Assembly: GCA_017347445.1 (NCBI GenBank)
Contig: AP021856.1
Coordinates: 186,001 to 250,000 of the forward strand
Length of the DNA: 64,000 nt
DNA from: Candidatus Brocadia pituitae
Lineage (GTDB): Bacteria > Planctomycetota > Brocadiia > Brocadiales > Brocadiaceae
Direction of reading: 5' to 3'
Under the pieces are notes generated by a model, which saw only the letters and a program-made list of their open reading frames with translations, did no database searches and was not told the DNA's origin. Made by a program: the position numbers and the translations under genes. Shown one piece after another: positions 1-64,000 of this stretch (within the stretch, counting starts at the first letter, position 1; each line of letters starts with the position of its first letter).

Positions 1-235
1 GCACCTTCTCTACAACATCCTGTATCTCTTCAATGCCAGGTTCGGTTTTTTGCCCTGCATATTTTTTTTCTAAAAACATGGTAACAACGACCGCCAGCTC
101 ATCCGCCAGGGCGCGGTCCTCACCACCCACTGCCTGCGCAGCCTTGAAAATGGCATCAGCGATCTTTTTTTCGTTAAAAGGTACTAATCTTCCGTCGCGT
201 TTTACTACGTGCTCCATTGCTGTTGCTGTGTTCAT
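1..235 (-). CDS. Ribonucleotide reductase, N-terminal ATP-cone (5' part only)
   Basis: The first 78 codons of a gene that runs off the left edge. The product opens MNTATAMEHVVKRDGRLVPF and continues NEKKIADAIFKAAQAVGGEDRA..., the typical ATP-cone that senses dATP/ATP at the front of anaerobic (NrdD) or B12-dependent (NrdJ) ribonucleotide reductases. The start is set by the strong ribosome site GGGGAAGGG just before the ATG at 235. It lies 17 bp downstream of nrdR on the same strand, which fits a repressor-reductase operon. Class II and class III cannot be told apart because the catalytic part is outside the window. Confidence 0.8.
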   Translation of the reverse strand, partial: MNTATAMEHVVKRDGRLVPFNEKKIADAIFKAAQAVGGEDRALADELAVVVTMFLEKKYAGQKTEPGIEEIQDVVEKV

Positions 236-252
236 TTCCCTTCCCCTATGGT

Positions 253-762
253 CTAATGTTGAAGAGATATACTGCGGGAGTCAGTACCCCCATCTTTTTT
301 CTTCTTTTTTTCACCCGTCATGAGCGGCTTCAGCTCATCAATAAATTCTGAGATATCCTTAAACTCCCGATATACTGATGCAAAACGCACATACGCCACT
401 GCATCAAGGATCTTCAGTTTTTGCATCACCAGCGACCCGATGAAACTCGCAGTCACTTCCCGGTCAAACTTGTTGTAAATTTCACGTTCTATTTCATTTA
501 CAATATTTTCCAGTGTGTCGGTCGAAACTGGTCTCTTTTCACATGCCTTCAAAAATCCATTTAATATCTTCTTACGATCAAACGACTCCCGTGTTCCATC
601 TTTCTTAACGACACGCAAAGGACTTTCTTCAATCCGCTCGTAGGTCGTAAAACGGCGACCGCAGCCCAAACATTCCCGTCTTCGTTTAATACTCAGACCA
701 TCCACCGATGTCCTGGAATTAATAACCTTGTCATTGTCTACCTTACAGAATAAACATTGCAT
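253..762 (-). CDS. nrdR: Transcriptional repressor NrdR
   Basis: 169 residues, slightly longer than the usual ~150. Two CxxC pairs (C3/C6 and C31/C34) form the N-terminal zinc ribbon, followed by SIKRRRECLGCGRRFTTYER. From about residue 50 there is an ATP-cone beginning RVVKKDGTRESFDRKKI. NrdR represses ribonucleotide reductase genes in response to nucleotide levels, and the next gene on the strand is a reductase with the same kind of ATP-cone. The C-terminal tail is lysine-rich (GEKKKKKDGG) and probably unstructured. A good promoter is visible upstream, but I found no clear match to the NrdR box next to it. Confidence 0.95.
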   Translation of the reverse strand: MQCLFCKVDNDKVINSRTSVDGLSIKRRRECLGCGRRFTTYERIEESPLRVVKKDGTRESFDRKKILNGFLKACEKRPVSTDTLENIVNEIEREIYNKFDREVTASFIGSLVMQKLKILDAVAYVRFASVYREFKDISEFIDELKPLMTGEKKKKKDGGTDSRSISLQH

Positions 763-847
763 AAAATTTTACAGAAACACCCCTGGAAAACTGGATATTT
801 TGCGCGCACCTGGTTATGCAGGATGGCTATATATATGACGGCCAGAG

Positions 848-875
848 TATATAATATACAATATACATATGTCAA
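848..875 (-). promoter_or_regulatory. Sigma-70 type promoter of nrdR
   Basis: On the minus strand TTGACA (870-875) is followed after 16 bp by TATATA (848-853), about 85 bp before the nrdR start. The spacer and flanks are alternating AT. The region 763-997 otherwise holds no convincing gene. Confidence 0.6.
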
Positions 876-997
876 GGAGATTTTTGAAAAGAGGAAAAAT
901 TCCCGTGATTCAGGGGTTTTCTGACTGCCACTTCCCATTGCACTGCAAAATACGTGACTTAATTCTTTTTCGTCTCATGATTATTTATTCCAGTCTC

Positions 998-1168
998 TTA
1001 TATTTTGCATGCCCTCAATTTTTCTCTTAATTCTTTTTCCCGGTCACTTAGAACTAAGTTGGCGAACTCATTGATCTCTTCCAGCCATGTTAATTTATCC
1101 TCGGTGGATAATTTCATATATTCAATGATTTTTTCATCTTCAAAAGTATAGATAAATCCCTTATCCAT
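998..1168 (-). CDS. Small protein (56 aa) coupled to nucleotidyltransferase
   Basis: Not a recognised family. The product begins MDKGFIYTFEDEKIIEYMKL, contains WLEEINEFANLVLSDREKEL and is predicted to be helical and acidic. The ATG overlaps the last codons and stop of the nucleotidyltransferase gene by 8 bases (1161-1168), so translation is probably coupled. Short proteins of this kind often accompany AbiEii/DUF6036-like nucleotidyltransferases and may act as the partner of a toxin-antitoxin pair; that role is inferred from the overlap and size only. Confidence 0.6.
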   Translation of the reverse strand: MDKGFIYTFEDEKIIEYMKLSTEDKLTWLEEINEFANLVLSDREKELREKLRACKI

Positions 1169-1673
1169 CCGTTTCTCCCATATATTTTCTTACCTTTTTC
1201 AGCATTTCAATGTCGCTTAAATCCTGAGGTCTTCCGCTCAATTCTTTCATCCTTATTATATCATCTACTGATGCCAGATAAACATCTATATCCTTTGCCT
1301 TTTTCACGGTCCTGTTTATAAATGACTTTTCAAAATCCAGTGGATGGACAAGCACAATATCAATCACCTTGTAGTTGTCTTTTTTATGATAAAAACTGAA
1401 TGCCTTAAGATTTTTATTTTCAATCCAGTCCTTCACTTTATCATGATTTGCAAGGTCGTCAGGGTTCACAGGCAGGCGCGGGATAAAACCTAATTCCGTC
1501 AATAGAGAGGTTATCTTGAGGACATTTTCTTTGCCCATAGCGATAACAATGTCAATGTCCTGAGTTACCCGTGGAACACCATAGAGATTGACGGACAAAC
1601 CACCTACGATGAGATATCTGGCCTTGCTCTTATACAACCCTTCCAGTATCTCAAAATAATACATATCAGGCAC
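1161..1673 (-). CDS. Nucleotidyltransferase, AbiEii/DUF6036-like
   Basis: 170 residues with the nucleotidyltransferase core LIVGGLSVNLYGVPRVTQDI: GG at 24-25 and the metal-binding pair D39/D41 (DID), with a possible third acidic residue in KVIDIVLVHP. Such stand-alone transferases modify RNA or protein and are common as toxins of type IV-like systems. The reading frame opens with GTG at 1673, overlapping the 38-codon ORF upstream by 8 bases; an ATG three codons later is an alternative start. The 56-aa gene downstream overlaps by 8 bases as well, so this is a tight three-ORF cassette. The toxin role is inference. Confidence 0.75.
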   Translation of the reverse strand: MPDMYYFEILEGLYKSKARYLIVGGLSVNLYGVPRVTQDIDIVIAMGKENVLKITSLLTELGFIPRLPVNPDDLANHDKVKDWIENKNLKAFSFYHKKDNYKVIDIVLVHPLDFEKSFINRTVKKAKDIDVYLASVDDIIRMKELSGRPQDLSDIEMLKKVRKYMGETDG

Positions 1674-1782
1674 TCCGGATCTTCTTCAAAACCAAATATC
1701 TCTCGTGAGATCCACCAGGCAAGGTTTCAATGACCTTACCCTCAGTCTGCCACATTTCTACTTCCGACATCCTTCTTTCCAT
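1666..1782 (-). CDS. Possible small ORF (38 aa) leading the nucleotidyltransferase cassette
   Basis: ATG at 1782 starts MERRMSEVEMWQTEGKVIET and runs 38 codons to a TGA at 1666-1668. The stop lies inside the first codons of the nucleotidyltransferase, the same 8-base overlap seen at that gene's other end. No family recognised. It could be a leader peptide that couples translation, or a fragment of a larger lost gene. The repeated overlap geometry is the only argument that it is translated. Confidence 0.35.
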   Translation of the reverse strand: MERRMSEVEMWQTEGKVIETLPGGSHERYLVLKKIRSA

Positions 1783-1808
1783 TATATACTTGCTTAAAAT
1801 CTGATGAA

Positions 1809-2138
1809 TCACTTATTCAGCGCGTCAATCTTCGCCGCCAGAATAAAATCACTTTCTGTCAATCCATTGATCTTGTGGGTGTAAATTTTGATCTCCACCT
1901 TTCCCCAAGTAAAGGTGATTACGGGATGGTGCCCCTCCTGCTCGGCGATTTCGCCTACCTTATTCACAAAATCAAGTGCTTTACGAAAGTCGGGAAATTT
2001 AAAGGTCTTCAATAAATGATGCTCTTCTACCACGTCCCAGCCTCCTACTTGCTTCTGCAAGGTTTGAAGCGCTTCGCCTTTTAGGGGTGGCACTCCCCCT
2101 TTACAAGGTACACATGTTTTAGAAGCCAGTTCTGACAT
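1809..2138 (-). CDS. phhB: Pterin-4a-carbinolamine dehydratase
   Basis: 109 residues, the normal size. The active-site signature is EGHHPVITFTWGKVEIKIYT, with H70-H71-P72, W78 and H88 in the family spacing. The enzyme dehydrates 4a-hydroxytetrahydropterin; in bacteria without aromatic hydroxylases it is often linked to pterin or molybdopterin metabolism. The start has a clear ribosome site, GGAGGG, six bases before the ATG. It follows hutU after 29 bp, probably in one transcript. The N-terminal 20 residues carry a CxxC (C9/C12) that is common in one branch of this family. Confidence 0.9.
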   Translation of the reverse strand: MSELASKTCVPCKGGVPPLKGEALQTLQKQVGGWDVVEEHHLLKTFKFPDFRKALDFVNKVGEIAEQEGHHPVITFTWGKVEIKIYTHKINGLTESDFILAAKIDALNK

Positions 2139-2167
2139 AGTAATACCCTCCGTAAAAATTTCAAAAT

Positions 2168-3853
2168 TTATTTTGGTATCTGTACTCCCTTTTCCTCTGT
2201 TACCTGCCTAGCCTCTTCATAACCTGCATCCACATACCTCGCAATGCCAATCCCCGGATCTACGGTTAAAACCCTTTCCAACCTCTCATCTCTTTCTTTT
2301 GTACCATCTGCCACAATGACCATGCCAGCGTGAAGGGAATTGCCAATACCCACACCGCCTCCATGATGAAAACTTACCCAACTGGCGCCGTTTATGGCAT
2401 TCAGGGCAAAATTCATCAACGGCCAGTCGGCAACGGCGTCACTTCCGTCTTTCATGTCTTCCGTCTCGCGATACGGGGACGCCACAGACCCGCAGTCAAG
2501 GTGGTCTCTGCCAATAACTATGGGCGCTTTGACGACACCTTTTCTTACCATGTCATTGATTATTAAACCCATTTTCGCGCGGTCACCGTATCCTAACCAG
2601 CAAATCCTTGCGGGTAGTCCCAGTTGTGGTACTTTTTCTCTGACAAGCTTTATCCATCTTTTCAGAGAGGTGTCATTCGGAAAATTTTGGACAATCGCAT
2701 CATCAATCTTTTCAATATCGGCCTTGTCGCCCGACAAGGCCACCCATCTGAACGGGCCTTTTCCCTGACAAAACAAAGGGCGTATAAATGCAGGCACAAA
2801 ACCCGGATACCAATATCGTCCATCAGAATCCCTCATGGATACGCCTGCCATTTCTGCCTGAGATCTCAGATTGTTGCCGTAGTCAAAGCACACGGCGCCC
2901 TTGCGTTGCATGTCTAAGATAGCTTTTGCATGGTCGACTATGGCGTCCAACACCTTTTCCTTATAAGCCCGCTTATTCTTTTCCCTGAGTTTGTCGAGTT
3001 CCTTTACCTCACCAACCGGCACATAAGACATCAGGTCATGAGCAGAGGTTTGATCCGTTACTACATCGGGAATAATGTCCCGTTTCACTAGTTCCGGGTG
3101 GATTTCTGCAGCGTTTCCCACCAGACCAACCGACAACGGCAATTGCCGGGATTTGGCGTCGAGAACCCACTGAAGCGCCTCGTCGAGACTGTTTGTCATC
3201 TTATCACAATACCCCTCTCTGACCTTTTTCTCTATGCGCTCTTTCCGTACCTCTATACACAGAATTGTTCCCTCATTCATGGTAACAGCCAGTGGTTGTG
3301 CACTGCTCATGCCTCCCATGCCTGCCGTGAGCACAAATTTACCTTTCAGAGATTCAGCATTGAATGCCTTTTTGGCGAGGGCGGCAAAGGTTTCATATGT
3401 CCCCTGCAAGATACCCTGCGTCCCAATATAGATCCAGCTCCCTGCGGCCATCTGTCCATACATGGTAAGTCCCATTTCATCATAGGTATCAAAGACATCC
3501 TGTTTTGCCCATGCAGGGACCAGGTTTGAGTTTGCAATGACCACGCGCGGCGCCCATTCGTGAGTCCTGGCAACATATACCGGCTTGCCCGATTGTATGC
3601 ACAACGTCTCATCTTTTTTCAGGGTTTTCAGGACATTTACGATCCTCTCGTATTCCTTCCAATTCCTTGCAGCACGGCCTGTGCCCCCATAGACAATGAG
3701 TTCTTCCGGCTGGATGGCCACCTCTGGATCAAGGTTGTTCATCAACATCCGCAAGGCCGCTTCACTATCCCAGTTGTTGCACGCAAGGGTAGTTCCCCTT
3801 GCCGCCTTGATAGGGGTCTGCGGTCTACATTCGTAAAACATCGGTCGTATCAT
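2168..3853 (-). CDS. hutU: Urocanate hydratase
   Basis: About 561 residues when started at the ATG at 3853 ([20 protein letters not shown]), which has the ribosome site AAAGGGAT; a longer frame to 3883 adds ten hydrophobic residues with no good ribosome site. Family marks are [31 protein letters not shown], the NAD-contacting region, [14 protein letters not shown] with the active-site cysteine context, and [15 protein letters not shown]. The enzyme adds water to urocanate in histidine breakdown. No other hut gene is in view, so it is an isolated member of the pathway here, apparently co-transcribed with the pterin dehydratase. Confidence 0.95.
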
Positions 3854-3942
3854 AGATAGGTATCCCTTTAGAAAACAGAGCACGGATTTTTCAGAATCAG
3901 TATTGTCTGAATTCGTCTGTGTTGAAAAAATAAAATTTATCC

Positions 3943-4110
3943 CTATACCTCAGGCAGGAATTTGGCCAGTTCCTGCATCCACTTCCAGGTTTCGTTCTTT
4001 ATATCTTCCGCCTCAACGCCGTCCTTGAATGAGTCTTCATTGTCCTCAATAAAGCAATAAATCTTTCCTAAAAACTCTTTCAGTTCGGCTACTTGTTTTA
4101 AGATATCCAT
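3943..4110 (-). CDS. Small acidic protein (55 aa), unknown
   Basis: [20 protein letters not shown]... ends [13 protein letters not shown]. Acidic, helical and without a signal or membrane segment. The start at 4110 is chosen because GGAGGA stands eight bases upstream; the in-frame extension to 4182 lacks a ribosome site. It lies between the multihaem cytochrome gene and hutU. No family recognised. Confidence 0.55.
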
Positions 4111-4273
4111 AAATTCTATTCCTCCAAAAATAATGAAAAAGACCTTTGCTTTGCCGGGTATATTAAAGCACAAAAATGCCAAAAAAACAAAAATATAGTC
4201 TCTGCATAAAAAGAACTACTTTCAGGGATGTTTTTTGCAATGCCGCAAGGAAGAATGAATCGTTTTAGAGGAA

Positions 4274-5299
4274 TTACCGCTGATGACAAACGGTACACGC
4301 AATCCCCATCGGATTGAGATGTGGCGGCTCACCGGCCCTGCCTATGGGGTGGCAACCAGCCTGAGTGCAATTTCCGGCAAAGGGGGGATGTGGTGAATCT
4401 ATTGCAGAGGGATGCGTTGGGGTGGGATGGCATACCGTGCAATTGACCATTGAAATGGGGAAATGGCAATTGACACAATGGCGGTTTCTGGTATTTTCTC
4501 CGCCCCACGAAGCGTTATGGCTTAACGGCGTTGTGCTCTCATGGCAGCGCACACAAAAATCCTCCTGATGGCATACGCTGCATTTCTTCCGTTCCCATGA
4601 TGCTGCAAACCCATGGGTCTTTCTGCGCCAGGTGTTATTGTGATTTCTCGGTTTTTGATCCTGATGACAGTTGATACACCAGTAATTATCATTATGGCAC
4701 CGGTTACAGTACTCCTGATTGTAATAGAACTCGCTTCCATGTTTTAATATCCATCGGGGATCATCGTGATTTACCCACCGGTCTTCATGATAGAGTGGCA
4801 TCCGATTCTTTTTAATATGCTTGTGACAAACGTTACACGCGATCTTTTCTTTCCCCCGTTCTTTGTGACACGGAATGCAGGAGCCAAACATATCCGGGAT
4901 AAGGTCCTGGGTAATTGCGTCACTTGTCTCAATACCCGCATGACACTGGTTGCAGGCCACATTATTTTCCAAATGTACCTTATGGGTAAATTTTAAATCC
5001 CGATATTTTTTCGGGATATTATGCTTTACCTTTATTTCCATGCCCGGTTTTGTGTGGCACAACAAACATGATTCAGGATTGCTGGTATCAAAATTTTTCA
5101 TATGGCAGGCGAGACATTTTGCCATCTTGGGCCATGTAGGCTCGAGAGTCTCCCTATAAGAGTGGCACATATTACAGTCTTTTAAACCCCTCTTCATATG
5201 CCTGGCGTGGCTGAAATGTATCTCCGACTCTTTACAGCCACCCAGCATCGTAAAGGTAACAAAAGTTACGATAGAAATGAGATAATAGATTTTTTTCAT
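4274..5299 (-). CDS. Multihaem c-type cytochrome, lipoprotein (14 haem motifs)
   Basis: 341 residues with a lipoprotein signal (MKKIYYLISIVTFVTFTMLG followed by GC, cysteine 22), so it should be anchored to a membrane outside the cytoplasm. I count 13 CXXCH motifs (CNMCH, CLACH, CLLCH, CNQCH, CIPCH, CNVCH, CNRCH, CINCH, CSVCH, CVRCH, CVNCH, CTVCH, CTVCH) plus one CX4CH (CTQAGCH near residue 315). Many extra histidines (HARH, HKVH) can serve as distal ligands. It follows the beta-barrel gene after ~117 bp containing a long palindrome. The pair could form a porin-cytochrome route across the outer membrane; that is inference. The exact family is not recognised. Confidence 0.9.
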   Translation of the reverse strand: MKKIYYLISIVTFVTFTMLGGCKESEIHFSHARHMKRGLKDCNMCHSYRETLEPTWPKMAKCLACHMKNFDTSNPESCLLCHTKPGMEIKVKHNIPKKYRDLKFTHKVHLENNVACNQCHAGIETSDAITQDLIPDMFGSCIPCHKERGKEKIACNVCHKHIKKNRMPLYHEDRWVNHDDPRWILKHGSEFYYNQEYCNRCHNDNYWCINCHQDQKPRNHNNTWRRKTHGFAASWERKKCSVCHQEDFCVRCHESTTPLSHNASWGGENTRNRHCVNCHFPISMVNCTVCHPTPTHPSAIDSPHPPFAGNCTQAGCHPIGRAGEPPHLNPMGIACTVCHQR

Positions 5300-5333
5300 C
5301 CAAAAATACCGTTAACCCAAGGAATTTCAATCA

Positions 5334-5373
5334 CCCCCCATAATCCCCCCGTTTACGGGGGGATTATGGGGGG
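5334..5373. repeat. Perfect 18-bp stem palindrome, C-rich/G-rich
   Basis: Left arm 5334-5351 (six C, ATAAT, six C, G), loop TTTA, right arm 5356-5373 is the exact reverse complement. It sits between the beta-barrel gene and the cytochrome gene. It has no U-run on the transcribed strand, so it looks more like a dispersed palindrome than a classic terminator, although it could stabilise or attenuate the transcript. Confidence 0.7.
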
Positions 5374-5416
5374 AAAGTCGCCGAAGGCCTAATTCGAACA
5401 TCCGAGTCTGACAACG

Positions 5417-6814
5417 TTAGAAATTAACACTATAAGAAAGCAAGAGTTGATGAAATTTATCCGGTTCTGTGTCGCTTATTTCAGACGTCCATCGCATCGT
5501 TATATCAGATTGTTTTGTTAGTAAATATTTAAGCCTGAGATAATACGTGCGGACATCGATCTTTTGCTCAATATCCCTTGTGTACTCATTATCCAGGATC
5601 GTCTGCAGATCGTTGCTTCCAACAAAATTGTACTTATAGATAGAATAGCTCGTGCCAACACCCACGTCAAACTTCCCAAATTTTTTGTCATAGTCAACAC
5701 CAAGGTCTATCGTATGATCAATACCCTTCACGTTCCAATATTCTACGGTAAAGGCTGCTTTGGATGCTTGTAAAAGGACATTATTCACGGCGAATGAAAA
5801 AAACGTCCTGTTATAGTCGCGATTGAAGGCGTCTTCATCATCTTTGTCTATCACACGCCTATAATCATAACCGCCGGACATACCAAACTTTTCTCCCAAA
5901 TCCTTATATCCCGTGATGCTGATGAGTTCAAAAGGCTCCAGAGTTCCCAGGAGTTGATAGAAAGGAGAAATGTTGTTGCTCTGCTCACCTAATGAATGAA
6001 TGAACCGGTAATATGACACCTGAATGTTTGCATTCCAGTCGAACTTATCCCATGATAATTTGACCAGGAAATCCTTTGGCAACGTGTTCAGGAGGGTATA
6101 TCGTCCATAAAAATTAAAATCATCACAAATCTTTTGCCACAGATTCAGCCCCACCTCATCATCGGCAAACTCGTCGTCAATAATACGAACGTAATCCAGG
6201 GTTGTGCGGGTATCCACAAAAGGCCGGAAGGCCACCCCGCTTCCTGCAACGGTATCAAAATAGGTGCTCGAATATTGTGAAACCCTTAGACCGCCGAAGA
6301 TATAGCTTTCAACAGGGCCAATGTGCTGTTCGTACTTTGCCCCATCAAAGAGAATATTTTCAATAGAGTATACATACTGACGGCCGAGGCGAAGATTGGA
6401 CTTATCAATGACAAGATTCTTGATATCAGCGTACAAATAATACATACGCCCATTGTATTGATGGTCGTAACTGTCAAGAATATCCCGAAAAGCACTGGAC
6501 TCAGGCTCTCTTCCGTCGAGGTCGGCAGAAAATCTTCCTGAACCTGATATGGTTACCTTATCATGGAAAAGAGGTTTTGTCTTAAACCGGAGATAGTCAT
6601 AGGTATCGTGATCCTCGTCACTACCGTCCGCCCAACGGCCTTCATATTGTGCCCGAAAATTTCCTGAAATAAAATCTTTATAGGTAAAGCCCGACTCACT
6701 TACACCCGTTATGATATCAGCAGCGTTCTCGGTCGATGCAAAAAGAATAACAGGAAGCAAGATGTTCCCCAGGATGAAAATTACTGTGATCTTTAACATG
6801 AACAAACGCATCAC
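5417..6814 (-). CDS. Outer-membrane beta-barrel protein (porin-like)
   Basis: 465 residues with a signal peptide (MMRLFMLKITVIFILGNILL...FAS) and a C-terminus LLLSYSVNF ending in phenylalanine, the usual barrel-assembly signal. The body alternates short polar turns with strands rich in Y, F and R (for example NLRLGRQYVY, FNFYGRYTLL, TYYLRLKYLL). Specific family not certain; it resembles barrels with alternating Y/F strands found next to multihaem cytochromes. Placed directly before the 14-haem lipoprotein gene on the same strand. Size is compatible with the barrel of a porin-cytochrome complex, but it could also be a simple porin. Confidence 0.75.
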   Translation of the reverse strand: MMRLFMLKITVIFILGNILLPVILFASTENAADIITGVSESGFTYKDFISGNFRAQYEGRWADGSDEDHDTYDYLRFKTKPLFHDKVTISGSGRFSADLDGREPESSAFRDILDSYDHQYNGRMYYLYADIKNLVIDKSNLRLGRQYVYSIENILFDGAKYEQHIGPVESYIFGGLRVSQYSSTYFDTVAGSGVAFRPFVDTRTTLDYVRIIDDEFADDEVGLNLWQKICDDFNFYGRYTLLNTLPKDFLVKLSWDKFDWNANIQVSYYRFIHSLGEQSNNISPFYQLLGTLEPFELISITGYKDLGEKFGMSGGYDYRRVIDKDDEDAFNRDYNRTFFSFAVNNVLLQASKAAFTVEYWNVKGIDHTIDLGVDYDKKFGKFDVGVGTSYSIYKYNFVGSNDLQTILDNEYTRDIEQKIDVRTYYLRLKYLLTKQSDITMRWTSEISDTEPDKFHQLLLSYSVNF

Positions 6815-6901
6815 GATTTCATTTCACCTGTCTGCAGAAGGGTGCATTCCCAATTTTTTGTAAATCGCTGACATATTGTATCGCAAATATCTTGCATGAT
6901 T

Positions 6902-6934
6902 AACCCTGACAGGGTTTGGAGCCCTGTCAGGGTT
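6902..6934. repeat. Dispersed palindrome, AACCCTGACAGGG type (copy 1)
   Basis: 13-bp arms (6902-6914 and 6922-6934) around a 7-base loop. A second copy with 15-bp arms is at 31036-31068. No gene is disrupted here. The interval 6815-6991 holds nothing else that I can identify. Confidence 0.7.
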
Positions 6935-6991
6935 GTTTTTCCAGATCCCATTACGATTGCAAAAAAACGGGAATGCTCCCCCCCTGCAGAA

Positions 6992-7606
6992 TCAATCAGG
7001 ATTATCTGCAGAAGTTTTTAGGAAAGATACAGATTGTATCTGTTTTGTCTTTGTGTAGATGAAATCTCCCGTGGGATTACCATCGCCGTCTGCTTCATTT
7101 CCAGCGGCATAAAAGGTTATTGGGCCGGTTTTGTCTAAGGGGGACTTCCACCTAACCCTCCACGTCTTCTTTTTATTGCCGGCAGCCGTATGCTCTATAT
7201 ATTTACCCTTGTCCTCTTTTCTTAATCCTCTGGATTTATCGTTTGGGGAGATGACGCGAGTAAATTTCCCCGTCTTTTTAAATTTCCCAACCCTGTTATC
7301 ATGCGCATCCAATGCCGTCATCTCAAACCCGTGAAACGTTCCGGCTGATTCTGCAAATGAAATTTCTAGTTCGATGAATTTGCCGGGAATATATGTGCCA
7401 GCCCCGGTAATTAAAAATTTTGCTTCTCCTGAATTGAGTTCGAATGAATTATGACAGCCGGTATCATGGCAGGTGCCTTCGTCGCCGGGGGCGCCTGCCC
7501 GGTAAGCTGGCGGTCCACCCGACCAGGCATAGAGAACGTTTGTGAACAAGCTATACATTATAAAACCTGTTGTAATACCAGCCACAAATTTTCTGACACA
7601 CTTCAT
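6992..7606 (-). CDS. Exported Reeler/choice-of-anchor-V type protein with CX4CH motif (paralogue 1)
   Basis: 204 residues with a signal peptide ending near VLYAWSGG. Then comes GGPPAYRAGAPGDEGTCHDT followed by GCHN, giving CHDTGCH, a CX4CH arrangement instead of the usual CXXCH. The rest (about 55-190) is a beta-sandwich with GKFIELEISFAESAGTFHGF and WRVRWKSP...ITFYAAGNEADGDG, as in Reeler/choice-of-anchor-V proteins that often carry one c-type haem site. It is about half identical by eye to the 8618-9220 protein. Whether haem is attached to CX4CH needs proof. It is located outside the cytoplasm. Confidence 0.75.
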   Translation of the reverse strand: MKCVRKFVAGITTGFIMYSLFTNVLYAWSGGPPAYRAGAPGDEGTCHDTGCHNSFELNSGEAKFLITGAGTYIPGKFIELEISFAESAGTFHGFEMTALDAHDNRVGKFKKTGKFTRVISPNDKSRGLRKEDKGKYIEHTAAGNKKKTWRVRWKSPLDKTGPITFYAAGNEADGDGNPTGDFIYTKTKQIQSVSFLKTSADNPD

Positions 7607-7750
7607 AAAGATCCCTCCTTTTTTCGCTAAAACTACCTAGCGCGGCTACACCGCAACCAAAGCTTTAAAACCGTCTTCCAATAGTGTGTATTTGATTTTT
7701 TTAAAGTGGAATCCTAACCACTGGAACCATACACGACAGAGGAGGACGGC

Positions 7751-8367
7751 AATGGAAAAGTTTCTTGTGCGGTATCATAGCAAAATCACGGGGATACTTT
7801 CAACCTTTAATCGAATGATATTTAAAAGGCATATTTTGCCATTTTTCCAAGAGAGCAATGGACATTATTATTTGTTTCAGGAGAAGATATTGTTTAAGGA
7901 TTTCGGGACGTATGCGAAGAAGGTATCAGAGGTAATTAAGGATAATGCAAGAGAGCTACCGGCAAAGCCTTCTTGAGATCTACCCTGAACCGGTAGAACA
8001 TGCCTTAGTGAACTTCAATGCCGCTGACGTCATGGTCTTTTTGGGGAGAAAGTTAACGGGTAACTTTCAAGGAGGGATTATAACGGATACGAAAAAGAGG
8101 CCACAAGGGGTTCACATGAAACACCGCATGAAGAAAAATTCTCTGAAGATGTATGATAAGTGGAGTGTCTTAGGAGTGGAGACGACCATGAATAACCCCC
8201 GAGAATTTAAGATATACCGTAAGGTAGAGCGGTGTGGAAAAAAAGTCATGAGATGGATACCGATGGGCAAGGGCGTATTCAATCTTTACCGGTATGCTGA
8301 AGTATCAAAAATTGTCAACGAGCGTTATCTGGAGGCATTGTCTGTTCTCATACCCCTGAACGTTTGA
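7751..8367 (+). pseudogene. Decayed transposon-associated gene (MEKFLVRYHSKITG family), internally deleted
   Basis: The N-terminal part MEKFLVRYHSKITGILSTFN... (7751-7976) and a C-terminal part in another frame from about 7945 (IYPEPVEHALVNFNAADVMV followed by FLGRKLTGNFQGG, then KKRPQGVHMKHRMKKNSLKM) match the two ends of a ~450-aa protein family that I recall as multi-copy in planctomycete genomes. The middle, roughly 200 residues, is missing and the junction is out of frame; the far C-terminus also seems short. It is the only rightward gene between the two leftward Reeler-like paralogues and probably inserted there. The family's function is unknown to me. Confidence 0.65.
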
Positions 8368-8617
8368 GCCGTTTTAAAAGAAAGACTTTCCAGTGCTTCT
8401 AAAAAATGTTGCCTAAAAACTTCCTAAAAAAAGAATTTTTTACAGAGTAATACTGTAGTTGCTTCGATTTTGAATACCGCATGATACAAGCGATTTTCTG
8501 GCGCAGACCCTTACCTGGGACAAAGATGTTGCTTGTACAAGACGATTTTTAAGAAAATCCTGATCCGGATGAGGACACCAATTTTTGTTTGCTCACCATC
8601 GTGTCTCTTATTGAAAA

Positions 8618-9220
8618 TTAAGGCCCGGAAGCTCCTGCAACAATATTTGCTGTTGCCGAGTAAACATAATCTTTAACTAAACTGTCACCGACGATTGCTT
8701 CGACCCCAGCGGCATAAAATGTTATCGGATCAGCGGCAGAGCGGGGAGCAACCCATTTGAACCTCCATTGTTTCTTTTTGATGCCCTTAGAAGTATGCTC
8801 GATATATTTACCTTTGTCCTCTTTTTTAAGCCCTCGATAGTCGTTTGGTGGAATAACCTGCGTGGTATTCCCTATTTTTTTAAATTTTCCAACCCTTTTC
8901 CCGTTAGCGTCAACCGCAGTCATCTCAAACCCGTACGCTATCCCCTGCGTATTGCTAAAGGATACCTCTATTTTAACGCTCTTGCCGGCGGAGTAGATGG
9001 GCGGTGCAATAATTGACAACTTTGCGTTTCCCGAATTAAGGCTGTATGAATTGTGACACTCGTCCGCATGACACGTACCCTTATCACCAATTGCACCTGT
9101 CCGATAGGCGGGAGGACCTTCAGGCCATGCCCCCAGGGTATTTGCAAACAAAAGACTGGTGGTTATGCTAAATACAAAACACACAATAGTGTTTCTTGGA
9201 ATTTTCATCTGATTAGCCAC
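8618..9220 (-). CDS. Exported Reeler/choice-of-anchor-V type protein with CX4CH motif (paralogue 2)
   Basis: 200 residues; signal peptide to about FANTLGAWPEG, then PPAYRTGAIGDKGTCHADEC with H next, that is CHADECH, again CX4CH at the same place as in the 6992-7606 protein. The beta-sandwich region keeps GFEMTAVDANGKRVGKFKK, GLKKEDKGKYIEHTSKG and ITFYAAGVEA. It lies 18 bp downstream of the 217-aa exported protein and probably shares its transcript. The two paralogues are separated by the inserted pseudogene at 7751-8367. The 250 bp between (8368-8617) show no gene. Confidence 0.75.
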   Translation of the reverse strand: MANQMKIPRNTIVCFVFSITTSLLFANTLGAWPEGPPAYRTGAIGDKGTCHADECHNSYSLNSGNAKLSIIAPPIYSAGKSVKIEVSFSNTQGIAYGFEMTAVDANGKRVGKFKKIGNTTQVIPPNDYRGLKKEDKGKYIEHTSKGIKKKQWRFKWVAPRSAADPITFYAAGVEAIVGDSLVKDYVYSATANIVAGASGP

Positions 9221-9238
9221 TTTTGATCGTTTCAGGTT

Positions 9239-9892
9239 TTATTCTTGATGAGCACCTTCACGTTGTATGTTCACTTCACCGGCAATTTTCAGCGGATAAT
9301 CTTTCCTGTTCAGATTGCCCACGTCGTAGGTTGTAAGCGCAGGACTTATTTTGAAACTTATTTTAACAAATGAACTGGTAATGACTGCTTTACCCTTTGA
9401 GATATATGCGTTAGCAAATCGTAATGTTTTGCCACTTTCGGTGATGCCTCTGCCATTGGTTATGGAGAAACATTCCTCCAACCCCAAGGCATCCTGCACC
9501 GTTTTCCCATTTTTATTCAAAATCCTTTCTATGATGTCAGCCATACCGTCTTCGCATAAATCCAACGGAAATTTTTTGCTCGTTACGCTATACTTATTTT
9601 CCCGGTAAGAGCTTACCGTTGCTGTTCCTGCTTCCAGGAGGATGCCGCACTCTGATTCCTCCGATACCAACTCAAATTTCAATATCGCCTCATCAAAATT
9701 TCCGTTGGTTTCTTCATGCCCCCACTGAGTTATATCCGCCACTCCTTTTACCGGCTCCATTATCTCCTCATGCAACCCGGAGATCTTGATAGTCCCGTGA
9801 AAATTAACCGCCTGATGGGCAAACGTTTGACACTCGGAACCAAAAACAACCACAAACAAAAAAACAAAAACCCCCGTAAGGCATCTTTTCAT
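9239..9892 (-). CDS. Exported protein of unknown function (217 aa)
   Basis: Signal peptide MKRCLTGVFVFLFVVVFGSE then CQTFAHQAVNFHGTIKISGL. The mature part looks beta-rich, with three cysteines (ECGIL, DLCEDG, EECFS). No membrane segment and no domain recognised. It sits between the GEVED-domain gene (96 bp upstream) and Reeler-like paralogue 2 (18 bp downstream) on one strand, so it is likely part of the same exported-protein operon. Confidence 0.65.
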   Translation of the reverse strand: MKRCLTGVFVFLFVVVFGSECQTFAHQAVNFHGTIKISGLHEEIMEPVKGVADITQWGHEETNGNFDEAILKFELVSEESECGILLEAGTATVSSYRENKYSVTSKKFPLDLCEDGMADIIERILNKNGKTVQDALGLEECFSITNGRGITESGKTLRFANAYISKGKAVITSSFVKISFKISPALTTYDVGNLNRKDYPLKIAGEVNIQREGAHQE

Positions 9893-9988
9893 GAAATCCT
9901 CCGTTTGACAATACCTGCTTTCAATGATAACAAGAGGTACTGTGCAGGAAATAAATGCACAGTACCTCTTAATAAATCAAAAATCTCT

Positions 9989-10591
9989 TTAAAACTCTTT
10001 GAAACGCACCATTTCTTCCCCTCCTTCAAGCAGATTGTAATCTTCAATCTCACCAAAGGCAGTAGAAATGTCACCAAAAACAGGCGATGGGCATCCATAG
10101 GAAACCCAAGCCCTTGCCCAGAAAGGCCCTTCATGGGTATGTACTGGTACCGTAAAACTATCCTTAAACCCCGTCACCCTTCTTCCTTTCAGCATGGCCA
10201 GATACTTGCCTTTCGTCTCGTCTTTGAAGGAATTTATCGCCATTTCCCCGGGATCATTCCAATCGCCATCGTGATTCCAGTCAATATATACTCTAAAATA
10301 TACCCCTTGAGGATAAAACTTTCTCTTCGTGGTGGTGTTCAGTAACCAGATAACGTCAATTTGTTCCCCGGCTTTCCATTCTTCCGTATCGTGACTGAAA
10401 AAGACACCATCGTCGGCGCATGCGTCTTGCCCCAGGAATTCATACTCCTGATTAAAGACAGCTGCTTCCGGGTATGGAGCGGGAGCAGAACCTACATCTA
10501 TCATCGTTTCTCCTTTTGCCGGCGACAGAAACATAAGCAAAGCAAAAAACAGAGCACCGGCAAGCAAGACGAACATTTTATTGCGGGTCAT
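9989..10591 (-). CDS. Exported GEVED-domain protein
   Basis: 200 residues. Signal peptide MTRNKMFVLLAGALFFALLM through SPAKG. The mature part has the Ca-binding type loop DWNHDGDWNDPGE (about residues 105-117), a central FTVPVHTHEGPFWARAWVSY and the closing motif FGEIEDYNLL, which is the mark of GEVED domains of cell-surface and secreted proteins. Two cysteines (DACADD, YGCPSP) may pair. Same strand and close spacing (31 bp) after the CbiX-like gene. Function unknown; an adhesion or structural role outside the cell is the usual guess for the domain. Confidence 0.7.
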   Translation of the reverse strand: MTRNKMFVLLAGALFFALLMFLSPAKGETMIDVGSAPAPYPEAAVFNQEYEFLGQDACADDGVFFSHDTEEWKAGEQIDVIWLLNTTTKRKFYPQGVYFRVYIDWNHDGDWNDPGEMAINSFKDETKGKYLAMLKGRRVTGFKDSFTVPVHTHEGPFWARAWVSYGCPSPVFGDISTAFGEIEDYNLLEGGEEMVRFKEF

Positions 10592-10622
10592 AGAAAATTC
10601 TCCTTTCGTAAGATATTCCTTG

Positions 10623-11690
10623 TCATTTTTGACAATCTATATAGTGATCCTTTCGCAGCGCTTCCTCAAACATTGAAACCGCCCAATCAGCCAATGATGC
10701 TGGCTCGTAAAGCAGAAAATTCGCCTTCGTATACATGCCCGCATCCAGCAGGTCTTTGGTACCTAATTTATTCCCGGCGTCCTGGATGCTGCAATCCTGT
10801 GGGTCCCATACCTGATCATGCACTTTACTCCAGCTGGAGACACGAGCTGGCACCCATATGACCTTGCGCCCCTCATTGTACGCAGCAGTAATCCTATTCC
10901 TGATATCCTCCACGGCAACGCGTTTTTGCTCGCACCAATCTTCACGAAGGGTGCCGTATTGAACGTCATAAAATCCACCCATGCTCTTGACGTCACTTGC
11001 ATATTTTGCCAATACATTATCACGGTAATCCTGGTCTATGACGTCGTCTCCATCTCCATGTCCGATCAGGAATACCACTTCATTGTCTTTGTCGGTACTA
11101 TATTCCAGGGCTCGTTCCAAAAACACAGATGAAATATCTTCGTGATAATCTATTGCATTGGTGGCAATATACTGAATATCGCTAAAATTGTGAAATCTCC
11201 TATGCACACCACCCATATGCATGCACAGATCGTTCTCGGGATCATACGTCTCGGGGCATTCTATGATTTCGTCCAAATAGTTACTTTTGCCTGGCTCCCC
11301 GTCAACCTGACAACCAATGGCCCATTTGATCGCATTAACGGTGCTGGAATTTGTGTTCAGATAAAAAGGGATAACGACCACTTTTTTTACTCTTTGAGAT
11401 GCAAGGCGCCGAATGGCCTCATCTTCCGTCTGCCACATCTTATGCGTCTGCATATCCATAACCATGTGCAGGCCACTGTCCACCGGATATTCCGGCAATC
11501 GTTTTTGCACCTCGTTCACAAACTCGAAGAATTTTTGATCCTGACTAAAATAGCCGTGTCCAACAATTAACAATCCCGTGTCTGAACCGTTCTCAGCCAT
11601 TGTTGTACGCAGATTGGCGCTATTGATGCCAACAATTGCTCCCAAAAAGAAGATCCACGACAGTGCCCTCATCTTTTTTCTCAATTTCAT
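10623..11690 (-). CDS. Exported CbiX/sirohydrochlorin-chelatase-like protein
   Basis: 355 residues from the ATG at 11690, which has an excellent ribosome site (AAGGAGGG, 4 bases before). Signal peptide MKLRKKMRALSWIFFLGAIV. Two similar chelatase-like halves: GLLIVGHGYFSQDQKFFEFV...KKVVVIPFYLNT and EVVFLIGHGDGDDVIDQDYR...KVIWVPARVSS. Each has the HG motif that carries the first metal ligand in CbiX/CbiK, but in the first half the second usual histidine seems replaced (NTNSSTVNAIKW). Class II chelatases insert Co or Fe into tetrapyrroles; an exported one is unusual, though periplasmic CbiK forms are known. Head gene of the exported-protein block; its promoter is now displaced by the IS630 element. 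Confidence 0.7.
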   Translation of the reverse strand: MKLRKKMRALSWIFFLGAIVGINSANLRTTMAENGSDTGLLIVGHGYFSQDQKFFEFVNEVQKRLPEYPVDSGLHMVMDMQTHKMWQTEDEAIRRLASQRVKKVVVIPFYLNTNSSTVNAIKWAIGCQVDGEPGKSNYLDEIIECPETYDPENDLCMHMGGVHRRFHNFSDIQYIATNAIDYHEDISSVFLERALEYSTDKDNEVVFLIGHGDGDDVIDQDYRDNVLAKYASDVKSMGGFYDVQYGTLREDWCEQKRVAVEDIRNRITAAYNEGRKVIWVPARVSSWSKVHDQVWDPQDCSIQDAGNKLGTKDLLDAGMYTKANFLLYEPASLADWAVSMFEEALRKDHYIDCQK

Positions 11691-11764
11691 ATGCCCTCCT
11701 TGTATAATTTCGTGTTTAACCATTTTGCACTCTTTAGAGAATCTTTGTTTCATTCTCAATCCTA

Positions 11765-12909
11765 GTGCTTAATTGCATAAATTCATTATAGTATTTCTTA
11801 ATTGCGAACCCTTAACCTCTCTCTTACGCCACACGAAAGGTTTTGCATTCGGTTGATAAGCTTCGATGAATGCCTCGATTGCACACCTCAATTGCTCAAC
11901 ACTTTTAAAGCTGGCGTTCTTCAAAGCTTTTCTCGAAAGAATACCAAACCATATTTCCACCTGATTGAGCCAACTTGCAGAAGTAGGTGTAAAATGGAAT
12001 TTAACATTCGGGTGTGCTGCCAACCATTCCCCGTTTCGCTTGTGAATACAGTAGTTGTCGAGAATAACATGGATTTCCTTCTTGTCGCTATCCGGTAAAT
12101 CCAAAAGCAGTTGATCCATGAATGCCAGAAATTCCACTCGTCTTTTTAATTCTGTTGTTTGCGTATGAATAGTTCCTGTTGCCACGTTGAGAGCTGCAAA
12201 CAGGTTCAGCGTCCCATGACGCTTATAGGTACTTTTAAGACCATGTACGATTTTTCTGTTGCTTGTACATACATAGCCTTTGGTTCGCTCTAAAGCTTGT
12301 ATACTTGGCTTTTCGTCAACAGAAATCACTATGGCATTCTCTGGCGGGGACAGGTATAAACCTACGATATCAGCCGCCTTGGTCGTAAATTCCGGGTCAG
12401 TACTCACACACCAGCTTCTTTGCCGCGCAAGGCAAATGCCTTCCTTTCGAAGAATACGCCAGATGGCATCGTCTGATGCCCCCAAATGCTTTGCAAGGGA
12501 GGGACCATCCCAACTTGCCTGTCCTTTTGGCGGCTCAAGCTCCAATGTCTTCAAAACCTGATTGCGAAACTCCTTATCATATTTCGCAGGTTTGCCGGAA
12601 CGAGGCAGATCGTACAAGCCTTTGATCCCGTTTGTACTAAAGCGACCACGCCACTCAATAACAGTTTTCTGGGATGTCCCAAGGGCTGTGGCCACCTTAT
12701 TCACCTGCTCTCCGGCAAGCAGCATGTTCATGATTTTAGCTCGTCCAACAAGCCTCCACTCTGCACTCCGACTATTAGCCCATTCGGCAAGAATCTGCCG
12801 ATCTTGCTCCGAACAACAAGGTATTGGTGCTTTTCTTGGCATGGCAGACCTCCTTCATATAGAAATAAAAGGAGTCTACTATATTTAACTTATTTTTGCA
12901 AGTATACAC
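11765..12909 (-). mobile_element. IS630-family insertion sequence with TA target duplication
   Basis: 1145 bp bounded by TA (11763-11764 and 12910-12911). The ends are imperfect inverted repeats: left GTGCTTAATTGCATAAATTC, right end read inwards GTGTATACTTGCAAAAATAA, both followed a little further in by ATAGTA. TA target sites are typical of IS630/Tc1. It inserted between the leader at ~13.4 kb and the ribosome site of the CbiX-like gene. Confidence 0.85.
11769..12842 (-). CDS. IS630-family transposase
   Basis: 357 residues, full length. An N-terminal helix-turn-helix part (EQVNKVATALGTSQKTVIEW) is followed by the DDE catalytic domain: VISVDEKPSIQ, IHVILDNYCIHK and SASWLNQVEIWFGILSRKAL. No frameshift or missing catalytic residue is visible, so it may still be active. 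The ribosome site GGAGG lies just before the ATG at 12842 (rev. of 'gcagacctcctt'). Confidence 0.92.
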   Translation of the reverse strand: MPRKAPIPCCSEQDRQILAEWANSRSAEWRLVGRAKIMNMLLAGEQVNKVATALGTSQKTVIEWRGRFSTNGIKGLYDLPRSGKPAKYDKEFRNQVLKTLELEPPKGQASWDGPSLAKHLGASDDAIWRILRKEGICLARQRSWCVSTDPEFTTKAADIVGLYLSPPENAIVISVDEKPSIQALERTKGYVCTSNRKIVHGLKSTYKRHGTLNLFAALNVATGTIHTQTTELKRRVEFLAFMDQLLLDLPDSDKKEIHVILDNYCIHKRNGEWLAAHPNVKFHFTPTSASWLNQVEIWFGILSRKALKNASFKSVEQLRCAIEAFIEAYQPNAKPFVWRKREVKGSQLRNTIMNLCN

Positions 12910-13108
12910 TAGATTATAAGGAACTCCTCCTTTCCGCCTTAATGAAAGAAAAACATTAAAAACAACTCCTTTCACTAAGATGAAGTGAACCGGCTGAAAC
13001 TCACCAATCTCTTGTGAAATTACCGATCCTTTTTCTTATCCCTGCCACCTGCCAGATCACCTCCTTATCCCAATACATCAGGTGCATTATTAAAGTAGCG
13101 CCTGATAA

Positions 13109-13189
13109 AACACAAAAAGCCCGGCAAAGAGGGTTGGCATCCCCCCCTCGCCTGGTCCCAGAGATTGTTAGCTGTACTATCAGCCGGTC
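13109..13189 (-). other. Structured leader element B (homologue of element A)
   Basis: On the minus strand this ~81-nt segment begins GACCGGCT and then shares, in order and at nearly the same offsets with 13288-13369: GTACA, TGGGAC, CCTCTTT and GGGCTTTTT. It ends in a hairpin/T-run like an intrinsic terminator (GAGGG...CCCTC, then GGGCTTTTT). It is not matched to any riboswitch class I know. A weak 119-codon frame crosses it (13001-13360) but resembles nothing. Confidence 0.45.
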
Positions 13190-13287
13190 GGCCAACAACC
13201 TCACACGGTCTTCTTTACTAAAGACACCGATGACCCGAAAAAACAGACGTGCTTGTTTTTTTAGTCCTGAATGTCTCTGAAAAATCC

Positions 13288-13369
13288 AACAAAAAAAGCC
13301 CAACAAAAGAGGGGCACCTTCTCCCTGCCATTGTCCCATTTGTCTAACCGTTGTACACACGAGCCGGTC
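13288..13369 (-). other. Structured leader element A
   Basis: On the minus strand it starts GACCGGCTCGTGTGTACA, about 35 nt after the predicted transcription start, and ends in GGGC followed by seven T. It is a diverged tandem copy of 13109-13189, about 180 nt away. The two could be tandem sRNAs, attenuators or ligand-binding leaders. With the IS630 removed, the leader would reach the CbiX-like gene after ~570 nt. Confidence 0.45.
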
Positions 13370-13390
13370 TGCAGTTAAACAAAATATATT

Positions 13391-13440
13391 AGACTGAGTC
13401 TTAGTCTCATAAATATAAAATAAAGAAATATCATTGTCAA
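13391..13440 (-). promoter_or_regulatory. Promoter with dyad operator at the start site
   Basis: Minus strand: TTGACA (13435-13440), 17-bp spacer, TATATT (13412-13417). Directly downstream, at the expected +1, is AGACTGAGTCTTAGTCT (13391-13407) with two overlapping palindromes (AGACT-N-AGTCT and TGAGTCTTAGTCTCA at 13395-13409). This is the layout of a repressor-controlled promoter (TetR- or MarR-like site). It would drive the leader elements and, before the IS630 insertion, the exported-protein block. Confidence 0.6.
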
Positions 13441-13520
13441 TGGAAATATTAAAAATCCTAATAATTTAATTGTATAGAAATTTTCATTTTATTTGAGCGG
13501 TTTTTGGGGAGGTAGAAGCA

Positions 13521-13610
13521 AAAAATCCCCCTTAGAAAAGGGGGCGCGGGGGTTGTAAAGTGTCCAGAAAAAGAACAACCCCCTGAATCCCCCCTTATTA
13601 AGGAGGACTT
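13521..13610. repeat. Dyad-symmetric G/C-run repeat
   Basis: Two imperfect hairpin units facing each other: one with CCCCCTTAGAAAAGGGGG then GGGGGTTGT, the other ACAACCCCC then CCCCCCTTATTAAGGAGG, separated by about 18 nt. Looks like a REP/MITE-type dispersed repeat. No gene lies between 12976 and 13660 besides the leader elements. Confidence 0.55.
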
Positions 13611-13660
13611 AAACGGAATAACTTGTAATCTCAAGCGGTTATTTAAAAAACTCCTGTTCA

Positions 13661-14105
13661 TAACTATTCAGCGAAAATATTTTAGAATTTAATTGACAGG
13701 TAATAAGGGAGAAAGCAAGCAGCCGTTATGGTAGGTGATATAGAGGGCTGTAAACGAACCGCAGGGGGAAAAGGGGGCGGGTAGGGAGGGCAAAGGCGCG
13801 GAATCTCCTGGAACGATTACGGGAGTATGAGGATGATGTACTCAGGTTTATGGACAACAAAAACGTCCCCTTCACAAATAATTTGGCTGAAAACGACATC
13901 AGGATGACGAAGGTATAGCAGAAGATATCGGGCTGTTTTCGATCTCTGGACGGAGCGAAGGTTTTCTGCCGCATCCGTAGTTATCTCTCAACCTGTCGAA
14001 GACAAGGGATGAATTTGCGCCAGGCATTACAAAGGGTATTTCGTGGTGAACTGCCCGATTTCGCCAGCCCATAACGGCTTGGAGTGAAAATACGCTGAAT
14101 AGTTA
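13661..14105. mobile_element. Internally deleted IS66-family element
   Basis: 445 bp with 13-bp perfect terminal inverted repeats TAACTATTCAGCG (13661-13673) and its complement (14093-14105), plus a second inverted pair further in (CAGCCGTTATGG near 13721 and CCATAACGGCT near 14069). Only the C-terminal part of the transposase remains inside. The 8-bp flanks do not match, so no target duplication is left. Sequence from its left end (GAAAATATTTTAGAATTTA) recurs at about 52869. Confidence 0.7.
13754..14074 (+). pseudogene. IS66 transposase (TnpC) C-terminal remnant
   Basis: Open from 13754: KARNLLERLREYEDDVLRFM..., VPFTNNLAENDIRMTKV, then an in-frame TAG (13916-13918), then QKISGCFRSLDGAKVFCRIR and SYLSTCRRQGMNLRQALQRV up to TAA at 14072. 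These are the typical IS66 transposase end motifs (NNLAE-DIRM-KV-QKISG-FRS). No N-terminal part is present, so it is a fossil. Confidence 0.8.
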
Positions 14106-14226
14106 CGATATACAGAACAAAACAATAAAAAATCTCCAAATATGATATTAATTCATAAATATTTGTAGAGTCAACAGATTTTCATAAATTAATTGCAAAA
14201 CCGAATCTTACCTATATGAAAATTTG

Positions 14227-14280
14227 TTGACACAAAAGAGTGTGTTGTTACAATTATAACATTATGTTAAGATTGTAACA
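14227..14280 (+). promoter_or_regulatory. Promoter overlapped by a concentric 35-bp operator
   Basis: TTGACA (14227-14232), 16-bp spacer, TACAAT (14249-14254). The -10 box lies inside a palindrome centred on 14263: outer arms TGTTACAAT (14246-14254) and ATTGTAACA (14272-14280), inner arms TAACAT (14257-14262) and ATGTTA (14264-14269), all sharing one centre. A dimeric or tetrameric repressor site is the natural reading. It precedes the outer-membrane protein/chrB cluster by about 170 bp. Confidence 0.65.
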
Positions 14281-14443
14281 TATATAAAATTGTCTTTGTT
14301 CAGAGGTAAAGGATTCAACTTTTCCAGGGGTTGACCAAATTGATTTATGGTCAAGGGTCGATGCCTGGACGTATTTTGAGAATCTCATGCTTAATGATAC
14401 ATAGTTGTTTGGATCACCGTATCAAGAGATAAGTATTTTACCA

Positions 14444-15193
14444 GTGGACAAGGTAAATGAAAAAATATTATGGTTCATAATACTACTTTGTGCTTTAGCA
14501 GGATTTGTTGCGCCTAAAATTGTCCTGGCATTGAGGCCTTTCGTTACAACAGATGCCGATGTGGTTGGACCCAATATTGCGGAGATAGAATTGGGAATAT
14601 TTGGATTGCATGAGCAAAAGCATCCTGGTCCTGACGAATTCGTATTAGTTGTACCGGGTATCCGTTTTAACTATGGGTTGCCATGGGATAGCGAAATTGT
14701 GCTTGAGACTGTAGGTGAATTAATTGATAGCGAGTATGTAGGAACACTAGGCATAAAAGAGAAACAGTTTGCGGATACGGCAGCCTTTTATAAGAAGGTC
14801 TGGTGGCGTGGTGGCGGCTCGATACCTAATTTTGCAACAGAGACAGGTTTTGTGTTTCCAACAGAAAAGGGAACATCAGGATTAAATTTTGAAGGTACTG
14901 GTATCTTCTCGTGGTACTTGGAGAAATTAACATGCCACCTTACCCTTGGTGGAGGTACAGAAAAAGGGGCCTTTGAGCATAATGCGCGAGGTCTTTTTAT
15001 TTATGGAATCATATTAGATGTACCTCTGCCCCAATATAAAAGACTTCACTTTGTATCAGAATACAGTGGAGAAAAGGTAGAGAGTGCTATCCTAGATCAT
15101 CAATTGTTGGGTGGGGTGGTATGGGAAGGACCGCTCAATATAGATTATGATATTGCAGGGTTTACAGGTTTAAACAACGAAAGCGTGGATTAG
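14444..15193 (+). CDS. Outer-membrane transporter-like protein, amber codon near the C-terminus
   Basis: Exported protein; signal peptide KILWFIILLCALAGFVAPKI then VLALRPFVTTDADVV, followed by a beta-rich body (ELGIFGLHEQ, EIVLETVGEL, WYLEKLTCHLTLGGGTEKG). It resembles barrels of the phenol-degradation/metal-efflux outer-membrane type. I place the start at GTG 14444; a TTG at 14405 is also possible. The frame stops at TAG 15191-15193, but continues without another stop as GTTMGITFFIGKKK to TGA 15236-15238, which looks like the missing last beta-strand. So the gene may be mutated, or the stop read through. First gene of the operator-controlled cluster. Confidence 0.6.
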   Translation: MDKVNEKILWFIILLCALAGFVAPKIVLALRPFVTTDADVVGPNIAEIELGIFGLHEQKHPGPDEFVLVVPGIRFNYGLPWDSEIVLETVGELIDSEYVGTLGIKEKQFADTAAFYKKVWWRGGGSIPNFATETGFVFPTEKGTSGLNFEGTGIFSWYLEKLTCHLTLGGGTEKGAFEHNARGLFIYGIILDVPLPQYKRLHFVSEYSGEKVESAILDHQLLGGVVWEGPLNIDYDIAGFTGLNNESVD

Positions 15194-15283
15194 GGTACAA
15201 CAATGGGTATAACATTTTTTATCGGCAAGAAGAAATGAGGTATGACATAAATATTTGCCTGCATAGTGTCATAATAAAAATTC

Positions 15284-16264
15284 ATGAATAAATGGATACT
15301 CCTAACACATCAAATTGCTCAAGATGCACCAAACCTTAGAGTAAAGGTCTGGCGGCATCTGAAAAAACTGGGAGCGGTACTCTTCAAAAATGCCGTATAT
15401 TTACTCCCTTATACGAAGGAACACGAGGAGAGTATGCAGTGGATTTGTAAGCAAATTAGGGATAGTGGAAGTGATGCATCACTCTTTATTACTGAGTCAA
15501 TGGACAAAAAGCACAAGGAAGAGATTATAAAAACCTTTCAAGAATCCTGTAATAAGGAGTATGTTCCATGTATTGATCAATGCAGTGATGTGTTAAAACA
15601 AATAGAACAGATAGAAGGGACTGAGGGGGTGACGGACCGTTCTGTAGAAGATTTGAAAAGGAAGTTAAGCGAGATACTAAAAAGTGCCGACGAGATAGCA
15701 AAGATCGATTTTTTCCATGCCCCCCAGAGAGATGAGTTCCTGAAAAAAATTGAATCTATACGCAAGAGGATAGAAAAATGGTCTAAAAAAATGAAAAAAG
15801 AAGTACCGGTGGCCAATACAGTTTATCAAAAAAAGGATTTTCTGAGGAAAAAATGGGTAACGCGAAAAGATATTTATATCGACCGTTTAGCATCTGCCTG
15901 GCTTATCAGAAGATTTATCGATCCAAATGCAAAGTTCGTCTTTATATCCAAAGGAGAAAATAACCTGCCAAAAAATACGATACCTTTCGATATGTATGGT
16001 GCAGAATTTACCCATCATGGCGATGCCTGTACCTTTGAAACCTTAATCAGGGTGTTTGATTTAAAAGCTCCTGCTTTACAACCAATTGCAGAAATTGTGC
16101 ATGATATAGATTTGAAAGATAATAAATATAATCGCAAAGAGTCCGAAGGAATAGATCAAATTATTGCCGGGCTTAGCAAAAAACTCAACAACGATAATAA
16201 GTTATTGGAGAAGGGTATGGAGATCTTTGATGCCCTTTATCAAAGTTACTCTTCAAACATATAA
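15284..16264 (+). CDS. chrB: Chromate resistance protein ChrB
   Basis: 326 residues. N-terminal ~90 residues are the ChrB N-domain (WILLTHQIAQDAPNLRVKVW, RHLKKLGAVLFKNAVYLLPY). A charged helical linker (about 105-185) follows, then the C-terminal domain with KWVTRKDIYIDRLASAWLIR, RFIDPNAKFVF, FDMYGAEFTHHGDACTFETL and EIVHDIDLKDNKYNRKESEG. ChrB is known as a chromate-responsive regulator/accessory factor of the ChrA efflux pump. Here no chrA is present; an MFS transporter follows instead, so the substrate may be another oxyanion or metal. Intact. Confidence 0.88.
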   Translation: MNKWILLTHQIAQDAPNLRVKVWRHLKKLGAVLFKNAVYLLPYTKEHEESMQWICKQIRDSGSDASLFITESMDKKHKEEIIKTFQESCNKEYVPCIDQCSDVLKQIEQIEGTEGVTDRSVEDLKRKLSEILKSADEIAKIDFFHAPQRDEFLKKIESIRKRIEKWSKKMKKEVPVANTVYQKKDFLRKKWVTRKDIYIDRLASAWLIRRFIDPNAKFVFISKGENNLPKNTIPFDMYGAEFTHHGDACTFETLIRVFDLKAPALQPIAEIVHDIDLKDNKYNRKESEGIDQIIAGLSKKLNNDNKLLEKGMEIFDALYQSYSSNI

Positions 16265-16321
16265 GGGTGGATTACGATGTTGGTTTTTTACGCCGAATCC
16301 ACCTTCGCGGTATTTATCAAT

Positions 16322-16347
16322 GGTGGGTTCGCTCCGCTTAACCCACC
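16322..16347. repeat. Hairpin repeat GGTGGGTT...AACCCACC
   Basis: 8-bp arms around CGCTCCGCTT, inside a 152-bp gap between chrB and the 84-aa gene. This type of short palindrome is dispersed in many bacterial genomes. No U-run follows. Confidence 0.5.
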
Positions 16348-16416
16348 CTACCGTAAACCCGCTTAAATAAAATGAAAATTCCTATACAATCAAGACTAAG
16401 AAAGGAGGTATCAGAT

Positions 16417-16671
16417 ATGCCACCGCTTAATGATCATTTTAAAAATAGTAAGGAAAGAACAGGAAATGCTTATGAGGAGCTTCATCACTGGGTCGATGAT
16501 AATAAGACAAAAGCCCCGGAAATTCATAACCTTGCAAAAATTCATGATAATATAGCATACGTCCGTGAGAGATGGGGGGAAGCAGCGGTTCAGGAGTTTG
16601 TGCTTCATATAAAAGAAGACCTGGAACATAGATTAAAAGAAAATCTGCAATACTTTGGGCTTTTCAAATGA
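16417..16671 (+). CDS. Small helical protein (84 aa), unknown
   Basis: MPPLNDHFKNSKERTGNAYE... ends LEHRLKENLQYFGLFK. Start at 16417 because AAGGAGG stands eight bases upstream. Predicted all-helical, His-rich (HF, ELHHWV, IHNLAKIHDN, LHIKEDLEHR), soluble. Its stop overlaps the start of the MFS gene (ATGA), so the two are translationally coupled. No family recognised; histidines would suit a metal-binding accessory, which is a guess. Confidence 0.65.
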   Translation: MPPLNDHFKNSKERTGNAYEELHHWVDDNKTKAPEIHNLAKIHDNIAYVRERWGEAAVQEFVLHIKEDLEHRLKENLQYFGLFK

Positions 16672-17906
16672 AAAACAATACCAGAGTATTATCCCCATTC
16701 ATTGCCCTTTGCACAGTGGGGTTCTTCGCAAGGATGAGTTACGCTATGGCAAGAACCCCACTCTTGCCCCTCTTTGCGTTGTCATTAGGCGCAGGCCCGG
16801 AGGCAATTGGGTTTGTCGTTGGCGCTTCTACCATAACGGGGATCTTTTTCAAATTACCAGCAGGCACACTTTCCGATATTTATGGCAGATACAGGATGCT
16901 GTTTCTCAGCGTCCTGGTTTTTGCATGTACCCCTTTTATTTACTATCTGGTAACAAGTTACTGGCAACTCGTTTCTCTCAGGTTTTTCCACGGATTGGCC
17001 ACGTCGATCTATGGACCAGTTGCCATGGCAACAATCGCCGATATTGCTGGGGAGAAAAAGGGGGAAAGGCTTTCGATATTTTCATCTCTTACCATTATCG
17101 GAAATCTTATTGGTGCGCCGCTCGGCGGATATATCCTCAAGTATCTGGCCGTCAACGGAAGTAATTCTGTACACCATTTTCGTAGTGCATATCTCGTCTG
17201 TGGGATTATTGGTCTGATTTCTTTGGGTTTTACCGTAAAACTGATGACTTCGGGAAGATCAGAAACCATACAAATCAAAAATCCCCTGAGTGAAGTATGG
17301 CGGAAGTTCTTCAAAGGCATCAGGGAGGTCATCAGTGACTATCGGATCATTATCACCAGTAATATGGAAGGTGTACAAAATCTGTCGGTTGGCGCCCTGG
17401 AGGCTTTTTTGCCTATTTATGCTGTTACTGTGGCAAAATTAAATCCATTTCTGGCTGGAATTCTATGGGGTGCACAGGTGGTTATCACAATCCTTGCAAA
17501 ACCGGTTATGGGGAAGATCTCCGATCTATACGGGAGAAAGCCCATAATCTTCTCCGGGATGTGGATATGCGCTGTTTCATTTGCATGTATCCCTTTGACA
17601 CAAAATTTTTATTTTTTGATCCTTTTAGCTGCCGTCTTTGGTGTTGGTGAGGCATTTGTAACCTCTTCTTCGGCTGCTATGGTCGCTGATTTCTGTAAGG
17701 AACAGAACTACGGCGCTGCCATGGGGACGTTTGGAAGTATCTTTGATGTCGGTCATGCCTCAGGTCCCATTTTAGCCGGATTCCTTTTGTCACATCTGAG
17801 TTATCAATACTCGTTTGTTATTATTGCCCTTTTGTTGATAGTATCGTCATTTATTTTTGCACTGAAAGTGCCAGAAAAAACGCATCGAATAAAACAGGAG
17901 GTTTGA
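16668..17906 (+). CDS. Major facilitator superfamily transporter
   Basis: 412 residues, about 12 predicted membrane helices. The loop 2-3 motif appears in both halves: GTLSDIYGRYRM (about residue 65) and GKISDLYGRKPI (about residue 275). Helix 5 region GNLIGAPLGGYIL resembles the drug:proton antiporter signature. It overlaps the 84-aa gene by 4 bases and is followed within 2 bases by the exported haem-domain-type gene. Given chrB and the ABC binding protein nearby, an efflux role for a toxic metal or oxyanion is plausible but not shown by sequence. Confidence 0.85.
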   Translation: MKNNTRVLSPFIALCTVGFFARMSYAMARTPLLPLFALSLGAGPEAIGFVVGASTITGIFFKLPAGTLSDIYGRYRMLFLSVLVFACTPFIYYLVTSYWQLVSLRFFHGLATSIYGPVAMATIADIAGEKKGERLSIFSSLTIIGNLIGAPLGGYILKYLAVNGSNSVHHFRSAYLVCGIIGLISLGFTVKLMTSGRSETIQIKNPLSEVWRKFFKGIREVISDYRIIITSNMEGVQNLSVGALEAFLPIYAVTVAKLNPFLAGILWGAQVVITILAKPVMGKISDLYGRKPIIFSGMWICAVSFACIPLTQNFYFLILLAAVFGVGEAFVTSSSAAMVADFCKEQNYGAAMGTFGSIFDVGHASGPILAGFLLSHLSYQYSFVIIALLLIVSSFIFALKVPEKTHRIKQEV

Positions 17907-17907
17907 T

Positions 17908-18786
17908 ATGAGAATTTCCTTTGTATTCTTTATTGGTTATATTTCATTCCTGTATGCTGGCTTTGGTTGGTGTGAGGAAACTTCACCCCTTATCTGGGAG
18001 TCCTCATACACGAAAACAACTCCTACTATTGATGGAAAAATGGAGAAGGCATGGGAACAGGCTAAACCCTTTGCTGTAGTGGTGAGAGAGGCTATGAGAG
18101 GCGATAACCCGACAGAAGTTGTTTTACGCGCCCTTCATACCGATGATACCTTGTATGTAATGGCTCAATGGTACGATGCTACAAAAAGTGACATGCGCGA
18201 CCCTTATATTTGGAATGCTGATAAGAAGGAGTATGATCGTCCGTCGAAACCTGACGACCAGTTTGCGGTAGAATTTCCTTTATCGGGAGATTTTGATATC
18301 CGCATGATAACTCTTACCCATGAATATAGTGCCGATGTATGGCATTGGAAGGCAGGACGGGGTAATCCTGTTGGTTGGATAGACGACAAAAAACACATTA
18401 TCAGCCAGAAGCCAATTCAGGGTGGGGTTGAATATTCAATGGGTGGCCATGGAATTGTCTATATTGCACGTTTCATGGATGAAGGAACAGCGTCTTACTT
18501 CTTAAAACCAAAACCTGCCAGTTTTGAGGGGAACGTAGTGGATTCCTTTGAACAGCGACAACCTCTGGGCAGCGTGGCTAATGTCCGTGGAAAAGGAATA
18601 CATGATGGGAAGGGCTGGACACTGGAGATGTCACGCAAGCTCAATACAGGACATAATGACGATGCGGTAATTGATCCAAACAAAGATAACGTCTGTGCCA
18701 TTGCAGTGCTCAATGACGAACTTTATTGGGACCATTCAACCTCAGCAGAAATTACCTTGCGATTTGTGAATAATGTGAAGAAATAG
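17908..18786 (+). CDS. Exported protein with ethylbenzene-dehydrogenase-type haem-binding domain
   Basis: 292 residues. Signal peptide MRISFVFFIGYISFLYAGFG then WCEE. The mature part is one EB_dh/cytochrome c-552-type domain: TPTIDGKMEKAWEQAKPFAV near the front, LYVMAQWYDATKSDMRDPYIW, DVWHWKAGRGNPVGWIDDKK and near the end GKGWTLEMSRKLNTG. In known members this beta-sandwich binds one b-type haem (Met/His or Met/Lys). Periplasmic. Starts 2 bp after the MFS gene (TGATATG), so clearly in the operon. Which residue ligates haem cannot be decided here. Confidence 0.78.
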   Translation: MRISFVFFIGYISFLYAGFGWCEETSPLIWESSYTKTTPTIDGKMEKAWEQAKPFAVVVREAMRGDNPTEVVLRALHTDDTLYVMAQWYDATKSDMRDPYIWNADKKEYDRPSKPDDQFAVEFPLSGDFDIRMITLTHEYSADVWHWKAGRGNPVGWIDDKKHIISQKPIQGGVEYSMGGHGIVYIARFMDEGTASYFLKPKPASFEGNVVDSFEQRQPLGSVANVRGKGIHDGKGWTLEMSRKLNTGHNDDAVIDPNKDNVCAIAVLNDELYWDHSTSAEITLRFVNNVKK

Positions 18787-18858
18787 TTGAGAGAAAGAAT
18801 TTGGGAATTTAAATAGATAGCTAGTTAAGTACTTGGAAAAACAGAGAGAGGTGAAATT

Positions 18859-19857
18859 ATGAGATTTATTACCTTGATGATTTTCGTTCCGTTACTCTTC
18901 CTAAGAATATGCCTTGGAGGAGAGGTCATTGTTTATACCTCTGAAGATAAGGTCTTCTCGGAACCTATTCTTCAACAGTTTGAGAAAAAGACAGGGATAA
19001 AGGTTCGTGCCATTTATGATACGGAAGAGACAAAGAGTGCCGGTTTAGTTAACCGCCTGATTGCTGAAAAGGATAATCCACGGGCTGATGTATTCTGGAG
19101 CGGGGATCCGGTACGACCTGTATTACTTGAGATGAGAGGTATTACAACACCGTATATTTCAAGTGCTGCGGCGGATATTCCAAAGATATACAAGGATGAA
19201 GAGGGGCATTGGACTGGTTTTTCAGCACGTGCCCGCATTATTCTTTATAATACAAATCTCGTAACCACAGAGGAGAAACCGTTGTCTCTCTTTGATCTTG
19301 CAAAACCAAAATGGAGAGGCCAAGTTGCAATTGCGAACCCATTATTTGGTACTACCTCCATACATATGGCAGTCCTATTTATCACATTGGGCGATGAGAA
19401 GGCAAAGAAATTTCTCCAGGACTTGAAAGCAAATGGAGTAAAAATTGTTTCATCGAACGGTGAGGTAAAACGGCTCGTGACAAGAGGAGAGGTTATCGCA
19501 GGTCTTGCCGATACGGATGATGCAAATGTTGCTATTCGGGAGGGAAGTCCGGTAAAGATCGTGTTTCCGAACCAACAAGATATGGGTACGCTTATTATGC
19601 CGAATATGGTTTGTCTTATAAAGAATAGCCCAAATCCGGAAAATGGGAAAAAATTGATCGATTTTCTTTTGAATAAAGAAGTTGAAAAAAGCCTTGCGTG
19701 GGCACCGTGTGCACAAATGCCACTGAGATACGATGTACGAGCACCCGCAGATGTATTGACAATTGATGCCGTAAAAGGTATGAATGTCAATTACCACGAC
19801 GTCGCAAAGAAACTGGAAGCGATCGGAGAATTTCTCAAGCAATGGGCGGGGTATTAA
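18859..19857 (+). CDS. ABC transporter substrate-binding protein (iron(III)/FutA-like family)
   Basis: 332 residues, signal peptide MRFITLMIFVPLLFLRICLG, then EVIVYTSEDKVFSEPILQQF, and later ARADVFWSGDP-type hinge (NPRADVFWSGDPVRP) as in the FbpA/FutA family. The usual Tyr-Tyr pair that binds iron is not seen at the expected place (GLADTDDANVAIREGSPVKI instead), so the ligand may not be ferric iron. Ribosome site GAGAGAGGTG before the ATG. Its permease and ATPase partners are found 9.5 kb further on (29364-32128) in the same orientation, separated by the defence-type island. Confidence 0.8.
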   Translation: MRFITLMIFVPLLFLRICLGGEVIVYTSEDKVFSEPILQQFEKKTGIKVRAIYDTEETKSAGLVNRLIAEKDNPRADVFWSGDPVRPVLLEMRGITTPYISSAAADIPKIYKDEEGHWTGFSARARIILYNTNLVTTEEKPLSLFDLAKPKWRGQVAIANPLFGTTSIHMAVLFITLGDEKAKKFLQDLKANGVKIVSSNGEVKRLVTRGEVIAGLADTDDANVAIREGSPVKIVFPNQQDMGTLIMPNMVCLIKNSPNPENGKKLIDFLLNKEVEKSLAWAPCAQMPLRYDVRAPADVLTIDAVKGMNVNYHDVAKKLEAIGEFLKQWAGY

Positions 19858-19934
19858 ATGCAGTATTTCATATTATGCTAGACTCCATTGATACTCTTAC
19901 CCTTGCAATATGAATAAATATGAATACACCTTAA

Positions 19935-19954
19935 TGGCAATTCATGAATTGCCA
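19935..19954. repeat. REP palindrome copy 1 (island left edge)
   Basis: TGGCAATTCATGAATTGCCA, 20-bp core, followed by CTACA only on the right. Intergenic, just beyond the helicase stop. Confidence 0.8.
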
Positions 19955-19981
19955 CTACAAATATAAGATACTCTTTATTTC

Positions 19982-21229
19982 TCACGAAACAAAATCAATG
20001 GTAATCAACTTTAATAATTCCGGATTATACGGTGGAATTTCTTCCCTCTCAAGAGATAGCTTTCCTTCGAAAAATTCTGATATCTCTCCAATAAGTCTTT
20101 TCCAGCTTTTATGATCATTCTTATAGTTTTTCCACACAGCCCTTAACTTTTGAAGCCTCTTTTTGGTAAGACTTATCGTTAATAACTTTTCCTTCGTCCT
20201 TTCCCATTTTTCCTCAATTTTTTTGTCCTCAGCAAAGTCGAGGAGATACTCATCTATTCTTAAATCTATCTCTCTGATAAGCGTGGATACAAATTTCTTG
20301 CTTTTGTCTGAGTTTAATTCGCCGAAAGTAGAATCAACTGTTTCTCGTTGCTCTACTTCCTTATAAATTAACTCTATCTCTTTGATTGTCTCTGAATTCA
20401 AATTATAAACCTTTTCAAAGAAATTTGGTATTTCTCTTACCTCATTTGGAAGGCAGGAGATATAATCCAGTATCTTTGTCTTATTGGTAAATTTTTCACC
20501 TCTTATAAAGTCGTAAAAAAACCAAAAGTGGAAATCATCACCGTATTTATAATACAAAAATATCCCTTTTGTCCCTTTCTTGAGACCACTGTATACCCCC
20601 AATGGAATTGATTCCAGTTCCTGTATAGCCCTTGCTTTTAAATAATCCTTCAACGGCTGATAAAACTTTTCTCCGCCGCCAAAGACCTCTTTTTCTAACT
20701 CATCAAATATGGTTGCGTCCTGTTCCTTTATCCTTCTTATAACGCCAAATACCTTGGGGTTAACCTCCTCCCCCAATACGGTAACGTCGAGCCCTACAGC
20801 GCTATCTATATTTCGAATCTTATTCTGAAGGACTTCTACAAGGCGCAAGAGGTCTTCCAGCTCTTCTTCCGGAAAGAAATTATACACATAGATTTCCTTA
20901 AACGGGGAACCAATTCTGTCAATTCTGCCCGCTCTTTGAATCATCCTGGTAGGGTTCCAATGCAGATCGTAATTGATGAGATAACGGGCCTTCTGGAGGT
21001 TCATTCCCTCAGAAAGGACATCAGTACTCATAAGAATATTGATCTTCCCATCCATAAAGTTGGATACAATTTCTGTGCGTTTAGCAGCCGAAGTTACCCT
21101 TCCGGAAATCTTTTCAATACTTATTTTGGAAAATAAGGAATCTTCAGAAATCTTCTCGTAGATGTAATCCAGGGTATCGGCGTAATAGGTAAAAATAACC
21201 ACTTGTCCTTTTGTGCTAAGTTTCAGCAA
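19982..21229 (-). CDS. SNF2-type helicase, C-terminal part (frameshifted from 21216-23132)
   Basis: 415 codons beginning at a TTG inside the end of the N-terminal part. It holds helicase motifs IV-VI: VVIFTYYADTLDYIYEKI, ILMSTDVLSEGMNLQKARYL and MIQRAGRIDRIGS, followed by a ~230-residue helical tail without a known domain. There is no ribosome site for separate translation. The preceding run of eight A (transcribed strand) would restore a ~1050-aa helicase if it were seven A. So this is the second half of one gene, now separated by mutation, by slippage or by a sequence error. Confidence 0.8.
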   Translation of the reverse strand: MLKLSTKGQVVIFTYYADTLDYIYEKISEDSLFSKISIEKISGRVTSAAKRTEIVSNFMDGKINILMSTDVLSEGMNLQKARYLINYDLHWNPTRMIQRAGRIDRIGSPFKEIYVYNFFPEEELEDLLRLVEVLQNKIRNIDSAVGLDVTVLGEEVNPKVFGVIRRIKEQDATIFDELEKEVFGGGEKFYQPLKDYLKARAIQELESIPLGVYSGLKKGTKGIFLYYKYGDDFHFWFFYDFIRGEKFTNKTKILDYISCLPNEVREIPNFFEKVYNLNSETIKEIELIYKEVEQRETVDSTFGELNSDKSKKFVSTLIREIDLRIDEYLLDFAEDKKIEEKWERTKEKLLTISLTKKRLQKLRAVWKNYKNDHKSWKRLIGEISEFFEGKLSLEREEIPPYNPELLKLITIDFVS

Positions 21230-23132
21230 TCTTTTTTTTCAATTCTTTTAGCTTAGCATCGGCTTCTGCATTAATCTCCTCAACCTTTTTGCCCATCTCT
21301 TTAAAAAGAGTTATGTCCTTTTCTATATCCCTGAAAAACTTTTCTTTTCTGTAATTATCAATGTTTATATCTTCCAACTCGTCTATAAATTCCTCAGGTG
21401 TTTCCTCATCCTGGCTTGACACATATTTATAAAAAGAATTTTTTGTTAGGAACTTGCCCTTCCCCAAATACTCTTTGAACTTTAGCAAGAAATTTACATG
21501 ATTTGAGATGCTTTTACGAAATGCGTCAACACTGCTTTCGAGTCTCTTTAAGAGGATAGTTCTGAAAATGCCTTCTAACGCCACCATTCGTCCTAACGCC
21601 ATTTCTTCTTCTTTCGATAGTTTCTCTGTTCTGTATTCAGGATCAAGAATCCTGTAATATGCCATTGTTAATTCTTCAGTAATTGTGCGGGATATATCCC
21701 TGTACAGTCCCTGGTACGCCTTATCGAGTTGATAATCGATATTTTCCAGTATCCTTTCAGGAAATAGAATCTTTTTGCCATTTACCTCTGCATCTGGATA
21801 ATTCTGCTTGATATAGTCCCGCGTCCTCCTTATTGATATCTCATTCATAAGATCATTCAACAGGTTAGGGTCTTCTTCCTTATCAACGTCTTTAAAAAAT
21901 TTAAAGAGGTCTAATATGCCCTCTTTCATAAAAGTTTTCTGGTCAGTCAAGGTAAGGAGCATTATTTGCCAGTAAAGGTCCCATATCGTATTGTTGATGG
22001 GTGTGGCTGTAAGGAAGAGGATATAGGGCCTTTCTCCACCCTTTGTTATATGATCCGATATGAGGGTAAAGAAATTCTCCCACCGGTTGGAAAGAGGATT
22101 CCTAAAATTATGGCTTTCATCGACCACTAGTAAAGAGACCTCTGTCATATCACCGCCGATAGCCTGTCGTGCCTTTTGAAGAAATTCTTCAGTAGCAAGC
22201 TCCTCCTGTGACAGTATGCTTTCGGAAAGCAACAAGTCTTTAACCTCATCTCTCCACATATTTCTCAACTGAGCCGGACAGACGATGAGAAACCTCTTTC
22301 TCTTGTAAAATCCAAACTCCTCTATGATTTTTTTTGCAATCCATGTCTTGCCCAAGCCAACTGAATCCGCGACCATACAGGCTTTATACTTTTTAAGTCG
22401 GGTAAAAACCCTTCTTACGGCATCGTCCTGAAACTCTGCAAGGTTAACCTTTGAATCTGGTAACGTTTCTTCTCCCCCCTTTTTTTCTTCGTATTCCGAT
22501 TTAATATCGTCTTTTTGAAGTTCGTAAAGGGATTTTATATAAACCTCATAGGGTGTATATTCCCTCGTCCCAAACCGTGAGGCTTCAAGAATCTTAATAA
22601 GTTCAGCTTTAAAATCTACCGCTTCATTCCAGAATTTATCAAACCACTTTTCCCTTACATACTTAGCCTCAGCCTCAAGGGAAACTGAGTTAAGTTCTGT
22701 GTTGTGAGTCAGCCCTGAAGGGGTAAAGTTTGAAGAACCTACAACAATGAGCTGGTCAAAGATATATGCCTTCCCATGAAGGAATTCCTTGTCATAGAGT
22801 TTTACCTCTACGTTATCTTTATTGAGAAATCGTATGAATTCCTTGACCAGACTATCCTTCTCTTGAGAAAGGTCAAACCCCTCAACCTCTTCCCGAATCA
22901 TTTTTGAAAGTACTTCACCCAACGTAACCTCATTTTTTATCTCCGGTGTCTTTCCCAGAAGCAGGCGAAAATGTCTAACACCTTGAATGTTGTCCTTTAT
23001 AAAAGCAAACGCCTGGATGTTAAAGAAGGCGGTAGCAATATCGAATTGTGTATTGGGAATTTCCTTCAGGACATCGTTAAGGAATGTAGATAACTTTACA
23101 TCGCTGTTGTCTATGATTTTTTTGGGGATCAT
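21216..23132 (-). CDS. PLD nuclease-SNF2 helicase, N-terminal part
   Basis: 638 residues. Residues ~20-190: phospholipase D-like nuclease domain with LHGKAYIFD (H119, K121, D126) and [11 protein letters not shown]. Residues ~235-500: helicase domain 1 with [14 protein letters not shown] (Walker A), [13 protein letters not shown] (DESH box) and [10 protein letters not shown]. The C-terminal ~140 residues are a charged helical insert; it ends [10 protein letters not shown] just after an A8 run. ATG overlaps the toxin gene stop (ATGA). PLD-helicase proteins act in restriction-like and DISARM/Mokosh-like antiphage systems; together with the methylase gene this suggests DNA defence. No DISARM drmA/drmB is present. 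Confidence 0.85.
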
Positions 23133-23512
23133 GGCTTACTCGTTCTTTTTTCACCACTTATCGGCAAGGGGCGAATGCGTATGCGGGTCTGTTCAAAGAC
23201 GACGGCACTTCCTTGCTCTAAAACTTCCTGTATGGCAGGAAGATTTGCAAGCAAAAGTATTAATTGTCTATCAGGACTTCGTTCTGTGCTTCGGCGGAAT
23301 AAGATTATGGATGGCTTGCTCTCTTCGCGCAGAGCCAGCAATGTTCCAAAATCTGTGTCTGCAGAAACGAGTATGCGGTTTTCTTCAGATGCTCTGGAAA
23401 AAATGGTAACATCATCGGATGCTTCTAATCCATAATCGCGAACATGTACGGTATCATGACCAGCTTTGCAGAGTCCCTCAGCAAGTAATGGCGAGAGTGC
23501 GTTATCTATCAA
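23129..23512 (-). CDS. DUF5615 PIN-like toxin
   Basis: 127 residues. Near-front [20 protein letters not shown], then [13 protein letters not shown] and [15 protein letters not shown] carry the acidic residues of the PIN-like fold (D3, D45-region, D66/D68). Such proteins are RNases paired with DUF433 antitoxins. The start is a TTG at 23512 overlapping the DUF433 stop (TTGA); family members normally begin a few residues earlier ([10 protein letters not shown]), and those codons are present in frame but without an ATG. Downstream it overlaps the helicase ATG by 4 bases. Confidence 0.8.
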
Positions 23513-23748
23513 AAATTTCGTGGTAATGTAACCAGAGGGATTTCTCGTTCTCGCACAGCTTCAGAGGCATACTGTAATGCCTCCTGAATATCCCCTAGTT
23601 CCAGATCAGGAAATGCCTTTAGAATGTCCTTTTCTGACATACAGTCGGCAATCATACCCACAACAGTTGCAACTGGAATGCGAAGCCCACGAATACATGG
23701 AACACCACCCATCTGGTTGGGATTAACTGTAATACGGGTAAATTTCAT
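23509..23748 (-). CDS. DUF433 antitoxin
   Basis: 79 residues: [40 protein letters not shown], then [20 protein letters not shown], the classical DUF433 pattern ([18 protein letters not shown]) with a helix-turn-helix. Ribosome site GGAGG lies 6-7 bases before the ATG. It overlaps the DUF5615 toxin by 4 bases, the normal order for these pairs, and would bind the toxin and autoregulate the operon. Confidence 0.88.
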
Positions 23749-23806
23749 TTATCCACCTCCTATATTTGTTTTAGTTTCAGTATTGGAGATAACATTTACT
23801 TAATGC

Positions 23807-24100
23807 TTAAAACTCATTCTGGAGAAAAGTTCCAATATTAACCCACTGGTCAATAAGCTTTTTAGCATCTTCATCCTTCTGAATGACGTCTTTAGGTTTT
23901 ACAAACATCTGGCAATATACCTTTATCATATTTGCCATTACAATCATTATAAGTTTCATTGTAGCAACACACAGGTCTTTCTGAGTCTCTGCGGTTTCTG
24001 CATTACCTACCTGCTGAGCGCTTTGGCATCCTGAATGTGCATATATGCATAAAAAGCTATAAAACTGTTTAGCAAGAATTTCGCTCAAACCGGCAGACAT
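23807..24100 (-). CDS. Unknown protein, C-terminal part (frameshifted from 24145-24651)
   Basis: 97 codons from ATG 24100 (MSAGLSEILAKQFYSFLCIY). Upstream the same frame reads KKLVEKGQWRLQSWTDIG without a stop back to a run of nine A, where the preceding ORF leaves the frame. With ten A the two parts form one ~270-residue protein. No domain recognised; contains a hydrophobic stretch (ATMKLIMIVMANMIKVYCQM). Confidence 0.6.
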   Translation of the reverse strand: MSAGLSEILAKQFYSFLCIYAHSGCQSAQQVGNAETAETQKDLCVATMKLIMIVMANMIKVYCQMFVKPKDVIQKDEDAKKLIDQWVNIGTFLQNEF

Positions 24101-24144
24101 ACCTATGTCCGTCCATGACTGAAGCCTCCACTGTCCCTTTTCAA

Positions 24145-24651
24145 CTAATTTCTTTTTTTTTCATCAAGCTGTTTAAAGACACTGTTATTGTTAATCTTTT
24201 CCTTCAAGGCATCAATGATTTTCTTCTCATCATTAAGCTGCTTTTTCCCGTCTTCAGACCGCGTTAGAAATTTTTGCCTGTCGAGGTAGCTTGCATGAAG
24301 CCATAAGTAATACCTAAAGTCTTTTTCATCATCTGACCGGGGTTCTATGAAAACATAATGAAAAACCAAGAAGGACTCAAGTGCTGCCCTGCCTAAAACA
24401 TTTATCGACCCCGAATCAAAGAAGCTGATTCCTCTATCTGTAACCTTGACACTTGGCAAGGTCGTACTTTCAAAAAGATACAGTGCCGATGCAGCATGCC
24501 CAATAAATTTCTTACAAAGCCCTTCAGCATCTAAAAACCGATTGTCCTCCCCTAAGGTAACGCCTTTATTTGCGTCTGCAACTTTGATTAATGTCTCAAG
24601 CAGCTTTGTATAATCTTCTTGGAAAGGGGGCATCTCATTCATCCCTTTCAC
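24145..24651 (-). CDS. Unknown protein, N-terminal part
   Basis: 168 codons; starts at GTG 24651 or at an ATG a few codons later (MNEMPPFQEDYTKLLETLIK). It has the look of DUF5677-like proteins (LGRAALESFLVFHYVFIEPR, YYLWLHASYLDRQKF) found near defence genes; that match is from memory and uncertain. It ends in DEKKRN directly at an A9 run; the continuation is at 23807-24100. Its start overlaps the stop of the remnant methylase tail (GTGTGA), showing it was once coupled to that gene. Confidence 0.55.
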   Translation of the reverse strand: MKGMNEMPPFQEDYTKLLETLIKVADANKGVTLGEDNRFLDAEGLCKKFIGHAASALYLFESTTLPSVKVTDRGISFFDSGSINVLGRAALESFLVFHYVFIEPRSDDEKDFRYYLWLHASYLDRQKFLTRSEDGKKQLNDEKKIIDALKEKINNNSVFKQLDEKKRN

Positions 24652-24848
24652 ACGCTCCTTGCCTTATCCAGCCAGTTTTTCACCAGTGCGCACACCGCCC
24701 AGCAGTCATCGTTTCGTTTGACTTCCGTTATGTTAATGATGTCAAAAATAGTGTCATCGAGGGTATTGCAGTTTTGTAGTGGCAATTCATGAATTGCCAC
24801 TACATTTCGATTCATTTTTATCGTCTTTTGGATTTTCAAATATTTCAT
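24648..24848 (-). pseudogene. Remnant tail of a second methylase gene
   Basis: The last ~40 codons (NTLDDTIFDIINITEVKRND then DCWAVCALVKNWLDKARSV) are homologous to the C-terminus of the methylase at 25473 (KALDDVVFDILGLTQDERNE, VYWAVCELVKNRLDKAKSV) but only about two thirds alike. The front of the ORF is the palindrome-derived VVAIHELPLQ plus transposase-gene sequence in another frame. It is thus the stump of a paralogous or exchanged methylase gene, cut by the REP transposase unit. Confidence 0.7.
24775..24804. repeat. REP palindrome copy 2
   Basis: 30-bp perfect palindrome with centre CAATTCATGAATTG and outer TGTAGTGG/CCACTACA. In the stump ORF it encodes VVAIHELPLQ; in the transposase frame it supplies the TGA stop. 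Confidence 0.85.
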
Positions 24849-25407
24849 CTTCTAACAAGTCATTTCCTGTTCTTTCAGGATTTTCTCGATCGAGATGCCA
24901 TTTCAACGGATTATTCTGAATATATTCCCTGATCTTGTTCAATTTATCTACATTCCGTATGATGTGCTCGTAATAATTATACTGCCAAAAAGGAATGCCT
25001 GTTGCGTTCCGTGCGATGTTTCCCTGTTTTGCCGCATTCATTTTGAAATATCCAACAACTTTGGGAATGAGCATCCTGCGCCTTTCAATTTTTTGATTCG
25101 TGCAATCTTTCCCCTGTAGGGGCAATTCATGAATTGCCCCTACACCATCGATAATCTTAATGATTCCGTGAATATGGTTGGGCATTACAACAATTTTGTC
25201 TAATTCGATATTGGCATAACGTCCTGTCAAACTATTCCAGCATTCTAAAACAATCTTGCCGAATTGATTTAAAATCATTTCCCCGCCCGTTACATTTCCT
25301 AGTATGCATTCCCTGTTGTAAGTGCATATTGTTATAAAATATGCCCCTGCCCGTGAGTAATCATAGTCTTTAAGCCGTATAGATTTTCTAAACTTTGGAT
25401 GGTTCAT
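24787..25407 (-). CDS. REP-associated tyrosine transposase (RAYT, Y1/HUH family)
   Basis: 206 residues. FRKSIRLKDYDYSRAGAYFI followed by TICTYNRE is the family front; the HUH motif is MPNHIHGIIKI (about 75-85); the catalytic tyrosine region is WQYNYYEHIIRNVDKLNKIR and the end EYIQNNPLKWHLD. Such single-domain enzymes move or process REP palindromes. Exactly such palindromes flank the gene (24775-24804, 25438-25467) and one is inside it (25115-25144), read in frame as VGAIHELPLQG between HUH and Tyr. The stop codon lies within copy 2. Appears intact, so it may have spread the copies in this island. Confidence 0.88.
   Translation of the reverse strand: MNHPKFRKSIRLKDYDYSRAGAYFITICTYNRECILGNVTGGEMILNQFGKIVLECWNSLTGRYANIELDKIVVMPNHIHGIIKIIDGVGAIHELPLQGKDCTNQKIERRRMLIPKVVGYFKMNAAKQGNIARNATGIPFWQYNYYEHIIRNVDKLNKIREYIQNNPLKWHLDRENPERTGNDLLEDEIFENPKDDKNESKCSGNS
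25115..25144. repeat. REP palindrome copy 3, inside the transposase gene
   Basis: 30-bp perfect palindrome, outer arms TGTAGGGG/CCCCTACA; translated VGAIHELPLQ in the transposase. Confidence 0.88.
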
Positions 25408-25437
25408 AATATGTTCGTTTGCAAATTTTATTGTATT

Positions 25438-25467
25438 TGTAGATGCAATTCATGAATTGCATCTACA
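25438..25467. repeat. REP palindrome copy 4
   Basis: 30-bp perfect palindrome with outer arms TGTAGATG/CATCTACA, between the transposase start and the methylase stop (25473). Confidence 0.85.
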
Positions 25468-25472
25468 GAACA

Positions 25473-26933
25473 TCATACCGACTTCGCCTTATCCAGTCTG
25501 TTTTTTACCAGTTCACATACTGCCCAGTAGACCTCGTTTCTCTCATCCTGAGTCAGTCCGAGGATGTCGAATACAACATCGTCTAAAGCCTTGCGGTCGG
25601 GAAATGGATTGGGTTTTTGTTCACGAATCAGAAGATTGGGGTTAATACCAAGTTCGATAAATATTTCTTCCACTTTTCTTTGAAATATTTTTTCTTCTAT
25701 TTCAAAAGATAAATTTGGATCTAACAACAATAAATTTGTGGCTTCATAGACAGCTAGCCAGAGTATTCCCTCACCAAAATTACTTCTTCCTTCTATTTCA
25801 AAAAAGAGCGCGCTAAGAGTGGAATTAGCAATTAATCCTGCCTTATGAATATCTAAATTTTCTTTGAGAACAACCTCATATACTTGTTGATCACAATATG
25901 CTTTTGCTGTATTTATTGGAACAAAGTGTCTAAGCCAAGGTCCTTTAATTATTAAAAATGCGGGTATCTTATGATCTCCTAAAATCCACCAATCAGATCT
26001 ATTTTTCATTGTTTCGCGTACATGGAATTTCATATTTTCACCCCAAATTATATAATCGTACAAAAACTTTTCCTTTATAGCTTGCTTATTATCATGGCAT
26101 ATAAATATCCTAGATTTTAACTTTTTGCTTTCTATAGCTATGCTATTACAGTCTTTTGGCCCTTTGATTAATGGTTTTAGGTAGTTTTCCTCAATCTTAA
26201 TTCCCTTCGGTAATCCTTCATATTTCGGAATAAGTTCATAATATTTTCCATCCTTCCATATATCGAAATGTTTGTTGGGTAAATAAAAAAATTCATTGCA
26301 CCCAGTTGTGAAACCGCGCCTTACCTCTGCAATATCTCCAAGCCTTACCAGTTTACCTTTTCCTTTTTCAAGGATGGTAAAGAATATATCCGGCGCACGG
26401 AGATATTTACCACCCCATTTGTTCCCTTCGTATTTGCCTGTCAGAAATTTGTCTCTTATGAGGGCCTTCTGTTTTGGTTTTTGTAGGGGCGATTCACGAA
26501 TCGCCCCAATATTTTTGGGCAGTTCATGAACTGCCCCTACAGATTTAGGTAATGCCTGGTTTGTTTTCATATCTTTGGGCAATTCATGAATTGCATCTAC
26601 ATCTTCCGGGTACTCCCATCCCTCTTCTAAAAGGGTCTCCTGTTTTACGGGAAAGACCCTGTATGTGTCGGCCTTTACTATGTCGTTTGCCCTTTCTATT
26701 TCAAGGAGGTTTCTTGTATTGATTACCTCCTCAAAGGGCCTTTTGAACATAACAAATCTTGCAATGTTTTGTAGGGGCAATTCATGAATTGCCCCTACAT
26801 TCGACGCACTGAAAATGGCAATAATGGTGTTAACGTCTGCGTGTTCAGAGCTTCGCTTTGATTGATTGTCATAGATGGCCTTTATATGACAGTATTTTAA
26901 GAGAAATTCCTGAAGGTCTTTCCCATAGCCCAC
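25473..26933 (-). CDS. Eco57I-like methylase, C-terminal/specificity part (frameshifted)
   Basis: Open frame of 486 codons from an internal ATG; the true frame is entered at about 27001, where one T of a TTTC run seems lost. Upstream of the ATG it reads LLNNKGTFCFITSNSWLDV, the expected continuation of the methylase after NPPY. The rest is a target-recognition domain (RLGDIAEVRRGFTTGCNEFF, VPINTAKAYCDQQVYEVV) ending in VYWAVCELVKNRLDKAKSV. Four to five palindrome-derived peptides are embedded (VGAIHELPLQ near 70, then DAIHELP, VGAVHELP, IGAIRESPLQ around 115-150). Not independently translated as far as I can see. Confidence 0.75.
   Translation of the reverse strand: MGYGKDLQEFLLKYCHIKAIYDNQSKRSSEHADVNTIIAIFSASNVGAIHELPLQNIARFVMFKRPFEEVINTRNLLEIERANDIVKADTYRVFPVKQETLLEEGWEYPEDVDAIHELPKDMKTNQALPKSVGAVHELPKNIGAIRESPLQKPKQKALIRDKFLTGKYEGNKWGGKYLRAPDIFFTILEKGKGKLVRLGDIAEVRRGFTTGCNEFFYLPNKHFDIWKDGKYYELIPKYEGLPKGIKIEENYLKPLIKGPKDCNSIAIESKKLKSRIFICHDNKQAIKEKFLYDYIIWGENMKFHVRETMKNRSDWWILGDHKIPAFLIIKGPWLRHFVPINTAKAYCDQQVYEVVLKENLDIHKAGLIANSTLSALFFEIEGRSNFGEGILWLAVYEATNLLLLDPNLSFEIEEKIFQRKVEEIFIELGINPNLLIREQKPNPFPDRKALDDVVFDILGLTQDERNEVYWAVCELVKNRLDKAKSV
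26486..26507. repeat. REP palindrome copy 5 (variant)
   Basis: GGGGCGATTC-AC-GAATCGCCCC; paired substitutions keep the symmetry. Encodes GAIRESPLQ in the methylase. Confidence 0.75.
26517..26536. repeat. REP palindrome copy 6 (variant)
   Basis: GGGCAGTTCATGAACTGCCC, ten bases from copy 5; paired A-to-G/T-to-C changes again keep the stem. Encodes VGAVHELP. Confidence 0.75.
26579..26594. repeat. REP palindrome copy 7 (short)
   Basis: Core GCAATTCATGAATTGC with ATCTAC on one side only; the other arm has GGG. Encodes DAIHELP in the methylase. Confidence 0.75.
26770..26799. repeat. REP palindrome copy 8
   Basis: 30-bp perfect palindrome identical to copy 3 (TGTAGGGG/CCCCTACA arms). Encodes VGAIHELPLQ in the methylase. 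Confidence 0.88.
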
Positions 26934-29230
26934 GTCGAGCCATGAGTTGGAGGTGATGAAACAGAACGTACCTTTGTTGTTAAGAAGCGCCAGGCCGTGG
27001 AATAAAAGTAGATGTAATAGTCGCTTTTCTTATCAATCTTTTGTATGCATGGGAAATGGGCATGAACAGAGTTGAAAAGCCTTTCCTTATAATCCCTCTT
27101 GTCTTCCAGCGTTACCTCTGCCTTTAATTTATTGGGAGGTGCTATCTTCTCCTGTCGCACATACGGTGGATTGCCGATGACAATATCAAAACCTCCCTTG
27201 TCTCCAAAAATCTCTGCAAAGTCAATGTCCCACACAAAGGGTTTGTGTCCGGGTTCCTTGATCTTCTTTTTCACCTCTTTTGTCTCTTCTATTTTTCGAT
27301 TCAAAACCTTTATTTGTTCCTCAAAAAGCCCTTTTTGTTCAGGCTCTACTCTTTCCGCCTCTTTTAATAATTTGCGCTGCACAGGTTTCTTTTCTGTTCC
27401 CAGTGTCTGAATCTTTTTTTGATGGATAATGATTCTCTCATCCAGTATTTCCGTGAAAATCCTGAGTTCTTCCTGGATGAGGGATTTCGGGTCCTTGAAT
27501 TTTGCCGTAGGGTCATTGTTGTAATATTTCTCTTTTTCGGTCTTAAGGGATGATAGCGTTCTTTTTAAAGCGGGGGAAATTTCCATATCCTTTACACGGA
27601 GGCTTATTCCTTCGACCTTTTGAACCAGAGAATCACCAGCGCGCAGATTCAAATCCAGATTTGGAAGCAGTGGAAAGAGTTTTCTCCGTTCATAGGGAAT
27701 GTCCTCTTCAATGATAAGCTGTAACCACAGCCTGAGTTCAGCCGAATGAACCGCCCAGGGCATGACGTCCACGCCGTAAAGGGAATTTCCTATGATCTTC
27801 TTTTTAAGCTCGAATTCTGTCATTTCTCTCCGGATGTGGTTATACGTGAGTCTATATAGCTCTACAAGGACGTGAAGCATTCCCACCAGAAATGCGCCGC
27901 TTCCGCAGGCAGGGTCAATCACTGCAAGATTAACAAGCACTTCTTCAAGGCGATACCAAAGCTTATGCCTTGTAAAATATCCCTCAACCTCTTTTTTGTC
28001 CGCATCAAAGAGCAACCGGTAAATCCATTCCTTGGGTAAGGGCAATTCATGAATTGCCCCTACATGATTGGCAATATACTCCACAAGGGATCTCCTGCAC
28101 ATGAAGTCAACCTCCATTGCCGGCGTATAGAAGATGCCGAGGTCTTGTCTCTCATATATCTCCTCTGCTACATTGGAGAGGGATTCATAGACGTATCCAA
28201 TCATCTGCGGGTCAACAGCAACCTCAATATCTAAGGGAAGTTCTTCACGAATGGTAAAGTTGTATTGTTCAAGGAAATTGAAGACCTCTTCAAAGAGGTT
28301 GTCACTAATTTTAAAAGGCAGATCATCCAGGTCATTTCTATGAAAGAGACATCCATTCAGATATGGGGCATTGGCAAGGGTGGAGTTTACATCTTTAGGG
28401 TGAAAGAGCGGGTGACTATATTGGTTATTGAATGCTTCCAGGAAAAGTATCCTTAACCAATTTTCGTAAAAGGTGTCTTCTTTTGCATTACCGTTTCTCT
28501 TTTCTTCTTTATATCTATACCAGTACCACTTAATAAACTTAGGGTCATTATTGAGCCATCTCTTTTTAGAGACAAAGTAGAGGAACATGAGTCTGCTCAG
28601 GCACTGCAGGGCAAGTTCATGCGCATGCTTGACGGGTATTTCCTGGCTTTCAAAGGTCTTCCTGAGCCTGAAAAATGCATTTTTGTACTCATCAAAAAAC
28701 CTATCGGTAACCTTCTCAACGCTGAAGGCGTCCTTCCGCCGACGCCAGATATCCCTCCAGTTTTCTTCTTCACCGTTAAGGACAAGGTTGGATATGGCAA
28801 GAAGGTCTGTATGATAAGAATTCTCTCTGTCAAGGATAAGCCGGGTCAGCTTAAGCTTGTGTTTGCCTTCCTCAATACGTTCGAATTCAGGAAAGATAAA
28901 AATGTATCCTTTGTAATCTGCGGTGAGGATAAGAAGGAAATTCAAATACCTGTCTGAAAGGCGTTTTGCAAGGTATCGTATAAGAGGGTTTGAAACGGTT
29001 TTCGTTTCTATCAGGAATACCTGAAGCTTACTGTCATAATTAAAAACGGTAAAGATATCTTTAACCTTTTCCCGTTCTTCTCCGGCAAAATCAAACTCTT
29101 CTAATTTTCTTTTATAGGTAGGATCAAGCAACTTACCGTCAGGATATCCAAGTATCCGAAAAAGCCCATAGACCTTTTCAGGTGAATCCATCCCTGGAAT
29201 AAATTCTTGAACAGTCCCTCTTATGTCCAT
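26897..29230 (-). CDS. Eco57I-like (type IIG-like) DNA methylase/restriction protein, N-terminal part
   Basis: About 777 residues from ATG 29230 (MDIRGTVQEFIPGMDSPEKV; ribosome site AAGGA), or 15 more from a TTG at 29275. Residues ~60-120 contain FNYDSKLQVFLIETKTV, a possible PD-(D/E)xK-like nuclease element. Methylase motifs: VNLAVIDPACGSGAFLVGML (motif I, SAM) and FDIVIGNPPYVRQEK (motif IV, N6-adenine). One palindrome-derived insert, NHVGAIHELPLPKEW, lies about 25 residues before motif I. At ~27001 a single-base loss shifts the frame and the ORF ends after 35 missense codons; the proper continuation is 25473-27000. Intact it would be ~1270 aa. Confidence 0.85.
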   Translation of the reverse strand: MDIRGTVQEFIPGMDSPEKVYGLFRILGYPDGKLLDPTYKRKLEEFDFAGEEREKVKDIFTVFNYDSKLQVFLIETKTVSNPLIRYLAKRLSDRYLNFLLILTADYKGYIFIFPEFERIEEGKHKLKLTRLILDRENSYHTDLLAISNLVLNGEEENWRDIWRRRKDAFSVEKVTDRFFDEYKNAFFRLRKTFESQEIPVKHAHELALQCLSRLMFLYFVSKKRWLNNDPKFIKWYWYRYKEEKRNGNAKEDTFYENWLRILFLEAFNNQYSHPLFHPKDVNSTLANAPYLNGCLFHRNDLDDLPFKISDNLFEEVFNFLEQYNFTIREELPLDIEVAVDPQMIGYVYESLSNVAEEIYERQDLGIFYTPAMEVDFMCRRSLVEYIANHVGAIHELPLPKEWIYRLLFDADKKEVEGYFTRHKLWYRLEEVLVNLAVIDPACGSGAFLVGMLHVLVELYRLTYNHIRREMTEFELKKKIIGNSLYGVDVMPWAVHSAELRLWLQLIIEEDIPYERRKLFPLLPNLDLNLRAGDSLVQKVEGISLRVKDMEISPALKRTLSSLKTEKEKYYNNDPTAKFKDPKSLIQEELRIFTEILDERIIIHQKKIQTLGTEKKPVQRKLLKEAERVEPEQKGLFEEQIKVLNRKIEETKEVKKKIKEPGHKPFVWDIDFAEIFGDKGGFDIVIGNPPYVRQEKIAPPNKLKAEVTLEDKRDYKERLFNSVHAHFPCIQKIDKKSDYYIYFYSTAWRFLTTKVRSVSSPPTHGSTWAMGKTFRNFS
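28036..28063. repeat. REP palindrome copy 9
   Basis: Like copy 3 but with one mismatch in the outer arm (GTAAGGGC versus GCCCCTAC). Encodes VGAIHELPLP in the methylase. No copy of this palindrome was noticed outside 19.9-28.1 kb. Confidence 0.8.
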
Positions 29231-29363
29231 ATAATAGTCCTTATACAAGTGGGAGTAGTTCCGCTGGCCTTTCAAATACGATGACTTCCATTTTTCGACC
29301 TAGTTTATCATATATGCTATCTTCCCACAATTTGATTTTCTCTTAAAATTATAAAATCCAAAG

Positions 29364-30992
29364 ATGCAGAAGAAAATGACATTGGGTTTTTTCTTTGCGT
29401 TATTTCTTGGTACCACCTTTTTGCCGATTGTGTGGATGTTCGGAAGCTCTCTCTATGAGGACGGCAGGTTTTCATTTGTTTATTACAGGGATATTTTTTT
29501 TACACAAAGGTATGTAAGGGTTATCTTTAATAGTCTTATCCTTGCCTCTATCACAACCGCGTTGTCTTCGCTTGCAGGCGTTCCCACAGGATTTTTTTTG
29601 GCGAAAACAAATCTTCCCCTGAAAAATGTCTTTAAAATATGTTTTCTTATCCCATTTATTATCCCATCGTATATAGTAGGTATTGCCTGGGCAAATTTAT
29701 TAGGAAGAACAGGATTTTTGAATGCCCTCCTATCTCAATATACACCGCTCTCTCCTGAGTCAATCTCAAACTTTATGTATAGTTTATATGGTGCTTCGTT
29801 TATCCTTTCGATAAATCTCTTTCCTGTCATAATGTTAATGACTGAATATGCCCTAAAAAATGTAAATCCACGGCTTGAAGAGAGCGGCCTTATAGGAGGG
29901 AGTATTTTTCAGGTAATACGACAAATTACGTTACCTTTAATTGCCCCTGCCATTCTTTCCAGCATGATGATTGTCTTTGTACTGTCGCTTTCTGAGTTTG
30001 GGATACCGTCGTTATTGCAGATTAATGTACTTACCACCCAGATATTTACCCAATTTAGCGCCTTTTATAATGAGAAGGCTGCAACGGCAATTGCCTTCCC
30101 ACTCATTGCAACTACCATCATGCTTATGATAGTAGAGCAGGTTTATTTCCGGGGAAAGTCGTTTGAGATATTGGGAAGAAGGGCTTCACATGGTACGATA
30201 CGCTATCAAGAAAGATGGCTTACAGTGATAGGCATACTCTTCTGTGCCTTTATTTTCATTCTCTGTGTTGTTGTTCCCCTTACTACCCTTATGGTAGGCA
30301 GTAAGACAGTATCGGCGTATTATGATGCATTTAATCTTGCGAAGAATGGTATCAAAAACACTATCCTTTACGGTTCTCTCGGAGCTACATTTCTTACCGT
30401 TGTGGGTTTCTTTTTGGGCTATCTTTCAGAAAAAATCCAATCAAAATTGAGAAACAGTATAGCGCCGTTTATTTGGTTATTCTTTGCAGTGCCTGCAACG
30501 GTGATAGGTGTCGGACTTATTAAGATCTGTAATAGGCCTGAAGGTATATTCCAGTTTATCTATGGTTCCTTATGGATCATTATTTTGGGGTATGGGGCAC
30601 GTTTTTTGCCATTATCGAGCCGTATTATGGCGAATTATTTTAAGCAGGTTTCCAATTCAACAGAGGAAGCAGGCATAGTAATGGGCGCCTCATGGTTCCG
30701 TATTTTAAAGAAAATTATCGTACCTTTACAAGGGTATGGGATAGTCGCTGCATGGTTGATTTCCTTTATGTTTTGTGTTGGAGAGCTGGGTACAACGATA
30801 TTGGTATATCCGCCAGGACACGAAACGCTTCCGATAACATTATTTACGGTGATGGTAAATAGTCCGGCAAACATTGTTTCAGCGCTTTCTATTATCATTG
30901 TGGGAATGACATTATTACCTCTCGGTATTTTCCTTGCGACCACGAGATATTTCCTGACAATGGAAGCAAAGGGTAGCAGAGTCCTGCGGTAA
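29364..30992 (+). CDS. Iron-type ABC transporter permease (FbpB/FutB-like, fused two-domain)
   Basis: 542 residues with about 12 membrane helices in two homologous halves, each with the coupling loop for the ATPase: EESGLIGGSIFQVIRQITLP (about 175) and EEAGIVMGASWFRILKKIIV (about 435). This architecture is typical of ferric-iron importers. Partner binding protein is at 18859-19857, upstream of the island, and the ATPase follows at 31100. The 5' region between the island and the ATG (29276-29363) holds no further gene; the operon promoter is thus probably lost or supplied by the island edge. Confidence 0.88.
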   Translation: MQKKMTLGFFFALFLGTTFLPIVWMFGSSLYEDGRFSFVYYRDIFFTQRYVRVIFNSLILASITTALSSLAGVPTGFFLAKTNLPLKNVFKICFLIPFIIPSYIVGIAWANLLGRTGFLNALLSQYTPLSPESISNFMYSLYGASFILSINLFPVIMLMTEYALKNVNPRLEESGLIGGSIFQVIRQITLPLIAPAILSSMMIVFVLSLSEFGIPSLLQINVLTTQIFTQFSAFYNEKAATAIAFPLIATTIMLMIVEQVYFRGKSFEILGRRASHGTIRYQERWLTVIGILFCAFIFILCVVVPLTTLMVGSKTVSAYYDAFNLAKNGIKNTILYGSLGATFLTVVGFFLGYLSEKIQSKLRNSIAPFIWLFFAVPATVIGVGLIKICNRPEGIFQFIYGSLWIIILGYGARFLPLSSRIMANYFKQVSNSTEEAGIVMGASWFRILKKIIVPLQGYGIVAAWLISFMFCVGELGTTILVYPPGHETLPITLFTVMVNSPANIVSALSIIIVGMTLLPLGIFLATTRYFLTMEAKGSRVLR

Positions 30993-31035
30993 TACGGTTG
31001 TTTATAATAATAGTATCTTCCAAAAAGATTATTTT

Positions 31036-31068
31036 AACCCTGACAGGGTTAAGAACCCTGTCAGGGTT
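31036..31068. repeat. Dispersed palindrome, AACCCTGACAGGGTT type (copy 2)
   Basis: Perfect 15-bp arms (31036-31050, 31054-31068) with loop AAG, between permease and ATPase genes. Stem without a following U-run. Copy 1 is at 6902-6934. Confidence 0.75.
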
Positions 31069-31099
31069 TCCCGTCCGACTTGTTCCGGTTAGGTTTACT

Positions 31100-32128
31100 A
31101 TGAATGTGCTTGAAGTAAAACACGCGCTAAAAATCCTTGGTAAAAAGGAGGTTGTCAGAGGCGTTTCCTTTGAGGTTGAGAGAGGGCAACTGCTGGCCAT
31201 CTTAGGCCCTTCCGGATGCGGAAAGACGACGACGTTAAGAATGATTGCAGGTTTAGAAATACCCGATTATGGTGAGATTTGGATAGCGGGGGCACTTGCC
31301 AGTCGCAGCCAAAAGATCGTGATATCTCAGAAAGAGCGCCACATCGGAATGGTATTTCAAGACCTCGCCCTTTGGCCGCATATGACGGTATATAAAAACA
31401 TAGAGTTTGGATTGAAGACAATTGGGCTTACAAGGGCTGAGAGACAAAAAAGGATTGAGGCCGTTCTAGGCAAGGTGAATATGCAAAAGTATGCCAACGA
31501 CTATCCTGCGAGACTTTCAGGGGGACAACAACAGCTCATTGCCATTGCAAGGGCTATTGTTACAGAACCGAAGCTACTCCTCATGGACGAACCCTTATCG
31601 AATATTGATATGCAATTGCGTGACGAGATTAGAAAGGAAATAAAACGTATTCAACAGGAGACAGGTATCACAACCGTTTATGTAACTCACGATCAGGAAG
31701 ACGCATTTCTGTTAGCAGACAAGATAGCCGTAATGAATGCAGGAGTGGTGGTGCAGATCGATAGTCCCGAGGAGATTTATTTTTCTCCGGGATCACTTTT
31801 CGTGGCTAATTTTATCGGGGAATCGAACACGATACGGGTAAAAATAGCAGACAGGGATAAAGTAGTAACTCCATGGGGTGAGTTGTCATGCAAGACAAAT
31901 GGCCATGAGACGGGGGATACCTTTCTTTTTTTTAGACCCCATCAGGTACAGATTGAGCAAAATGGTTTTTATGAGGGGGTAATTATGAAACGGGAATTTA
32001 TAGATGGAAGGTACTGTTATTATATCGGGATACCTCAAGGTGAAATTAAATTCTATAATCAAAACTTTTATAGAATAGGTGAATTCGTCAGGTTTTCTAT
32101 CAAGGAAGCAAATTTACTATTTTCTTAA
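31100..32128 (+). CDS. Iron-type ABC transporter ATPase (FbpC-like)
   Basis: 342 residues from ATG 31100 (MNVLEVKHALKILGKKEVVR); the frame stays open upstream to 30998 through the palindrome, but that part is not protein-like. Walker A GPSGCGKTTTL, Q-loop MVFQDLALWPH, signature LSGGQQQLIAIARA, Walker B LLLMDEPLSNID and switch VTHDQEDA are all intact. The C-terminal ~100 residues form a TOBE-type regulatory domain (FFRPHQVQIEQNG). Together with 29364-30992 and the binding protein at 18859 it makes one importer. Confidence 0.92.
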   Translation: MNVLEVKHALKILGKKEVVRGVSFEVERGQLLAILGPSGCGKTTTLRMIAGLEIPDYGEIWIAGALASRSQKIVISQKERHIGMVFQDLALWPHMTVYKNIEFGLKTIGLTRAERQKRIEAVLGKVNMQKYANDYPARLSGGQQQLIAIARAIVTEPKLLLMDEPLSNIDMQLRDEIRKEIKRIQQETGITTVYVTHDQEDAFLLADKIAVMNAGVVVQIDSPEEIYFSPGSLFVANFIGESNTIRVKIADRDKVVTPWGELSCKTNGHETGDTFLFFRPHQVQIEQNGFYEGVIMKREFIDGRYCYYIGIPQGEIKFYNQNFYRIGEFVRFSIKEANLLFS

Positions 32129-32198
32129 AAGGGTGAAGATCTGTTAGCTATGCTGCCCGGGTCTTTAAAAGAACCGTTAACGAATCGTTTTAAAAAAA

Positions 32199-32312
32199 GC
32201 GGTAAAGGCTATGGTTCGTGTCGCGGGAATTAATAAACCTGCAAGTCGCCATACCTTCCGGCACAGCTTCGCTACGCACTTACTTGAAGGTGGGCATGAT
32301 ATTCGTGCAGTA
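32199..32312 (+). pseudogene. Integron/tyrosine integrase C-terminal remnant
   Basis: In one frame: [20 protein letters not shown] then [18 protein letters not shown], which is the integron-integrase type box II with H-x-x-R (HTFRH) of tyrosine recombinases. It breaks off before the catalytic tyrosine. The remainder of the gap (32129-32198 and 32313-32505) contains imperfect hairpins (for example GAGGGTGGAAC...GTTCAACCTCC near 32365-32394) but no gene. Confidence 0.7.
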
Positions 32313-32505
32313 TCGGTTTTCGATCATCTACCGGTGCTCTTTGCTGAGCAAGGTAATTTTCGGTTTAAACGAGGGTGGAACAACCATTGAGTTCAACCTC
32401 CTTGGGTTATCAGGAGCGACAGCGAAGGAATCCCATCGCAGGGATTGCTTTATCGTTCCTTCTTGCAAGGATAAAGTCTTTTTTGCGTAGTATAGTTATC
32501 AAGAA

Positions 32506-33042
32506 ATGCCTGTGAACCGTTATGCCCTTTTTACTGACGTAAGTTTAAATCCCAGACTAAAGCTTGGATATGGAGCGTATCTTGTCATACATTCTTCATT
32601 TCTGGAAATACCACCCGAAAGGATTATTCAATCTGCATTGATTGATCAGATTAGACTGCGAAGATTTGAAGCTACCTCATCTTCAAAACTTGAAGTGCAA
32701 ACCCTTTTGTGGGCACTTGAGGATTTTCAAAAAGAAGCATCAGGCTTAAGGTCAGGAATGTTGAAAGTTTACTCTGATTCTCAGTGCGTGACAGGGCTCC
32801 TGCGCAGAAGATTACACCTGGAAATGAATGGGTTTTGTAGCAGGGAAAAGCATTGTCTCTTAAAGAATGCCGCTCTCTATCGTAAGTTTTACGAGTTTTA
32901 TGACACCCTGGGGTTTGATGTTGTTAAGATAACAGGACATGTTCGAGCCAGCACTCATGATTCGATTCATCGCATCTTTTCCTTCGTAGACAAAGAGGCC
33001 CGAAAGGCGTTAAGAGCTTTATGTGAAGGTGAGACCTCTTGA
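32506..33042 (+). CDS. RNase H-like protein
   Basis: 178 residues. RNase H fold signs: ALFTDVSLNPRLKLGYGAYL (first Asp, D10), SSKLEVQTLLWALEDF (Glu), LKVYSDSQCVTGLL (Asp) and ITGHVRASTHDSIHRIFSFV followed by DKEARKALR (last acidic position). The spacing fits type 1 RNase H, which cuts RNA in RNA-DNA hybrids. The basic substrate handle found in E. coli RNase HI seems different. Convergent with the radical-SAM gene; no operon partner. Confidence 0.75.
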   Translation: MPVNRYALFTDVSLNPRLKLGYGAYLVIHSSFLEIPPERIIQSALIDQIRLRRFEATSSSKLEVQTLLWALEDFQKEASGLRSGMLKVYSDSQCVTGLLRRRLHLEMNGFCSREKHCLLKNAALYRKFYEFYDTLGFDVVKITGHVRASTHDSIHRIFSFVDKEARKALRALCEGETS

Positions 33043-33068
33043 AAATGAATCCCGGCAAACCGGTGTGG

Positions 33069-35966
33069 TTAACAGGTTGAATCGCATCCATTGAAGCATT
33101 CCGCTATTTTCCTGTCAACGCTGCACACAAGGCATCGATTTTCAACAGAGGATTGGTGAAAGAGAAATGTTTCAGTGACAGGGTCGTTACATGATGCACA
33201 TCGTGCACCCCGCTGCAAAACAGGATTTTTCCCGGAATATTCCAGGGTTTCTATCTGTGTACGGACGACTTCTTTCCTTCGTTCAAAACCGTAACAGGCC
33301 TCCAGAAATTCCTGTATACGAAAACGTTTTGATACCATCATGTAAATAGAAAATGCTGTATCTGGTTCTTCTGTTTTATTGGTTGTATCAATCCTTGCAT
33401 AAAGAACAACGGCATGTTTCCGGTGTTTGGTGTCTACCCTGAATATCGTCTGTCCATCCCTTTTTAACAAGGTATGCCTGACGTAATTTGTGTGCAGATA
33501 TGTCCCGAGTTTTTGCTGAAGGAAAGAGGCGGTAAATTCTCCAGGAAAACCCATCTTATAAAGGATACCGTGTACATCCGGCATTTCATGCGGATCTACA
33601 ATACATTCCCTGATCCTGAATCCATGGCAATATGCCTGTGTATGGTTGAGTCGAAGAGAAAGAAATGCATCATTCAGCAGGCTTTTTGACTGGTCATTTG
33701 ACAGAAACGCCAGGTGATAAACGTTCATCCCATGAGTAAAGTCAGCAACGGGGGCTTCTTCACCAAAGTCCCGCAGATGCGATGACAATGTTTGATAATA
33801 GGGCACAACTTCCGGTATGGCGAGCATAAGAGCACGTGCAATAGCCACTCCAATAAATCGTTTCGGGATCAACCGCAGGGTGGGCGCTATCTCCACGACC
33901 ACCCGCAGGTTAAGTTTGTTTCGCTTGCTGGCTGCAATCCGGAGAAGTTCTTCCATAAGAAATGGCTGAGAGATGGTGTGATGAGTGAGTTTTTTTATCT
34001 GTGCGGGCGTTGGACATGCCCCGCATCCCAGACACCGTGCCTCAACATGCGGACGTCCCAGGCAATATTCTCGTTCGTTAAAATGGATTGACCTCTCATA
34101 CTCTTCCCACAAAAATTTTTTTGAGATGCCTAAATCGATATCATCCCAGGGAAAGACGTGATCTTTTCCCTTTGCGCAAAAGTAACTTTCTTCGGATAAT
34201 CCCAATTCCATGAGATGAGAGCGCCAGTTTCTGAGTGTCTGCCTGGGAATGACGTTGTAATACACAAAGCCATCAATAATTGACGATCGAATAAGGGCGG
34301 GGGTTATCCGCCGGTCTCCCATCGCCAGTAACTGGGTCATCCATATTTCCTCGAAGGAAGCGCTTTCCCGGAATTCCATGTTATGTAATTTGCAGATACG
34401 CTCAATCTCCCTTCCGGTCTTCTTGTTGTCATTGATGGCCGTTAAGCACTCGTGAAATTGCAGCGGGGTATGTGGTGGATAATAGAGCGGTGTCAGGCTG
34501 AAGATCATGCGCACGTTACTACCCGACATGCTTTTCAAATCATCCAGCCGCTTTACCAATCTTCCAAATTCTTCGAAATCCTCTGGTTGTTCCAATCCCG
34601 TGCAGATCAAAAATACTTTCAGTTCCCGGATGCCTCTCTCCAAAAGATATTCGCAGGCTTTATAGATCTGCTCTTCGTTAAGATTCTTGTGCAGGGAGCG
34701 TCTCAATCGTTCGCTAATGCCCTCCATTCCACAGCTAACCGTCGTTTTTCCAATGACCTGTTGTACCTCGGCAAGGAAGCGATCGTGAGACAGCAAATCA
34801 AACCGCTGACTTTTCATGCTGATGCTGTTCATTTCACGATAAAGAGATAAAATCATGGGGTATAGCTCTGAATGGGTATTAAAATTAAAGCTGAAGAGGG
34901 TAGCCGTATCAAGCCCTTGTTGCGCCTTTGCCGCTTTCAGCGCCTCTAAAAGCTTTGACAGGGATCGCTCTCTGTATGGCTTCCTCTCCCAGCTTTCAGC
35001 GCAGAAAGAGCAGAAACACGGGCATCCGTTACTGATTTGCAGGCTTCCCGCACCGAGATCTTCCGTTTTATACCATAGGGGACCGGATTCCAGAGTTCTT
35101 ACCTGATCAAGGTCATACACCGTTGCACTTTTTACCGGATATGATACGAATGGTTCTTTTGGTGAAATCTCTGCCAGATTGTCTTGTGTTATTTCCGTCT
35201 CCAATGGTATCTCTGAAGGATTATGGACAACCACTCCATACCGATGCTTATACTTATCCGGCTCATAGAACCCATCGACCTTCCCATGACATGTATGGAG
35301 GATTTCCGTTTTACTCAAGCCGGCAGATTTCCCCTTTTTTACCATCTGCAGAAATTGTTTTATGGAATATTCCCCTTCACCGAGTAACACGACATCGACA
35401 AGTCCACAAGTATTTCCAAAACCTTGATCTTCTGTTGGGCCATGCAATACCGAGGTAACTGCCGAGCTTGCACCACCAAGTACCACGAAGGGAATATCTG
35501 TGCGCATCATGCGTTCATTTTTAAAGAGGGGGATGTCTGAAAAATAGAGAAGCTTTGGTAAGTTTAGTAATTCCAGGACAAAGGAATTGCTGATGCCGAG
35601 TACGTCAAATCTGCAAGGGGGCTCTTTTGTGGTGGTACCAATCCAAAGGGGTATCCGGGAGGCCGTCATTATCTCCAGGTCTTTGGGTGGGGGCAGGAAA
35701 GCGAAATCGGTAAATACCCCGGTGACCTCCTGAGCAATTTGGGCCACCAGGGGGTGAGAGAGAGAAACCGATACATCGCGATACGTCGATAGTCTGCAAA
35801 TCAGGAACCGGAGTTCTGTCTGATAAAACAGGGCAGGGTCCATGGTATTGGGTTCTTCCCCTTTCAACCACAAGCCGGCCAGCGAAAGGAGATGATAATT
35901 ATTTTCATACCACTGCCGGATTTCCTGTGAGGAGTTCAGGCAAGCATAGGGTTCAATATGAAACAT
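33069..35966 (-). CDS. Large radical-SAM protein (B12-binding-type front, Cys-rich tail)
   Basis: About 965 residues from ATG 35966 (MFHIEPYACLNSSQEIRQWY). Residues ~120-260 look like the Rossmann-type B12-binding region seen in such enzymes (IPFVVLGGASSAVTSV, DVVLLGEGEYSIKQFL). The [4Fe-4S]-SAM motif is NGCPCFCSFCAESWE (CxxxCxxC, about residue 315). Later CLGCGACPTP is a further cysteine cluster, followed by a ~250-residue C-terminal part similar in place to the DUF2344/TIGR03936-type domain, and a last zinc-like cluster (CASCNDPVTETF, CLVCSVDRK). The substrate is unknown. The frame extends 36 codons upstream only because a dispersed repeat is open there. Confidence 0.75.
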   Translation of the reverse strand: MFHIEPYACLNSSQEIRQWYENNYHLLSLAGLWLKGEEPNTMDPALFYQTELRFLICRLSTYRDVSVSLSHPLVAQIAQEVTGVFTDFAFLPPPKDLEIMTASRIPLWIGTTTKEPPCRFDVLGISNSFVLELLNLPKLLYFSDIPLFKNERMMRTDIPFVVLGGASSAVTSVLHGPTEDQGFGNTCGLVDVVLLGEGEYSIKQFLQMVKKGKSAGLSKTEILHTCHGKVDGFYEPDKYKHRYGVVVHNPSEIPLETEITQDNLAEISPKEPFVSYPVKSATVYDLDQVRTLESGPLWYKTEDLGAGSLQISNGCPCFCSFCAESWERKPYRERSLSKLLEALKAAKAQQGLDTATLFSFNFNTHSELYPMILSLYREMNSISMKSQRFDLLSHDRFLAEVQQVIGKTTVSCGMEGISERLRRSLHKNLNEEQIYKACEYLLERGIRELKVFLICTGLEQPEDFEEFGRLVKRLDDLKSMSGSNVRMIFSLTPLYYPPHTPLQFHECLTAINDNKKTGREIERICKLHNMEFRESASFEEIWMTQLLAMGDRRITPALIRSSIIDGFVYYNVIPRQTLRNWRSHLMELGLSEESYFCAKGKDHVFPWDDIDLGISKKFLWEEYERSIHFNEREYCLGRPHVEARCLGCGACPTPAQIKKLTHHTISQPFLMEELLRIAASKRNKLNLRVVVEIAPTLRLIPKRFIGVAIARALMLAIPEVVPYYQTLSSHLRDFGEEAPVADFTHGMNVYHLAFLSNDQSKSLLNDAFLSLRLNHTQAYCHGFRIRECIVDPHEMPDVHGILYKMGFPGEFTASFLQQKLGTYLHTNYVRHTLLKRDGQTIFRVDTKHRKHAVVLYARIDTTNKTEEPDTAFSIYMMVSKRFRIQEFLEACYGFERRKEVVRTQIETLEYSGKNPVLQRGARCASCNDPVTETFLFHQSSVENRCLVCSVDRKIAECFNGCDSTC

Positions 35967-36000
35967 GTTATACTCAAGATCTTTATAAAAGGTAGACTTT

Positions 36001-36067
36001 AAATTGGTAACAGGGCGGCACGGGCAAATTCCGTTTGTCCGTGCTGGATTTGCACAACATTGTTTAC
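36001..36067. repeat. Repeat half-copy (CACGGACAAA family)
   Basis: 67 bp homologous in reverse to 55105-55171: TAAATTGGTAACAGGG, then GGCACGGGCAAA...TTTGTCCGTGC, then GCACAACATTGTTTAC. It directly precedes the radical-SAM gene. Confidence 0.65.
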
Positions 36068-36074
36068 AAAACAT

Positions 36075-36510
36075 TTATTGTAACATCTGGAACAGTAAAA
36101 GTAGCACGCTAAAATATATTGCTATGCAATGTCGTCTCTACGGAGAATAATCTTGTGCCCGATTACCGATATCAGGCACTGTTTGATATGCTGAAGATTT
36201 TGGCGATGCAGGAATGTATCATGTGGGCGCTGATATTGTTTTTGGTCATTCATGCCCTGTCTTTCAGGGTATCGGGATTCCGGTTTCATCACCCTGACCC
36301 AAACAAATTTCGGTTGTTTTCCCGTCTTATTGTGTGCTATATTCTTCCTTTAGAGTATTGGTATAAAAACACCCTTCACCCTGGACTTTTTTCCCTGGCT
36401 TTACCCTGAATCTACTGCGTGCGCTTTCGACTGTCTCGCGCCGAAGGCGCCGTTGATCGAGGGGGAGAAAAAGGGATGAGCTGTTTCTTTGGTTTTAGTA
36501 TTGATGTGTT
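36075..36510. other. Intergenic, no gene recognised
   Basis: A 96-codon frame (36119-36409) on the plus strand has a hydrophobic middle but no ribosome site or family. The expected rpmH gene, usually just before rnpA, is not here. A small palindrome GGCGCC context occurs near 36440. Confidence 0.4.
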
Positions 36511-36882
36511 ATGGATTTCCGATTTACGAAAGCTGAACGGTTGACCTTACAAAAGGAGTTTGAGCGGGTTTTTCAGGAAGGGAAGGTATTTAAGGATGCG
36601 AAGGTTGTTCTCTATGTGATAGTAAATAGCCTTCCGTATTCCCGGTTGGGTCTGGTTGTAAGCAAGAAGGTAGGGAATGCCGTACGGCGCAATCGTGTCA
36701 AACGATTGTTGAGAGAGGTATACCGGTTGAATAAACACCTGCTTGCGGTCCACATTGATATAATTGCCATTCCGCGTCATTCGTTTTCTTCCGATCTGAA
36801 ACGGCATGATATTGAGAATGGATTTAAGAAATTACTCCTCAAAATTAACGAGGCCCTTGCCCATGAATCGCGTCATCATTAA
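36511..36882 (+). CDS. rnpA: Ribonuclease P protein component
   Basis: 123 residues: [20 protein letters not shown] at the front and the RNR signature region [26 protein letters not shown] in the middle, here with the basic patch that binds RNase P RNA. It assists the RNA subunit in 5' maturation of tRNA. It overlaps yidD by 20 bases. The usual upstream neighbour rpmH is missing from the window, so the locus has been rearranged. Confidence 0.93.
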
Positions 36883-37072
36883 AGTCGTACAGGCATATCA
36901 GCTTCTTATCTCACCCCTCCTGGGGCATTCCTGCCGCTATGAACCCACCTGTTCCCAATATATGATCGAGGCAGTACGAAAAAAAGGTGTCTTGTGGGGT
37001 TTGTGTCTGGGGGCATGGCGGATATTGCGATGTCATCCATTGGGAAGTTCAGGGTATGACCCGGTACAATAG
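36863..37072 (+). CDS. yidD: Membrane protein insertion efficiency factor YidD
   Basis: 69 residues from ATG 36863: [52 protein letters not shown]. The cysteine pattern ([11 protein letters not shown]) and the amphipathic front helix are those of YidD, which helps YidC insert membrane proteins. The ATG lies inside the end of rnpA (overlap), the common arrangement. No yidC follows; instead a repeat-filled gap and a leftward gene. Confidence 0.92.
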
Positions 37073-37209
37073 AGTCTGGAGAAGGCAAACCACCACATGT
37101 TGCGTTCCTCAATAGGTTCTGGTCATATCCTGATAATTGGAGTTCTTTCCTGTCCGTGCCAATTGGTTTTTTGAAAAATTCATTTCATGGTGATGTTTAC
37201 CGTACAGCG

Positions 37210-37279
37210 TAGGGGCGAAGCATTTGCTATCATTGATATACATGCGTTCATCCACAAGCCAGCACATGCCTCGCCTCTA
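37210..37279. repeat. Short inverted-repeat element, TAGGGGCGAAGCATTTGCT type (copy 1)
   Basis: 19-bp imperfect terminal arms (37210-37228 and 37261-37279) around a ~32-bp middle. Sister copy with perfect 20-bp arms at 55258-55329; similarity continues ~40 bp to the left of both. Confidence 0.75.
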
Positions 37280-37333
37280 TTTTTTCAAAAAACTAAATTG
37301 GTACCCCTGTTCAGGGATCTGGTCATGGCTCTG

Positions 37334-38044
37334 TTATGGGGCATGATTTTTTTTGGCTAAATCCTCGTATTGCTTCAGTGCGTTATGGGCATCCGTTTCC
37401 AGCCCTTTTTTCCTGTATGCAATCTCAAGATTTTTATAGCTCATTGCTGCGGACGGGTCAATAGCAATGGACTTCTTGAGTTCGCTAATGGCTTCGTCCA
37501 GGTATCCTGTCTCGGTATAAACAGCGCCCAGGTTATTGTGGGTAACAGCGTCATCGGGATTTTTTTCCAGGACCTTATGATATTCTTTTATGGCTTCAGC
37601 GTATCTTTTTTCCTGTGTAAAGACGAATCCCAAAGCATAATGTGCCTCAGGAAAATCAGGTTTTAATTCAACAGCCTTTTCCCAGACAAAGATAGCTGTA
37701 TCCTGCATCTTTTTTCTTGTATAGATTGCACCAAGGTTATACAATGCCTCAGGGTCGAATGGGTAGAGCTCCAGCACCTTTTTGTACTCTTCGATGGCCT
37801 CAGCAAATAACCCCTTTTTATGATAAGCTATGGCAAGGTTATGGTGCGCTTCCCGGTTAAAGGGCTCCAGCTTTAATGCCTTTCTATACGCTTTGATGGC
37901 ATCATCAATCCTGCCCTGACCGTCCAGGGCAATCCCCTGACGATTGTAATCGTTTGGGTCTTGAATACCGCAACCGCTAACTATACACAGGCACAGGACG
38001 AAAAAGGAAAAAAAGAAGATATACCGGGGCTGTAAAATAACCAT
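37334..38044 (-). CDS. TPR-repeat lipoprotein
   Basis: 236 residues from ATG 38044 (GAGG ribosome site). Lipoprotein signal ending CIVSGCGIQ. Then six tetratricopeptide repeats in tandem, each with the 34-residue rhythm (NRQGIALDGQGRIDDAIKAY, AHHNLAIAYHKKGLFAEAIE, ALYNLGAIYTRKKMQDTAIF, AHYALGFVFTQEKRYAEAIK, THNNLGAVYTETGYLDEAIS, SYKNLEIAYRKKGLETDAHN). A scaffold for protein-protein contacts, probably on the periplasmic side of a membrane. The longer frame to 38149 is basic and lacks a signal. Confidence 0.85.
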   Translation of the reverse strand: MVILQPRYIFFFSFFVLCLCIVSGCGIQDPNDYNRQGIALDGQGRIDDAIKAYRKALKLEPFNREAHHNLAIAYHKKGLFAEAIEEYKKVLELYPFDPEALYNLGAIYTRKKMQDTAIFVWEKAVELKPDFPEAHYALGFVFTQEKRYAEAIKEYHKVLEKNPDDAVTHNNLGAVYTETGYLDEAISELKKSIAIDPSAAMSYKNLEIAYRKKGLETDAHNALKQYEDLAKKNHAP

Positions 38045-38248
38045 GCGATGGTGACCTCGGGTGGTTTTTTTATATTTACGGATAAGGAAGTTCAGGCCTT
38101 GGTATTTTCGGCCTCCGCATATGGTAGCTGGTGAAAAAGTCTTATCCATTTGTGCAGTTGACGGTGATCTCAGCCATATAAATTGTGGGTGACGAGTTGC
38201 AAACGTGAACCCGCAAGGAGAATGTATTAAAATGCTATACTTACAATT

Positions 38249-39628
38249 TTACTCTGTACCTGGAGGAACAGGTAAGGTTGTGTCAAGTTCGTTCTGGATT
38301 TCCATCAGCATCCTGGTGCCTTTGTCGAGTGGGGTAAGCTCCTCAATCTCTTTCTTACTCCCGGCGCCAAGGACCTCAAACTTGCGTACCGAGGGAAGCA
38401 CGCGTCCTTCGAAGGATGCAACTGCTGCATTAAACGCCTCCACCGCCTTGCCAAGAGACCCGCCAAGCCTCGCCAGGTGTTCAACCATCGTGGCGGTTCG
38501 TTCGTGAAGTTCTCTGCCAAGATCACTGATTTTCCTGGTGTTCTCTGACATCTGTTCCTGTCGCCAGCCATGGTAAACGGCGCGCAGAAGGGCGATCAGG
38601 GTTGTCGGCGTTGCCAGGATGACCTGCTGTTGAGCTCCTTCTTCAATGAGCGCAGGGTCGCGCTCAAGGGCGGCGCTGAAAAAGATTTCTCCGGGCAGAA
38701 AAAGAACCACAAATTCCGGTGTAGGCTGGAACTGTTCCCAGTAGGATTTTGCGCTCAATTTTGACATATGTGTCCGGATCTGTTGTGCGTGGGACTTGAG
38801 CCTCGATAAGCGTTGCTCATCGTTTACAGATTCTAATGCATCAAGGTAGGCCTGAAGGGGCGTCTTCGCGTCAACAACAATATTTTTTCCGCCGGGCAGC
38901 CGTACGAGCATGTCTGGACGCAAACGGCCATCTTCCGTAGTTACCGTTTGCTGCTGGTAAAAATCGCAATATTCCAGCATACCTGCAATCTCAACTACCC
39001 GCTTGAGTTGTATCTCGCCCCAATGTCCACGCACCGCCGGTGTCCGGAGGGCCTTGACCAGATTGCCGGTTTCAGACTGCAACTTCTCCTGTGTGTATAT
39101 GAGGGACTTGACCTGCTCAGTCAGACTTCCGTACGCGTGATGGCGGGCTTTTTCCAGTTCCTGGATCTGGGTGTCTACTTTATCGAGAGACTGCTTGATG
39201 GGGGCAACAAGTTGCTCTACGGCCTTCTGTCTCTGTTCGAGGTCGCCCTTTGCCTCAGTTTGGTATTTCTCCAGGGTGATTTTTGCCAAATCCAGAAAGG
39301 ATTGGTTATTACTCCTCAGTGCTTCTGATGAGAGCGCTTTAAATGCGTCGCTGAGCTTCATCGTTGCATCGTTCAGGATACTCAGCTTTTCATTTGCCGT
39401 CTTACGCTCATGGGTGAGCGTGGTTTCAAGCCGGACGATAACCCGGTTAAGATGAGAAATGGTTTCTTTCTGGTGATCAAGAACAGTCCTTGCATTCGAC
39501 AGATCCTTTTGGGTTGCGATATGCTGCTCACTGAGGGTTATGATGCGAACCCTGCAAAGCAGCCAGGTAATGACGGTTCCCAGGAGAACACTGGTAACCA
39601 TTGCAATAACTAACCAATGAATTTCCAT
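38249..39628 (-). CDS. rmuC: DNA recombination protein RmuC
   Basis: 459 residues. N-terminal membrane anchor (HWLVIAMVTSVLLGTVITWL), a long coiled coil (~30-180), then the RmuC nuclease-like core: VRGHWGEIQLKRVVEIAGML, RPDMLVRLPGGKNIVVDAKT, PLQAYLDAL, PEFVVLFLPGEIFFSAALER and QVILATPTTLIALLRAV. RmuC limits inversions at short repeats. In a genome with so many palindromes that is a relevant function. Single gene; downstream gap to 38205 without features. Confidence 0.93.
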   Translation of the reverse strand: MEIHWLVIAMVTSVLLGTVITWLLCRVRIITLSEQHIATQKDLSNARTVLDHQKETISHLNRVIVRLETTLTHERKTANEKLSILNDATMKLSDAFKALSSEALRSNNQSFLDLAKITLEKYQTEAKGDLEQRQKAVEQLVAPIKQSLDKVDTQIQELEKARHHAYGSLTEQVKSLIYTQEKLQSETGNLVKALRTPAVRGHWGEIQLKRVVEIAGMLEYCDFYQQQTVTTEDGRLRPDMLVRLPGGKNIVVDAKTPLQAYLDALESVNDEQRLSRLKSHAQQIRTHMSKLSAKSYWEQFQPTPEFVVLFLPGEIFFSAALERDPALIEEGAQQQVILATPTTLIALLRAVYHGWRQEQMSENTRKISDLGRELHERTATMVEHLARLGGSLGKAVEAFNAAVASFEGRVLPSVRKFEVLGAGSKKEIEELTPLDKGTRMLMEIQNELDTTLPVPPGTE

Positions 39629-39721
39629 AGAATTCCGCCGGAAGAAAACAGATAATGAAAACGAGGGAAAAGAAGTTATACTCCTGTGATGGCTCTTGCC
39701 GCATCAGGAGGGCGGACAAAA

Positions 39722-40738
39722 CTAAAACCGGTCCAATAACTCCTTTTTCTTTTCCGTATAATCAGCTTCCGTGATAAGCCCTTCAGTCTTGAGGTCTTTT
39801 ATCTCCTGCAACTGTTCCTTTATACTCATATCATCCATGGCCTCCCTAAGCAATTTTGCCTTTTTGTAATCATAATCCTCTGTTGAAATAATTCCCTCCC
39901 CGACCATTTCACGCAGGAGCATCAGCTTGCTTTTCATTTTGCTTTCTTCATGGCTTTCTTTTGCCGGAGTTGATGGTTCCGGTGCGTGCGTTTCGCCAGT
40001 ACTGCCCATTTTTTCTTCCAGCTTTTTCAGGCGTGCATCCAGATCTGACGTACCTACCTTGATTTTTTCGTCAACCGTCCCTACTCTTTGCACGATAGGT
40101 TGCTGGTAGATTTCATTTGACAGGTCAACAACCAGCCAGTTTTCATGACTTGGTTCTAACCGTTGCCCCGCAGCAGGAACCAGTTTCCAAAAGCGGCTAT
40201 GATTTATCCGGGCAGGATTCTCTTTTGTGGTAATAAATCGTTTCTTCTCCGACATGGAGTCATTATACGTTTGCAGCATATGAATACGACTAAAGGCAAT
40301 ATTGAGACTGCGTTCAAAGATAAATAAGATACAGTAATTCTGTTGGTCGGTTAAAAGCATGCGCTCTGAGTAGGACGAAACCGTAATTACTTGTGAGGGC
40401 GTTGCAACGGAAAATGCCTGGATAAGTATGGGAACCAATTTGCGTATCTCGTCATCCTGAAAAACCCGCGACGTGCCTTTCTTTTTCAACAACCCTTTTT
40501 CTTCAAAATAGATATAAGATAATGCATTGGCAATAACATCCCCGCGCATTTCGTATGGGTGATCAAATTGGATATGGCGGCCATTTTTCTTTACCTTTAA
40601 GTCCTCGTGCTTCACAACAATCCTGCCATTGGTATACGTATCAGCGTGGGTCATGCTGAACTCCCACACCAATAGCATGCAGATAATCCCTGTAAAAAGA
40701 ATTGTCTTATTTAGTTGTTTGTTTTTCAATAGATGCAT
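39722..40738 (-). CDS. Exported protein with C-terminal SHOCT-like motifs
   Basis: 338 residues from ATG 40738 (MHLLKNKQLNKTILFTGIIC), with signal/anchor ending near SMTHADTYT. The middle (~40-220) is mixed alpha/beta without a known domain. Residues ~225-240 start a coiled-coil (LDARLKKLEEKM), a Pro/Glu linker follows, and the end holds two SHOCT-type repeats: KLMLLREMVGEGIISTEDYD and LQEIKDLKTEGLITEADYTE then KKKELLDRF. SHOCT tails mediate oligomerisation. The frame continues upstream to 40801 but a signal peptide favours the later start. Confidence 0.65.
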   Translation of the reverse strand: MHLLKNKQLNKTILFTGIICMLLVWEFSMTHADTYTNGRIVVKHEDLKVKKNGRHIQFDHPYEMRGDVIANALSYIYFEEKGLLKKKGTSRVFQDDEIRKLVPILIQAFSVATPSQVITVSSYSERMLLTDQQNYCILFIFERSLNIAFSRIHMLQTYNDSMSEKKRFITTKENPARINHSRFWKLVPAAGQRLEPSHENWLVVDLSNEIYQQPIVQRVGTVDEKIKVGTSDLDARLKKLEEKMGSTGETHAPEPSTPAKESHEESKMKSKLMLLREMVGEGIISTEDYDYKKAKLLREAMDDMSIKEQLQEIKDLKTEGLITEADYTEKKKELLDRF

Positions 40739-40839
40739 AGATGCCCGTAAATAGAATTTGCTGGTACCTTTTGTCACTACAAGGGCGATAGCCAGAAGCA
40801 ATCTCTGCTCAGACGTATGAAAACAATAACGGTATCCTC

Positions 40840-42198
40840 TTATCCAATGATTTCTACAGATTCGGAAAGATAGCCTACCTCTATCATCTCTATTCCGACG
40901 TCCCGGCTTATCCCTTTTGCATTATCCTTAGGAATAACTGCCCTCTTAAACCCCAATCGGTGCGCCTCTTTCAGCCTTATCTCCATTTGACTTACACTGC
41001 GAACCTCTCCGCCCAATCCGACCTCTCCCACAAACACGGTGTCGGACGGAATTGCTTTTTCTTTAAAACTCGATGCAATGGTCATCGCAATGCCGAGGTC
41101 TGCTGCGGGCTCATCAACCTGCACGCCCCCTACAATATTCACAAAGACATCCTGGCCCCCTAGTTTTAGTCCTATCCGTTTTTCCAGAATAGCAAGGATC
41201 ATGGAGACCCGATTGTAGTCTACTCCGCTTACTTTACGTTCGGGCATGCCAAAATTTGCCCGCGCCACCAGCGCCTGTATCTCAACAAGCAAGGCGCGGG
41301 TGCCTTCCATGCAGGAGATGATGGTAGATCCGGCGCTGATCCTTCTGCCCTGAGAGATAAATATCTCTGATGGATTATCCACGGGCTGCAGGCCATTCTT
41401 TCTCATCTCGAAAATTCCTATTTCGTCGGTAGAGCCAAACCGGTTTTTTACCACCCGCAAGATCCGATAGCACTGGAATTTTTCTCCTTCAAAATATAAA
41501 ACGGTGTCTGCCATATGCTCTAACACCTTCGGTCCGGCGATAATGCCCTGTTTGGTTACATGTCCTACCAGGAAAATTGCTGAACCTGTGGACTTGGCAA
41601 TTGAAATGAGATCGTTTGCACATTGCCGTACCTGCGCAACCGTGCCAGGTGCAGAATCTAACTGAGGTTTATGGATCATTTGAATGGAATCAATAACCAC
41701 GAGGGTAGGATGCGTGTTATGAATATTTTCAAGGATAAAATCCAGATTCGTTTCAGCAACAACCAACAGATTATCTGATAAAATGGACAACCTCTCGGCA
41801 CGAAGTTTTGTTTGAGCTACCGACTCTTCACCGGTTACGTAAAGGGTTGTATACCCCTTCTGGCTAAGATACTGGCATACCTGTAACAGGAGGGTTGATT
41901 TTCCTATTCCTGGCGTCCCTCCAATCAGCACTGCGGAGCCATTGATCAAACCACCACCGAGAATTCTGTCAAATTCCTTCATCCCTGTTTCAATGCAGGG
42001 GCAATCAGTTAATTTTACATTTGTTATCGGCTGTGGCAATTCACGATTGAGCGCTACTGATCTGTAACCCGATCCAGGCGGAGTAGTAATTTCTTCAACC
42101 GTCGAGTCCCACTCTCCGCAGCCTCCGCATCGACCAGCCCATTTTAAGCTTTTCCAGCCGCAATGCTGACAAACATAAACGACACCTGTTTTTGTCAT
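40840..42198 (-). CDS. radA: DNA repair protein RadA
   Basis: 452 residues from ATG 42198. Zinc finger VCQHCGWKSLKWAGRCGGCG (C9/C12/C25/C28 region), Walker A GGTPGIGKSTLLLQ, Walker B LVVIDSIQ, the RadA-specific KNRFGSTDEIGIFEM motif, and the Lon-like C-terminal domain (VGGVQVDEPAADLGIAMTIA). RadA drives branch migration in recombinational repair. Follows clpC on the same strand, after a terminator-type hairpin, as in many Gram-positive and planctomycete genomes (clpC-radA order). Confidence 0.95.
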   Translation of the reverse strand: MTKTGVVYVCQHCGWKSLKWAGRCGGCGEWDSTVEEITTPPGSGYRSVALNRELPQPITNVKLTDCPCIETGMKEFDRILGGGLINGSAVLIGGTPGIGKSTLLLQVCQYLSQKGYTTLYVTGEESVAQTKLRAERLSILSDNLLVVAETNLDFILENIHNTHPTLVVIDSIQMIHKPQLDSAPGTVAQVRQCANDLISIAKSTGSAIFLVGHVTKQGIIAGPKVLEHMADTVLYFEGEKFQCYRILRVVKNRFGSTDEIGIFEMRKNGLQPVDNPSEIFISQGRRISAGSTIISCMEGTRALLVEIQALVARANFGMPERKVSGVDYNRVSMILAILEKRIGLKLGGQDVFVNIVGGVQVDEPAADLGIAMTIASSFKEKAIPSDTVFVGEVGLGGEVRSVSQMEIRLKEAHRLGFKRAVIPKDNAKGISRDVGIEMIEVGYLSESVEIIG

Positions 42199-42224
42199 AT
42201 CGGTGAAGAAAAAGCTACCGGAGA

Positions 42225-42257
42225 AACAAAAAAGGGAAGAGTGCAACTCTCCCCTTT
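42225..42257 (-). terminator. Intrinsic terminator after clpC
   Basis: Minus strand GGGGAGAGT-TGC-ACTCTTCCC with one mismatch, followed by TTTTTTG. It lies between the clpC stop (42287) and the radA start (42198), so radA may have partly independent expression. Confidence 0.75.
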
Positions 42258-42286
42258 TTCTTATTTCTCACTTCGCTTCATCTCAT

Positions 42287-44767
42287 TTATAAACTGCTTT
42301 CTGCATTTGCCAACGCCGGTTCCGGGGTTTCCAGTACCTCATCAAAGGCTAATTTACCGTCATAGACCCTCGCCTTTACATGCTTCTTTCCCTCAAATTT
42401 GCCCTGAAGAATCTCCTCAGAAAGCGGGTCCTCCAAATAACTTTCAATTGCCCGTCGAAGCGGACGTGCCCCAAAGTTTTGGTTGTATCCTTTTTCTATC
42501 AGGAAATCCAACGCCTCCTCCGTCAAGGTAACGCTGATATTGTAATTTTCCAGCCTCTTTTTAACGCCTTTCAACTCGATATCGATAATCCGCTTCAGAT
42601 CATCCTTTGTAAGGGGTTTGAAAACAATAATGTTATCCACCCGGTTTATGAACTCCGGGCGGAAATGCTTGTCGACTTCCCTCTTTAACTGCTCTTTCAT
42701 CATTTCGTAGGTGTGCTCATCGGTCACCTTTTTGAAACCTAAAGACGCCTGGTTCTTAATCACATCCGCACCAATATTTGAAGTCATAATGATGACCACA
42801 TTGCGAAAATCCACGTGACGTCCGAAGCTGTCGGTTAGTTTTCCGTCTTCCATAATTTGCAAGAGCATATTAAATACGTCAGGATGGGCCTTTTCGATCT
42901 CATCAAGCAAAACGACGGCATAAGGGCGTCGGCGGATCTTTTCCGTGAGCTGTCCCCCTTCCTCATAGCCGATATAACCTGGGGGCGCACCAATCAAACG
43001 TGAAATATTGTGTTTTTCCATGTATTCTGACATGTCGATCTGAATGAGCGCCTCTTCTTCCCCAAAGAGAAATTTTGCCAGTGATCGCGCAAGGTGCGTC
43101 TTGCCTACGCCCGACGGCCCCACAAATATGAAGGAAGCCACCGGACGGTTTGGATTCTTCAGCCCGGCGCGAGAGCGACGAATTGCTTTTGCTACCGCAT
43201 TCGTTGCCTCTTCCTGGCTTATTACCATCTTATGGAGTTCCTCTTCCATCCTGAGTAACCGTTTGGCTTCAGCCGATTCGATGCGTGTCATGGGAATTCC
43301 GGTCATTTTTGAAACAACTTCTGCAACGATTTCACTATTCACCACGCCCTCTATTTCGGCTCGCGTCTCCCGCCATTCCTTTTCAATGGTTTCCTTTTTC
43401 TTTTTGAGCTTATCGGCTTTGTCGCGCAACCGGGCAGCCCTTTCAAAATCCTGAATTGCAACGGATTCGTCCTTGTCCTTTTCCAGCTTATTAATTTCTT
43501 CCTCTATATGGCGCAAATCGGGAGGCTGTGTCGTTGCCTTCAGCCGTACCCGCGCACATGTTTCATCGAGCACGTCAATCGCCTTATCCGGAAGGTACCT
43601 TCCGGTGATATAGCGAATGGATAATTCAGTTGCAGACTCTAATGCGTCATCCGTAATTTGGACCTTGTGATGGGCTTCGTAACGGTCGCGAAGGCCCTTT
43701 AATATTTCAATCGTCTCATCTTTTGTCGGCGGTTCGACGACGATGGTTTGAAACCGTCTCTCCAGCGCGCCGTCTTTTTCAATATATTTTCTATATTCAT
43801 CCAATGTGGTGGCGCCAACGCACTGTATCTCCCCTCGCGACAATGCCGGTTTTAACACGTTGGAGGCATCGATGGCGCCTTCTGCGCCGCCTGCCCCTAC
43901 GAGGGTATGAAGTTCATCAATAAAAAGGATGATATTCTTGGCTCTTTTTACTTCAGACATCACCGCCTTAATTCGTTCTTCAAACTGCCCGCGGTATTTC
44001 GTGCCAGCCACCATCATGGCGAGGTCCAGTGCTACGATCCGGCGATCGCGCAAGAGTTCAGGGATATTCCCCTGGACAACCGCCTGTGCAAGGCCCTCGA
44101 CGATTGCCGTCTTTCCCACCCCTGCCTCACCTAACAATACGGGGTTGTTTTTTGTCCTGCGGCATAAGACCTGTATTACCCGTTCAATTACATCCTGCCT
44201 GCCAATAACAGGGTCGAGTTCTTGTTCGCGTGCCTGCTGGGTAAGATCACGTCCAAAGGAATCCAGCGCCGGCGTTTTCGATTTGCCCTTTTTTTCTTCT
44301 TTTTCCTGAGCCATGCCGCTCTGAACCGCTTCGGAACCAAGAAGGCCGATGACCTCTTCCCGAACGTCTTCAAGTTTCACTCCCAGATTGAGCAATACCT
44401 GAGCTGCAACACCTTCCTGCTCTCTCAGTAACCCAAGCAAGAGGTGTTCTGTTCCGATATAATTATGTCCCAATGCCCGCGCCTCCTCCATGGCATATTC
44501 CAACACCTTTTTCACGCGCGGAGTAAAAGGAAGTTGCCCTACCGAAACCAAGTCAGATCCGCTCTGAACAATTTTTTCCACTTCCAAACGGATCTTTTTC
44601 AGTTCGATATCCAGATTCTGCAAAACATTCGCAGCAACCCCGCTTCCTTCTTTCACCAGGCCCAACAAGATGTGTTCCGTCCCAATATACTCGTGATTAA
44701 AACGCCTGGCCTCTTCTCGTGCAAGCGCCATGACCTTTCTGGCACGGTCCGTAAATCGATCAAACAT
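42287..44767 (-). CDS. clpC: ATP-dependent Clp protease ATPase subunit ClpC
   Basis: 826 residues. Two N-terminal Clp repeats ([40 protein letters not shown]), AAA domain 1 with [15 protein letters not shown], a UVR-motif middle domain ([20 protein letters not shown]), AAA domain 2 with [16 protein letters not shown] and [20 protein letters not shown], and the D2-small domain. ClpC unfolds substrates for ClpP; with McsB it degrades arginine-phosphorylated proteins. It is the last gene of mcsA-mcsB-clpC; a ctsR repressor gene is not present at the front. Confidence 0.95.
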
Positions 44768-44790
44768 AAATACACCTATCCTTTCACACG

Positions 44791-45843
44791 TTATATCATT
44801 TCCAGGCGTTTCCTTACATACGCTGCGCGAATAATATTTCTTTGCTGGGAAGTAAGTTCGCGCCCTTCTAACTTTTGTAAATGCCCCGGTAAGGTGAGAA
44901 TGAAAAGTTCATTTAAGGTTTTCATTTCGATGTCATTAATTATCCCCAGATTTACTCCCATGCGGACCTGCGACAGCAGGTGCATAATTTCCTCAGAAGA
45001 AATAATCCGCGCCACCTTCAGCATCCCATACGACCGCCAGATGCGGTCTTCTAGCTGTTCGCGGTTTTCAGAAATTAAGGCCTTCCGGGCCATCCGCTCA
45101 TAACTCGTAATTCTGGGAATAACACCTTCGATAATTTCGATAATTTCCACTTCAGACTTGCCAAGGGTAAACTGGTTTGATATCTGGTACAAATCTCCGG
45201 AGACTTGAGTTCCCTCACCGTACAAACCCCTTACCACCAAACCAAGTTTCATTACTGCATTGAAGACCTTTTCAATATGGTGCGTCATTCCTAATGCGGG
45301 CAGATGCATCATAACGGACGCCCGCATCCCTGTGCCAACATTAGTAGGACAAGCCGTCAAGTAACCAAAACGCGATGAATAGGCATAATTGAGCCTTTTC
45401 TCCAATTTGTTATCGACCTCGTCAATCGTCTTCCATGCCTCCTTGAGCTCAAACCCGGAACGGATCACCTGTATCCGCAGGTGATCTTCTTCGTTTACCA
45501 TCAGGCTAACGGTCTCGGATTTCCCAAAAGCCACCCCTCTTTCCCCTTCTCCGCCGGCATGTTCCCGGCTAATCAGATGGCGTTCTACAAGAAAAAGCCT
45601 GTCGACGGGGTCAATGTCCGCGAGATTGATATACCGGAGATCGGAGGTAATTTCTGCTTCTTTGATTTTGTTCCTTACAACTTCTTCAAGCTCTCTTTTC
45701 TGTTTTACATTAGCCCTTGAAAGAAAAGGGAATCGGGCTACATTTCTTGCAAGACGGATTCTGCTGCTGATAACAATGTCCGATTCTGCTCCTGTCCCCC
45801 TGAGCCATTCACCGGTATTATCCGCCAGATCGCTAATCTTCAT
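44791..45843 (-). CDS. mcsB: Protein arginine kinase McsB
   Basis: 350 residues from ATG 45843, overlapping the mcsA stop by 11 bases. Phosphagen-kinase fold: GAESDIVISSRIRLARNVAR (front), ERHLISREHAGGEGERGVAF, SLMVNEEDHLRIQVIRSGFE (catalytic loop), LTACPTNVGTGMRASVMMHL and RGLYGEGTQVSGDLYQISNQ. It phosphorylates arginine residues, marking proteins for ClpCP. McsA is its activator and is encoded just upstream, ClpC just downstream (23 bp). Confidence 0.95.
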   Translation of the reverse strand: MKISDLADNTGEWLRGTGAESDIVISSRIRLARNVARFPFLSRANVKQKRELEEVVRNKIKEAEITSDLRYINLADIDPVDRLFLVERHLISREHAGGEGERGVAFGKSETVSLMVNEEDHLRIQVIRSGFELKEAWKTIDEVDNKLEKRLNYAYSSRFGYLTACPTNVGTGMRASVMMHLPALGMTHHIEKVFNAVMKLGLVVRGLYGEGTQVSGDLYQISNQFTLGKSEVEIIEIIEGVIPRITSYERMARKALISENREQLEDRIWRSYGMLKVARIISSEEIMHLLSQVRMGVNLGIINDIEMKTLNELFILTLPGHLQKLEGRELTSQQRNIIRAAYVRKRLEMI

Positions 45844-46330
45844 CGGTGTCACCTGAAACTTCATAAATCCTGTCCCGCAGCTCGGCAGCCTTTTCGTAAT
45901 CCTCTTTTTCCACCGCTTTATTCAGTTCATTCCGCAATTGCATGAGCTCATTCTTTTTGATCAACTCTTTTCCTGCCCTTGACGGTACTTTTCCCACATG
46001 CTGGGTGCTCCCGTGCATCTTTTCCAGCAACGGAACCAGTCCTTTCCTGAAAATCGTGTAATCCATGGGACAGCCCAACCGTCCATGGGAGCGGAATTCC
46101 AGGTAGGACAACCCGCACACCGGGCAAACGATCTTGGACATTTCACTGATTTCCGGAGCTACCTGATTGATGAGACTTGTCAGTATTTCGGTAGGAGAAG
46201 GTATTTTCGCAAGCTGCTGGTTAATGCCCTGTGCACAATCTTCGCAGAGATGCCGCTCCTTTTTTACTGTGCCAACAATCTCTGTTAAATGCACCGTTGC
46301 ATGTTTTTTATTACAAGATTCGCATTTCAT
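45833..46330 (-). CDS. mcsA: McsB activator McsA
   Basis: 165 residues. Zinc-binding CxxC pairs MKCESC (3,6), LCEDC (28,31), CPVC (69,72) and a last incomplete LGCPMD, then a C-terminal UVR motif (LRNELNKAVEKEDYEKAAEL RDRIYEV). It activates the arginine kinase McsB and links it to ClpC. First gene of the operon. The ORF ends inside the start of mcsB. Confidence 0.93.
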   Translation of the reverse strand: MKCESCNKKHATVHLTEIVGTVKKERHLCEDCAQGINQQLAKIPSPTEILTSLINQVAPEISEMSKIVCPVCGLSYLEFRSHGRLGCPMDYTIFRKGLVPLLEKMHGSTQHVGKVPSRAGKELIKKNELMQLRNELNKAVEKEDYEKAAELRDRIYEVSGDTDED

Positions 46331-46367
46331 TCTTTGTATGCCCTGATTGAATCTTAAATGTTCTTTA

Positions 46368-47660
46368 TCATCTCTGTCTTTCCCATTTTAACAGATCTAC
46401 AACTTTTCCTAAAGAACTTTTTTCAGATACGATCTCTTCCCGTATCCTGTTTTCTTTTTCCAGACAATCCATTCCATGATTGATCCACACATCTGCCACG
46501 GGCAGGGGAATTACCATGAGTCCATCGTCATCCCCAAGAATCCAGTCCCCCGGATTGATCCGGATTCCTGATATCGTAACAGGAATATTAATTTCTCCAA
46601 ACCCTTTAGGCTCGCCGGCGCTTGGCATGACCATCCTGCTAAAAACAGGAAAATGTAATTTTCTGATCTCCGACACATCCCGTATTGCTCCCCAAACCAC
46701 AACACCGCTGATCTTCTTTTGCAAGGCGCTGTGGGTTGCCAGTTCTCCCCATACCGCAGGGCCTGCCCCTCCCGCATCAACGACGATCACATCCCCTTCC
46801 TTCGCAAGGTCTATTGCCTCAACTGGTTTTGCCCAATCGCCAGGGTAGGTCCGAACCGTAACAGCCATCCCAATGATTTTAATATCTGGGTAGAGGGGAT
46901 ACAATTCGGTAATGCCTTTTGCTCGATGGCTACCGTCCGAAATATTTGCCGTAGAAAGCTTTTCGAGTGCTTCACGAACTCCTTCATGCGCCACCCTCTT
47001 GAAGAGTGTTGTGGGAATCTTTCGATTTTCCTGGATTGCACGTTTGATGCTCTCTGCCGCTGCCCTTGGGTCCTTTGACTTGGTAATATATCCGCCGACA
47101 ATGACAATGCCTGCCCCGGCATTCACCGCGTCCACGACATTCTCAGAATTGATACCGCCTGCAACAGCAACGGGCATGCTTACTTTGTCTGAAATGCGAT
47201 GCAATATATCAAACGGTGTTTTTCCATGCATTTGATCATCTATGGCGGTATGAACCGAAATATACGCTGCCCCCCATTGCTCTATATTAGCAATACGGTC
47301 TTCCCTTGCATCGTCGTGCAGATAATCTACGCAGACTTTTATGCCGTAATTTTTCCCCGCTTCGATGCACTCCTGGATGGTTGAATCCGGGGCGTCTGCC
47401 ATGACAACGGCAACATCAGCGCCCGCCTTAGCAGCCATCTCCATTTCTGCACGACCCGCATCCATGGTTTTCATATCTGCGATCAAGGTTGTTTCAGGGA
47501 ACAACCTTCGAATATGGCGAATTGCATTCATCCCTTCGCTTTTAATAAGCGGCGTGCCTATCTCCAGCCAATCGGCGCCACCTGCAATCGATTCCCTGGC
47601 AACCTTGATTGCCCGGTCAAGGTCAACAAAATCGAGGGCTACCTGTACTATTACCGTCAT
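46368..47660 (-). CDS. Hexulose-6-phosphate synthase fused to RraA-like domain
   Basis: 430 residues. Residues 1-210: HPS TIM barrel with VALDFVDLDRAIKVARESIA, GADWLEIGTPLI, IADMKTMDAGRAEMEMAAKA, and VAVAGGINSENV. Residues ~220-425: RraA/dimethylmenaquinone-methyltransferase-like fold with STANISDGSHRAKGITELYP, VIVVDAGGAGPAVWGELATH and GDWILGDDDGLMVIP. HPS joins formaldehyde to ribulose 5-phosphate, or in reverse makes ribulose 5-phosphate, which is useful where the oxidative pentose route is missing. The role of the RraA half is unclear (aldolase-like relatives exist). Such fusions are known from archaea and planctomycetes. Confidence 0.9.
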   Translation of the reverse strand: MTVIVQVALDFVDLDRAIKVARESIAGGADWLEIGTPLIKSEGMNAIRHIRRLFPETTLIADMKTMDAGRAEMEMAAKAGADVAVVMADAPDSTIQECIEAGKNYGIKVCVDYLHDDAREDRIANIEQWGAAYISVHTAIDDQMHGKTPFDILHRISDKVSMPVAVAGGINSENVVDAVNAGAGIVIVGGYITKSKDPRAAAESIKRAIQENRKIPTTLFKRVAHEGVREALEKLSTANISDGSHRAKGITELYPLYPDIKIIGMAVTVRTYPGDWAKPVEAIDLAKEGDVIVVDAGGAGPAVWGELATHSALQKKISGVVVWGAIRDVSEIRKLHFPVFSRMVMPSAGEPKGFGEINIPVTISGIRINPGDWILGDDDGLMVIPLPVADVWINHGMDCLEKENRIREEIVSEKSSLGKVVDLLKWERQR

Positions 47661-47689
47661 GCGTATTAGCTCAAGTTGTTAAAGAACTG

Positions 47690-48055
47690 CTATTCAAAAT
47701 ACGAAGCGCCACAACGGTCGGACTCCCAGGTCGTAACTTTTTCTACCTTCACCCCCATAGGGAGATCATGCCTTAATGCATTATACAATATTTTAGACAA
47801 ATTCTCGGTTGTGGGGTTTATAGCTGCAAAATCTGCGAGCTCATTTAAATAAACATGGTCAAACCTATTGATGATTTCTCCTATAATCCTTTTCGCATCT
47901 CGGAAATCCATCACCATGCCTAATTTGTCTAACTTTTCCGATTGCAGGACAACCTGCACTTTCCAATTGTGACCATGAAGTCTTTCGCATTGGCCTTTAT
48001 ATTCACGTAAATTATGTGCTGCAGCAAAATCAGTTTCAATGATAAGTTCAAACAT
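47690..48055 (-). CDS. queD: 6-carboxytetrahydropterin synthase (QueD/PTPS family)
   Basis: 121 residues, normal length. FAAAHNLREYKGQCERLHGH has zinc His residues (H14, H28, H30) and the catalytic Cys24; MVMDFRDAKRI, FDHVYLNEL and PTTENLSKILYNAL complete the family pattern, with the Glu of the pterin site near VTTWESDRCGASY. It makes 6-carboxytetrahydropterin for queuosine, or a related pterin. Follows HPS-RraA's front after 30 bp of spacing on the same strand. Confidence 0.92.
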   Translation of the reverse strand: MFELIIETDFAAAHNLREYKGQCERLHGHNWKVQVVLQSEKLDKLGMVMDFRDAKRIIGEIINRFDHVYLNELADFAAINPTTENLSKILYNALRHDLPMGVKVEKVTTWESDRCGASYFE

Positions 48056-48230
48056 GTTTTTTGAAAAGAAAAAATGTCGTATTTTTCGCTGTTGTTTCAG
48101 TTGCCCTGAAAGTGAATAAAAAAAATCTTATCACCAGTGAAAATAAAAGTCAAGGGTTTTTTGGCTGTTTTTCATGACTTAACCGCTCATTATTACAAAA
48201 CATAGGATAATTTCTATCCTGCTGGTCTCA

Positions 48231-50138
48231 TTATTTCCTCTTGAATTGTTTTTGTAATTCGTCCAGAGAAAAAAACAAGGTGGTGGGTCTCCCATGTGGG
48301 CAGTTGTTCGTATATGCGTGAATACTCCTTCTCATTTTTAAAAGCTCCTCAATCTCCTGTGGTTCTAACTGCTGCCCTGCTTTAACAGCACCTTTGCATG
48401 CCATGATACTTATTAATTTGTTTAAAAGCTTGTCTTTCCCCTTGAGATAATTCTCATCGCTCAATTCAACCAGCAAGCTTTCGATAAATTCCTTGCCGGG
48501 CATATGTCTCAGTACTTGAGGAAAGGCACGAATTACAATGGTACGTTGCCCGAATTCCTCAATTTCGACTCCCAATTCTCCGAGATAATTCTTTATGCTG
48601 GTAATGAAAAAAAAATCCCTGGGGTTTAACTCTATCATTTCCGGTATTAACAGGCGCTGGCTCAAAGATTGGGACTTCTGCATATTTCTTTCTATTTCAT
48701 GGTATAAAATGATTTCATGTAATGCATGCTGATCAATAATGTTGACCCCTTCGTCAGTTTCTTCGATGATAAAAGCATTGTGAATCTGAAACGACATCTT
48801 TTTCTTATTGATTCCCTCCGCGGGAAATACGTTTTCTTCCCTGTCCCTGGTTCCTAGTGTTTGGGCATTATTCTCTCCTTCAGATTTTTCTGCATTGGAA
48901 AATGTCTCGTATCTCTCCTCTTTGTGATTTCCTGAAGGGGACAAGATTGTTTCTCCTTTGTCAACAGGGGTAAACGTATCTAGGTTCCCTGCCCTGGAGA
49001 TGGATGGCCAAGTATCCGCACTCACTCTGGCATCCTTCGTTTCGTCCGTTTTTAAAGGAGACTGTTCCCATAACGACCTCCTTACAAAGCCAACATCTTC
49101 TGTTTTTGCTGATTCCTGGATGAAAGACGCCGCACCCGACGATTTCGGAGACGATTTGTTCAGGCCGTCTTTTAACGCAGAAAGGACATAGTTGTAGATC
49201 GTGGACGTATTACGGAAACGCACCTCAGTCTTTGTCGGATGAACATTCACATCTACTTCAGACGGCTCTATCTGCAAAAACAAAAATACGATTGGATACC
49301 TCTTGTGCATTAACCTTCCGTGATAGGATTCGTTAATGGCGCGGAAAATAGCGCTGTCCTTGATGTAGCGGCCATTTAAAAAAATAAACTGCATCCGTGC
49401 ATTGGCCTTGTCAAAAAAAGGCGGAGCAACATATCCGGAAAGAGTAAACATCTCTTCCCGGAGAAATACCGGGATGAGATTGTTTTTCATCTCATCACCA
49501 AAAAACGTTGCAATTCGTTCGGCTGTTTCCCGAACGGGCGGCAGATTAAATACCGTCCTGGTGTTATGCATAAGGGTGAAATGAATTGCTGGATAAGAGA
49601 GTGCAAATCTCGTGAGCACTTCCGAAATGTATGCCATTTCTGTAGGTATTGTCCGTAAAAATTTTTTACGGACCGGCACGTTAAAAAAGAGGTCCCGCAC
49701 TTCTACCTGCGTTCCTTCCGGTGCGCCGCATTCCTTCATTTGATTTAATACTCCCCCGTCTATCGCAATGTGCGCTCCCTGTATCGCCCCTTTCATTCTG
49801 GAGATAATGCCGGCGCGTGAAACGGCTCCGATGCTGGGCAATGCCTCGCCTCTGAAACCAAGCGTATGGATAGCAAAGAGATCGTCTGCATTCAGGAGTT
49901 TGCTGGTGGCGTGGCTTTGAAATGCAAGGGAGAGATCTTCGGCATCCATTCCAATGCCGTCATCCGATATCCGGATCATTTTTCTCCCCCCATCCTCCAG
50001 ATAGGTGTCGATCCTTGATGCCATGGCATCGATTGAGTTCTCAATCAATTCTTTTACGACAGCGGCCGGACGGTCAATGACTTCACCGGCAGCAATCTTG
50101 TTAATAACCGATGCCGGCAGCATCCTGATATGCGACAT
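48231..50138 (-). CDS. mutL: DNA mismatch repair protein MutL
   Basis: 635 residues. GHKL ATPase: IAAGEVIDRPAAVVKELIEN with SIDA, IRISDDGIGMD, HATSKL, TLGFRGEALPSIGAV. A ~110-residue variable linker, then the dimerisation/endonuclease domain: NIIDQHALHEIILYHEIE, MACKGAVKAGQQL and NNCPHGRPTTLFF. The endonuclease-type motifs mean it nicks DNA itself, in line with no mutH being near. In the DQHA motif the second Glu is shifted by one place compared with the textbook spacing. A weak hairpin (48204-48220) follows the stop. Confidence 0.95.
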   Translation of the reverse strand: MSHIRMLPASVINKIAAGEVIDRPAAVVKELIENSIDAMASRIDTYLEDGGRKMIRISDDGIGMDAEDLSLAFQSHATSKLLNADDLFAIHTLGFRGEALPSIGAVSRAGIISRMKGAIQGAHIAIDGGVLNQMKECGAPEGTQVEVRDLFFNVPVRKKFLRTIPTEMAYISEVLTRFALSYPAIHFTLMHNTRTVFNLPPVRETAERIATFFGDEMKNNLIPVFLREEMFTLSGYVAPPFFDKANARMQFIFLNGRYIKDSAIFRAINESYHGRLMHKRYPIVFLFLQIEPSEVDVNVHPTKTEVRFRNTSTIYNYVLSALKDGLNKSSPKSSGAASFIQESAKTEDVGFVRRSLWEQSPLKTDETKDARVSADTWPSISRAGNLDTFTPVDKGETILSPSGNHKEERYETFSNAEKSEGENNAQTLGTRDREENVFPAEGINKKKMSFQIHNAFIIEETDEGVNIIDQHALHEIILYHEIERNMQKSQSLSQRLLIPEMIELNPRDFFFITSIKNYLGELGVEIEEFGQRTIVIRAFPQVLRHMPGKEFIESLLVELSDENYLKGKDKLLNKLISIMACKGAVKAGQQLEPQEIEELLKMRRSIHAYTNNCPHGRPTTLFFSLDELQKQFKRK

Positions 50139-50388
50139 AATATATTTCCTGAAAGGTAATAATCAATGCAAATAATTATATTTTACCTTATGATGCTTCT
50201 GTAAGTAAATCATAATAAATAGAGCTACCATATGGATGTTTCTGTTGCAAAAAACAAAATACGTGTTATTTATATAAAATTCAACGAATATCAAAACGCT
50301 TAAACCTTCTCAGGAATATGCCGATACTGTTTCTTTGTTTTTGCATTATTGTTTGTCTTAACGGAACGTTTTTATAAAGGAGTTGGAG

Positions 50389-51399
50389 ATGATGAGAAAA
50401 TGTCTGACTTTTATACGGTGGTCTTCTTTTGTCATGATCCCGTTGTTGCTGATGCTTACCCAGGGATACAGCAGGGATTTATTTGAGACGCACCTGACCG
50501 TTGTGTCTTCAAGCGCGTATTCATCTGAAGTAGAGGGAAGGATCAGCATACATGATGCGGGTACCGTGGAATTGTCAATAAAGGGCTTGCGTTCTGCCGA
50601 TGATCAACTGATCAATCAAAACAGTATCCTTTTTATTGATGTAGAAATCAATGATAGTCCGGAAACCTATTCACGATCATTCGATATTGTCAACGGGGGA
50701 GCCAGTCTCGAATTTACCCTCGAAGGGCTTAGTAAAGGCGACAAAGTAGAGATTGTTAATGTCGTAATTAACAAAGCGGCATCTCCAATACCTTCCCCAA
50801 CCCCGACAACAACGGCATCACCAACACCAACGAATTCTCCAATTGCCACTCCTGTGGCAACACCGACACCATCTCTTGCCCACGCAGTCTCAGATCTTGC
50901 AATCCTGGCACCAGGTGGCATAATTGCAGAATCTACGGCGCCAACACCAACGCCCACGGCCACACCGGGAGTTATCAAGGCAGACGTGGAGATCAAACCC
51001 GAGACGATTAACCTCAAGAGCAATGGTAAATTTAAGGCGTTTGTCAAGTTTGATTCTAATTCTCCTTATGACGTCAACGACATAGTGACAGAAACCGTCG
51101 AATGCGAGGGGGCGAAAGCCATTGATGGGGAAGTAGATAAGGGTCGGTTTATTGCTACATTTAACGTGCAGGACTTGGATGTCAATTCTCAAACAACGTT
51201 ATATAGAGGTCAGAAAAACGGCGAAAAGAAAAGGCAGGAACTCACCGTTATTGGTGAATTGGAAGGTGGCATACCATTCGAGGGAAGTGATACCGTGAAG
51301 ATAAGGGACAGGGGAAAGGGTCATGACGATGATGATGACGATAACGGCGATGATGATGATGATGACGATGATGGCCATGGGAAAAAGAGGCATCATTAA
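50389..51399 (+). CDS. Secreted protein with Pro/Thr linker and Asp-rich His tail
   Basis: 336 residues from ATG 50389 (AAAGGAG ribosome site). Signal peptide about MMRKCLTFIRWSSFVMIPLL...YS. Residues ~25-120: beta-rich domain. Residues ~125-190: Pro/Thr/Ser linker (SPTPTTTASPTPTNSPIATP). Residues ~200-300: second beta domain with VETINL-type strands (ADVEIKPETINLKSNGKFKA), resembling matrix proteins with repeated beta modules. The tail is HDDDDDDNGDDDDDDDD followed by GHGKKRHH, coded by an irregular GAT/GAC microsatellite (51325-51380). The tail should bind Ca2+ or transition metals. Family not recognised. Confidence 0.7.
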   Translation: MMRKCLTFIRWSSFVMIPLLLMLTQGYSRDLFETHLTVVSSSAYSSEVEGRISIHDAGTVELSIKGLRSADDQLINQNSILFIDVEINDSPETYSRSFDIVNGGASLEFTLEGLSKGDKVEIVNVVINKAASPIPSPTPTTTASPTPTNSPIATPVATPTPSLAHAVSDLAILAPGGIIAESTAPTPTPTATPGVIKADVEIKPETINLKSNGKFKAFVKFDSNSPYDVNDIVTETVECEGAKAIDGEVDKGRFIATFNVQDLDVNSQTTLYRGQKNGEKKRQELTVIGELEGGIPFEGSDTVKIRDRGKGHDDDDDDNGDDDDDDDDGHGKKRHH

Positions 51400-51418
51400 A
51401 CGAAATATTTTTTAAAGC

Positions 51419-51449
51419 AAAAAGGGAGGCTTTTTAAGCCTCCCTTTTT
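51419..51449. terminator. Strong bidirectional-type terminator
   Basis: Perfect 14-bp arms AAAAAGGGAGGCTT and AAGCCTCCCTTTTT around TTT, with a T-run after the plus-strand arm. Ends the secreted-protein gene. Confidence 0.9.
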
Positions 51450-51526
51450 TGTTTCATCTTTGTTACAATCATCCTTAGTAACGGACGAAAATTGTTTTAA
51501 ACAAAACTCTTGTAACGAGGAAACAG

Positions 51527-52756
51527 ATGCTTACTAAGGAGTGGGAAACCGAAATTCATAAATGCGCAAAATGTGGCAAATGCCGTTCAATCTGCCCCGT
51601 CTTTATCGAGACGGGCAACGAATCCATGGTGGCGCGAGGTCGCATCAGCCTGGCTGATGCATTACGAAACGGCGAGATTTTTCACACAGAACGCTTAAGG
51701 GATTACCTCCTCTCCTGCAAGAAATGCCTCCGGTGCTCCAGCATCTGTCCCTCGGGTGTTGATTATGATCTTATCATCCAATCCATGCTTGACGATGTGG
51801 CAAATCACCTCGGCATATGGCTGATACCGCGAATTATTTTCAGACTGTTCCTGACCCGCAGGTGGCTCTTTAACCTGCTTTTGAAAACAGCCAGCACCTT
51901 TCAACGCCTCATTCCACTCAAGCGTCACGGTACCATGCGACACCTACCCTTTATGCTTATGGGTGGCAGATGGATTCCTCCTTTGGCGAAGAAGCCTGTG
52001 CTAAAAAAGTATCGAAATACAAAGAGGATAAAAGATCCGAAAATGAGGGTGGGATTTTATGTGGGATGTCTCATCAATTACGTCTATACCGATATTGCCG
52101 ATGCAGTAATCGAGGTATTAAACCATCTTGGCGTTGAGGTGATTGTGCCCCCAAAGCAGTTGTGCTGTGGCATTCCTGCACGATCGTTGGGTGATGTCAA
52201 GACTGCGCGAAGATTGGCGGAAGTAAACGTGGAAGTGTTCGAGAAGGCCGATGTCGATTTTATTATCAATGCGTGTGCCACCTGCGGAAGGACACTGAAA
52301 AGAGATTATCTCCATATTCTGGGCAATCGTGCCGTAAAATTCACGGATAAAATATACGACGTATCAGAATTTATTGAAAAATATTTTACTTATGAAACGA
52401 AGTCACTCAACGCGAAGATTACCTATCATGATCCGTGTCATCTCTACTGGGGTCAAAACATTTCAAAACAACCCAGAAATATTTTGAAACGTTCTGCTGC
52501 ATTTCAGGAAATGGAAACCCCTGAACGATGCTGTGGCGGAGGCGGGGTGTTCAATTTGCTGCATTACGATCTCTCAAAAAAGATCGGGGAATACAAAGCA
52601 GCGGCTATCGAAAAAAGCGGCGCAGAGGTTGTTGCTACCGGTTGTCCGGGATGTCAGCTTCAAATCGAAGACCTGCTTGCCGCAAAGAGTTCTCCGGTTA
52701 AATGCACTCATACGATACAGGTGTTACGGGATGCACTGCTTTTACCCCCAAAATAG
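51527..52756 (+). CDS. Fe-S oxidoreductase subunit (GlcF/CCG-domain family)
   Basis: 409 residues. Two [4Fe-4S] clusters at the front (CAKCGKCRSICP, CKKCLRCSSICPSGVD), a middle region with two short hydrophobic helices (LGIWLIPRIIFRLFL), then two cysteine-rich CCG domains (QLCCGIPARSLGD, CATCGRTLK; DPCHLYWGQN, ERCCGGGGVFN, CPGCQLQ) as in glycolate oxidase GlcF, lactate LutA and heterodisulfide-reductase HdrB-type subunits. It transfers electrons between a flavoprotein and a quinone or other partner. No glcD/glcE partner is nearby, so the oxidised substrate remains open. Confidence 0.85.
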   Translation: MLTKEWETEIHKCAKCGKCRSICPVFIETGNESMVARGRISLADALRNGEIFHTERLRDYLLSCKKCLRCSSICPSGVDYDLIIQSMLDDVANHLGIWLIPRIIFRLFLTRRWLFNLLLKTASTFQRLIPLKRHGTMRHLPFMLMGGRWIPPLAKKPVLKKYRNTKRIKDPKMRVGFYVGCLINYVYTDIADAVIEVLNHLGVEVIVPPKQLCCGIPARSLGDVKTARRLAEVNVEVFEKADVDFIINACATCGRTLKRDYLHILGNRAVKFTDKIYDVSEFIEKYFTYETKSLNAKITYHDPCHLYWGQNISKQPRNILKRSAAFQEMETPERCCGGGGVFNLLHYDLSKKIGEYKAAAIEKSGAEVVATGCPGCQLQIEDLLAAKSSPVKCTHTIQVLRDALLLPPK

Positions 52757-53218
52757 CCTTTGCCCATTCCCCTAATTACCGAGATTCCTATATTTGCAAA
52801 AAGGAATGCCTTTAAAAGAGCAGGCAAAAAGTGAGGGATTAAGCGCCAAGGCACTCCTGTTAAAAATATCGAAAATATTTTAGAATTTAGTTGACACTCA
52901 AGTTGAGCAAAATCGCCAATCCTTTGTGGTCGGCCAATTGCTAGGGACAAACCCCAGCGCTACAATTTCGCATTGAAATTCCTTGGCATAAATATGTCTT
53001 CGGCGGCTTTCTCTCTATAGAGAGAAGAGCCTCTTCGCTCTGCAGCCGCAGATCCTCGTTGGTTCACCCGTTCCTGATTGAAATCAGGTATTTGACATAA
53101 TTCCTTATCACAGAGTAAATTCAAGCCTTTGAGTCCCATTCAAACTGCAAGGAAATTTTTGTCTCTTTACTCAAAGATACCTACTGTATATTGTAGTGTT
53201 GTCCTGGGTTATTAAAGC
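52757..53218. other. Intergenic region with IS66-end-like sequence and hairpins
   Basis: At about 52869 GAAAATATTTTAGAATTTA plus (G)TTGACA repeats the inner left end of the IS66 derivative at 13661. At 53007-53033 GGCT-TTCTCTCT-AT-AGAGAGAA-G-AGCC is a 12-bp stem with one bulge, inside a wider GCGGCT...AGCCGC pair. No gene recognised. It may be a decayed insertion. Confidence 0.5.
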
Positions 53219-53247
53219 TTGACAAATAGTGTTAATTCAGATAATTT
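53219..53247 (+). promoter_or_regulatory. Promoter of folD
   Basis: TTGACA (53219-53224), 17-bp spacer, TAATTT (53242-53247), 65 bp before the folD ATG. Confidence 0.6.
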
Positions 53248-53312
53248 GGCACACGTATTACGTATATCAGCGTTGTATTAAACATATTTTTAGAAAGGGG
53301 CATGCTACATTT

Positions 53313-54224
53313 ATGGTTGCAAAATTAATCAAAGGAACTGAAATCGGAGAGCAGATTCTCCAGGAAATCGCCTCTGAAGTGGCACAAATTAAAGGGAAAT
53401 ATGGCGTTGTGCCGGGACTGGTAACCATTCTGGTAGGACAAAACCCTGCTTCTGTTTCCTATGTTACTTTAAAAATCAAGACTGCTCACCGGTTAGGTTT
53501 TAAGGAGGTACAGGATAATCAGCCAGCTACAATCTCAGAAAAAGACTTGCTTGCACTTATCGATAAATACAACAAAGATGATACCATTCACGGCATCCTT
53601 GTTCAGCTCCCCCTTCCAAAACAGATTGATGAAAAGAAGGTTATCAATACCATTGATCCTGACAAGGATGTCGACGGTTTCCATCCCGTCAATGTCGGGC
53701 GCCTTATGATCGGGGGAGAAGAGCTAAAATTCCCGCCGTGCACGCCGGCCGGTATTCAGGAACTGATCGTGCGTTCCGGGATTGAAACAAGCGGCGCTGA
53801 GGCCGTTGTCGTTGGACGCTCAAATATCGTGGGGAAACCGATTGCCAACATGCTGGTACAGAAGGGAAGAGGGGCGGATGCAACAGTGACTGTTGTTCAT
53901 ACCAAGACCAAAAATTTAGCCGAACATTGCAAGCGCGCAGACATCCTGATCGTTGCGGCAGGCGTTCCAGGTCTGGTAAAACCGGAGTGGATTAAGCCTG
54001 GTGCATGCGTCATCGATGTGGGCGTCAACCGGGTTGGTGAAAAACCCAGCAAGGACGACCCCAAAAAAATGGTTCCCCTTTTAAAAGGCGACGTTGATTT
54101 TGAAGCGGCAAAGGAAATCGCGGGACATATCACCCCTGTTCCGGGTGGTGTCGGCCCCATGACCATTACCATGCTCATGAAAAACACCTTGAAATCCCTG
54201 AAATGCAAGTTGGGCATCCAATAG
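53313..54224 (+). CDS. folD: Methylenetetrahydrofolate dehydrogenase/cyclohydrolase FolD
   Basis: 303 residues from ATG 53313 (GAAAGGGG upstream); the in-frame extension to 53229 includes the promoter and is not coding. PGLVTILVGQNPASVSYVTL with K (catalytic Lys in LKIKTAHRLG), HGILVQLPLPKQ, PDKDVDGFHPVNVGRL, VVVGRSNIVGKPIANML and HITPVPGGVGPMTITMLMKN are all present. It converts methylene-THF and formyl-THF, serving both biosynthesis and the methyl branch of the acetyl-CoA pathway, whose acs genes lie 5-10 kb away. Confidence 0.95.
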   Translation: MVAKLIKGTEIGEQILQEIASEVAQIKGKYGVVPGLVTILVGQNPASVSYVTLKIKTAHRLGFKEVQDNQPATISEKDLLALIDKYNKDDTIHGILVQLPLPKQIDEKKVINTIDPDKDVDGFHPVNVGRLMIGGEELKFPPCTPAGIQELIVRSGIETSGAEAVVVGRSNIVGKPIANMLVQKGRGADATVTVVHTKTKNLAEHCKRADILIVAAGVPGLVKPEWIKPGACVIDVGVNRVGEKPSKDDPKKMVPLLKGDVDFEAAKEIAGHITPVPGGVGPMTITMLMKNTLKSLKCKLGIQ

Positions 54225-54349
54225 AATAAAGCTATCCAGGAAACCGTGTTGTTTTATCAATAGCGCAAGTATGCATGAGAAGGTTTTGAGATTAGTGTGT
54301 ATTTCCGGCAAATAACGTCATCGATCACGGGGCGACGACGAAAACTTTC

Positions 54350-54771
54350 CAACTAAGAACCGCCCGACTTCGCCGCTCCCGTGCATCGGATTGTTCGCTG
54401 GTCTTTTCGTCTGAGCAAGTGACATGCGTCTCTGAATTCTGTTCCATCCTTTCGCATTCGAGACAACTGCAAGACATGCCGTTTGCCATTGGGTGAATGG
54501 TACACGAGAGGAGCAAGTCGCTTCAATGGGACGACATACACTTCTGGAGCAATTGAATGATTCGCAATCTTGCCGAGATACGATACGAACACGAGGAAAT
54601 GCCGTCGGTTTCTTTCTTCACATTGTCGACCGGCCAACTGGTCGCGCCCGCAAGTCCTTTGACGTCGATCGTAACAACGTTGTTGGCTTCCCGCACAAGA
54701 ACGATGTCCACCGCTTTTTGTTGCCAAGAGTAAGGCTGACGTCTTCGGTGAAGACAATCAGAGATTATCAT
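54350..54771 (-). pseudogene. Decayed gene with PD-(D/E)xK-like motif
   Basis: Two frames on the minus strand join near 54600: KAVDIVLVREANNVVTIDVK then GLAGATSWPVDNVKKE, and then HFLVFVSYLGKIANHSIAPE, VYVVPLKRLAPLVYHSPNGK, LSRMRKDGTEFRDACHLL. The D...DVK spacing is that of PD-(D/E)xK nucleases. The reading needs one frameshift and has no good start. Base composition is more GC-rich than the surroundings, suggesting transfer. Family not recognised beyond the motif. Confidence 0.5.
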
Positions 54772-54992
54772 TTACCGTTTTGCAATATCAAGCTTCTTTT
54801 ACATGGAGAGATGATAGGAAATTGTTCCTTCTTTAAAAAGGAGGATAATACAAAAATAAAGATGGATGCAAGCTTTTCTCGGTTTTTTCTGGGGAAAGAA
54901 CGGAGGTGAATCGTTCCAAGCTGTCCAATAATATACTCAAGAGGCTCATAATTTGTGATTTTTAAATCCGTTACATAGTCGCCATGATTTAA

Positions 54993-55171
54993 CGGGGTGG
55001 CACGGACAAGCATATCTTGTCCGTGTTTTTGCAATACTGTTTAATGCCTTGTGCTTGCGTGGTCTGCCTGGTACTGTCTATCCAAATGTTAAAACGAATA
55101 CTTCGTAAACAATGTCGTGCAAGTCCAACACGGACAAACGGGGTTTGTCCGTGCCACCCTGTTACCAATTT
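54993..55171. repeat. MITE-like element with GGTGGCACGGACAA ends
   Basis: Each end is itself a hairpin: CACGGACAAG-CATAT-CTTGTCCGTG (55001-55025) and CACGGACAAA-CGGGG-TTTGTCCGTG (55129-55153). The outer GGGTGGCACGGACAA and TTGTCCGTGCCACCC form the long inverted repeat. Half of it recurs at 36001-36067. Rest of the gap 54225-55339 holds the pseudogene and the next repeat. Confidence 0.7.
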
Positions 55172-55257
55172 AAAATTCATCTTTATGAACATCTTGAGCA
55201 TAGGTAACAATTGAGTTTTTTGAAAAATCCCAATAATAGCAATGTTTGCCGCGCAGT

Positions 55258-55329
55258 GTAGGGGCGAAGCATTTGCTGTAATTGTCATACACGCGTTCAT
55301 ACCCAAACCAGCAAATGCTTCGCCCCTAC
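55258..55329. repeat. Short inverted-repeat element (copy 2)
   Basis: Perfect 20-bp arms GTAGGGGCGAAGCATTTGCT (55258-55277) and complement (55310-55329), 32-bp middle with CATACACGCGTTCATACCC. Sister of 37210-37279. Ends just beyond the stop of the carboxypeptidase gene. Confidence 0.85.
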
Positions 55330-55339
55330 TTTTGTACTT

Positions 55340-56845
55340 TCACAAATTATACATTTCACCATACTTATTTTTCAGATATGCGACAAAGGAATGTGTTTGC
55401 AAAGACTCTCCGGTAATTTTATTTGCCAATTCGCTCATTGTAAATTTACGGCCATGGGTGTACAGATGCGTGCGGAGCCAGTCAAGCAGGATATGAAACT
55501 CACCCTTCTCAAAATAATTGTCAAGCCCGGAAATGTCTTTTTTAATTCGGTCGAATAATTGTGCTGCAAAAAAATTGCCGAGGGAATATGTTGGGAAATA
55601 GCCAAAACTGCCGTGTGACCAGTGGACGTCCTGGAGCACACCATGCGCATCGTCCGGTGGCGTTATACCGAGGTATTCCTGCATCCTGGCGTTCCAGGCT
55701 TCCGGCAAATCGTTTACTGCTATGCGTCCTTCGAGCAATGCATTCTCCAACTCGAAACGGAGCATGATATGCAGATTGTATGTTACTTCATCTGACTCCA
55801 CACGAATAAACGAGGGCTTTACGCGGTTTACCGCACGGTACATCTGTTCAGCATTCACATTTCTGAACTCTTCAGGAAAGACGGTTTGCAGGCGTGGCAT
55901 GAAAAACCTCCAGAATGGGCGGCTACGGCCAACGAGGTTTTCCCACATCCGCGATTGCGATTCGTGGACGCCAAGTGATGCGCCGTCCGCAAGAGGGGTA
56001 CGCTCCAGTTCATGACGAATGCCCTGGTTGTAAACCGCATGGCCGGCCTCATGGATGGTTGCAAAGAAACCAGCCGGGAAATAATTGTCCATAAAGCGTG
56101 TTGTAATCCGCACATCATGTAGAGAAAAAGACGTCGTGAAGGGATGCGGTGAACGGTCCTGACGGCCACGCCCGAAATCGTAGCCGATCAATCGGGCTAC
56201 TTCAATGCCGATATCCCATTGTCTCTGCTCATCAAAGGTTTGGTGTAAGAAGGAATTGTCCACCATATTCAATCGTGAAGATATGGCGTGAACAAGCGGC
56301 ACGATTTCTTTCCTGACTTTCGCAAAGATAGCCTCTACCTGGGCAGTTTTCATGCCAGGTTCATAATCATCGAGGAGTGGGTCGTAGATGCGATCGGTAT
56401 AACCCAGGTACCCGGCATAGCGTTTTTTCAAATCAAGATTTCGCTGGAGATATGGGGCAAAGTGGGAGAATTGAGATTCGACTTTAGCCTTTCGCCAGGC
56501 CTCAAAGGCCTGAGCGGTAGCATGAGCGATTTCAGATACAAGTGAAGGTGGTACCTTACGCGCCTTGTCGTAGTCGCGTTTGGTTACCTGAATGAGACTT
56601 GCATCGTCTGAATCGTAAGGTAAGCTCCCGGCATATCCATGAAGCTCGTCCAGGAGATGTCCGATGGCATCACCAATAAATTTTTCATGGGCAATATGGC
56701 TTACGGTCGCAAGTTGCTGTGCGCGCGCTGCTGCACCACCCGGCGGCATATAGGTTTGCTGATCCCACGCCAGTACTGACGCGGCATTATGGAGATCACT
56801 TATTTTCGCCAGTCGTTTCTTTAAGTCGTTGAGTTTTTCTTGCAT
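55340..56845 (-). CDS. Carboxypeptidase Taq (M32 family metallopeptidase)
   Basis: 501 residues, normal length. Front: LNDLKKRLAKISDLHNAASV then LAWDQQTYMPPGGAAARAQQ. Zinc site FFATIHEAGHAVYNQGIRHE (HExxH), with the following Glu in GVHESQSRMWENLVGRS and the HPFTTSFSLHDVRITTR region, all typical of M32. It removes C-terminal residues from peptides in the cytoplasm. Transcribed leftward on its own; ATG at 56845 is preceded by GGAGGG. Confidence 0.95.
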   Translation of the reverse strand: MQEKLNDLKKRLAKISDLHNAASVLAWDQQTYMPPGGAAARAQQLATVSHIAHEKFIGDAIGHLLDELHGYAGSLPYDSDDASLIQVTKRDYDKARKVPPSLVSEIAHATAQAFEAWRKAKVESQFSHFAPYLQRNLDLKKRYAGYLGYTDRIYDPLLDDYEPGMKTAQVEAIFAKVRKEIVPLVHAISSRLNMVDNSFLHQTFDEQRQWDIGIEVARLIGYDFGRGRQDRSPHPFTTSFSLHDVRITTRFMDNYFPAGFFATIHEAGHAVYNQGIRHELERTPLADGASLGVHESQSRMWENLVGRSRPFWRFFMPRLQTVFPEEFRNVNAEQMYRAVNRVKPSFIRVESDEVTYNLHIMLRFELENALLEGRIAVNDLPEAWNARMQEYLGITPPDDAHGVLQDVHWSHGSFGYFPTYSLGNFFAAQLFDRIKKDISGLDNYFEKGEFHILLDWLRTHLYTHGRKFTMSELANKITGESLQTHSFVAYLKNKYGEMYNL

Positions 56846-57209
56846 GTGCCCTCCGGATATGGTACAAGTTCAAGGTGATGATAATTACCGATTCAAAGCA
56901 TGAGAAAAAGATGAAAATTATCAGCACTATTCAACCATACGAGGATAGATTGTGCAAGGGCATTGCAAAACATTGCAACACTTTTTTGCGGACGGGTTTT
57001 TCTTTATAAAACCAATTATGCGGTTTTTTATATTATAATTTTTATGCCAATGTAGCTTTTTGAAAAAGGTGGCGCCGATCCCTTGTGATCGGTTTGTGCG
57101 GGGGATAAACCACCCGCGCTACGTATTCTGTTTCGTGTGGAGTACATATAAATATACGGATTTCTCAAAAAGCCAAATTGTTACATTTTTTAAAACAATA
57201 AGGATCGTA
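56846..57209. other. Intergenic region between divergent genes
   Basis: AT-rich (for example around 57021-57050) with a short GCGGGG...CCCGC dyad near 57097-57116 and CCGATC...GATCGG near 57077-57093. Probably holds promoters of both the carboxypeptidase and alr. No gene seen. Confidence 0.4.
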
Positions 57210-58346
57210 ATGCACAGACCAACGTGGGTTGAAATTGACCTGAATACCTTGCGGCATAATTTGCTTGCCATACAAAAGAAGATCGATTCACAGGTCGAAA
57301 TTATGGGTATTGTCAAGGCCGATGCCTATGGTCATGGCGACTATGAGGTGAGCAGGGTTTTATTAAAACATGGGGTTGCGATGCTGGGGATTGCCATCCT
57401 TGAAGAGGGCATTCATTTAAGGGACAAAGGTATACAATCGCCGTTACTACTTTTTGGGGGCATCTTTGAAGAACAAATCGATGCTGTTATCCACTATAAC
57501 TTAATTCCTTCCGTTTATGATCTGCAACTCGCCGGCATTTTATCAAAAAGGGCGCAGTATTTTCAAACGACCGTAAACGTACATGTGTATGTGGATACCG
57601 GCATGGGGAGTATTGGTATAACGCATGATAAGGCGATAGAGTTTGTAACGTCTTTGCAAAAGATGAAAAATCTTGTCATTAGCGGAATCTATACCCATTG
57701 CTCATGTTCTGATGATAAAGAACCGGCATATACCATGTTACAAATCAGCAGGTTCAGAGAGGTACTGGCGGGCCTGGATGCGGCCAAGATACCCATTCCG
57801 TTAAGGCATATGGCAAATAGCGGTGCTATTATTGGGTATCCTGACGCTAATTTTACCATGGCCAGGCCTGGTCTTTCGCTCTATGGGCTTTATCCTTCAG
57901 ATGAGGTGTCAAGGGATATCGGAATCAGGCCTGTCATGTGTCTGAAGACGCGCATTATTCATATCAAGGATATGGAACCAGGTAATGTTGTTGGATATGG
58001 CAGGTCACATGTGGTCACGAAATCTACCCGTGTTGCAACCCTCCCGTTCGGATATGGTGACGGGTATAACCGGCTGCTTTCGGATCGGGGACAGGTTATT
58101 ATACGGGGCACAAAGGCGCCTGTTATCGGACGGGTTTGTATGGACCAGTGTTTTGTGGATATAAGCCACGTGCAAGGGGCATCCGTTGGGGACGAGGTTG
58201 TTGTATATGGCAACCAGGGGCGAGAGTCCATTTCCATAGAATCAGTTGCAAAACAACTTAATACCATCCCCTATGAGATTGCCTGTAATGTGAGCAGGCG
58301 CGTACCCAGGATCTATATCAACCGTGAGAAGGACAAAGCGTTATGA
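57210..58346 (+). CDS. alr: Alanine racemase
   Basis: 378 residues from ATG 57210 (MHRPTWVEIDLNTLRHNLLA; ribosome site AAGGAT); a frame open to 57060 is not needed. PLP lysine in IMGIVKADAYGHGDYEVSRV, TGMGSIGITHDKA, ARPGLSLYGLYPS, VGYGRSHVVTKSTRVATLPF with the second-base tyrosine region (GYGDGYNRLLS), and VCMDQCFVDISHV. It supplies D-alanine for peptidoglycan, which fits the recent view that anammox planctomycetes keep a cell wall. Endonuclease IV follows 38 bp later. Confidence 0.94.
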   Translation: MHRPTWVEIDLNTLRHNLLAIQKKIDSQVEIMGIVKADAYGHGDYEVSRVLLKHGVAMLGIAILEEGIHLRDKGIQSPLLLFGGIFEEQIDAVIHYNLIPSVYDLQLAGILSKRAQYFQTTVNVHVYVDTGMGSIGITHDKAIEFVTSLQKMKNLVISGIYTHCSCSDDKEPAYTMLQISRFREVLAGLDAAKIPIPLRHMANSGAIIGYPDANFTMARPGLSLYGLYPSDEVSRDIGIRPVMCLKTRIIHIKDMEPGNVVGYGRSHVVTKSTRVATLPFGYGDGYNRLLSDRGQVIIRGTKAPVIGRVCMDQCFVDISHVQGASVGDEVVVYGNQGRESISIESVAKQLNTIPYEIACNVSRRVPRIYINREKDKAL

Positions 58347-58384
58347 CCGGCTTAAAGAGGCAGAATTTTACCTGGTGATGCCAT

Positions 58385-59272
58385 ATGCTCGGATGCATGG
58401 TTTCTACCGTAGGCGGACTACCAAAAGGATTCACGTGGGCGAAAAAATGGGGATGTGAATGTATTCAAATCTATGTGACCCTATCCCGACGGTGGGATGT
58501 GTCTGCGTTGTCACCTGAAGAGGTATTCAAATTCAAGGCTGCCTGGCAGGCCAGTCCGGTTAAAAAGGTCGTTGCCCATGTCCCCTATCTGGTAAATCTT
58601 GCATCTTCTGATACAAACCTTCGGCGAAAGTCACAAGAACGGCTGCAGACAGAATTGTCGAGGGCCAGACAATTCGGCATAAACTTCCTGATCCTTCATC
58701 CGGGAAGTTGTGGAGATTCAAAAAAGGAAGATGGCATGAAGAGAACGATCGAGGCTATCCATGCCATTTCAAACACACGCGACAGCCAGGAGACCCAAAT
58801 ACTTCTGGAAACAATGGCTGGCCAGGGAACGTCAATAGGTTCTGCCTTCGAAGAAATTGCGTACCTCCTTGAAGAGATAGACCATCCGGAATTCATTGGC
58901 GTATGCTTCGACACAGCGCACATTTTCGCAGCCGGATATGATCTCAGAGGGTATAAGGGCTATGACACCGTTCTCCGTGAATTTGACAGAATTATTGGAA
59001 TTCAGAAGATAAAAACGATCCACGTTAATGATTCCCGTACAGGGTTCGGTTCCCGCAGCGACCGCCATGCATGCATTGGGGAAGGAAAATTGGGGCTGGA
59101 AACGTTCCATGCCCTGATGAGAGATCCGAGGTTTCTGGATATTCCAAAAATTTTAGAAATCCCGGAAAGAGACACGAGAAGCGAAGATAATTTAAGACTG
59201 CTTCGAAAACTCCGGTCAATTCCTGGCCGTCTGCCGGAATCACAGGGTTTGAGAAAGAAACTTATGCAGTGA
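58385..59272 (+). CDS. nfo: Endonuclease IV (AP endonuclease)
   Basis: 295 residues. TIM-barrel with the three-zinc site: VVAHVPYLVNLAS (His), LILHPGSCGDSKKEDGM (His), ILLETMAGQGTSIG (Glu), VCFDTAHIFAAGYDLRG (Asp, His), IKTIHVNDSRTGFGSRSDRH (His, Asp, His) and ACIGEGKLG, LEIPERD (Glu). It cleaves DNA at abasic sites. The start MLGCMVSTVGG matches the family front (usually GxHxSxxGG, here the first His is replaced: CMVST). Probably co-transcribed with alr. Confidence 0.92.
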   Translation: MLGCMVSTVGGLPKGFTWAKKWGCECIQIYVTLSRRWDVSALSPEEVFKFKAAWQASPVKKVVAHVPYLVNLASSDTNLRRKSQERLQTELSRARQFGINFLILHPGSCGDSKKEDGMKRTIEAIHAISNTRDSQETQILLETMAGQGTSIGSAFEEIAYLLEEIDHPEFIGVCFDTAHIFAAGYDLRGYKGYDTVLREFDRIIGIQKIKTIHVNDSRTGFGSRSDRHACIGEGKLGLETFHALMRDPRFLDIPKILEIPERDTRSEDNLRLLRKLRSIPGRLPESQGLRKKLMQ

Positions 59273-59383
59273 TTCCTCGGCGTATTTTCAGACCATCTTG
59301 TTCAGAGCAAACAAAATCAGGAAATTTGCCTTGAAACAAAGACTTGAAAACCATGCTCAAACTTACCCCTTGTTTTCTGCTGG

Positions 59384-59690
59384 TTGAGGGATGACTACGA
59401 ATACATCAGAATAAAAGCCTACCATGGACAGTCGAAGATTGAACACGCCTTTAGAAATCTCATAAACCCCTTAAAGCTTAAAACCTCAGTTTCATTGGAC
59501 GGAACAGAAAATCAAGGTGCATTTCTTTATTTGTGTCCCCGGATATCTCCTGACCATCATTGTATGACAGCAGACAAGAGCACAAGCACACTTTAAAGGA
59601 ACTTTGAATGCCCTACTGGAAGAAACAAAAACCAAGAGAATAGAATCCCTTATAAAAGAAAAAGGCACGATTCATTATCGTGCCTTACTA
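59384..59690 (+). pseudogene. Transposase C-terminal remnant (IS4/IS1634-like)
   Basis: Reads YHGQSKIEHAFRNLINPLKL in one frame, then after a shift near 59518 HFFICVPGYLLTIIV, a stop (TGA), and AHFKGTLNALLEETKTKRIE, SLIKEKGT. These are the last conserved blocks of DDE transposases of the IS4/IS1634 type. No front part, no ends found; a fossil. The rest of 59273-59754 contains only the terminator below. Confidence 0.6.
59653..59686 (-). terminator. Intrinsic terminator of the acs gene cluster
   Basis: AAGGCACGAT-TCATT-ATCGTGCCTT (59662-59671, 59677-59686), perfect 10-bp stem; on the minus strand it is followed by TTTTCTTTTA. About 70 bp after the acsE stop. Confidence 0.8.
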
Positions 59691-59754
59691 ATAAGTGTAA
59701 TTCACCGCTAAGCTCGTAAAATACACAGAGGTGCTTCAAGAAACAATGTATAAA

Positions 59755-60540
59755 TTATTTCCTGCCTGCCGTCAGATATGAATCGCTATAGAGATGCTGA
59801 TTCATGATGATCTCGGCGGTCATTGCGGCATCCATTAAGTCCTTGTCAAGCACATCCATCACTGCAGCGTCCAGTCCGTAGGAAATTCCCATCGTGAGAA
59901 ATATCCGTGCTAAAAGTCGTTTTTCCTTCGTCCCCTGTGAAAAGTTGCTCAGCCCCACATTCCTATGAGGGGGAGGATCGGAAATCATCTTAATCTGATT
60001 GAAGATGTCGAACATGAGCGCAGGTTGCTTCTGATCTACATTAATAGGGAAAAGTATGGGATCAATATATACCTTTGACAGCTCATATTCGTGCTCCACG
60101 GCCTTTTCAACGATCTTCATGGCAAATTCCATGCGACGCTCAACGTCCTGAGGAATGCCGGTTTTGTCCATAGTCAGACATATCAGTGATGCATTATATT
60201 CCTTGGCTAAAGTCATAAATTTGTCCAATTCTTCTGGATCTCCTTTTGAAGAATTGATCAAAATCTCGTTCTTTGCAACTGATAAACCCGCCTTTACTAC
60301 ATCAAATTTCTGGCTATCAATGGCAATCGGCGTCTTTACCGTATCCTGAACCACCTCAATCAGCCATTTCATTGCCTCAACAGGGTCAGCTGCGGCAGTG
60401 CCGACATTTACGTCGAGAAAGCTTGCCCCTGCCTCTGTCTGTTTTATGGCAAGTTCCCTTACTGCCTTCGGATCTTTATTCTTTATCGCCTCTCGTACAT
60501 CTTTAAACATACCATTAATGCGCTCACCGATGGAAATCAT
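59755..60540 (-). CDS. acsE: Methyltetrahydrofolate:corrinoid/iron-sulfur protein methyltransferase
   Basis: 261 residues, full length for the family. ISIGERINGMFKDVREAIKN front, AGASFLDVNVGTAAADPVEA (pterin site), IAIDSQKFDVVKAGL, INSSKGDPEELDKFMTLAKE, LTMDKTGIP and SDPPPHRNVGLSNFSQGTKE. It passes the methyl group of methyl-THF to the cobalt of the corrinoid Fe-S protein in the acetyl-CoA pathway. AcsD (small subunit of that acceptor) is the gene upstream, separated by 223 bp that contain an inverted-repeat element. Confidence 0.95.
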   Translation of the reverse strand: MISIGERINGMFKDVREAIKNKDPKAVRELAIKQTEAGASFLDVNVGTAAADPVEAMKWLIEVVQDTVKTPIAIDSQKFDVVKAGLSVAKNEILINSSKGDPEELDKFMTLAKEYNASLICLTMDKTGIPQDVERRMEFAMKIVEKAVEHEYELSKVYIDPILFPINVDQKQPALMFDIFNQIKMISDPPPHRNVGLSNFSQGTKEKRLLARIFLTMGISYGLDAAVMDVLDKDLMDAAMTAEIIMNQHLYSDSYLTAGRK

Positions 60541-60581
60541 TGTATGTTTATCCTTTCTTTCAAAAAATTATAAATCCAATT

Positions 60582-60750
60582 CACCACAAAGGCACAAAGA
60601 GCACAAAGTTTTAAAGACCAGAAATTCATGGTTTGTATTTCTGGTTTAATTTTTCTGTCTTTACCTCTGCATATAAAACCAGAACCTCTAAACTCTATGG
60701 ACTTTTTGTTCCTTGAGTTCTCTCTTTGTGTCCTTCGTGTCTTTGTGGTG
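60582..60750. repeat. Inverted-repeat element, CACCACAAAGGCACAAAG ends
   Basis: 27-bp imperfect ends (60582-60608 and 60724-60750, each read inwards as CACCACAAAGRCAC...CACAAAG), ~115-bp middle without a gene. Lies between acsE and acsD. Related in pattern (not sequence-identical) to the ends of 62870-63319. Confidence 0.7.
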
Positions 60751-60763
60751 GATAATACGTTTA

Positions 60764-61723
60764 TTAATATAAACGGTCAATGCTTTTTTTTACCGTAGCA
60801 ACAGCCTTCGGATGGTTCATACGGATAATATCAACACCCGACTGTAATAAACCAATAGCCGTAATGGCCTCCCACATGGGTCCTCTCTCGTCCCGTGCCC
60901 CCCATTGGGGAACTTCATTGTCGTCCGATTTTGACTCCTTGGTCCGCCACGCCTCATGTCCGACATCACAGATTACGGGCATCGACATCATCTTATCGCC
61001 CGTAAGCGCAGCCAATCGTTCGCGCTCCTGAATGGAGTACGTATACTCCAGGCCATACCCCAGGGCGCCGGTTGACTGGAACATCACGATTCGATTGAGC
61101 GGAAAATCCATTTCGGACACAAGAATATTGACCTGTTTTGCAATATTAATATCCACTGGAGCCAGCGTAATAAGGGCATGTCCATCTGCCAGGCATGTAG
61201 CGGTAAGTGTCTTGTAATTATCCTGAGTAACAACGCCCATCAGGCAGCATTCCCCTTTTGCAGCCTGACTTACCTTAGGCATGACCTCATTGTCTTTCTC
61301 ATCGTGTTCGCATCCCCAAATAATCAGGGGAACACCTACTGCGGCAAGGATCGATTTTACCGTCTTTACGGTCTCTTCTGCAGTTTTGTTGCCTTTATCG
61401 GGATGAATTCCCTCCAGTTTGAGGCAGATTAAATCTGCACCATACTGTTCCACACATTTTTTTGCCCATTGTGCCGGGTCGTTAAGGACATCCGCAAAAG
61501 GTTTTACCAGGGTTTCCGGCCAGTCCTCCGGCGGCACGTCATAGACATCCATGGCAACCACAGGCTTTTGGCCTGGATTTCCCTCAAAATCCATAAAAGG
61601 GATACTTTTTGCGCCACCAATCGTAATGGTTTTCGCCCTCGTGCCTCCTTTGTCTTTTGTGGCGCCAAGGGTAATTTCATTGACCGTGCCCGACCACTTG
61701 TCAGCTACATTTGGTATTTCCAT
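60764..61723 (-). CDS. acsD: Corrinoid/iron-sulfur protein small subunit (CFeSP, AcsD)
   Basis: 319 residues: VNEITLGATKDKGGTRAKTI then TIGGAKSIPFMDFEGNPGQK, AMDVYDVPPEDWPETLVKPF, GADLICLKLEGIHPD, LIIWGCEHDEKDNEVMPKV, MFQSTGALGYGLEYTYSIQE RERLAAL and MWEAITAIGLLQSGVDIIRM. These are typical of the small subunit of the acetyl-CoA synthase/decarbonylase corrinoid protein, which cradles the methyl-B12. The large subunit acsC and acsA/B are not in the window. Ribosome site GGAGAG lies just before the ATG. Confidence 0.95.
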   Translation of the reverse strand: MEIPNVADKWSGTVNEITLGATKDKGGTRAKTITIGGAKSIPFMDFEGNPGQKPVVAMDVYDVPPEDWPETLVKPFADVLNDPAQWAKKCVEQYGADLICLKLEGIHPDKGNKTAEETVKTVKSILAAVGVPLIIWGCEHDEKDNEVMPKVSQAAKGECCLMGVVTQDNYKTLTATCLADGHALITLAPVDINIAKQVNILVSEMDFPLNRIVMFQSTGALGYGLEYTYSIQERERLAALTGDKMMSMPVICDVGHEAWRTKESKSDDNEVPQWGARDERGPMWEAITAIGLLQSGVDIIRMNHPKAVATVKKSIDRLY

Positions 61724-61848
61724 TCATTTCTCTCCTACCAATCCATTCAATATTGAACAAACTTACTACACTCATCATCGTGTCGGCGGACACGTCAATG
61801 AACGAGTTTCTCATATAATTAGGCTGCCTGTGGCAGCGGCTTTAAGCT

Positions 61849-61896
61849 CCCCTCATTGGTAAGACAAGCGGGGACGCTTGTCTTACCAATGAGGGG
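61849..61896. repeat. Perfect 22-bp stem palindrome
   Basis: Arms 61849-61870 and 61875-61896 with loop GGGA; the arm reads CCCCTCATTGGTAAGACAAG plus CG. Between cooC and acsD. No T-run on either side, so not a usual terminator. Confidence 0.85.
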
Positions 61897-61988
61897 AATC
61901 AAAAAGCTAAATTGTTATCATTAAACGAAGATGCTTCATTACGTGCCTTCTTCGCAATGACCTCCTGTTCTGTCTGTCATTGCAAGCT

Positions 61989-62017
61989 GTATGGGCAGGT
62001 TTAAAACCTGCCCATAC
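61989..62017. repeat. Palindrome GTATGGGCAGGTT
   Basis: 13-bp perfect arms with loop TAA, about 30 bp beyond the cooC stop. Remaining bases of the 61724-62045 gap show no gene. Confidence 0.75.
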
Positions 62018-62045
62018 TTTGAAATTCCTTGTACATTAAATTACG

Positions 62046-62837
62046 CTAGGTACGGCCAGACACGCCATTTTCGAGCAAGCTTGCCGGTAAATGTTTCTGC
62101 AGGAACTTCCCCAGTTTTTGATATAGCTCATTTTCACGGGCAATTTCAAACACAGAAGCTCCGCACGCCGCAGTATCGTAAACCTCCTGATCAAAGGGGA
62201 ATATCGCAGATACTTCAATCCCCAGGCTGTCCAGCTTTTGCTGAAGATTTTCATGAATACCTTTCTGGGGTACCCGGTTTAGGATACAATACTTTTGCCG
62301 GATCGTAACCGAAAGAGATTCAGCTAATGCGATGATCCTTTGTAATGTCAATGCACCAACAATCGTTGGCTCACTTACAATCAACAGGAGATCGACATTA
62401 TTCGTCGTTCGTCGCGAGAGATGCTCCATCCCTGCCTCATTGTCGGTAACAATAAACGGGTACGTTGTGCCTACTTTGTCCAGGTATTTACGCAGGAGAT
62501 TATTGACATAGCAATAACATTTCGGCCCTTCCGGCCTCCCCATCGTTAAAAGATCAAATTTCTCCTTTTCAATGATAGACTCCTCGATGGCATACTCAAT
62601 ATATCTGTCCTTAGACATCCCGGAAAAATCTACTTTTTTCTCCACGATATCTTCACGGATGTCAGCAACGGTGCTTTGCACGTGCAGACCAAGCAATGAA
62701 CCGAGAGACGCATTCGGATCGGCATCTACCGCCGATACCGGCTTACCAAGCTCTTCGGTAATATATCGGATAATAAGGGCAGAAAGGGTCGACTTCCCCG
62801 TTCCTCCCTTTCCTGCCACTGCAATATTAAAAGCCAT
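62046..62837 (-). CDS. cooC: CO dehydrogenase/acetyl-CoA synthase maturation ATPase (CooC/AcsF type)
   Basis: 263 residues. MinD-type ATPase: deviant Walker A MAFNIAVAGKGGTGKSTLSA, VSAVDADPNASLG (switch I), PFIVTDNEAGMEHLSRRTTN (Walker B region), ILNRVPQKG. The GPKCYCYVNNLLRKYL segment carries the CXC pair that binds nickel or zinc in CooC dimers. It loads nickel into CO dehydrogenase or acetyl-CoA synthase. Same strand as acsD/acsE and the RACo-like gene, with repeats in all the gaps between. Confidence 0.93.
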   Translation of the reverse strand: MAFNIAVAGKGGTGKSTLSALIIRYITEELGKPVSAVDADPNASLGSLLGLHVQSTVADIREDIVEKKVDFSGMSKDRYIEYAIEESIIEKEKFDLLTMGRPEGPKCYCYVNNLLRKYLDKVGTTYPFIVTDNEAGMEHLSRRTTNNVDLLLIVSEPTIVGALTLQRIIALAESLSVTIRQKYCILNRVPQKGIHENLQQKLDSLGIEVSAIFPFDQEVYDTAACGASVFEIARENELYQKLGKFLQKHLPASLLENGVSGRT

Positions 62838-62869
62838 AGAAAATCCCCATAATTATTCAAATTTATTTT

Positions 62870-63319
62870 CACCGCAGAGGACGCAAAGTACGCAGAGAAT
62901 CGGAAAAATTATTAACAACTCTCTGAATATATCCTTTTAATATCTCAACGTTAAAGTTGATAAACAATCCGACTCTACGGTTTGATAACATCAAACAAGA
63001 GATCAATTGTGCTTTATAAATCGGCAAACTTTTCAACCGATTTTATTTTTACAGCAAACTCATCTTCTACAATTAAATCCAAGCGATAACCCTGATACAA
63101 ATGCTACACCTCGACACACTGCAGGAAAAGGTTTTTCGCTGTTCTACTTTCAAACCTGCCTGAGTAAGACCGTATGCCATACATGCCTCATAAGCAGATT
63201 TAAGTAGTCTTGATCCCAATAAACGATGAACATTGATAACTACACCGATACTTGCTTTTGTTACATTATTACGTCTTGCACCTTCATTCATCTCCCCCGT
63301 CTCTGCGACCTCTGCGGTG
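62870..63319. mobile_element. Inverted-repeat-bounded unit carrying a GxxExxY gene
   Basis: Left end CACCGCAGAGGACGCAAAG (from 62870), right end the complement of CACCGCAGAGGTCGCAGAGA (63300-63319). The decayed GxxExxY gene fills the inside. Position in the gap between the RACo-like gene and cooC, 10-30 bp from each. No target duplication was identified. Confidence 0.5.
62876..63291 (-). pseudogene. GxxExxY-family protein, frameshifted
   Basis: Pieces in three frames: NVTKASIGVVINVHRLLGSR then LLKSAYEACMAYGLTQAGLK VEQRKTFS (63291 to ~63110); YQGYRLDLIVEDEFAVKIKS VEKFADL; KAQLISCLMLSNRRVGLFIN FNVEILKGYIQRVVN. These are in order the blocks of the GxxExxY family (PD-(D/E)xK-like, Y-R-L-D...K). 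At least two frameshifts and a changed core (VKIKS for VELKA) show it is dead. Family function unknown. Confidence 0.7.
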
Positions 63320-63329
63320 AGTATTTTTA

Positions 63330-64000
63330 TTAAACCATCAGTTCCTCTGCAACGGATGGAAATTTTTCAATATCGGTATGCGGTAAAAAGTTTGCCGACA
63401 CATACTCTTCCATATATTTATTATTGCTCATAAGATCAAAATATGTCATCTTTGACGCAATAACCCTGGCAACTTCATAGGCATCTTTGGCGAGGAGGAC
63501 CATTTTTGCGCCGAGCACCGAGGTATTTCCTACAAACTGTACCTTTGAAGCAGACATGTCAGGGAGCATCCCAATTGTAATGGCGCTCCGTATGTCGAGA
63601 TAATTGCCAAACCCGCCCGCAAGGTAGAGCTGCTCAATATTATTTGCTTCCATCCCCATGGATTCAAGCAGGGTAGAGATTGCCGAATAGATCGCCGCTT
63701 TTGACCGCATGAGATTCTGAATGTCCGCCTGGGTAATAACGATATCCCGTTTTGTAGCGGTTTCGCTCCTGTCAACCAGAATAAATTCATAGCCGTTGTC
63801 CGTTTTCCTCAAACGGTCTGCGTTTATCCCTTTCTGGAAATTGCCGGTCCTGTCGATGACACCACTTCTGACAAGATTCGCCAGACAGTCTAAAAGTCCG
63901 GAGCCGCAAATACCGTTTGCTGGAGCATCTCCAATGGTTTTATACGTGACATGGTAATTTTTTGTAATCGACACCTTTTCAATTGCACCCTTAGCCGCAC
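63330..64000 (-). CDS. Reductive activator of corrinoid protein (RACo-like, ASKHA domain), C-terminal part
   Basis: The frame is open to the right edge, so the N-terminal ferredoxin and linker domains are outside. Visible: AKGAIEKVSITKNYHVTYKT (edge), ICGSGLLDCLANLVRSGVID, VDRSETATKRDIVITQADIQ, NLMRSKAAIYSAISTLLESM, IEQLYLAGGFGNYLDIRSAI and IGMLPDMSASKVQFVGNTSV. This is the ATP-binding ASKHA part of DUF4445/RACo proteins that re-reduce Co(II) corrinoids at the expense of ATP. Next to cooC, acsD and acsE it should serve the corrinoid Fe-S protein. Confidence 0.88.
   Translation of the reverse strand, partial: AAKGAIEKVSITKNYHVTYKTIGDAPANGICGSGLLDCLANLVRSGVIDRTGNFQKGINADRLRKTDNGYEFILVDRSETATKRDIVITQADIQNLMRSKAAIYSAISTLLESMGMEANNIEQLYLAGGFGNYLDIRSAITIGMLPDMSASKVQFVGNTSVLGAKMVLLAKDAYEVARVIASKMTYFDLMSNNKYMEEYVSANFLPHTDIEKFPSVAEELMV

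What the first reader, a model, noticed from the sequence alone, without database searches (positions are those of the whole stretch)
6992..11690. Operon of exported proteins headed by a secreted CbiX-like chelatase homologue
The CbiX-like protein has a signal peptide and two chelatase halves, one seemingly without the second metal ligand; it is followed by a GEVED-domain protein, an unknown exported protein and CX4CH Reeler-like proteins. A tetrapyrrole-binding fold outside the cytoplasm next to single-haem surface proteins hints at an undescribed haem/metal handling or cell-surface system.
Basis: partly seen in the sequence, partly recalled or inferred. Interest (0 to 1): 0.62.

Follow-up and report, generated by a model that had tools for sequence, protein, structure and literature searches.

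The report
Exported chelatase-fold protein with GEVED partner
An anammox bacterium exports a protein built like the enzymes that put metal into haem-type rings, but with a changed active site; it is always encoded next to one particular surface-type protein, which suggests a small haem- or metal-handling pair outside the cytoplasm.

Summary
The window lies in a Brocadia-type anammox genome. 11690-10623 (-) encodes a signal peptide plus two class II chelatase halves (AlphaFold pLDDT 81; VIA Z 21.3 to SirB, 17.8 to periplasmic Desulfovibrio CbiK, 17.4 to Porphyromonas FetB). It is followed by GEVED, an unknown exported protein and two CX4CH choice-of-anchor-V/Reeler proteins. The association is not unique: CbiX-like and GEVED genes occur in exactly the same 7 of 75 genomes of the class and are adjacent in all 8 copies, including a second copy in this genome. 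The rest is looser: a conserved hairpin separates GEVED from the next gene, the unknown protein also occurs elsewhere, and Reeler proteins are in every Brocadiaceae genome. The N-half kept His45, but its catalytic Glu is Met76 and its second His is Ser/Asn. That Glu-to-Met change marks a wider group of exported CbiX-like proteins in Planctomycetota. Four Cys and a second-half His are specific to this clade. Most likely it is a tetrapyrrole- or metal-binding protein outside the cytoplasm, no longer a normal chelatase; binding is untested. Exported chelatase-fold proteins are already known, so this is a new variant of a known kind.

The parts
10623..11690 (-). Exported two-half CbiX-like (class II chelatase fold) protein, 355 aa, signal peptide about residues 1-32
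9989..10591 (-). Exported GEVED-domain protein, 200 aa; strict partner of the CbiX-like gene
   Evidence: PF20009 8.6e-11; same 7 of 75 genomes, adjacent in 8 of 8 copies
9928..9970 (-). Perfect hairpin (AAGAGGTACTGTGCA / TGCACAGTACCTCTT) between GEVED and the next gene; conserved with compensating changes in two relatives; likely terminator or attenuator
   Evidence: sequence, folding of relatives
9239..9892 (-). Exported protein of unknown family, 217 aa; adjacent in 4 of 8 copies, also present elsewhere in relatives
8618..9220 (-). Choice-of-anchor V / Reeler protein 1 with one CX4CH motif (CHADECH)
   Evidence: NF041895 4.1e-24, PF02014 3.3e-6, motif
6992..7606 (-). Choice-of-anchor V / Reeler protein 2 with one CX4CH motif (CHDTGCH); its closest relatives lie at separate loci in other genomes
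   Evidence: NF041895 2.4e-30
5417..6814 (-). Exported protein, probably an outer-membrane porin (judged from its sequence; no Pfam hit); adjacent also in Ca. B. sapporoensis
4274..5299 (-). Multihaem c-type cytochrome, probable lipoprotein: 13 CXXCH + 1 CX4CH, lipobox LGGC
   Evidence: Cytochrome_C7 7.5e-12; also in B. sapporoensis
11769..12842 (-). IS630-type transposase (named from its sequence) lying between the CbiX-like gene and the upstream stretch that adjoins it in the second genomic copy
   Evidence: second copy lacks it

Best explanation
The CbiX-like protein is a class II chelatase fold that is exported and no longer works as a normal chelatase. It binds a tetrapyrrole (haem most likely) or its metal in the cleft between its two halves, outside the cytoplasm, with conserved His45, Met76, His211 and Arg249 lining the site, and works with the GEVED protein encoded by the next gene. 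Shown: fold (by model), export signal, residue changes, strict CbiX-GEVED gene linkage, purifying selection. Inferred: the ligand, the cleft as binding site, the physical partnership and the location.
For: AF2 model pLDDT 81, pTM 0.82; SirB Z 21.3, periplasmic D. vulgaris CbiK Z 17.8, FetB Z 17.4. PDB profile match to CfbA 1e-14 and SirB 1.3e-7, with the catalytic Glu aligned to Met and the second His aligned to Ser. Met at that place in 25 of 26 non-PepSY exported relatives (one Leu), while the five PepSY-linked ones keep His-Glu-His; His211 and Thr247 kept in all 26 and Arg249 in 24. Four Cys invariant only in the window clade, which fits an oxidising compartment. CbiX and GEVED in the same 7 of 75 genomes, always adjacent. 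dN/dS 0.11-0.13. A normal cytoplasmic CbiX fused to a CbiC-like part exists in this genome, so the exported one is probably not needed for cobalamin. Exported CbiX-like genes lie beside a P1B ATPase in four genomes and beside PepSY_TM-type genes. IhtB, a CbiK-like haem-binding lipoprotein, is a precedent (PMC10913741).
Against: No ligand was tested. Model coordinates could not be inspected, so the site geometry is inferred from sequence alignment. Glu is not essential in every CbiX: the cytoplasmic CbiX of this genome has Gln there, and in Pp-CbiX the active site lies in the C-half with a mobile second His (PMC4063343), so activity is not excluded. No TonB receptor or haem transporter was seen next to the pair, though this was not searched systematically. 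GEVED is known from adhesins, not haem proteins.
Confidence: 0.42

Rival explanations
1. It is still a working chelatase (metal insertion or removal) acting outside the cytoplasm with the C-terminal half as active site (His211 and His291), like CbiK or Pp-CbiX.
For: His211 and His291 are invariant in the window clade; Pp-CbiX and CbiK use the C-half and a mobile second His; periplasmic CbiK and the IhtB hypothesis are precedents.
Against: Arg249 stands near the Glu place; His291 is two residues beyond the expected place and absent from the other exported clades; no source of metal-free tetrapyrrole outside the cytoplasm is known here.
Confidence: 0.2
2. It is a metal-binding chaperone or sensor (Co, Ni, Zn, Cu or Fe) without tetrapyrrole, feeding or guarding a transporter.
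For: The second genomic copy lies between cobalamin genes and a ZnuA/ABC set; other exported CbiX-like genes lie beside a P1B ATPase with HMA_2; CfbA and SirB structures hold free metal (titles); an HMA_2 gene lies downstream of the pair in G019.
Against: The second copy is a recent partial duplication, so its neighbours may be chance; the window copy has no such transporter directly beside it.
Confidence: 0.2
3. The pair is a structural or adhesive surface module in which the chelatase fold serves only as a scaffold.
For: GEVED is a domain of fibrillar adhesins (PMC10952558); two GEVED orthologues carry an extra C-terminal part.
Against: His45, Met76, His211 and Arg249 stay conserved through the clade, which a pure scaffold would not need.
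Confidence: 0.12

Closest known systems
Desulfovibrio vulgaris periplasmic cobaltochelatase CbiK-P (PDB 2xvx/2xvz)
   Same: Class II chelatase fold, exported; Z 17.8, 12% identity
   Different: Canonical chelatase site (from literature) against His-Met-Ser/Asn in the N-half here; no GEVED partner known
Porphyromonas gingivalis IhtB/FetB (PDB 9b86)
   Same: Exported class II chelatase-fold haem-binding protein; Z 17.4; thought to take iron from haem
   Different: Lipoprotein in a TonB-receptor and ABC operon; the window protein has no evident lipobox and other neighbours
Bacillus SirB and other CbiX sirohydrochlorin chelatases
   Same: Best fold match, Z 21.3 over 245 residues; profile match 1.3e-7
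   Different: Cytoplasmic, catalytic Glu and second His present; the window protein is exported and lost both in the N-half
Exported CbiX-like proteins of other Brocadiales and Planctomycetota found here
   Same: Two halves, exported, same Glu-to-Met change
   Different: No GEVED partner seen; other neighbours (P1B ATPase, ApbE, PepSY); lack the four Cys and His291

Membership tests
Class II chelatase superfamily (fold) | Two Rossmann-like halves superposable on SirB/CbiK/HemH | tested here: met
   Z 21.3 over 245 residues to SirB, 17.8 to CbiK-P; Foldseek 3.8e-8
CbiX (PF01903) | Score above the curated cut-off (22 bits) | tested here: not met
   17.4 bits; the relative in L042 scores 53.5
Sirohydrochlorin chelatase (active enzyme) | His-Glu-His site in the N-half (CfbA, SirB) | tested here: not met
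   His45 kept, Glu->Met76, His->Ser116
Sirohydrochlorin chelatase (active enzyme) | Functional site in the C-half (CbiK, Pp-CbiX type) | tested here: inconclusive
   His211 kept, His291 two residues beyond the expected place, Arg near the Glu place
Exported chelatase-fold haem proteins (CbiK-P, IhtB/FetB) | Signal peptide on a chelatase fold | tested here: met
   n-region, hydrophobic stretch and start conserved in seven copies; separate cytoplasmic CbiX present
Exported chelatase-fold haem proteins (CbiK-P, IhtB/FetB) | Haem binding | not testable with these tools
   needs purified protein
IhtB/FetB (Iht) system | TonB receptor and ABC transporter genes next to it | tested here: inconclusive
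   none among the neighbours scanned, but neighbours were not searched systematically
GEVED (PF20009) | Score above cut-off | tested here: met
   42.9 bits against 24.4
Choice-of-anchor V (NF041895) | Score above cut-off | tested here: met
   85.3 and 105.6 bits against 42
Ferrosome-like (fez) cluster | P1B ATPase with HMA_2 next to the gene | tested here: not met
   This genome's closest P1B ATPase lies at 1,672,069, not in the window

The most novel reading that the evidence does not exclude
A whole branch of exported CbiX-like proteins in Planctomycetota turned a chelatase site into a His/Met haem- or soft-metal-binding site, and in Brocadia and Jettenia one clade forms a dedicated pair with a GEVED protein: a new haem or metal relay outside the cytoplasm of anammox bacteria.
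Probability: 0.3. Interest if true: 0.62.

Novelty: new variant of a known kind. Interest (0 to 1): 0.42.

Why it matters
Anammox bacteria are among the most cytochrome-rich organisms known, yet how they handle haem and metals outside the cytoplasm is poorly described. A conserved exported chelatase-fold protein with an altered site and a fixed partner is a concrete, testable candidate. It would also show a further route, besides IhtB and CbiK-P, by which a biosynthetic chelatase fold was reused outside the cytoplasm.

Tried and rejected
Cobalamin or other riboswitch upstream: none in Rfam. AF2 with seven close sequences: pLDDT 48, not used; a 31-row alignment gave 81. Mis-set start: rejected. 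Single operon down to the cytochrome: not supported (hairpin; porin and cytochrome genes adjacent in only one of the six other genomes among the stretches fetched). Reeler proteins as specific partners: rejected, in 33 of 33 genomes. Unknown protein as strict partner: rejected. Type-2 CbiX of G019 contig C45: counted out, as its proteins look identical to those of G026 and G019 has 6% contamination. Pseudogene: dN/dS argues against it, though the G014 copy is split over two frames. The genome-contig scan found only Brocadia and Jettenia, but its patterns were clade-specific.

Full report
Setting. The window is positions 186001-250000 of a 4.08 Mb, single-contig genome. Named relatives holding the same gene are Ca. 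Brocadia and Ca. Jettenia records, so the host is an anammox bacterium of the Brocadia type; 'Brocadia sinica' is my guess from the genome size.

The genes. On the minus strand: CbiX-like (11690-10623), GEVED (10591-9989), an unknown exported protein (9892-9239), choice-of-anchor-V/Reeler 1 (9220-8618) and 2 (7606-6992), then a porin-like protein and a cytochrome with 14 haem motifs. The start at 11690 has AGGAGGG in front, and the signal sequence is conserved in position in seven aligned copies.

What the first protein is. Pfam CbiX is below cut-off (17.4 of 22 bits), but a profile of it with its relatives finds CfbA and SirB in the PDB. AF2 on a 31-row alignment gave pLDDT 81 and pTM 0.82. 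Best fold matches: SirB Z 21.3; further down, ferrochelatases (about 19), periplasmic CbiK of D. vulgaris (17.8) and FetB of P. gingivalis (17.4). The two halves match each other in profile comparison (probability 94%).

The site. In the N-half His45 is kept; the catalytic Glu is Met76; the second His place is Ser116, with Asn or Asp at 114. Among the exported relatives, five PepSY-linked ones keep His-Glu-His, and 25 of the other 26 carry Met (one Leu). In the C-half, His211 and Thr247 are kept in all 26 and Arg249 in 24. His291 and Cys127, 253, 300 and 353 are invariant only in the seven-row window clade. A tree puts that clade together with full support, beside a planctomycete group with moderate support (92/82). 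Pp-CbiX shows that a C-half site with a mobile second His can be active (PMC4063343), so loss of activity is likely but not shown.

Linkage. CbiX-like and GEVED occur in the same 7 of 75 genomes of the class and are adjacent in all 8 copies. The genomes are related, so these are not independent events. The unknown protein adjoins in 4 of 8 copies and occurs in 11 genomes overall. Reeler-type proteins are in all 33 Brocadiaceae genomes. A hairpin after GEVED is kept with compensating changes in two relatives. So the core is a two-gene unit. dN/dS is 0.11-0.13.

Second copy. CbiX-GEVED is repeated at 1,440,803-1,442,501 (99% identical). That copy lacks the unknown gene and the IS630 element, and has a truncated Reeler 1. 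It lies just after cbiD and two tetrapyrrole methylase genes, with a ZnuA/ABC set on the other side.

Wider family. Other exported CbiX-like genes occur in Brocadiales and Planctomycetota. In three genomes of one sister genus and one of another they adjoin a P1B metal ATPase, with FMN_bind-like and ApbE genes next to it in the one read closely; this genome has that cluster without the CbiX gene. In three others they adjoin a PepSY_TM-type gene (one confirmed by Pfam). DUF2325 lies near several of both kinds. These contexts point to metal, iron or haem handling outside the cytoplasm, but they belong to related clades and do not prove the function of the window protein.

Verdict. Real, conserved and selected; a new variant of the known exported chelatase-fold proteins. 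Binding of haem or metal is the best reading and remains to be tested.

Noticed in passing
G000:C1:1440803-1442920 (L028:8705-10996): Second, 99% identical copy of the CbiX-GEVED pair with a truncated Reeler 1, between cobalamin genes and a ZnuA/ABC set
   Followed up: partly
window 11766-12966: IS630-type element between the CbiX-like gene and its upstream stretch; absent from the second copy
   Followed up: partly
L032 about 4940-5060 and L034 about 15690-15820: Short conserved ORF after GEVED (motif YExPxVxxYxxxEIFEKLGPAHTGY) that looks like a peptide-natural-product precursor
   Followed up: no
L097 5882-17437 (G000:C1 about 1.67 Mb); L038; L042: Conserved cluster HMA_2 / P1B ATPase / FMN_bind-ApbE / TlpA / cytochrome / multicopper oxidase, with an exported CbiX-like gene inserted in some genomes
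   Followed up: partly
L087, L088, L089: Exported CbiX-like gene with intact His-Glu-His beside a PepSY_TM-type gene; bacterioferritin-like gene close by in L087 and L088
   Followed up: partly
L001:817-1836: Cytoplasmic CbiX fused to a CbiC-like part, with Gln at the catalytic Glu place
   Followed up: no
window 7686-8367 (+): Two small plus-strand ORFs of unknown origin in the gap between the Reeler genes; may be a mobile-element remnant
   Followed up: no
L034:16804-17845: CbiX-like gene of G014 split over two frames: assembly error or decay
   Followed up: no
window 18859-32128: Iron-type ABC transporter genes (binding protein, permease, ATPase) separated by a roughly 9 kb stretch of helicase/methylase-like genes (read from sequence only)
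   Followed up: no
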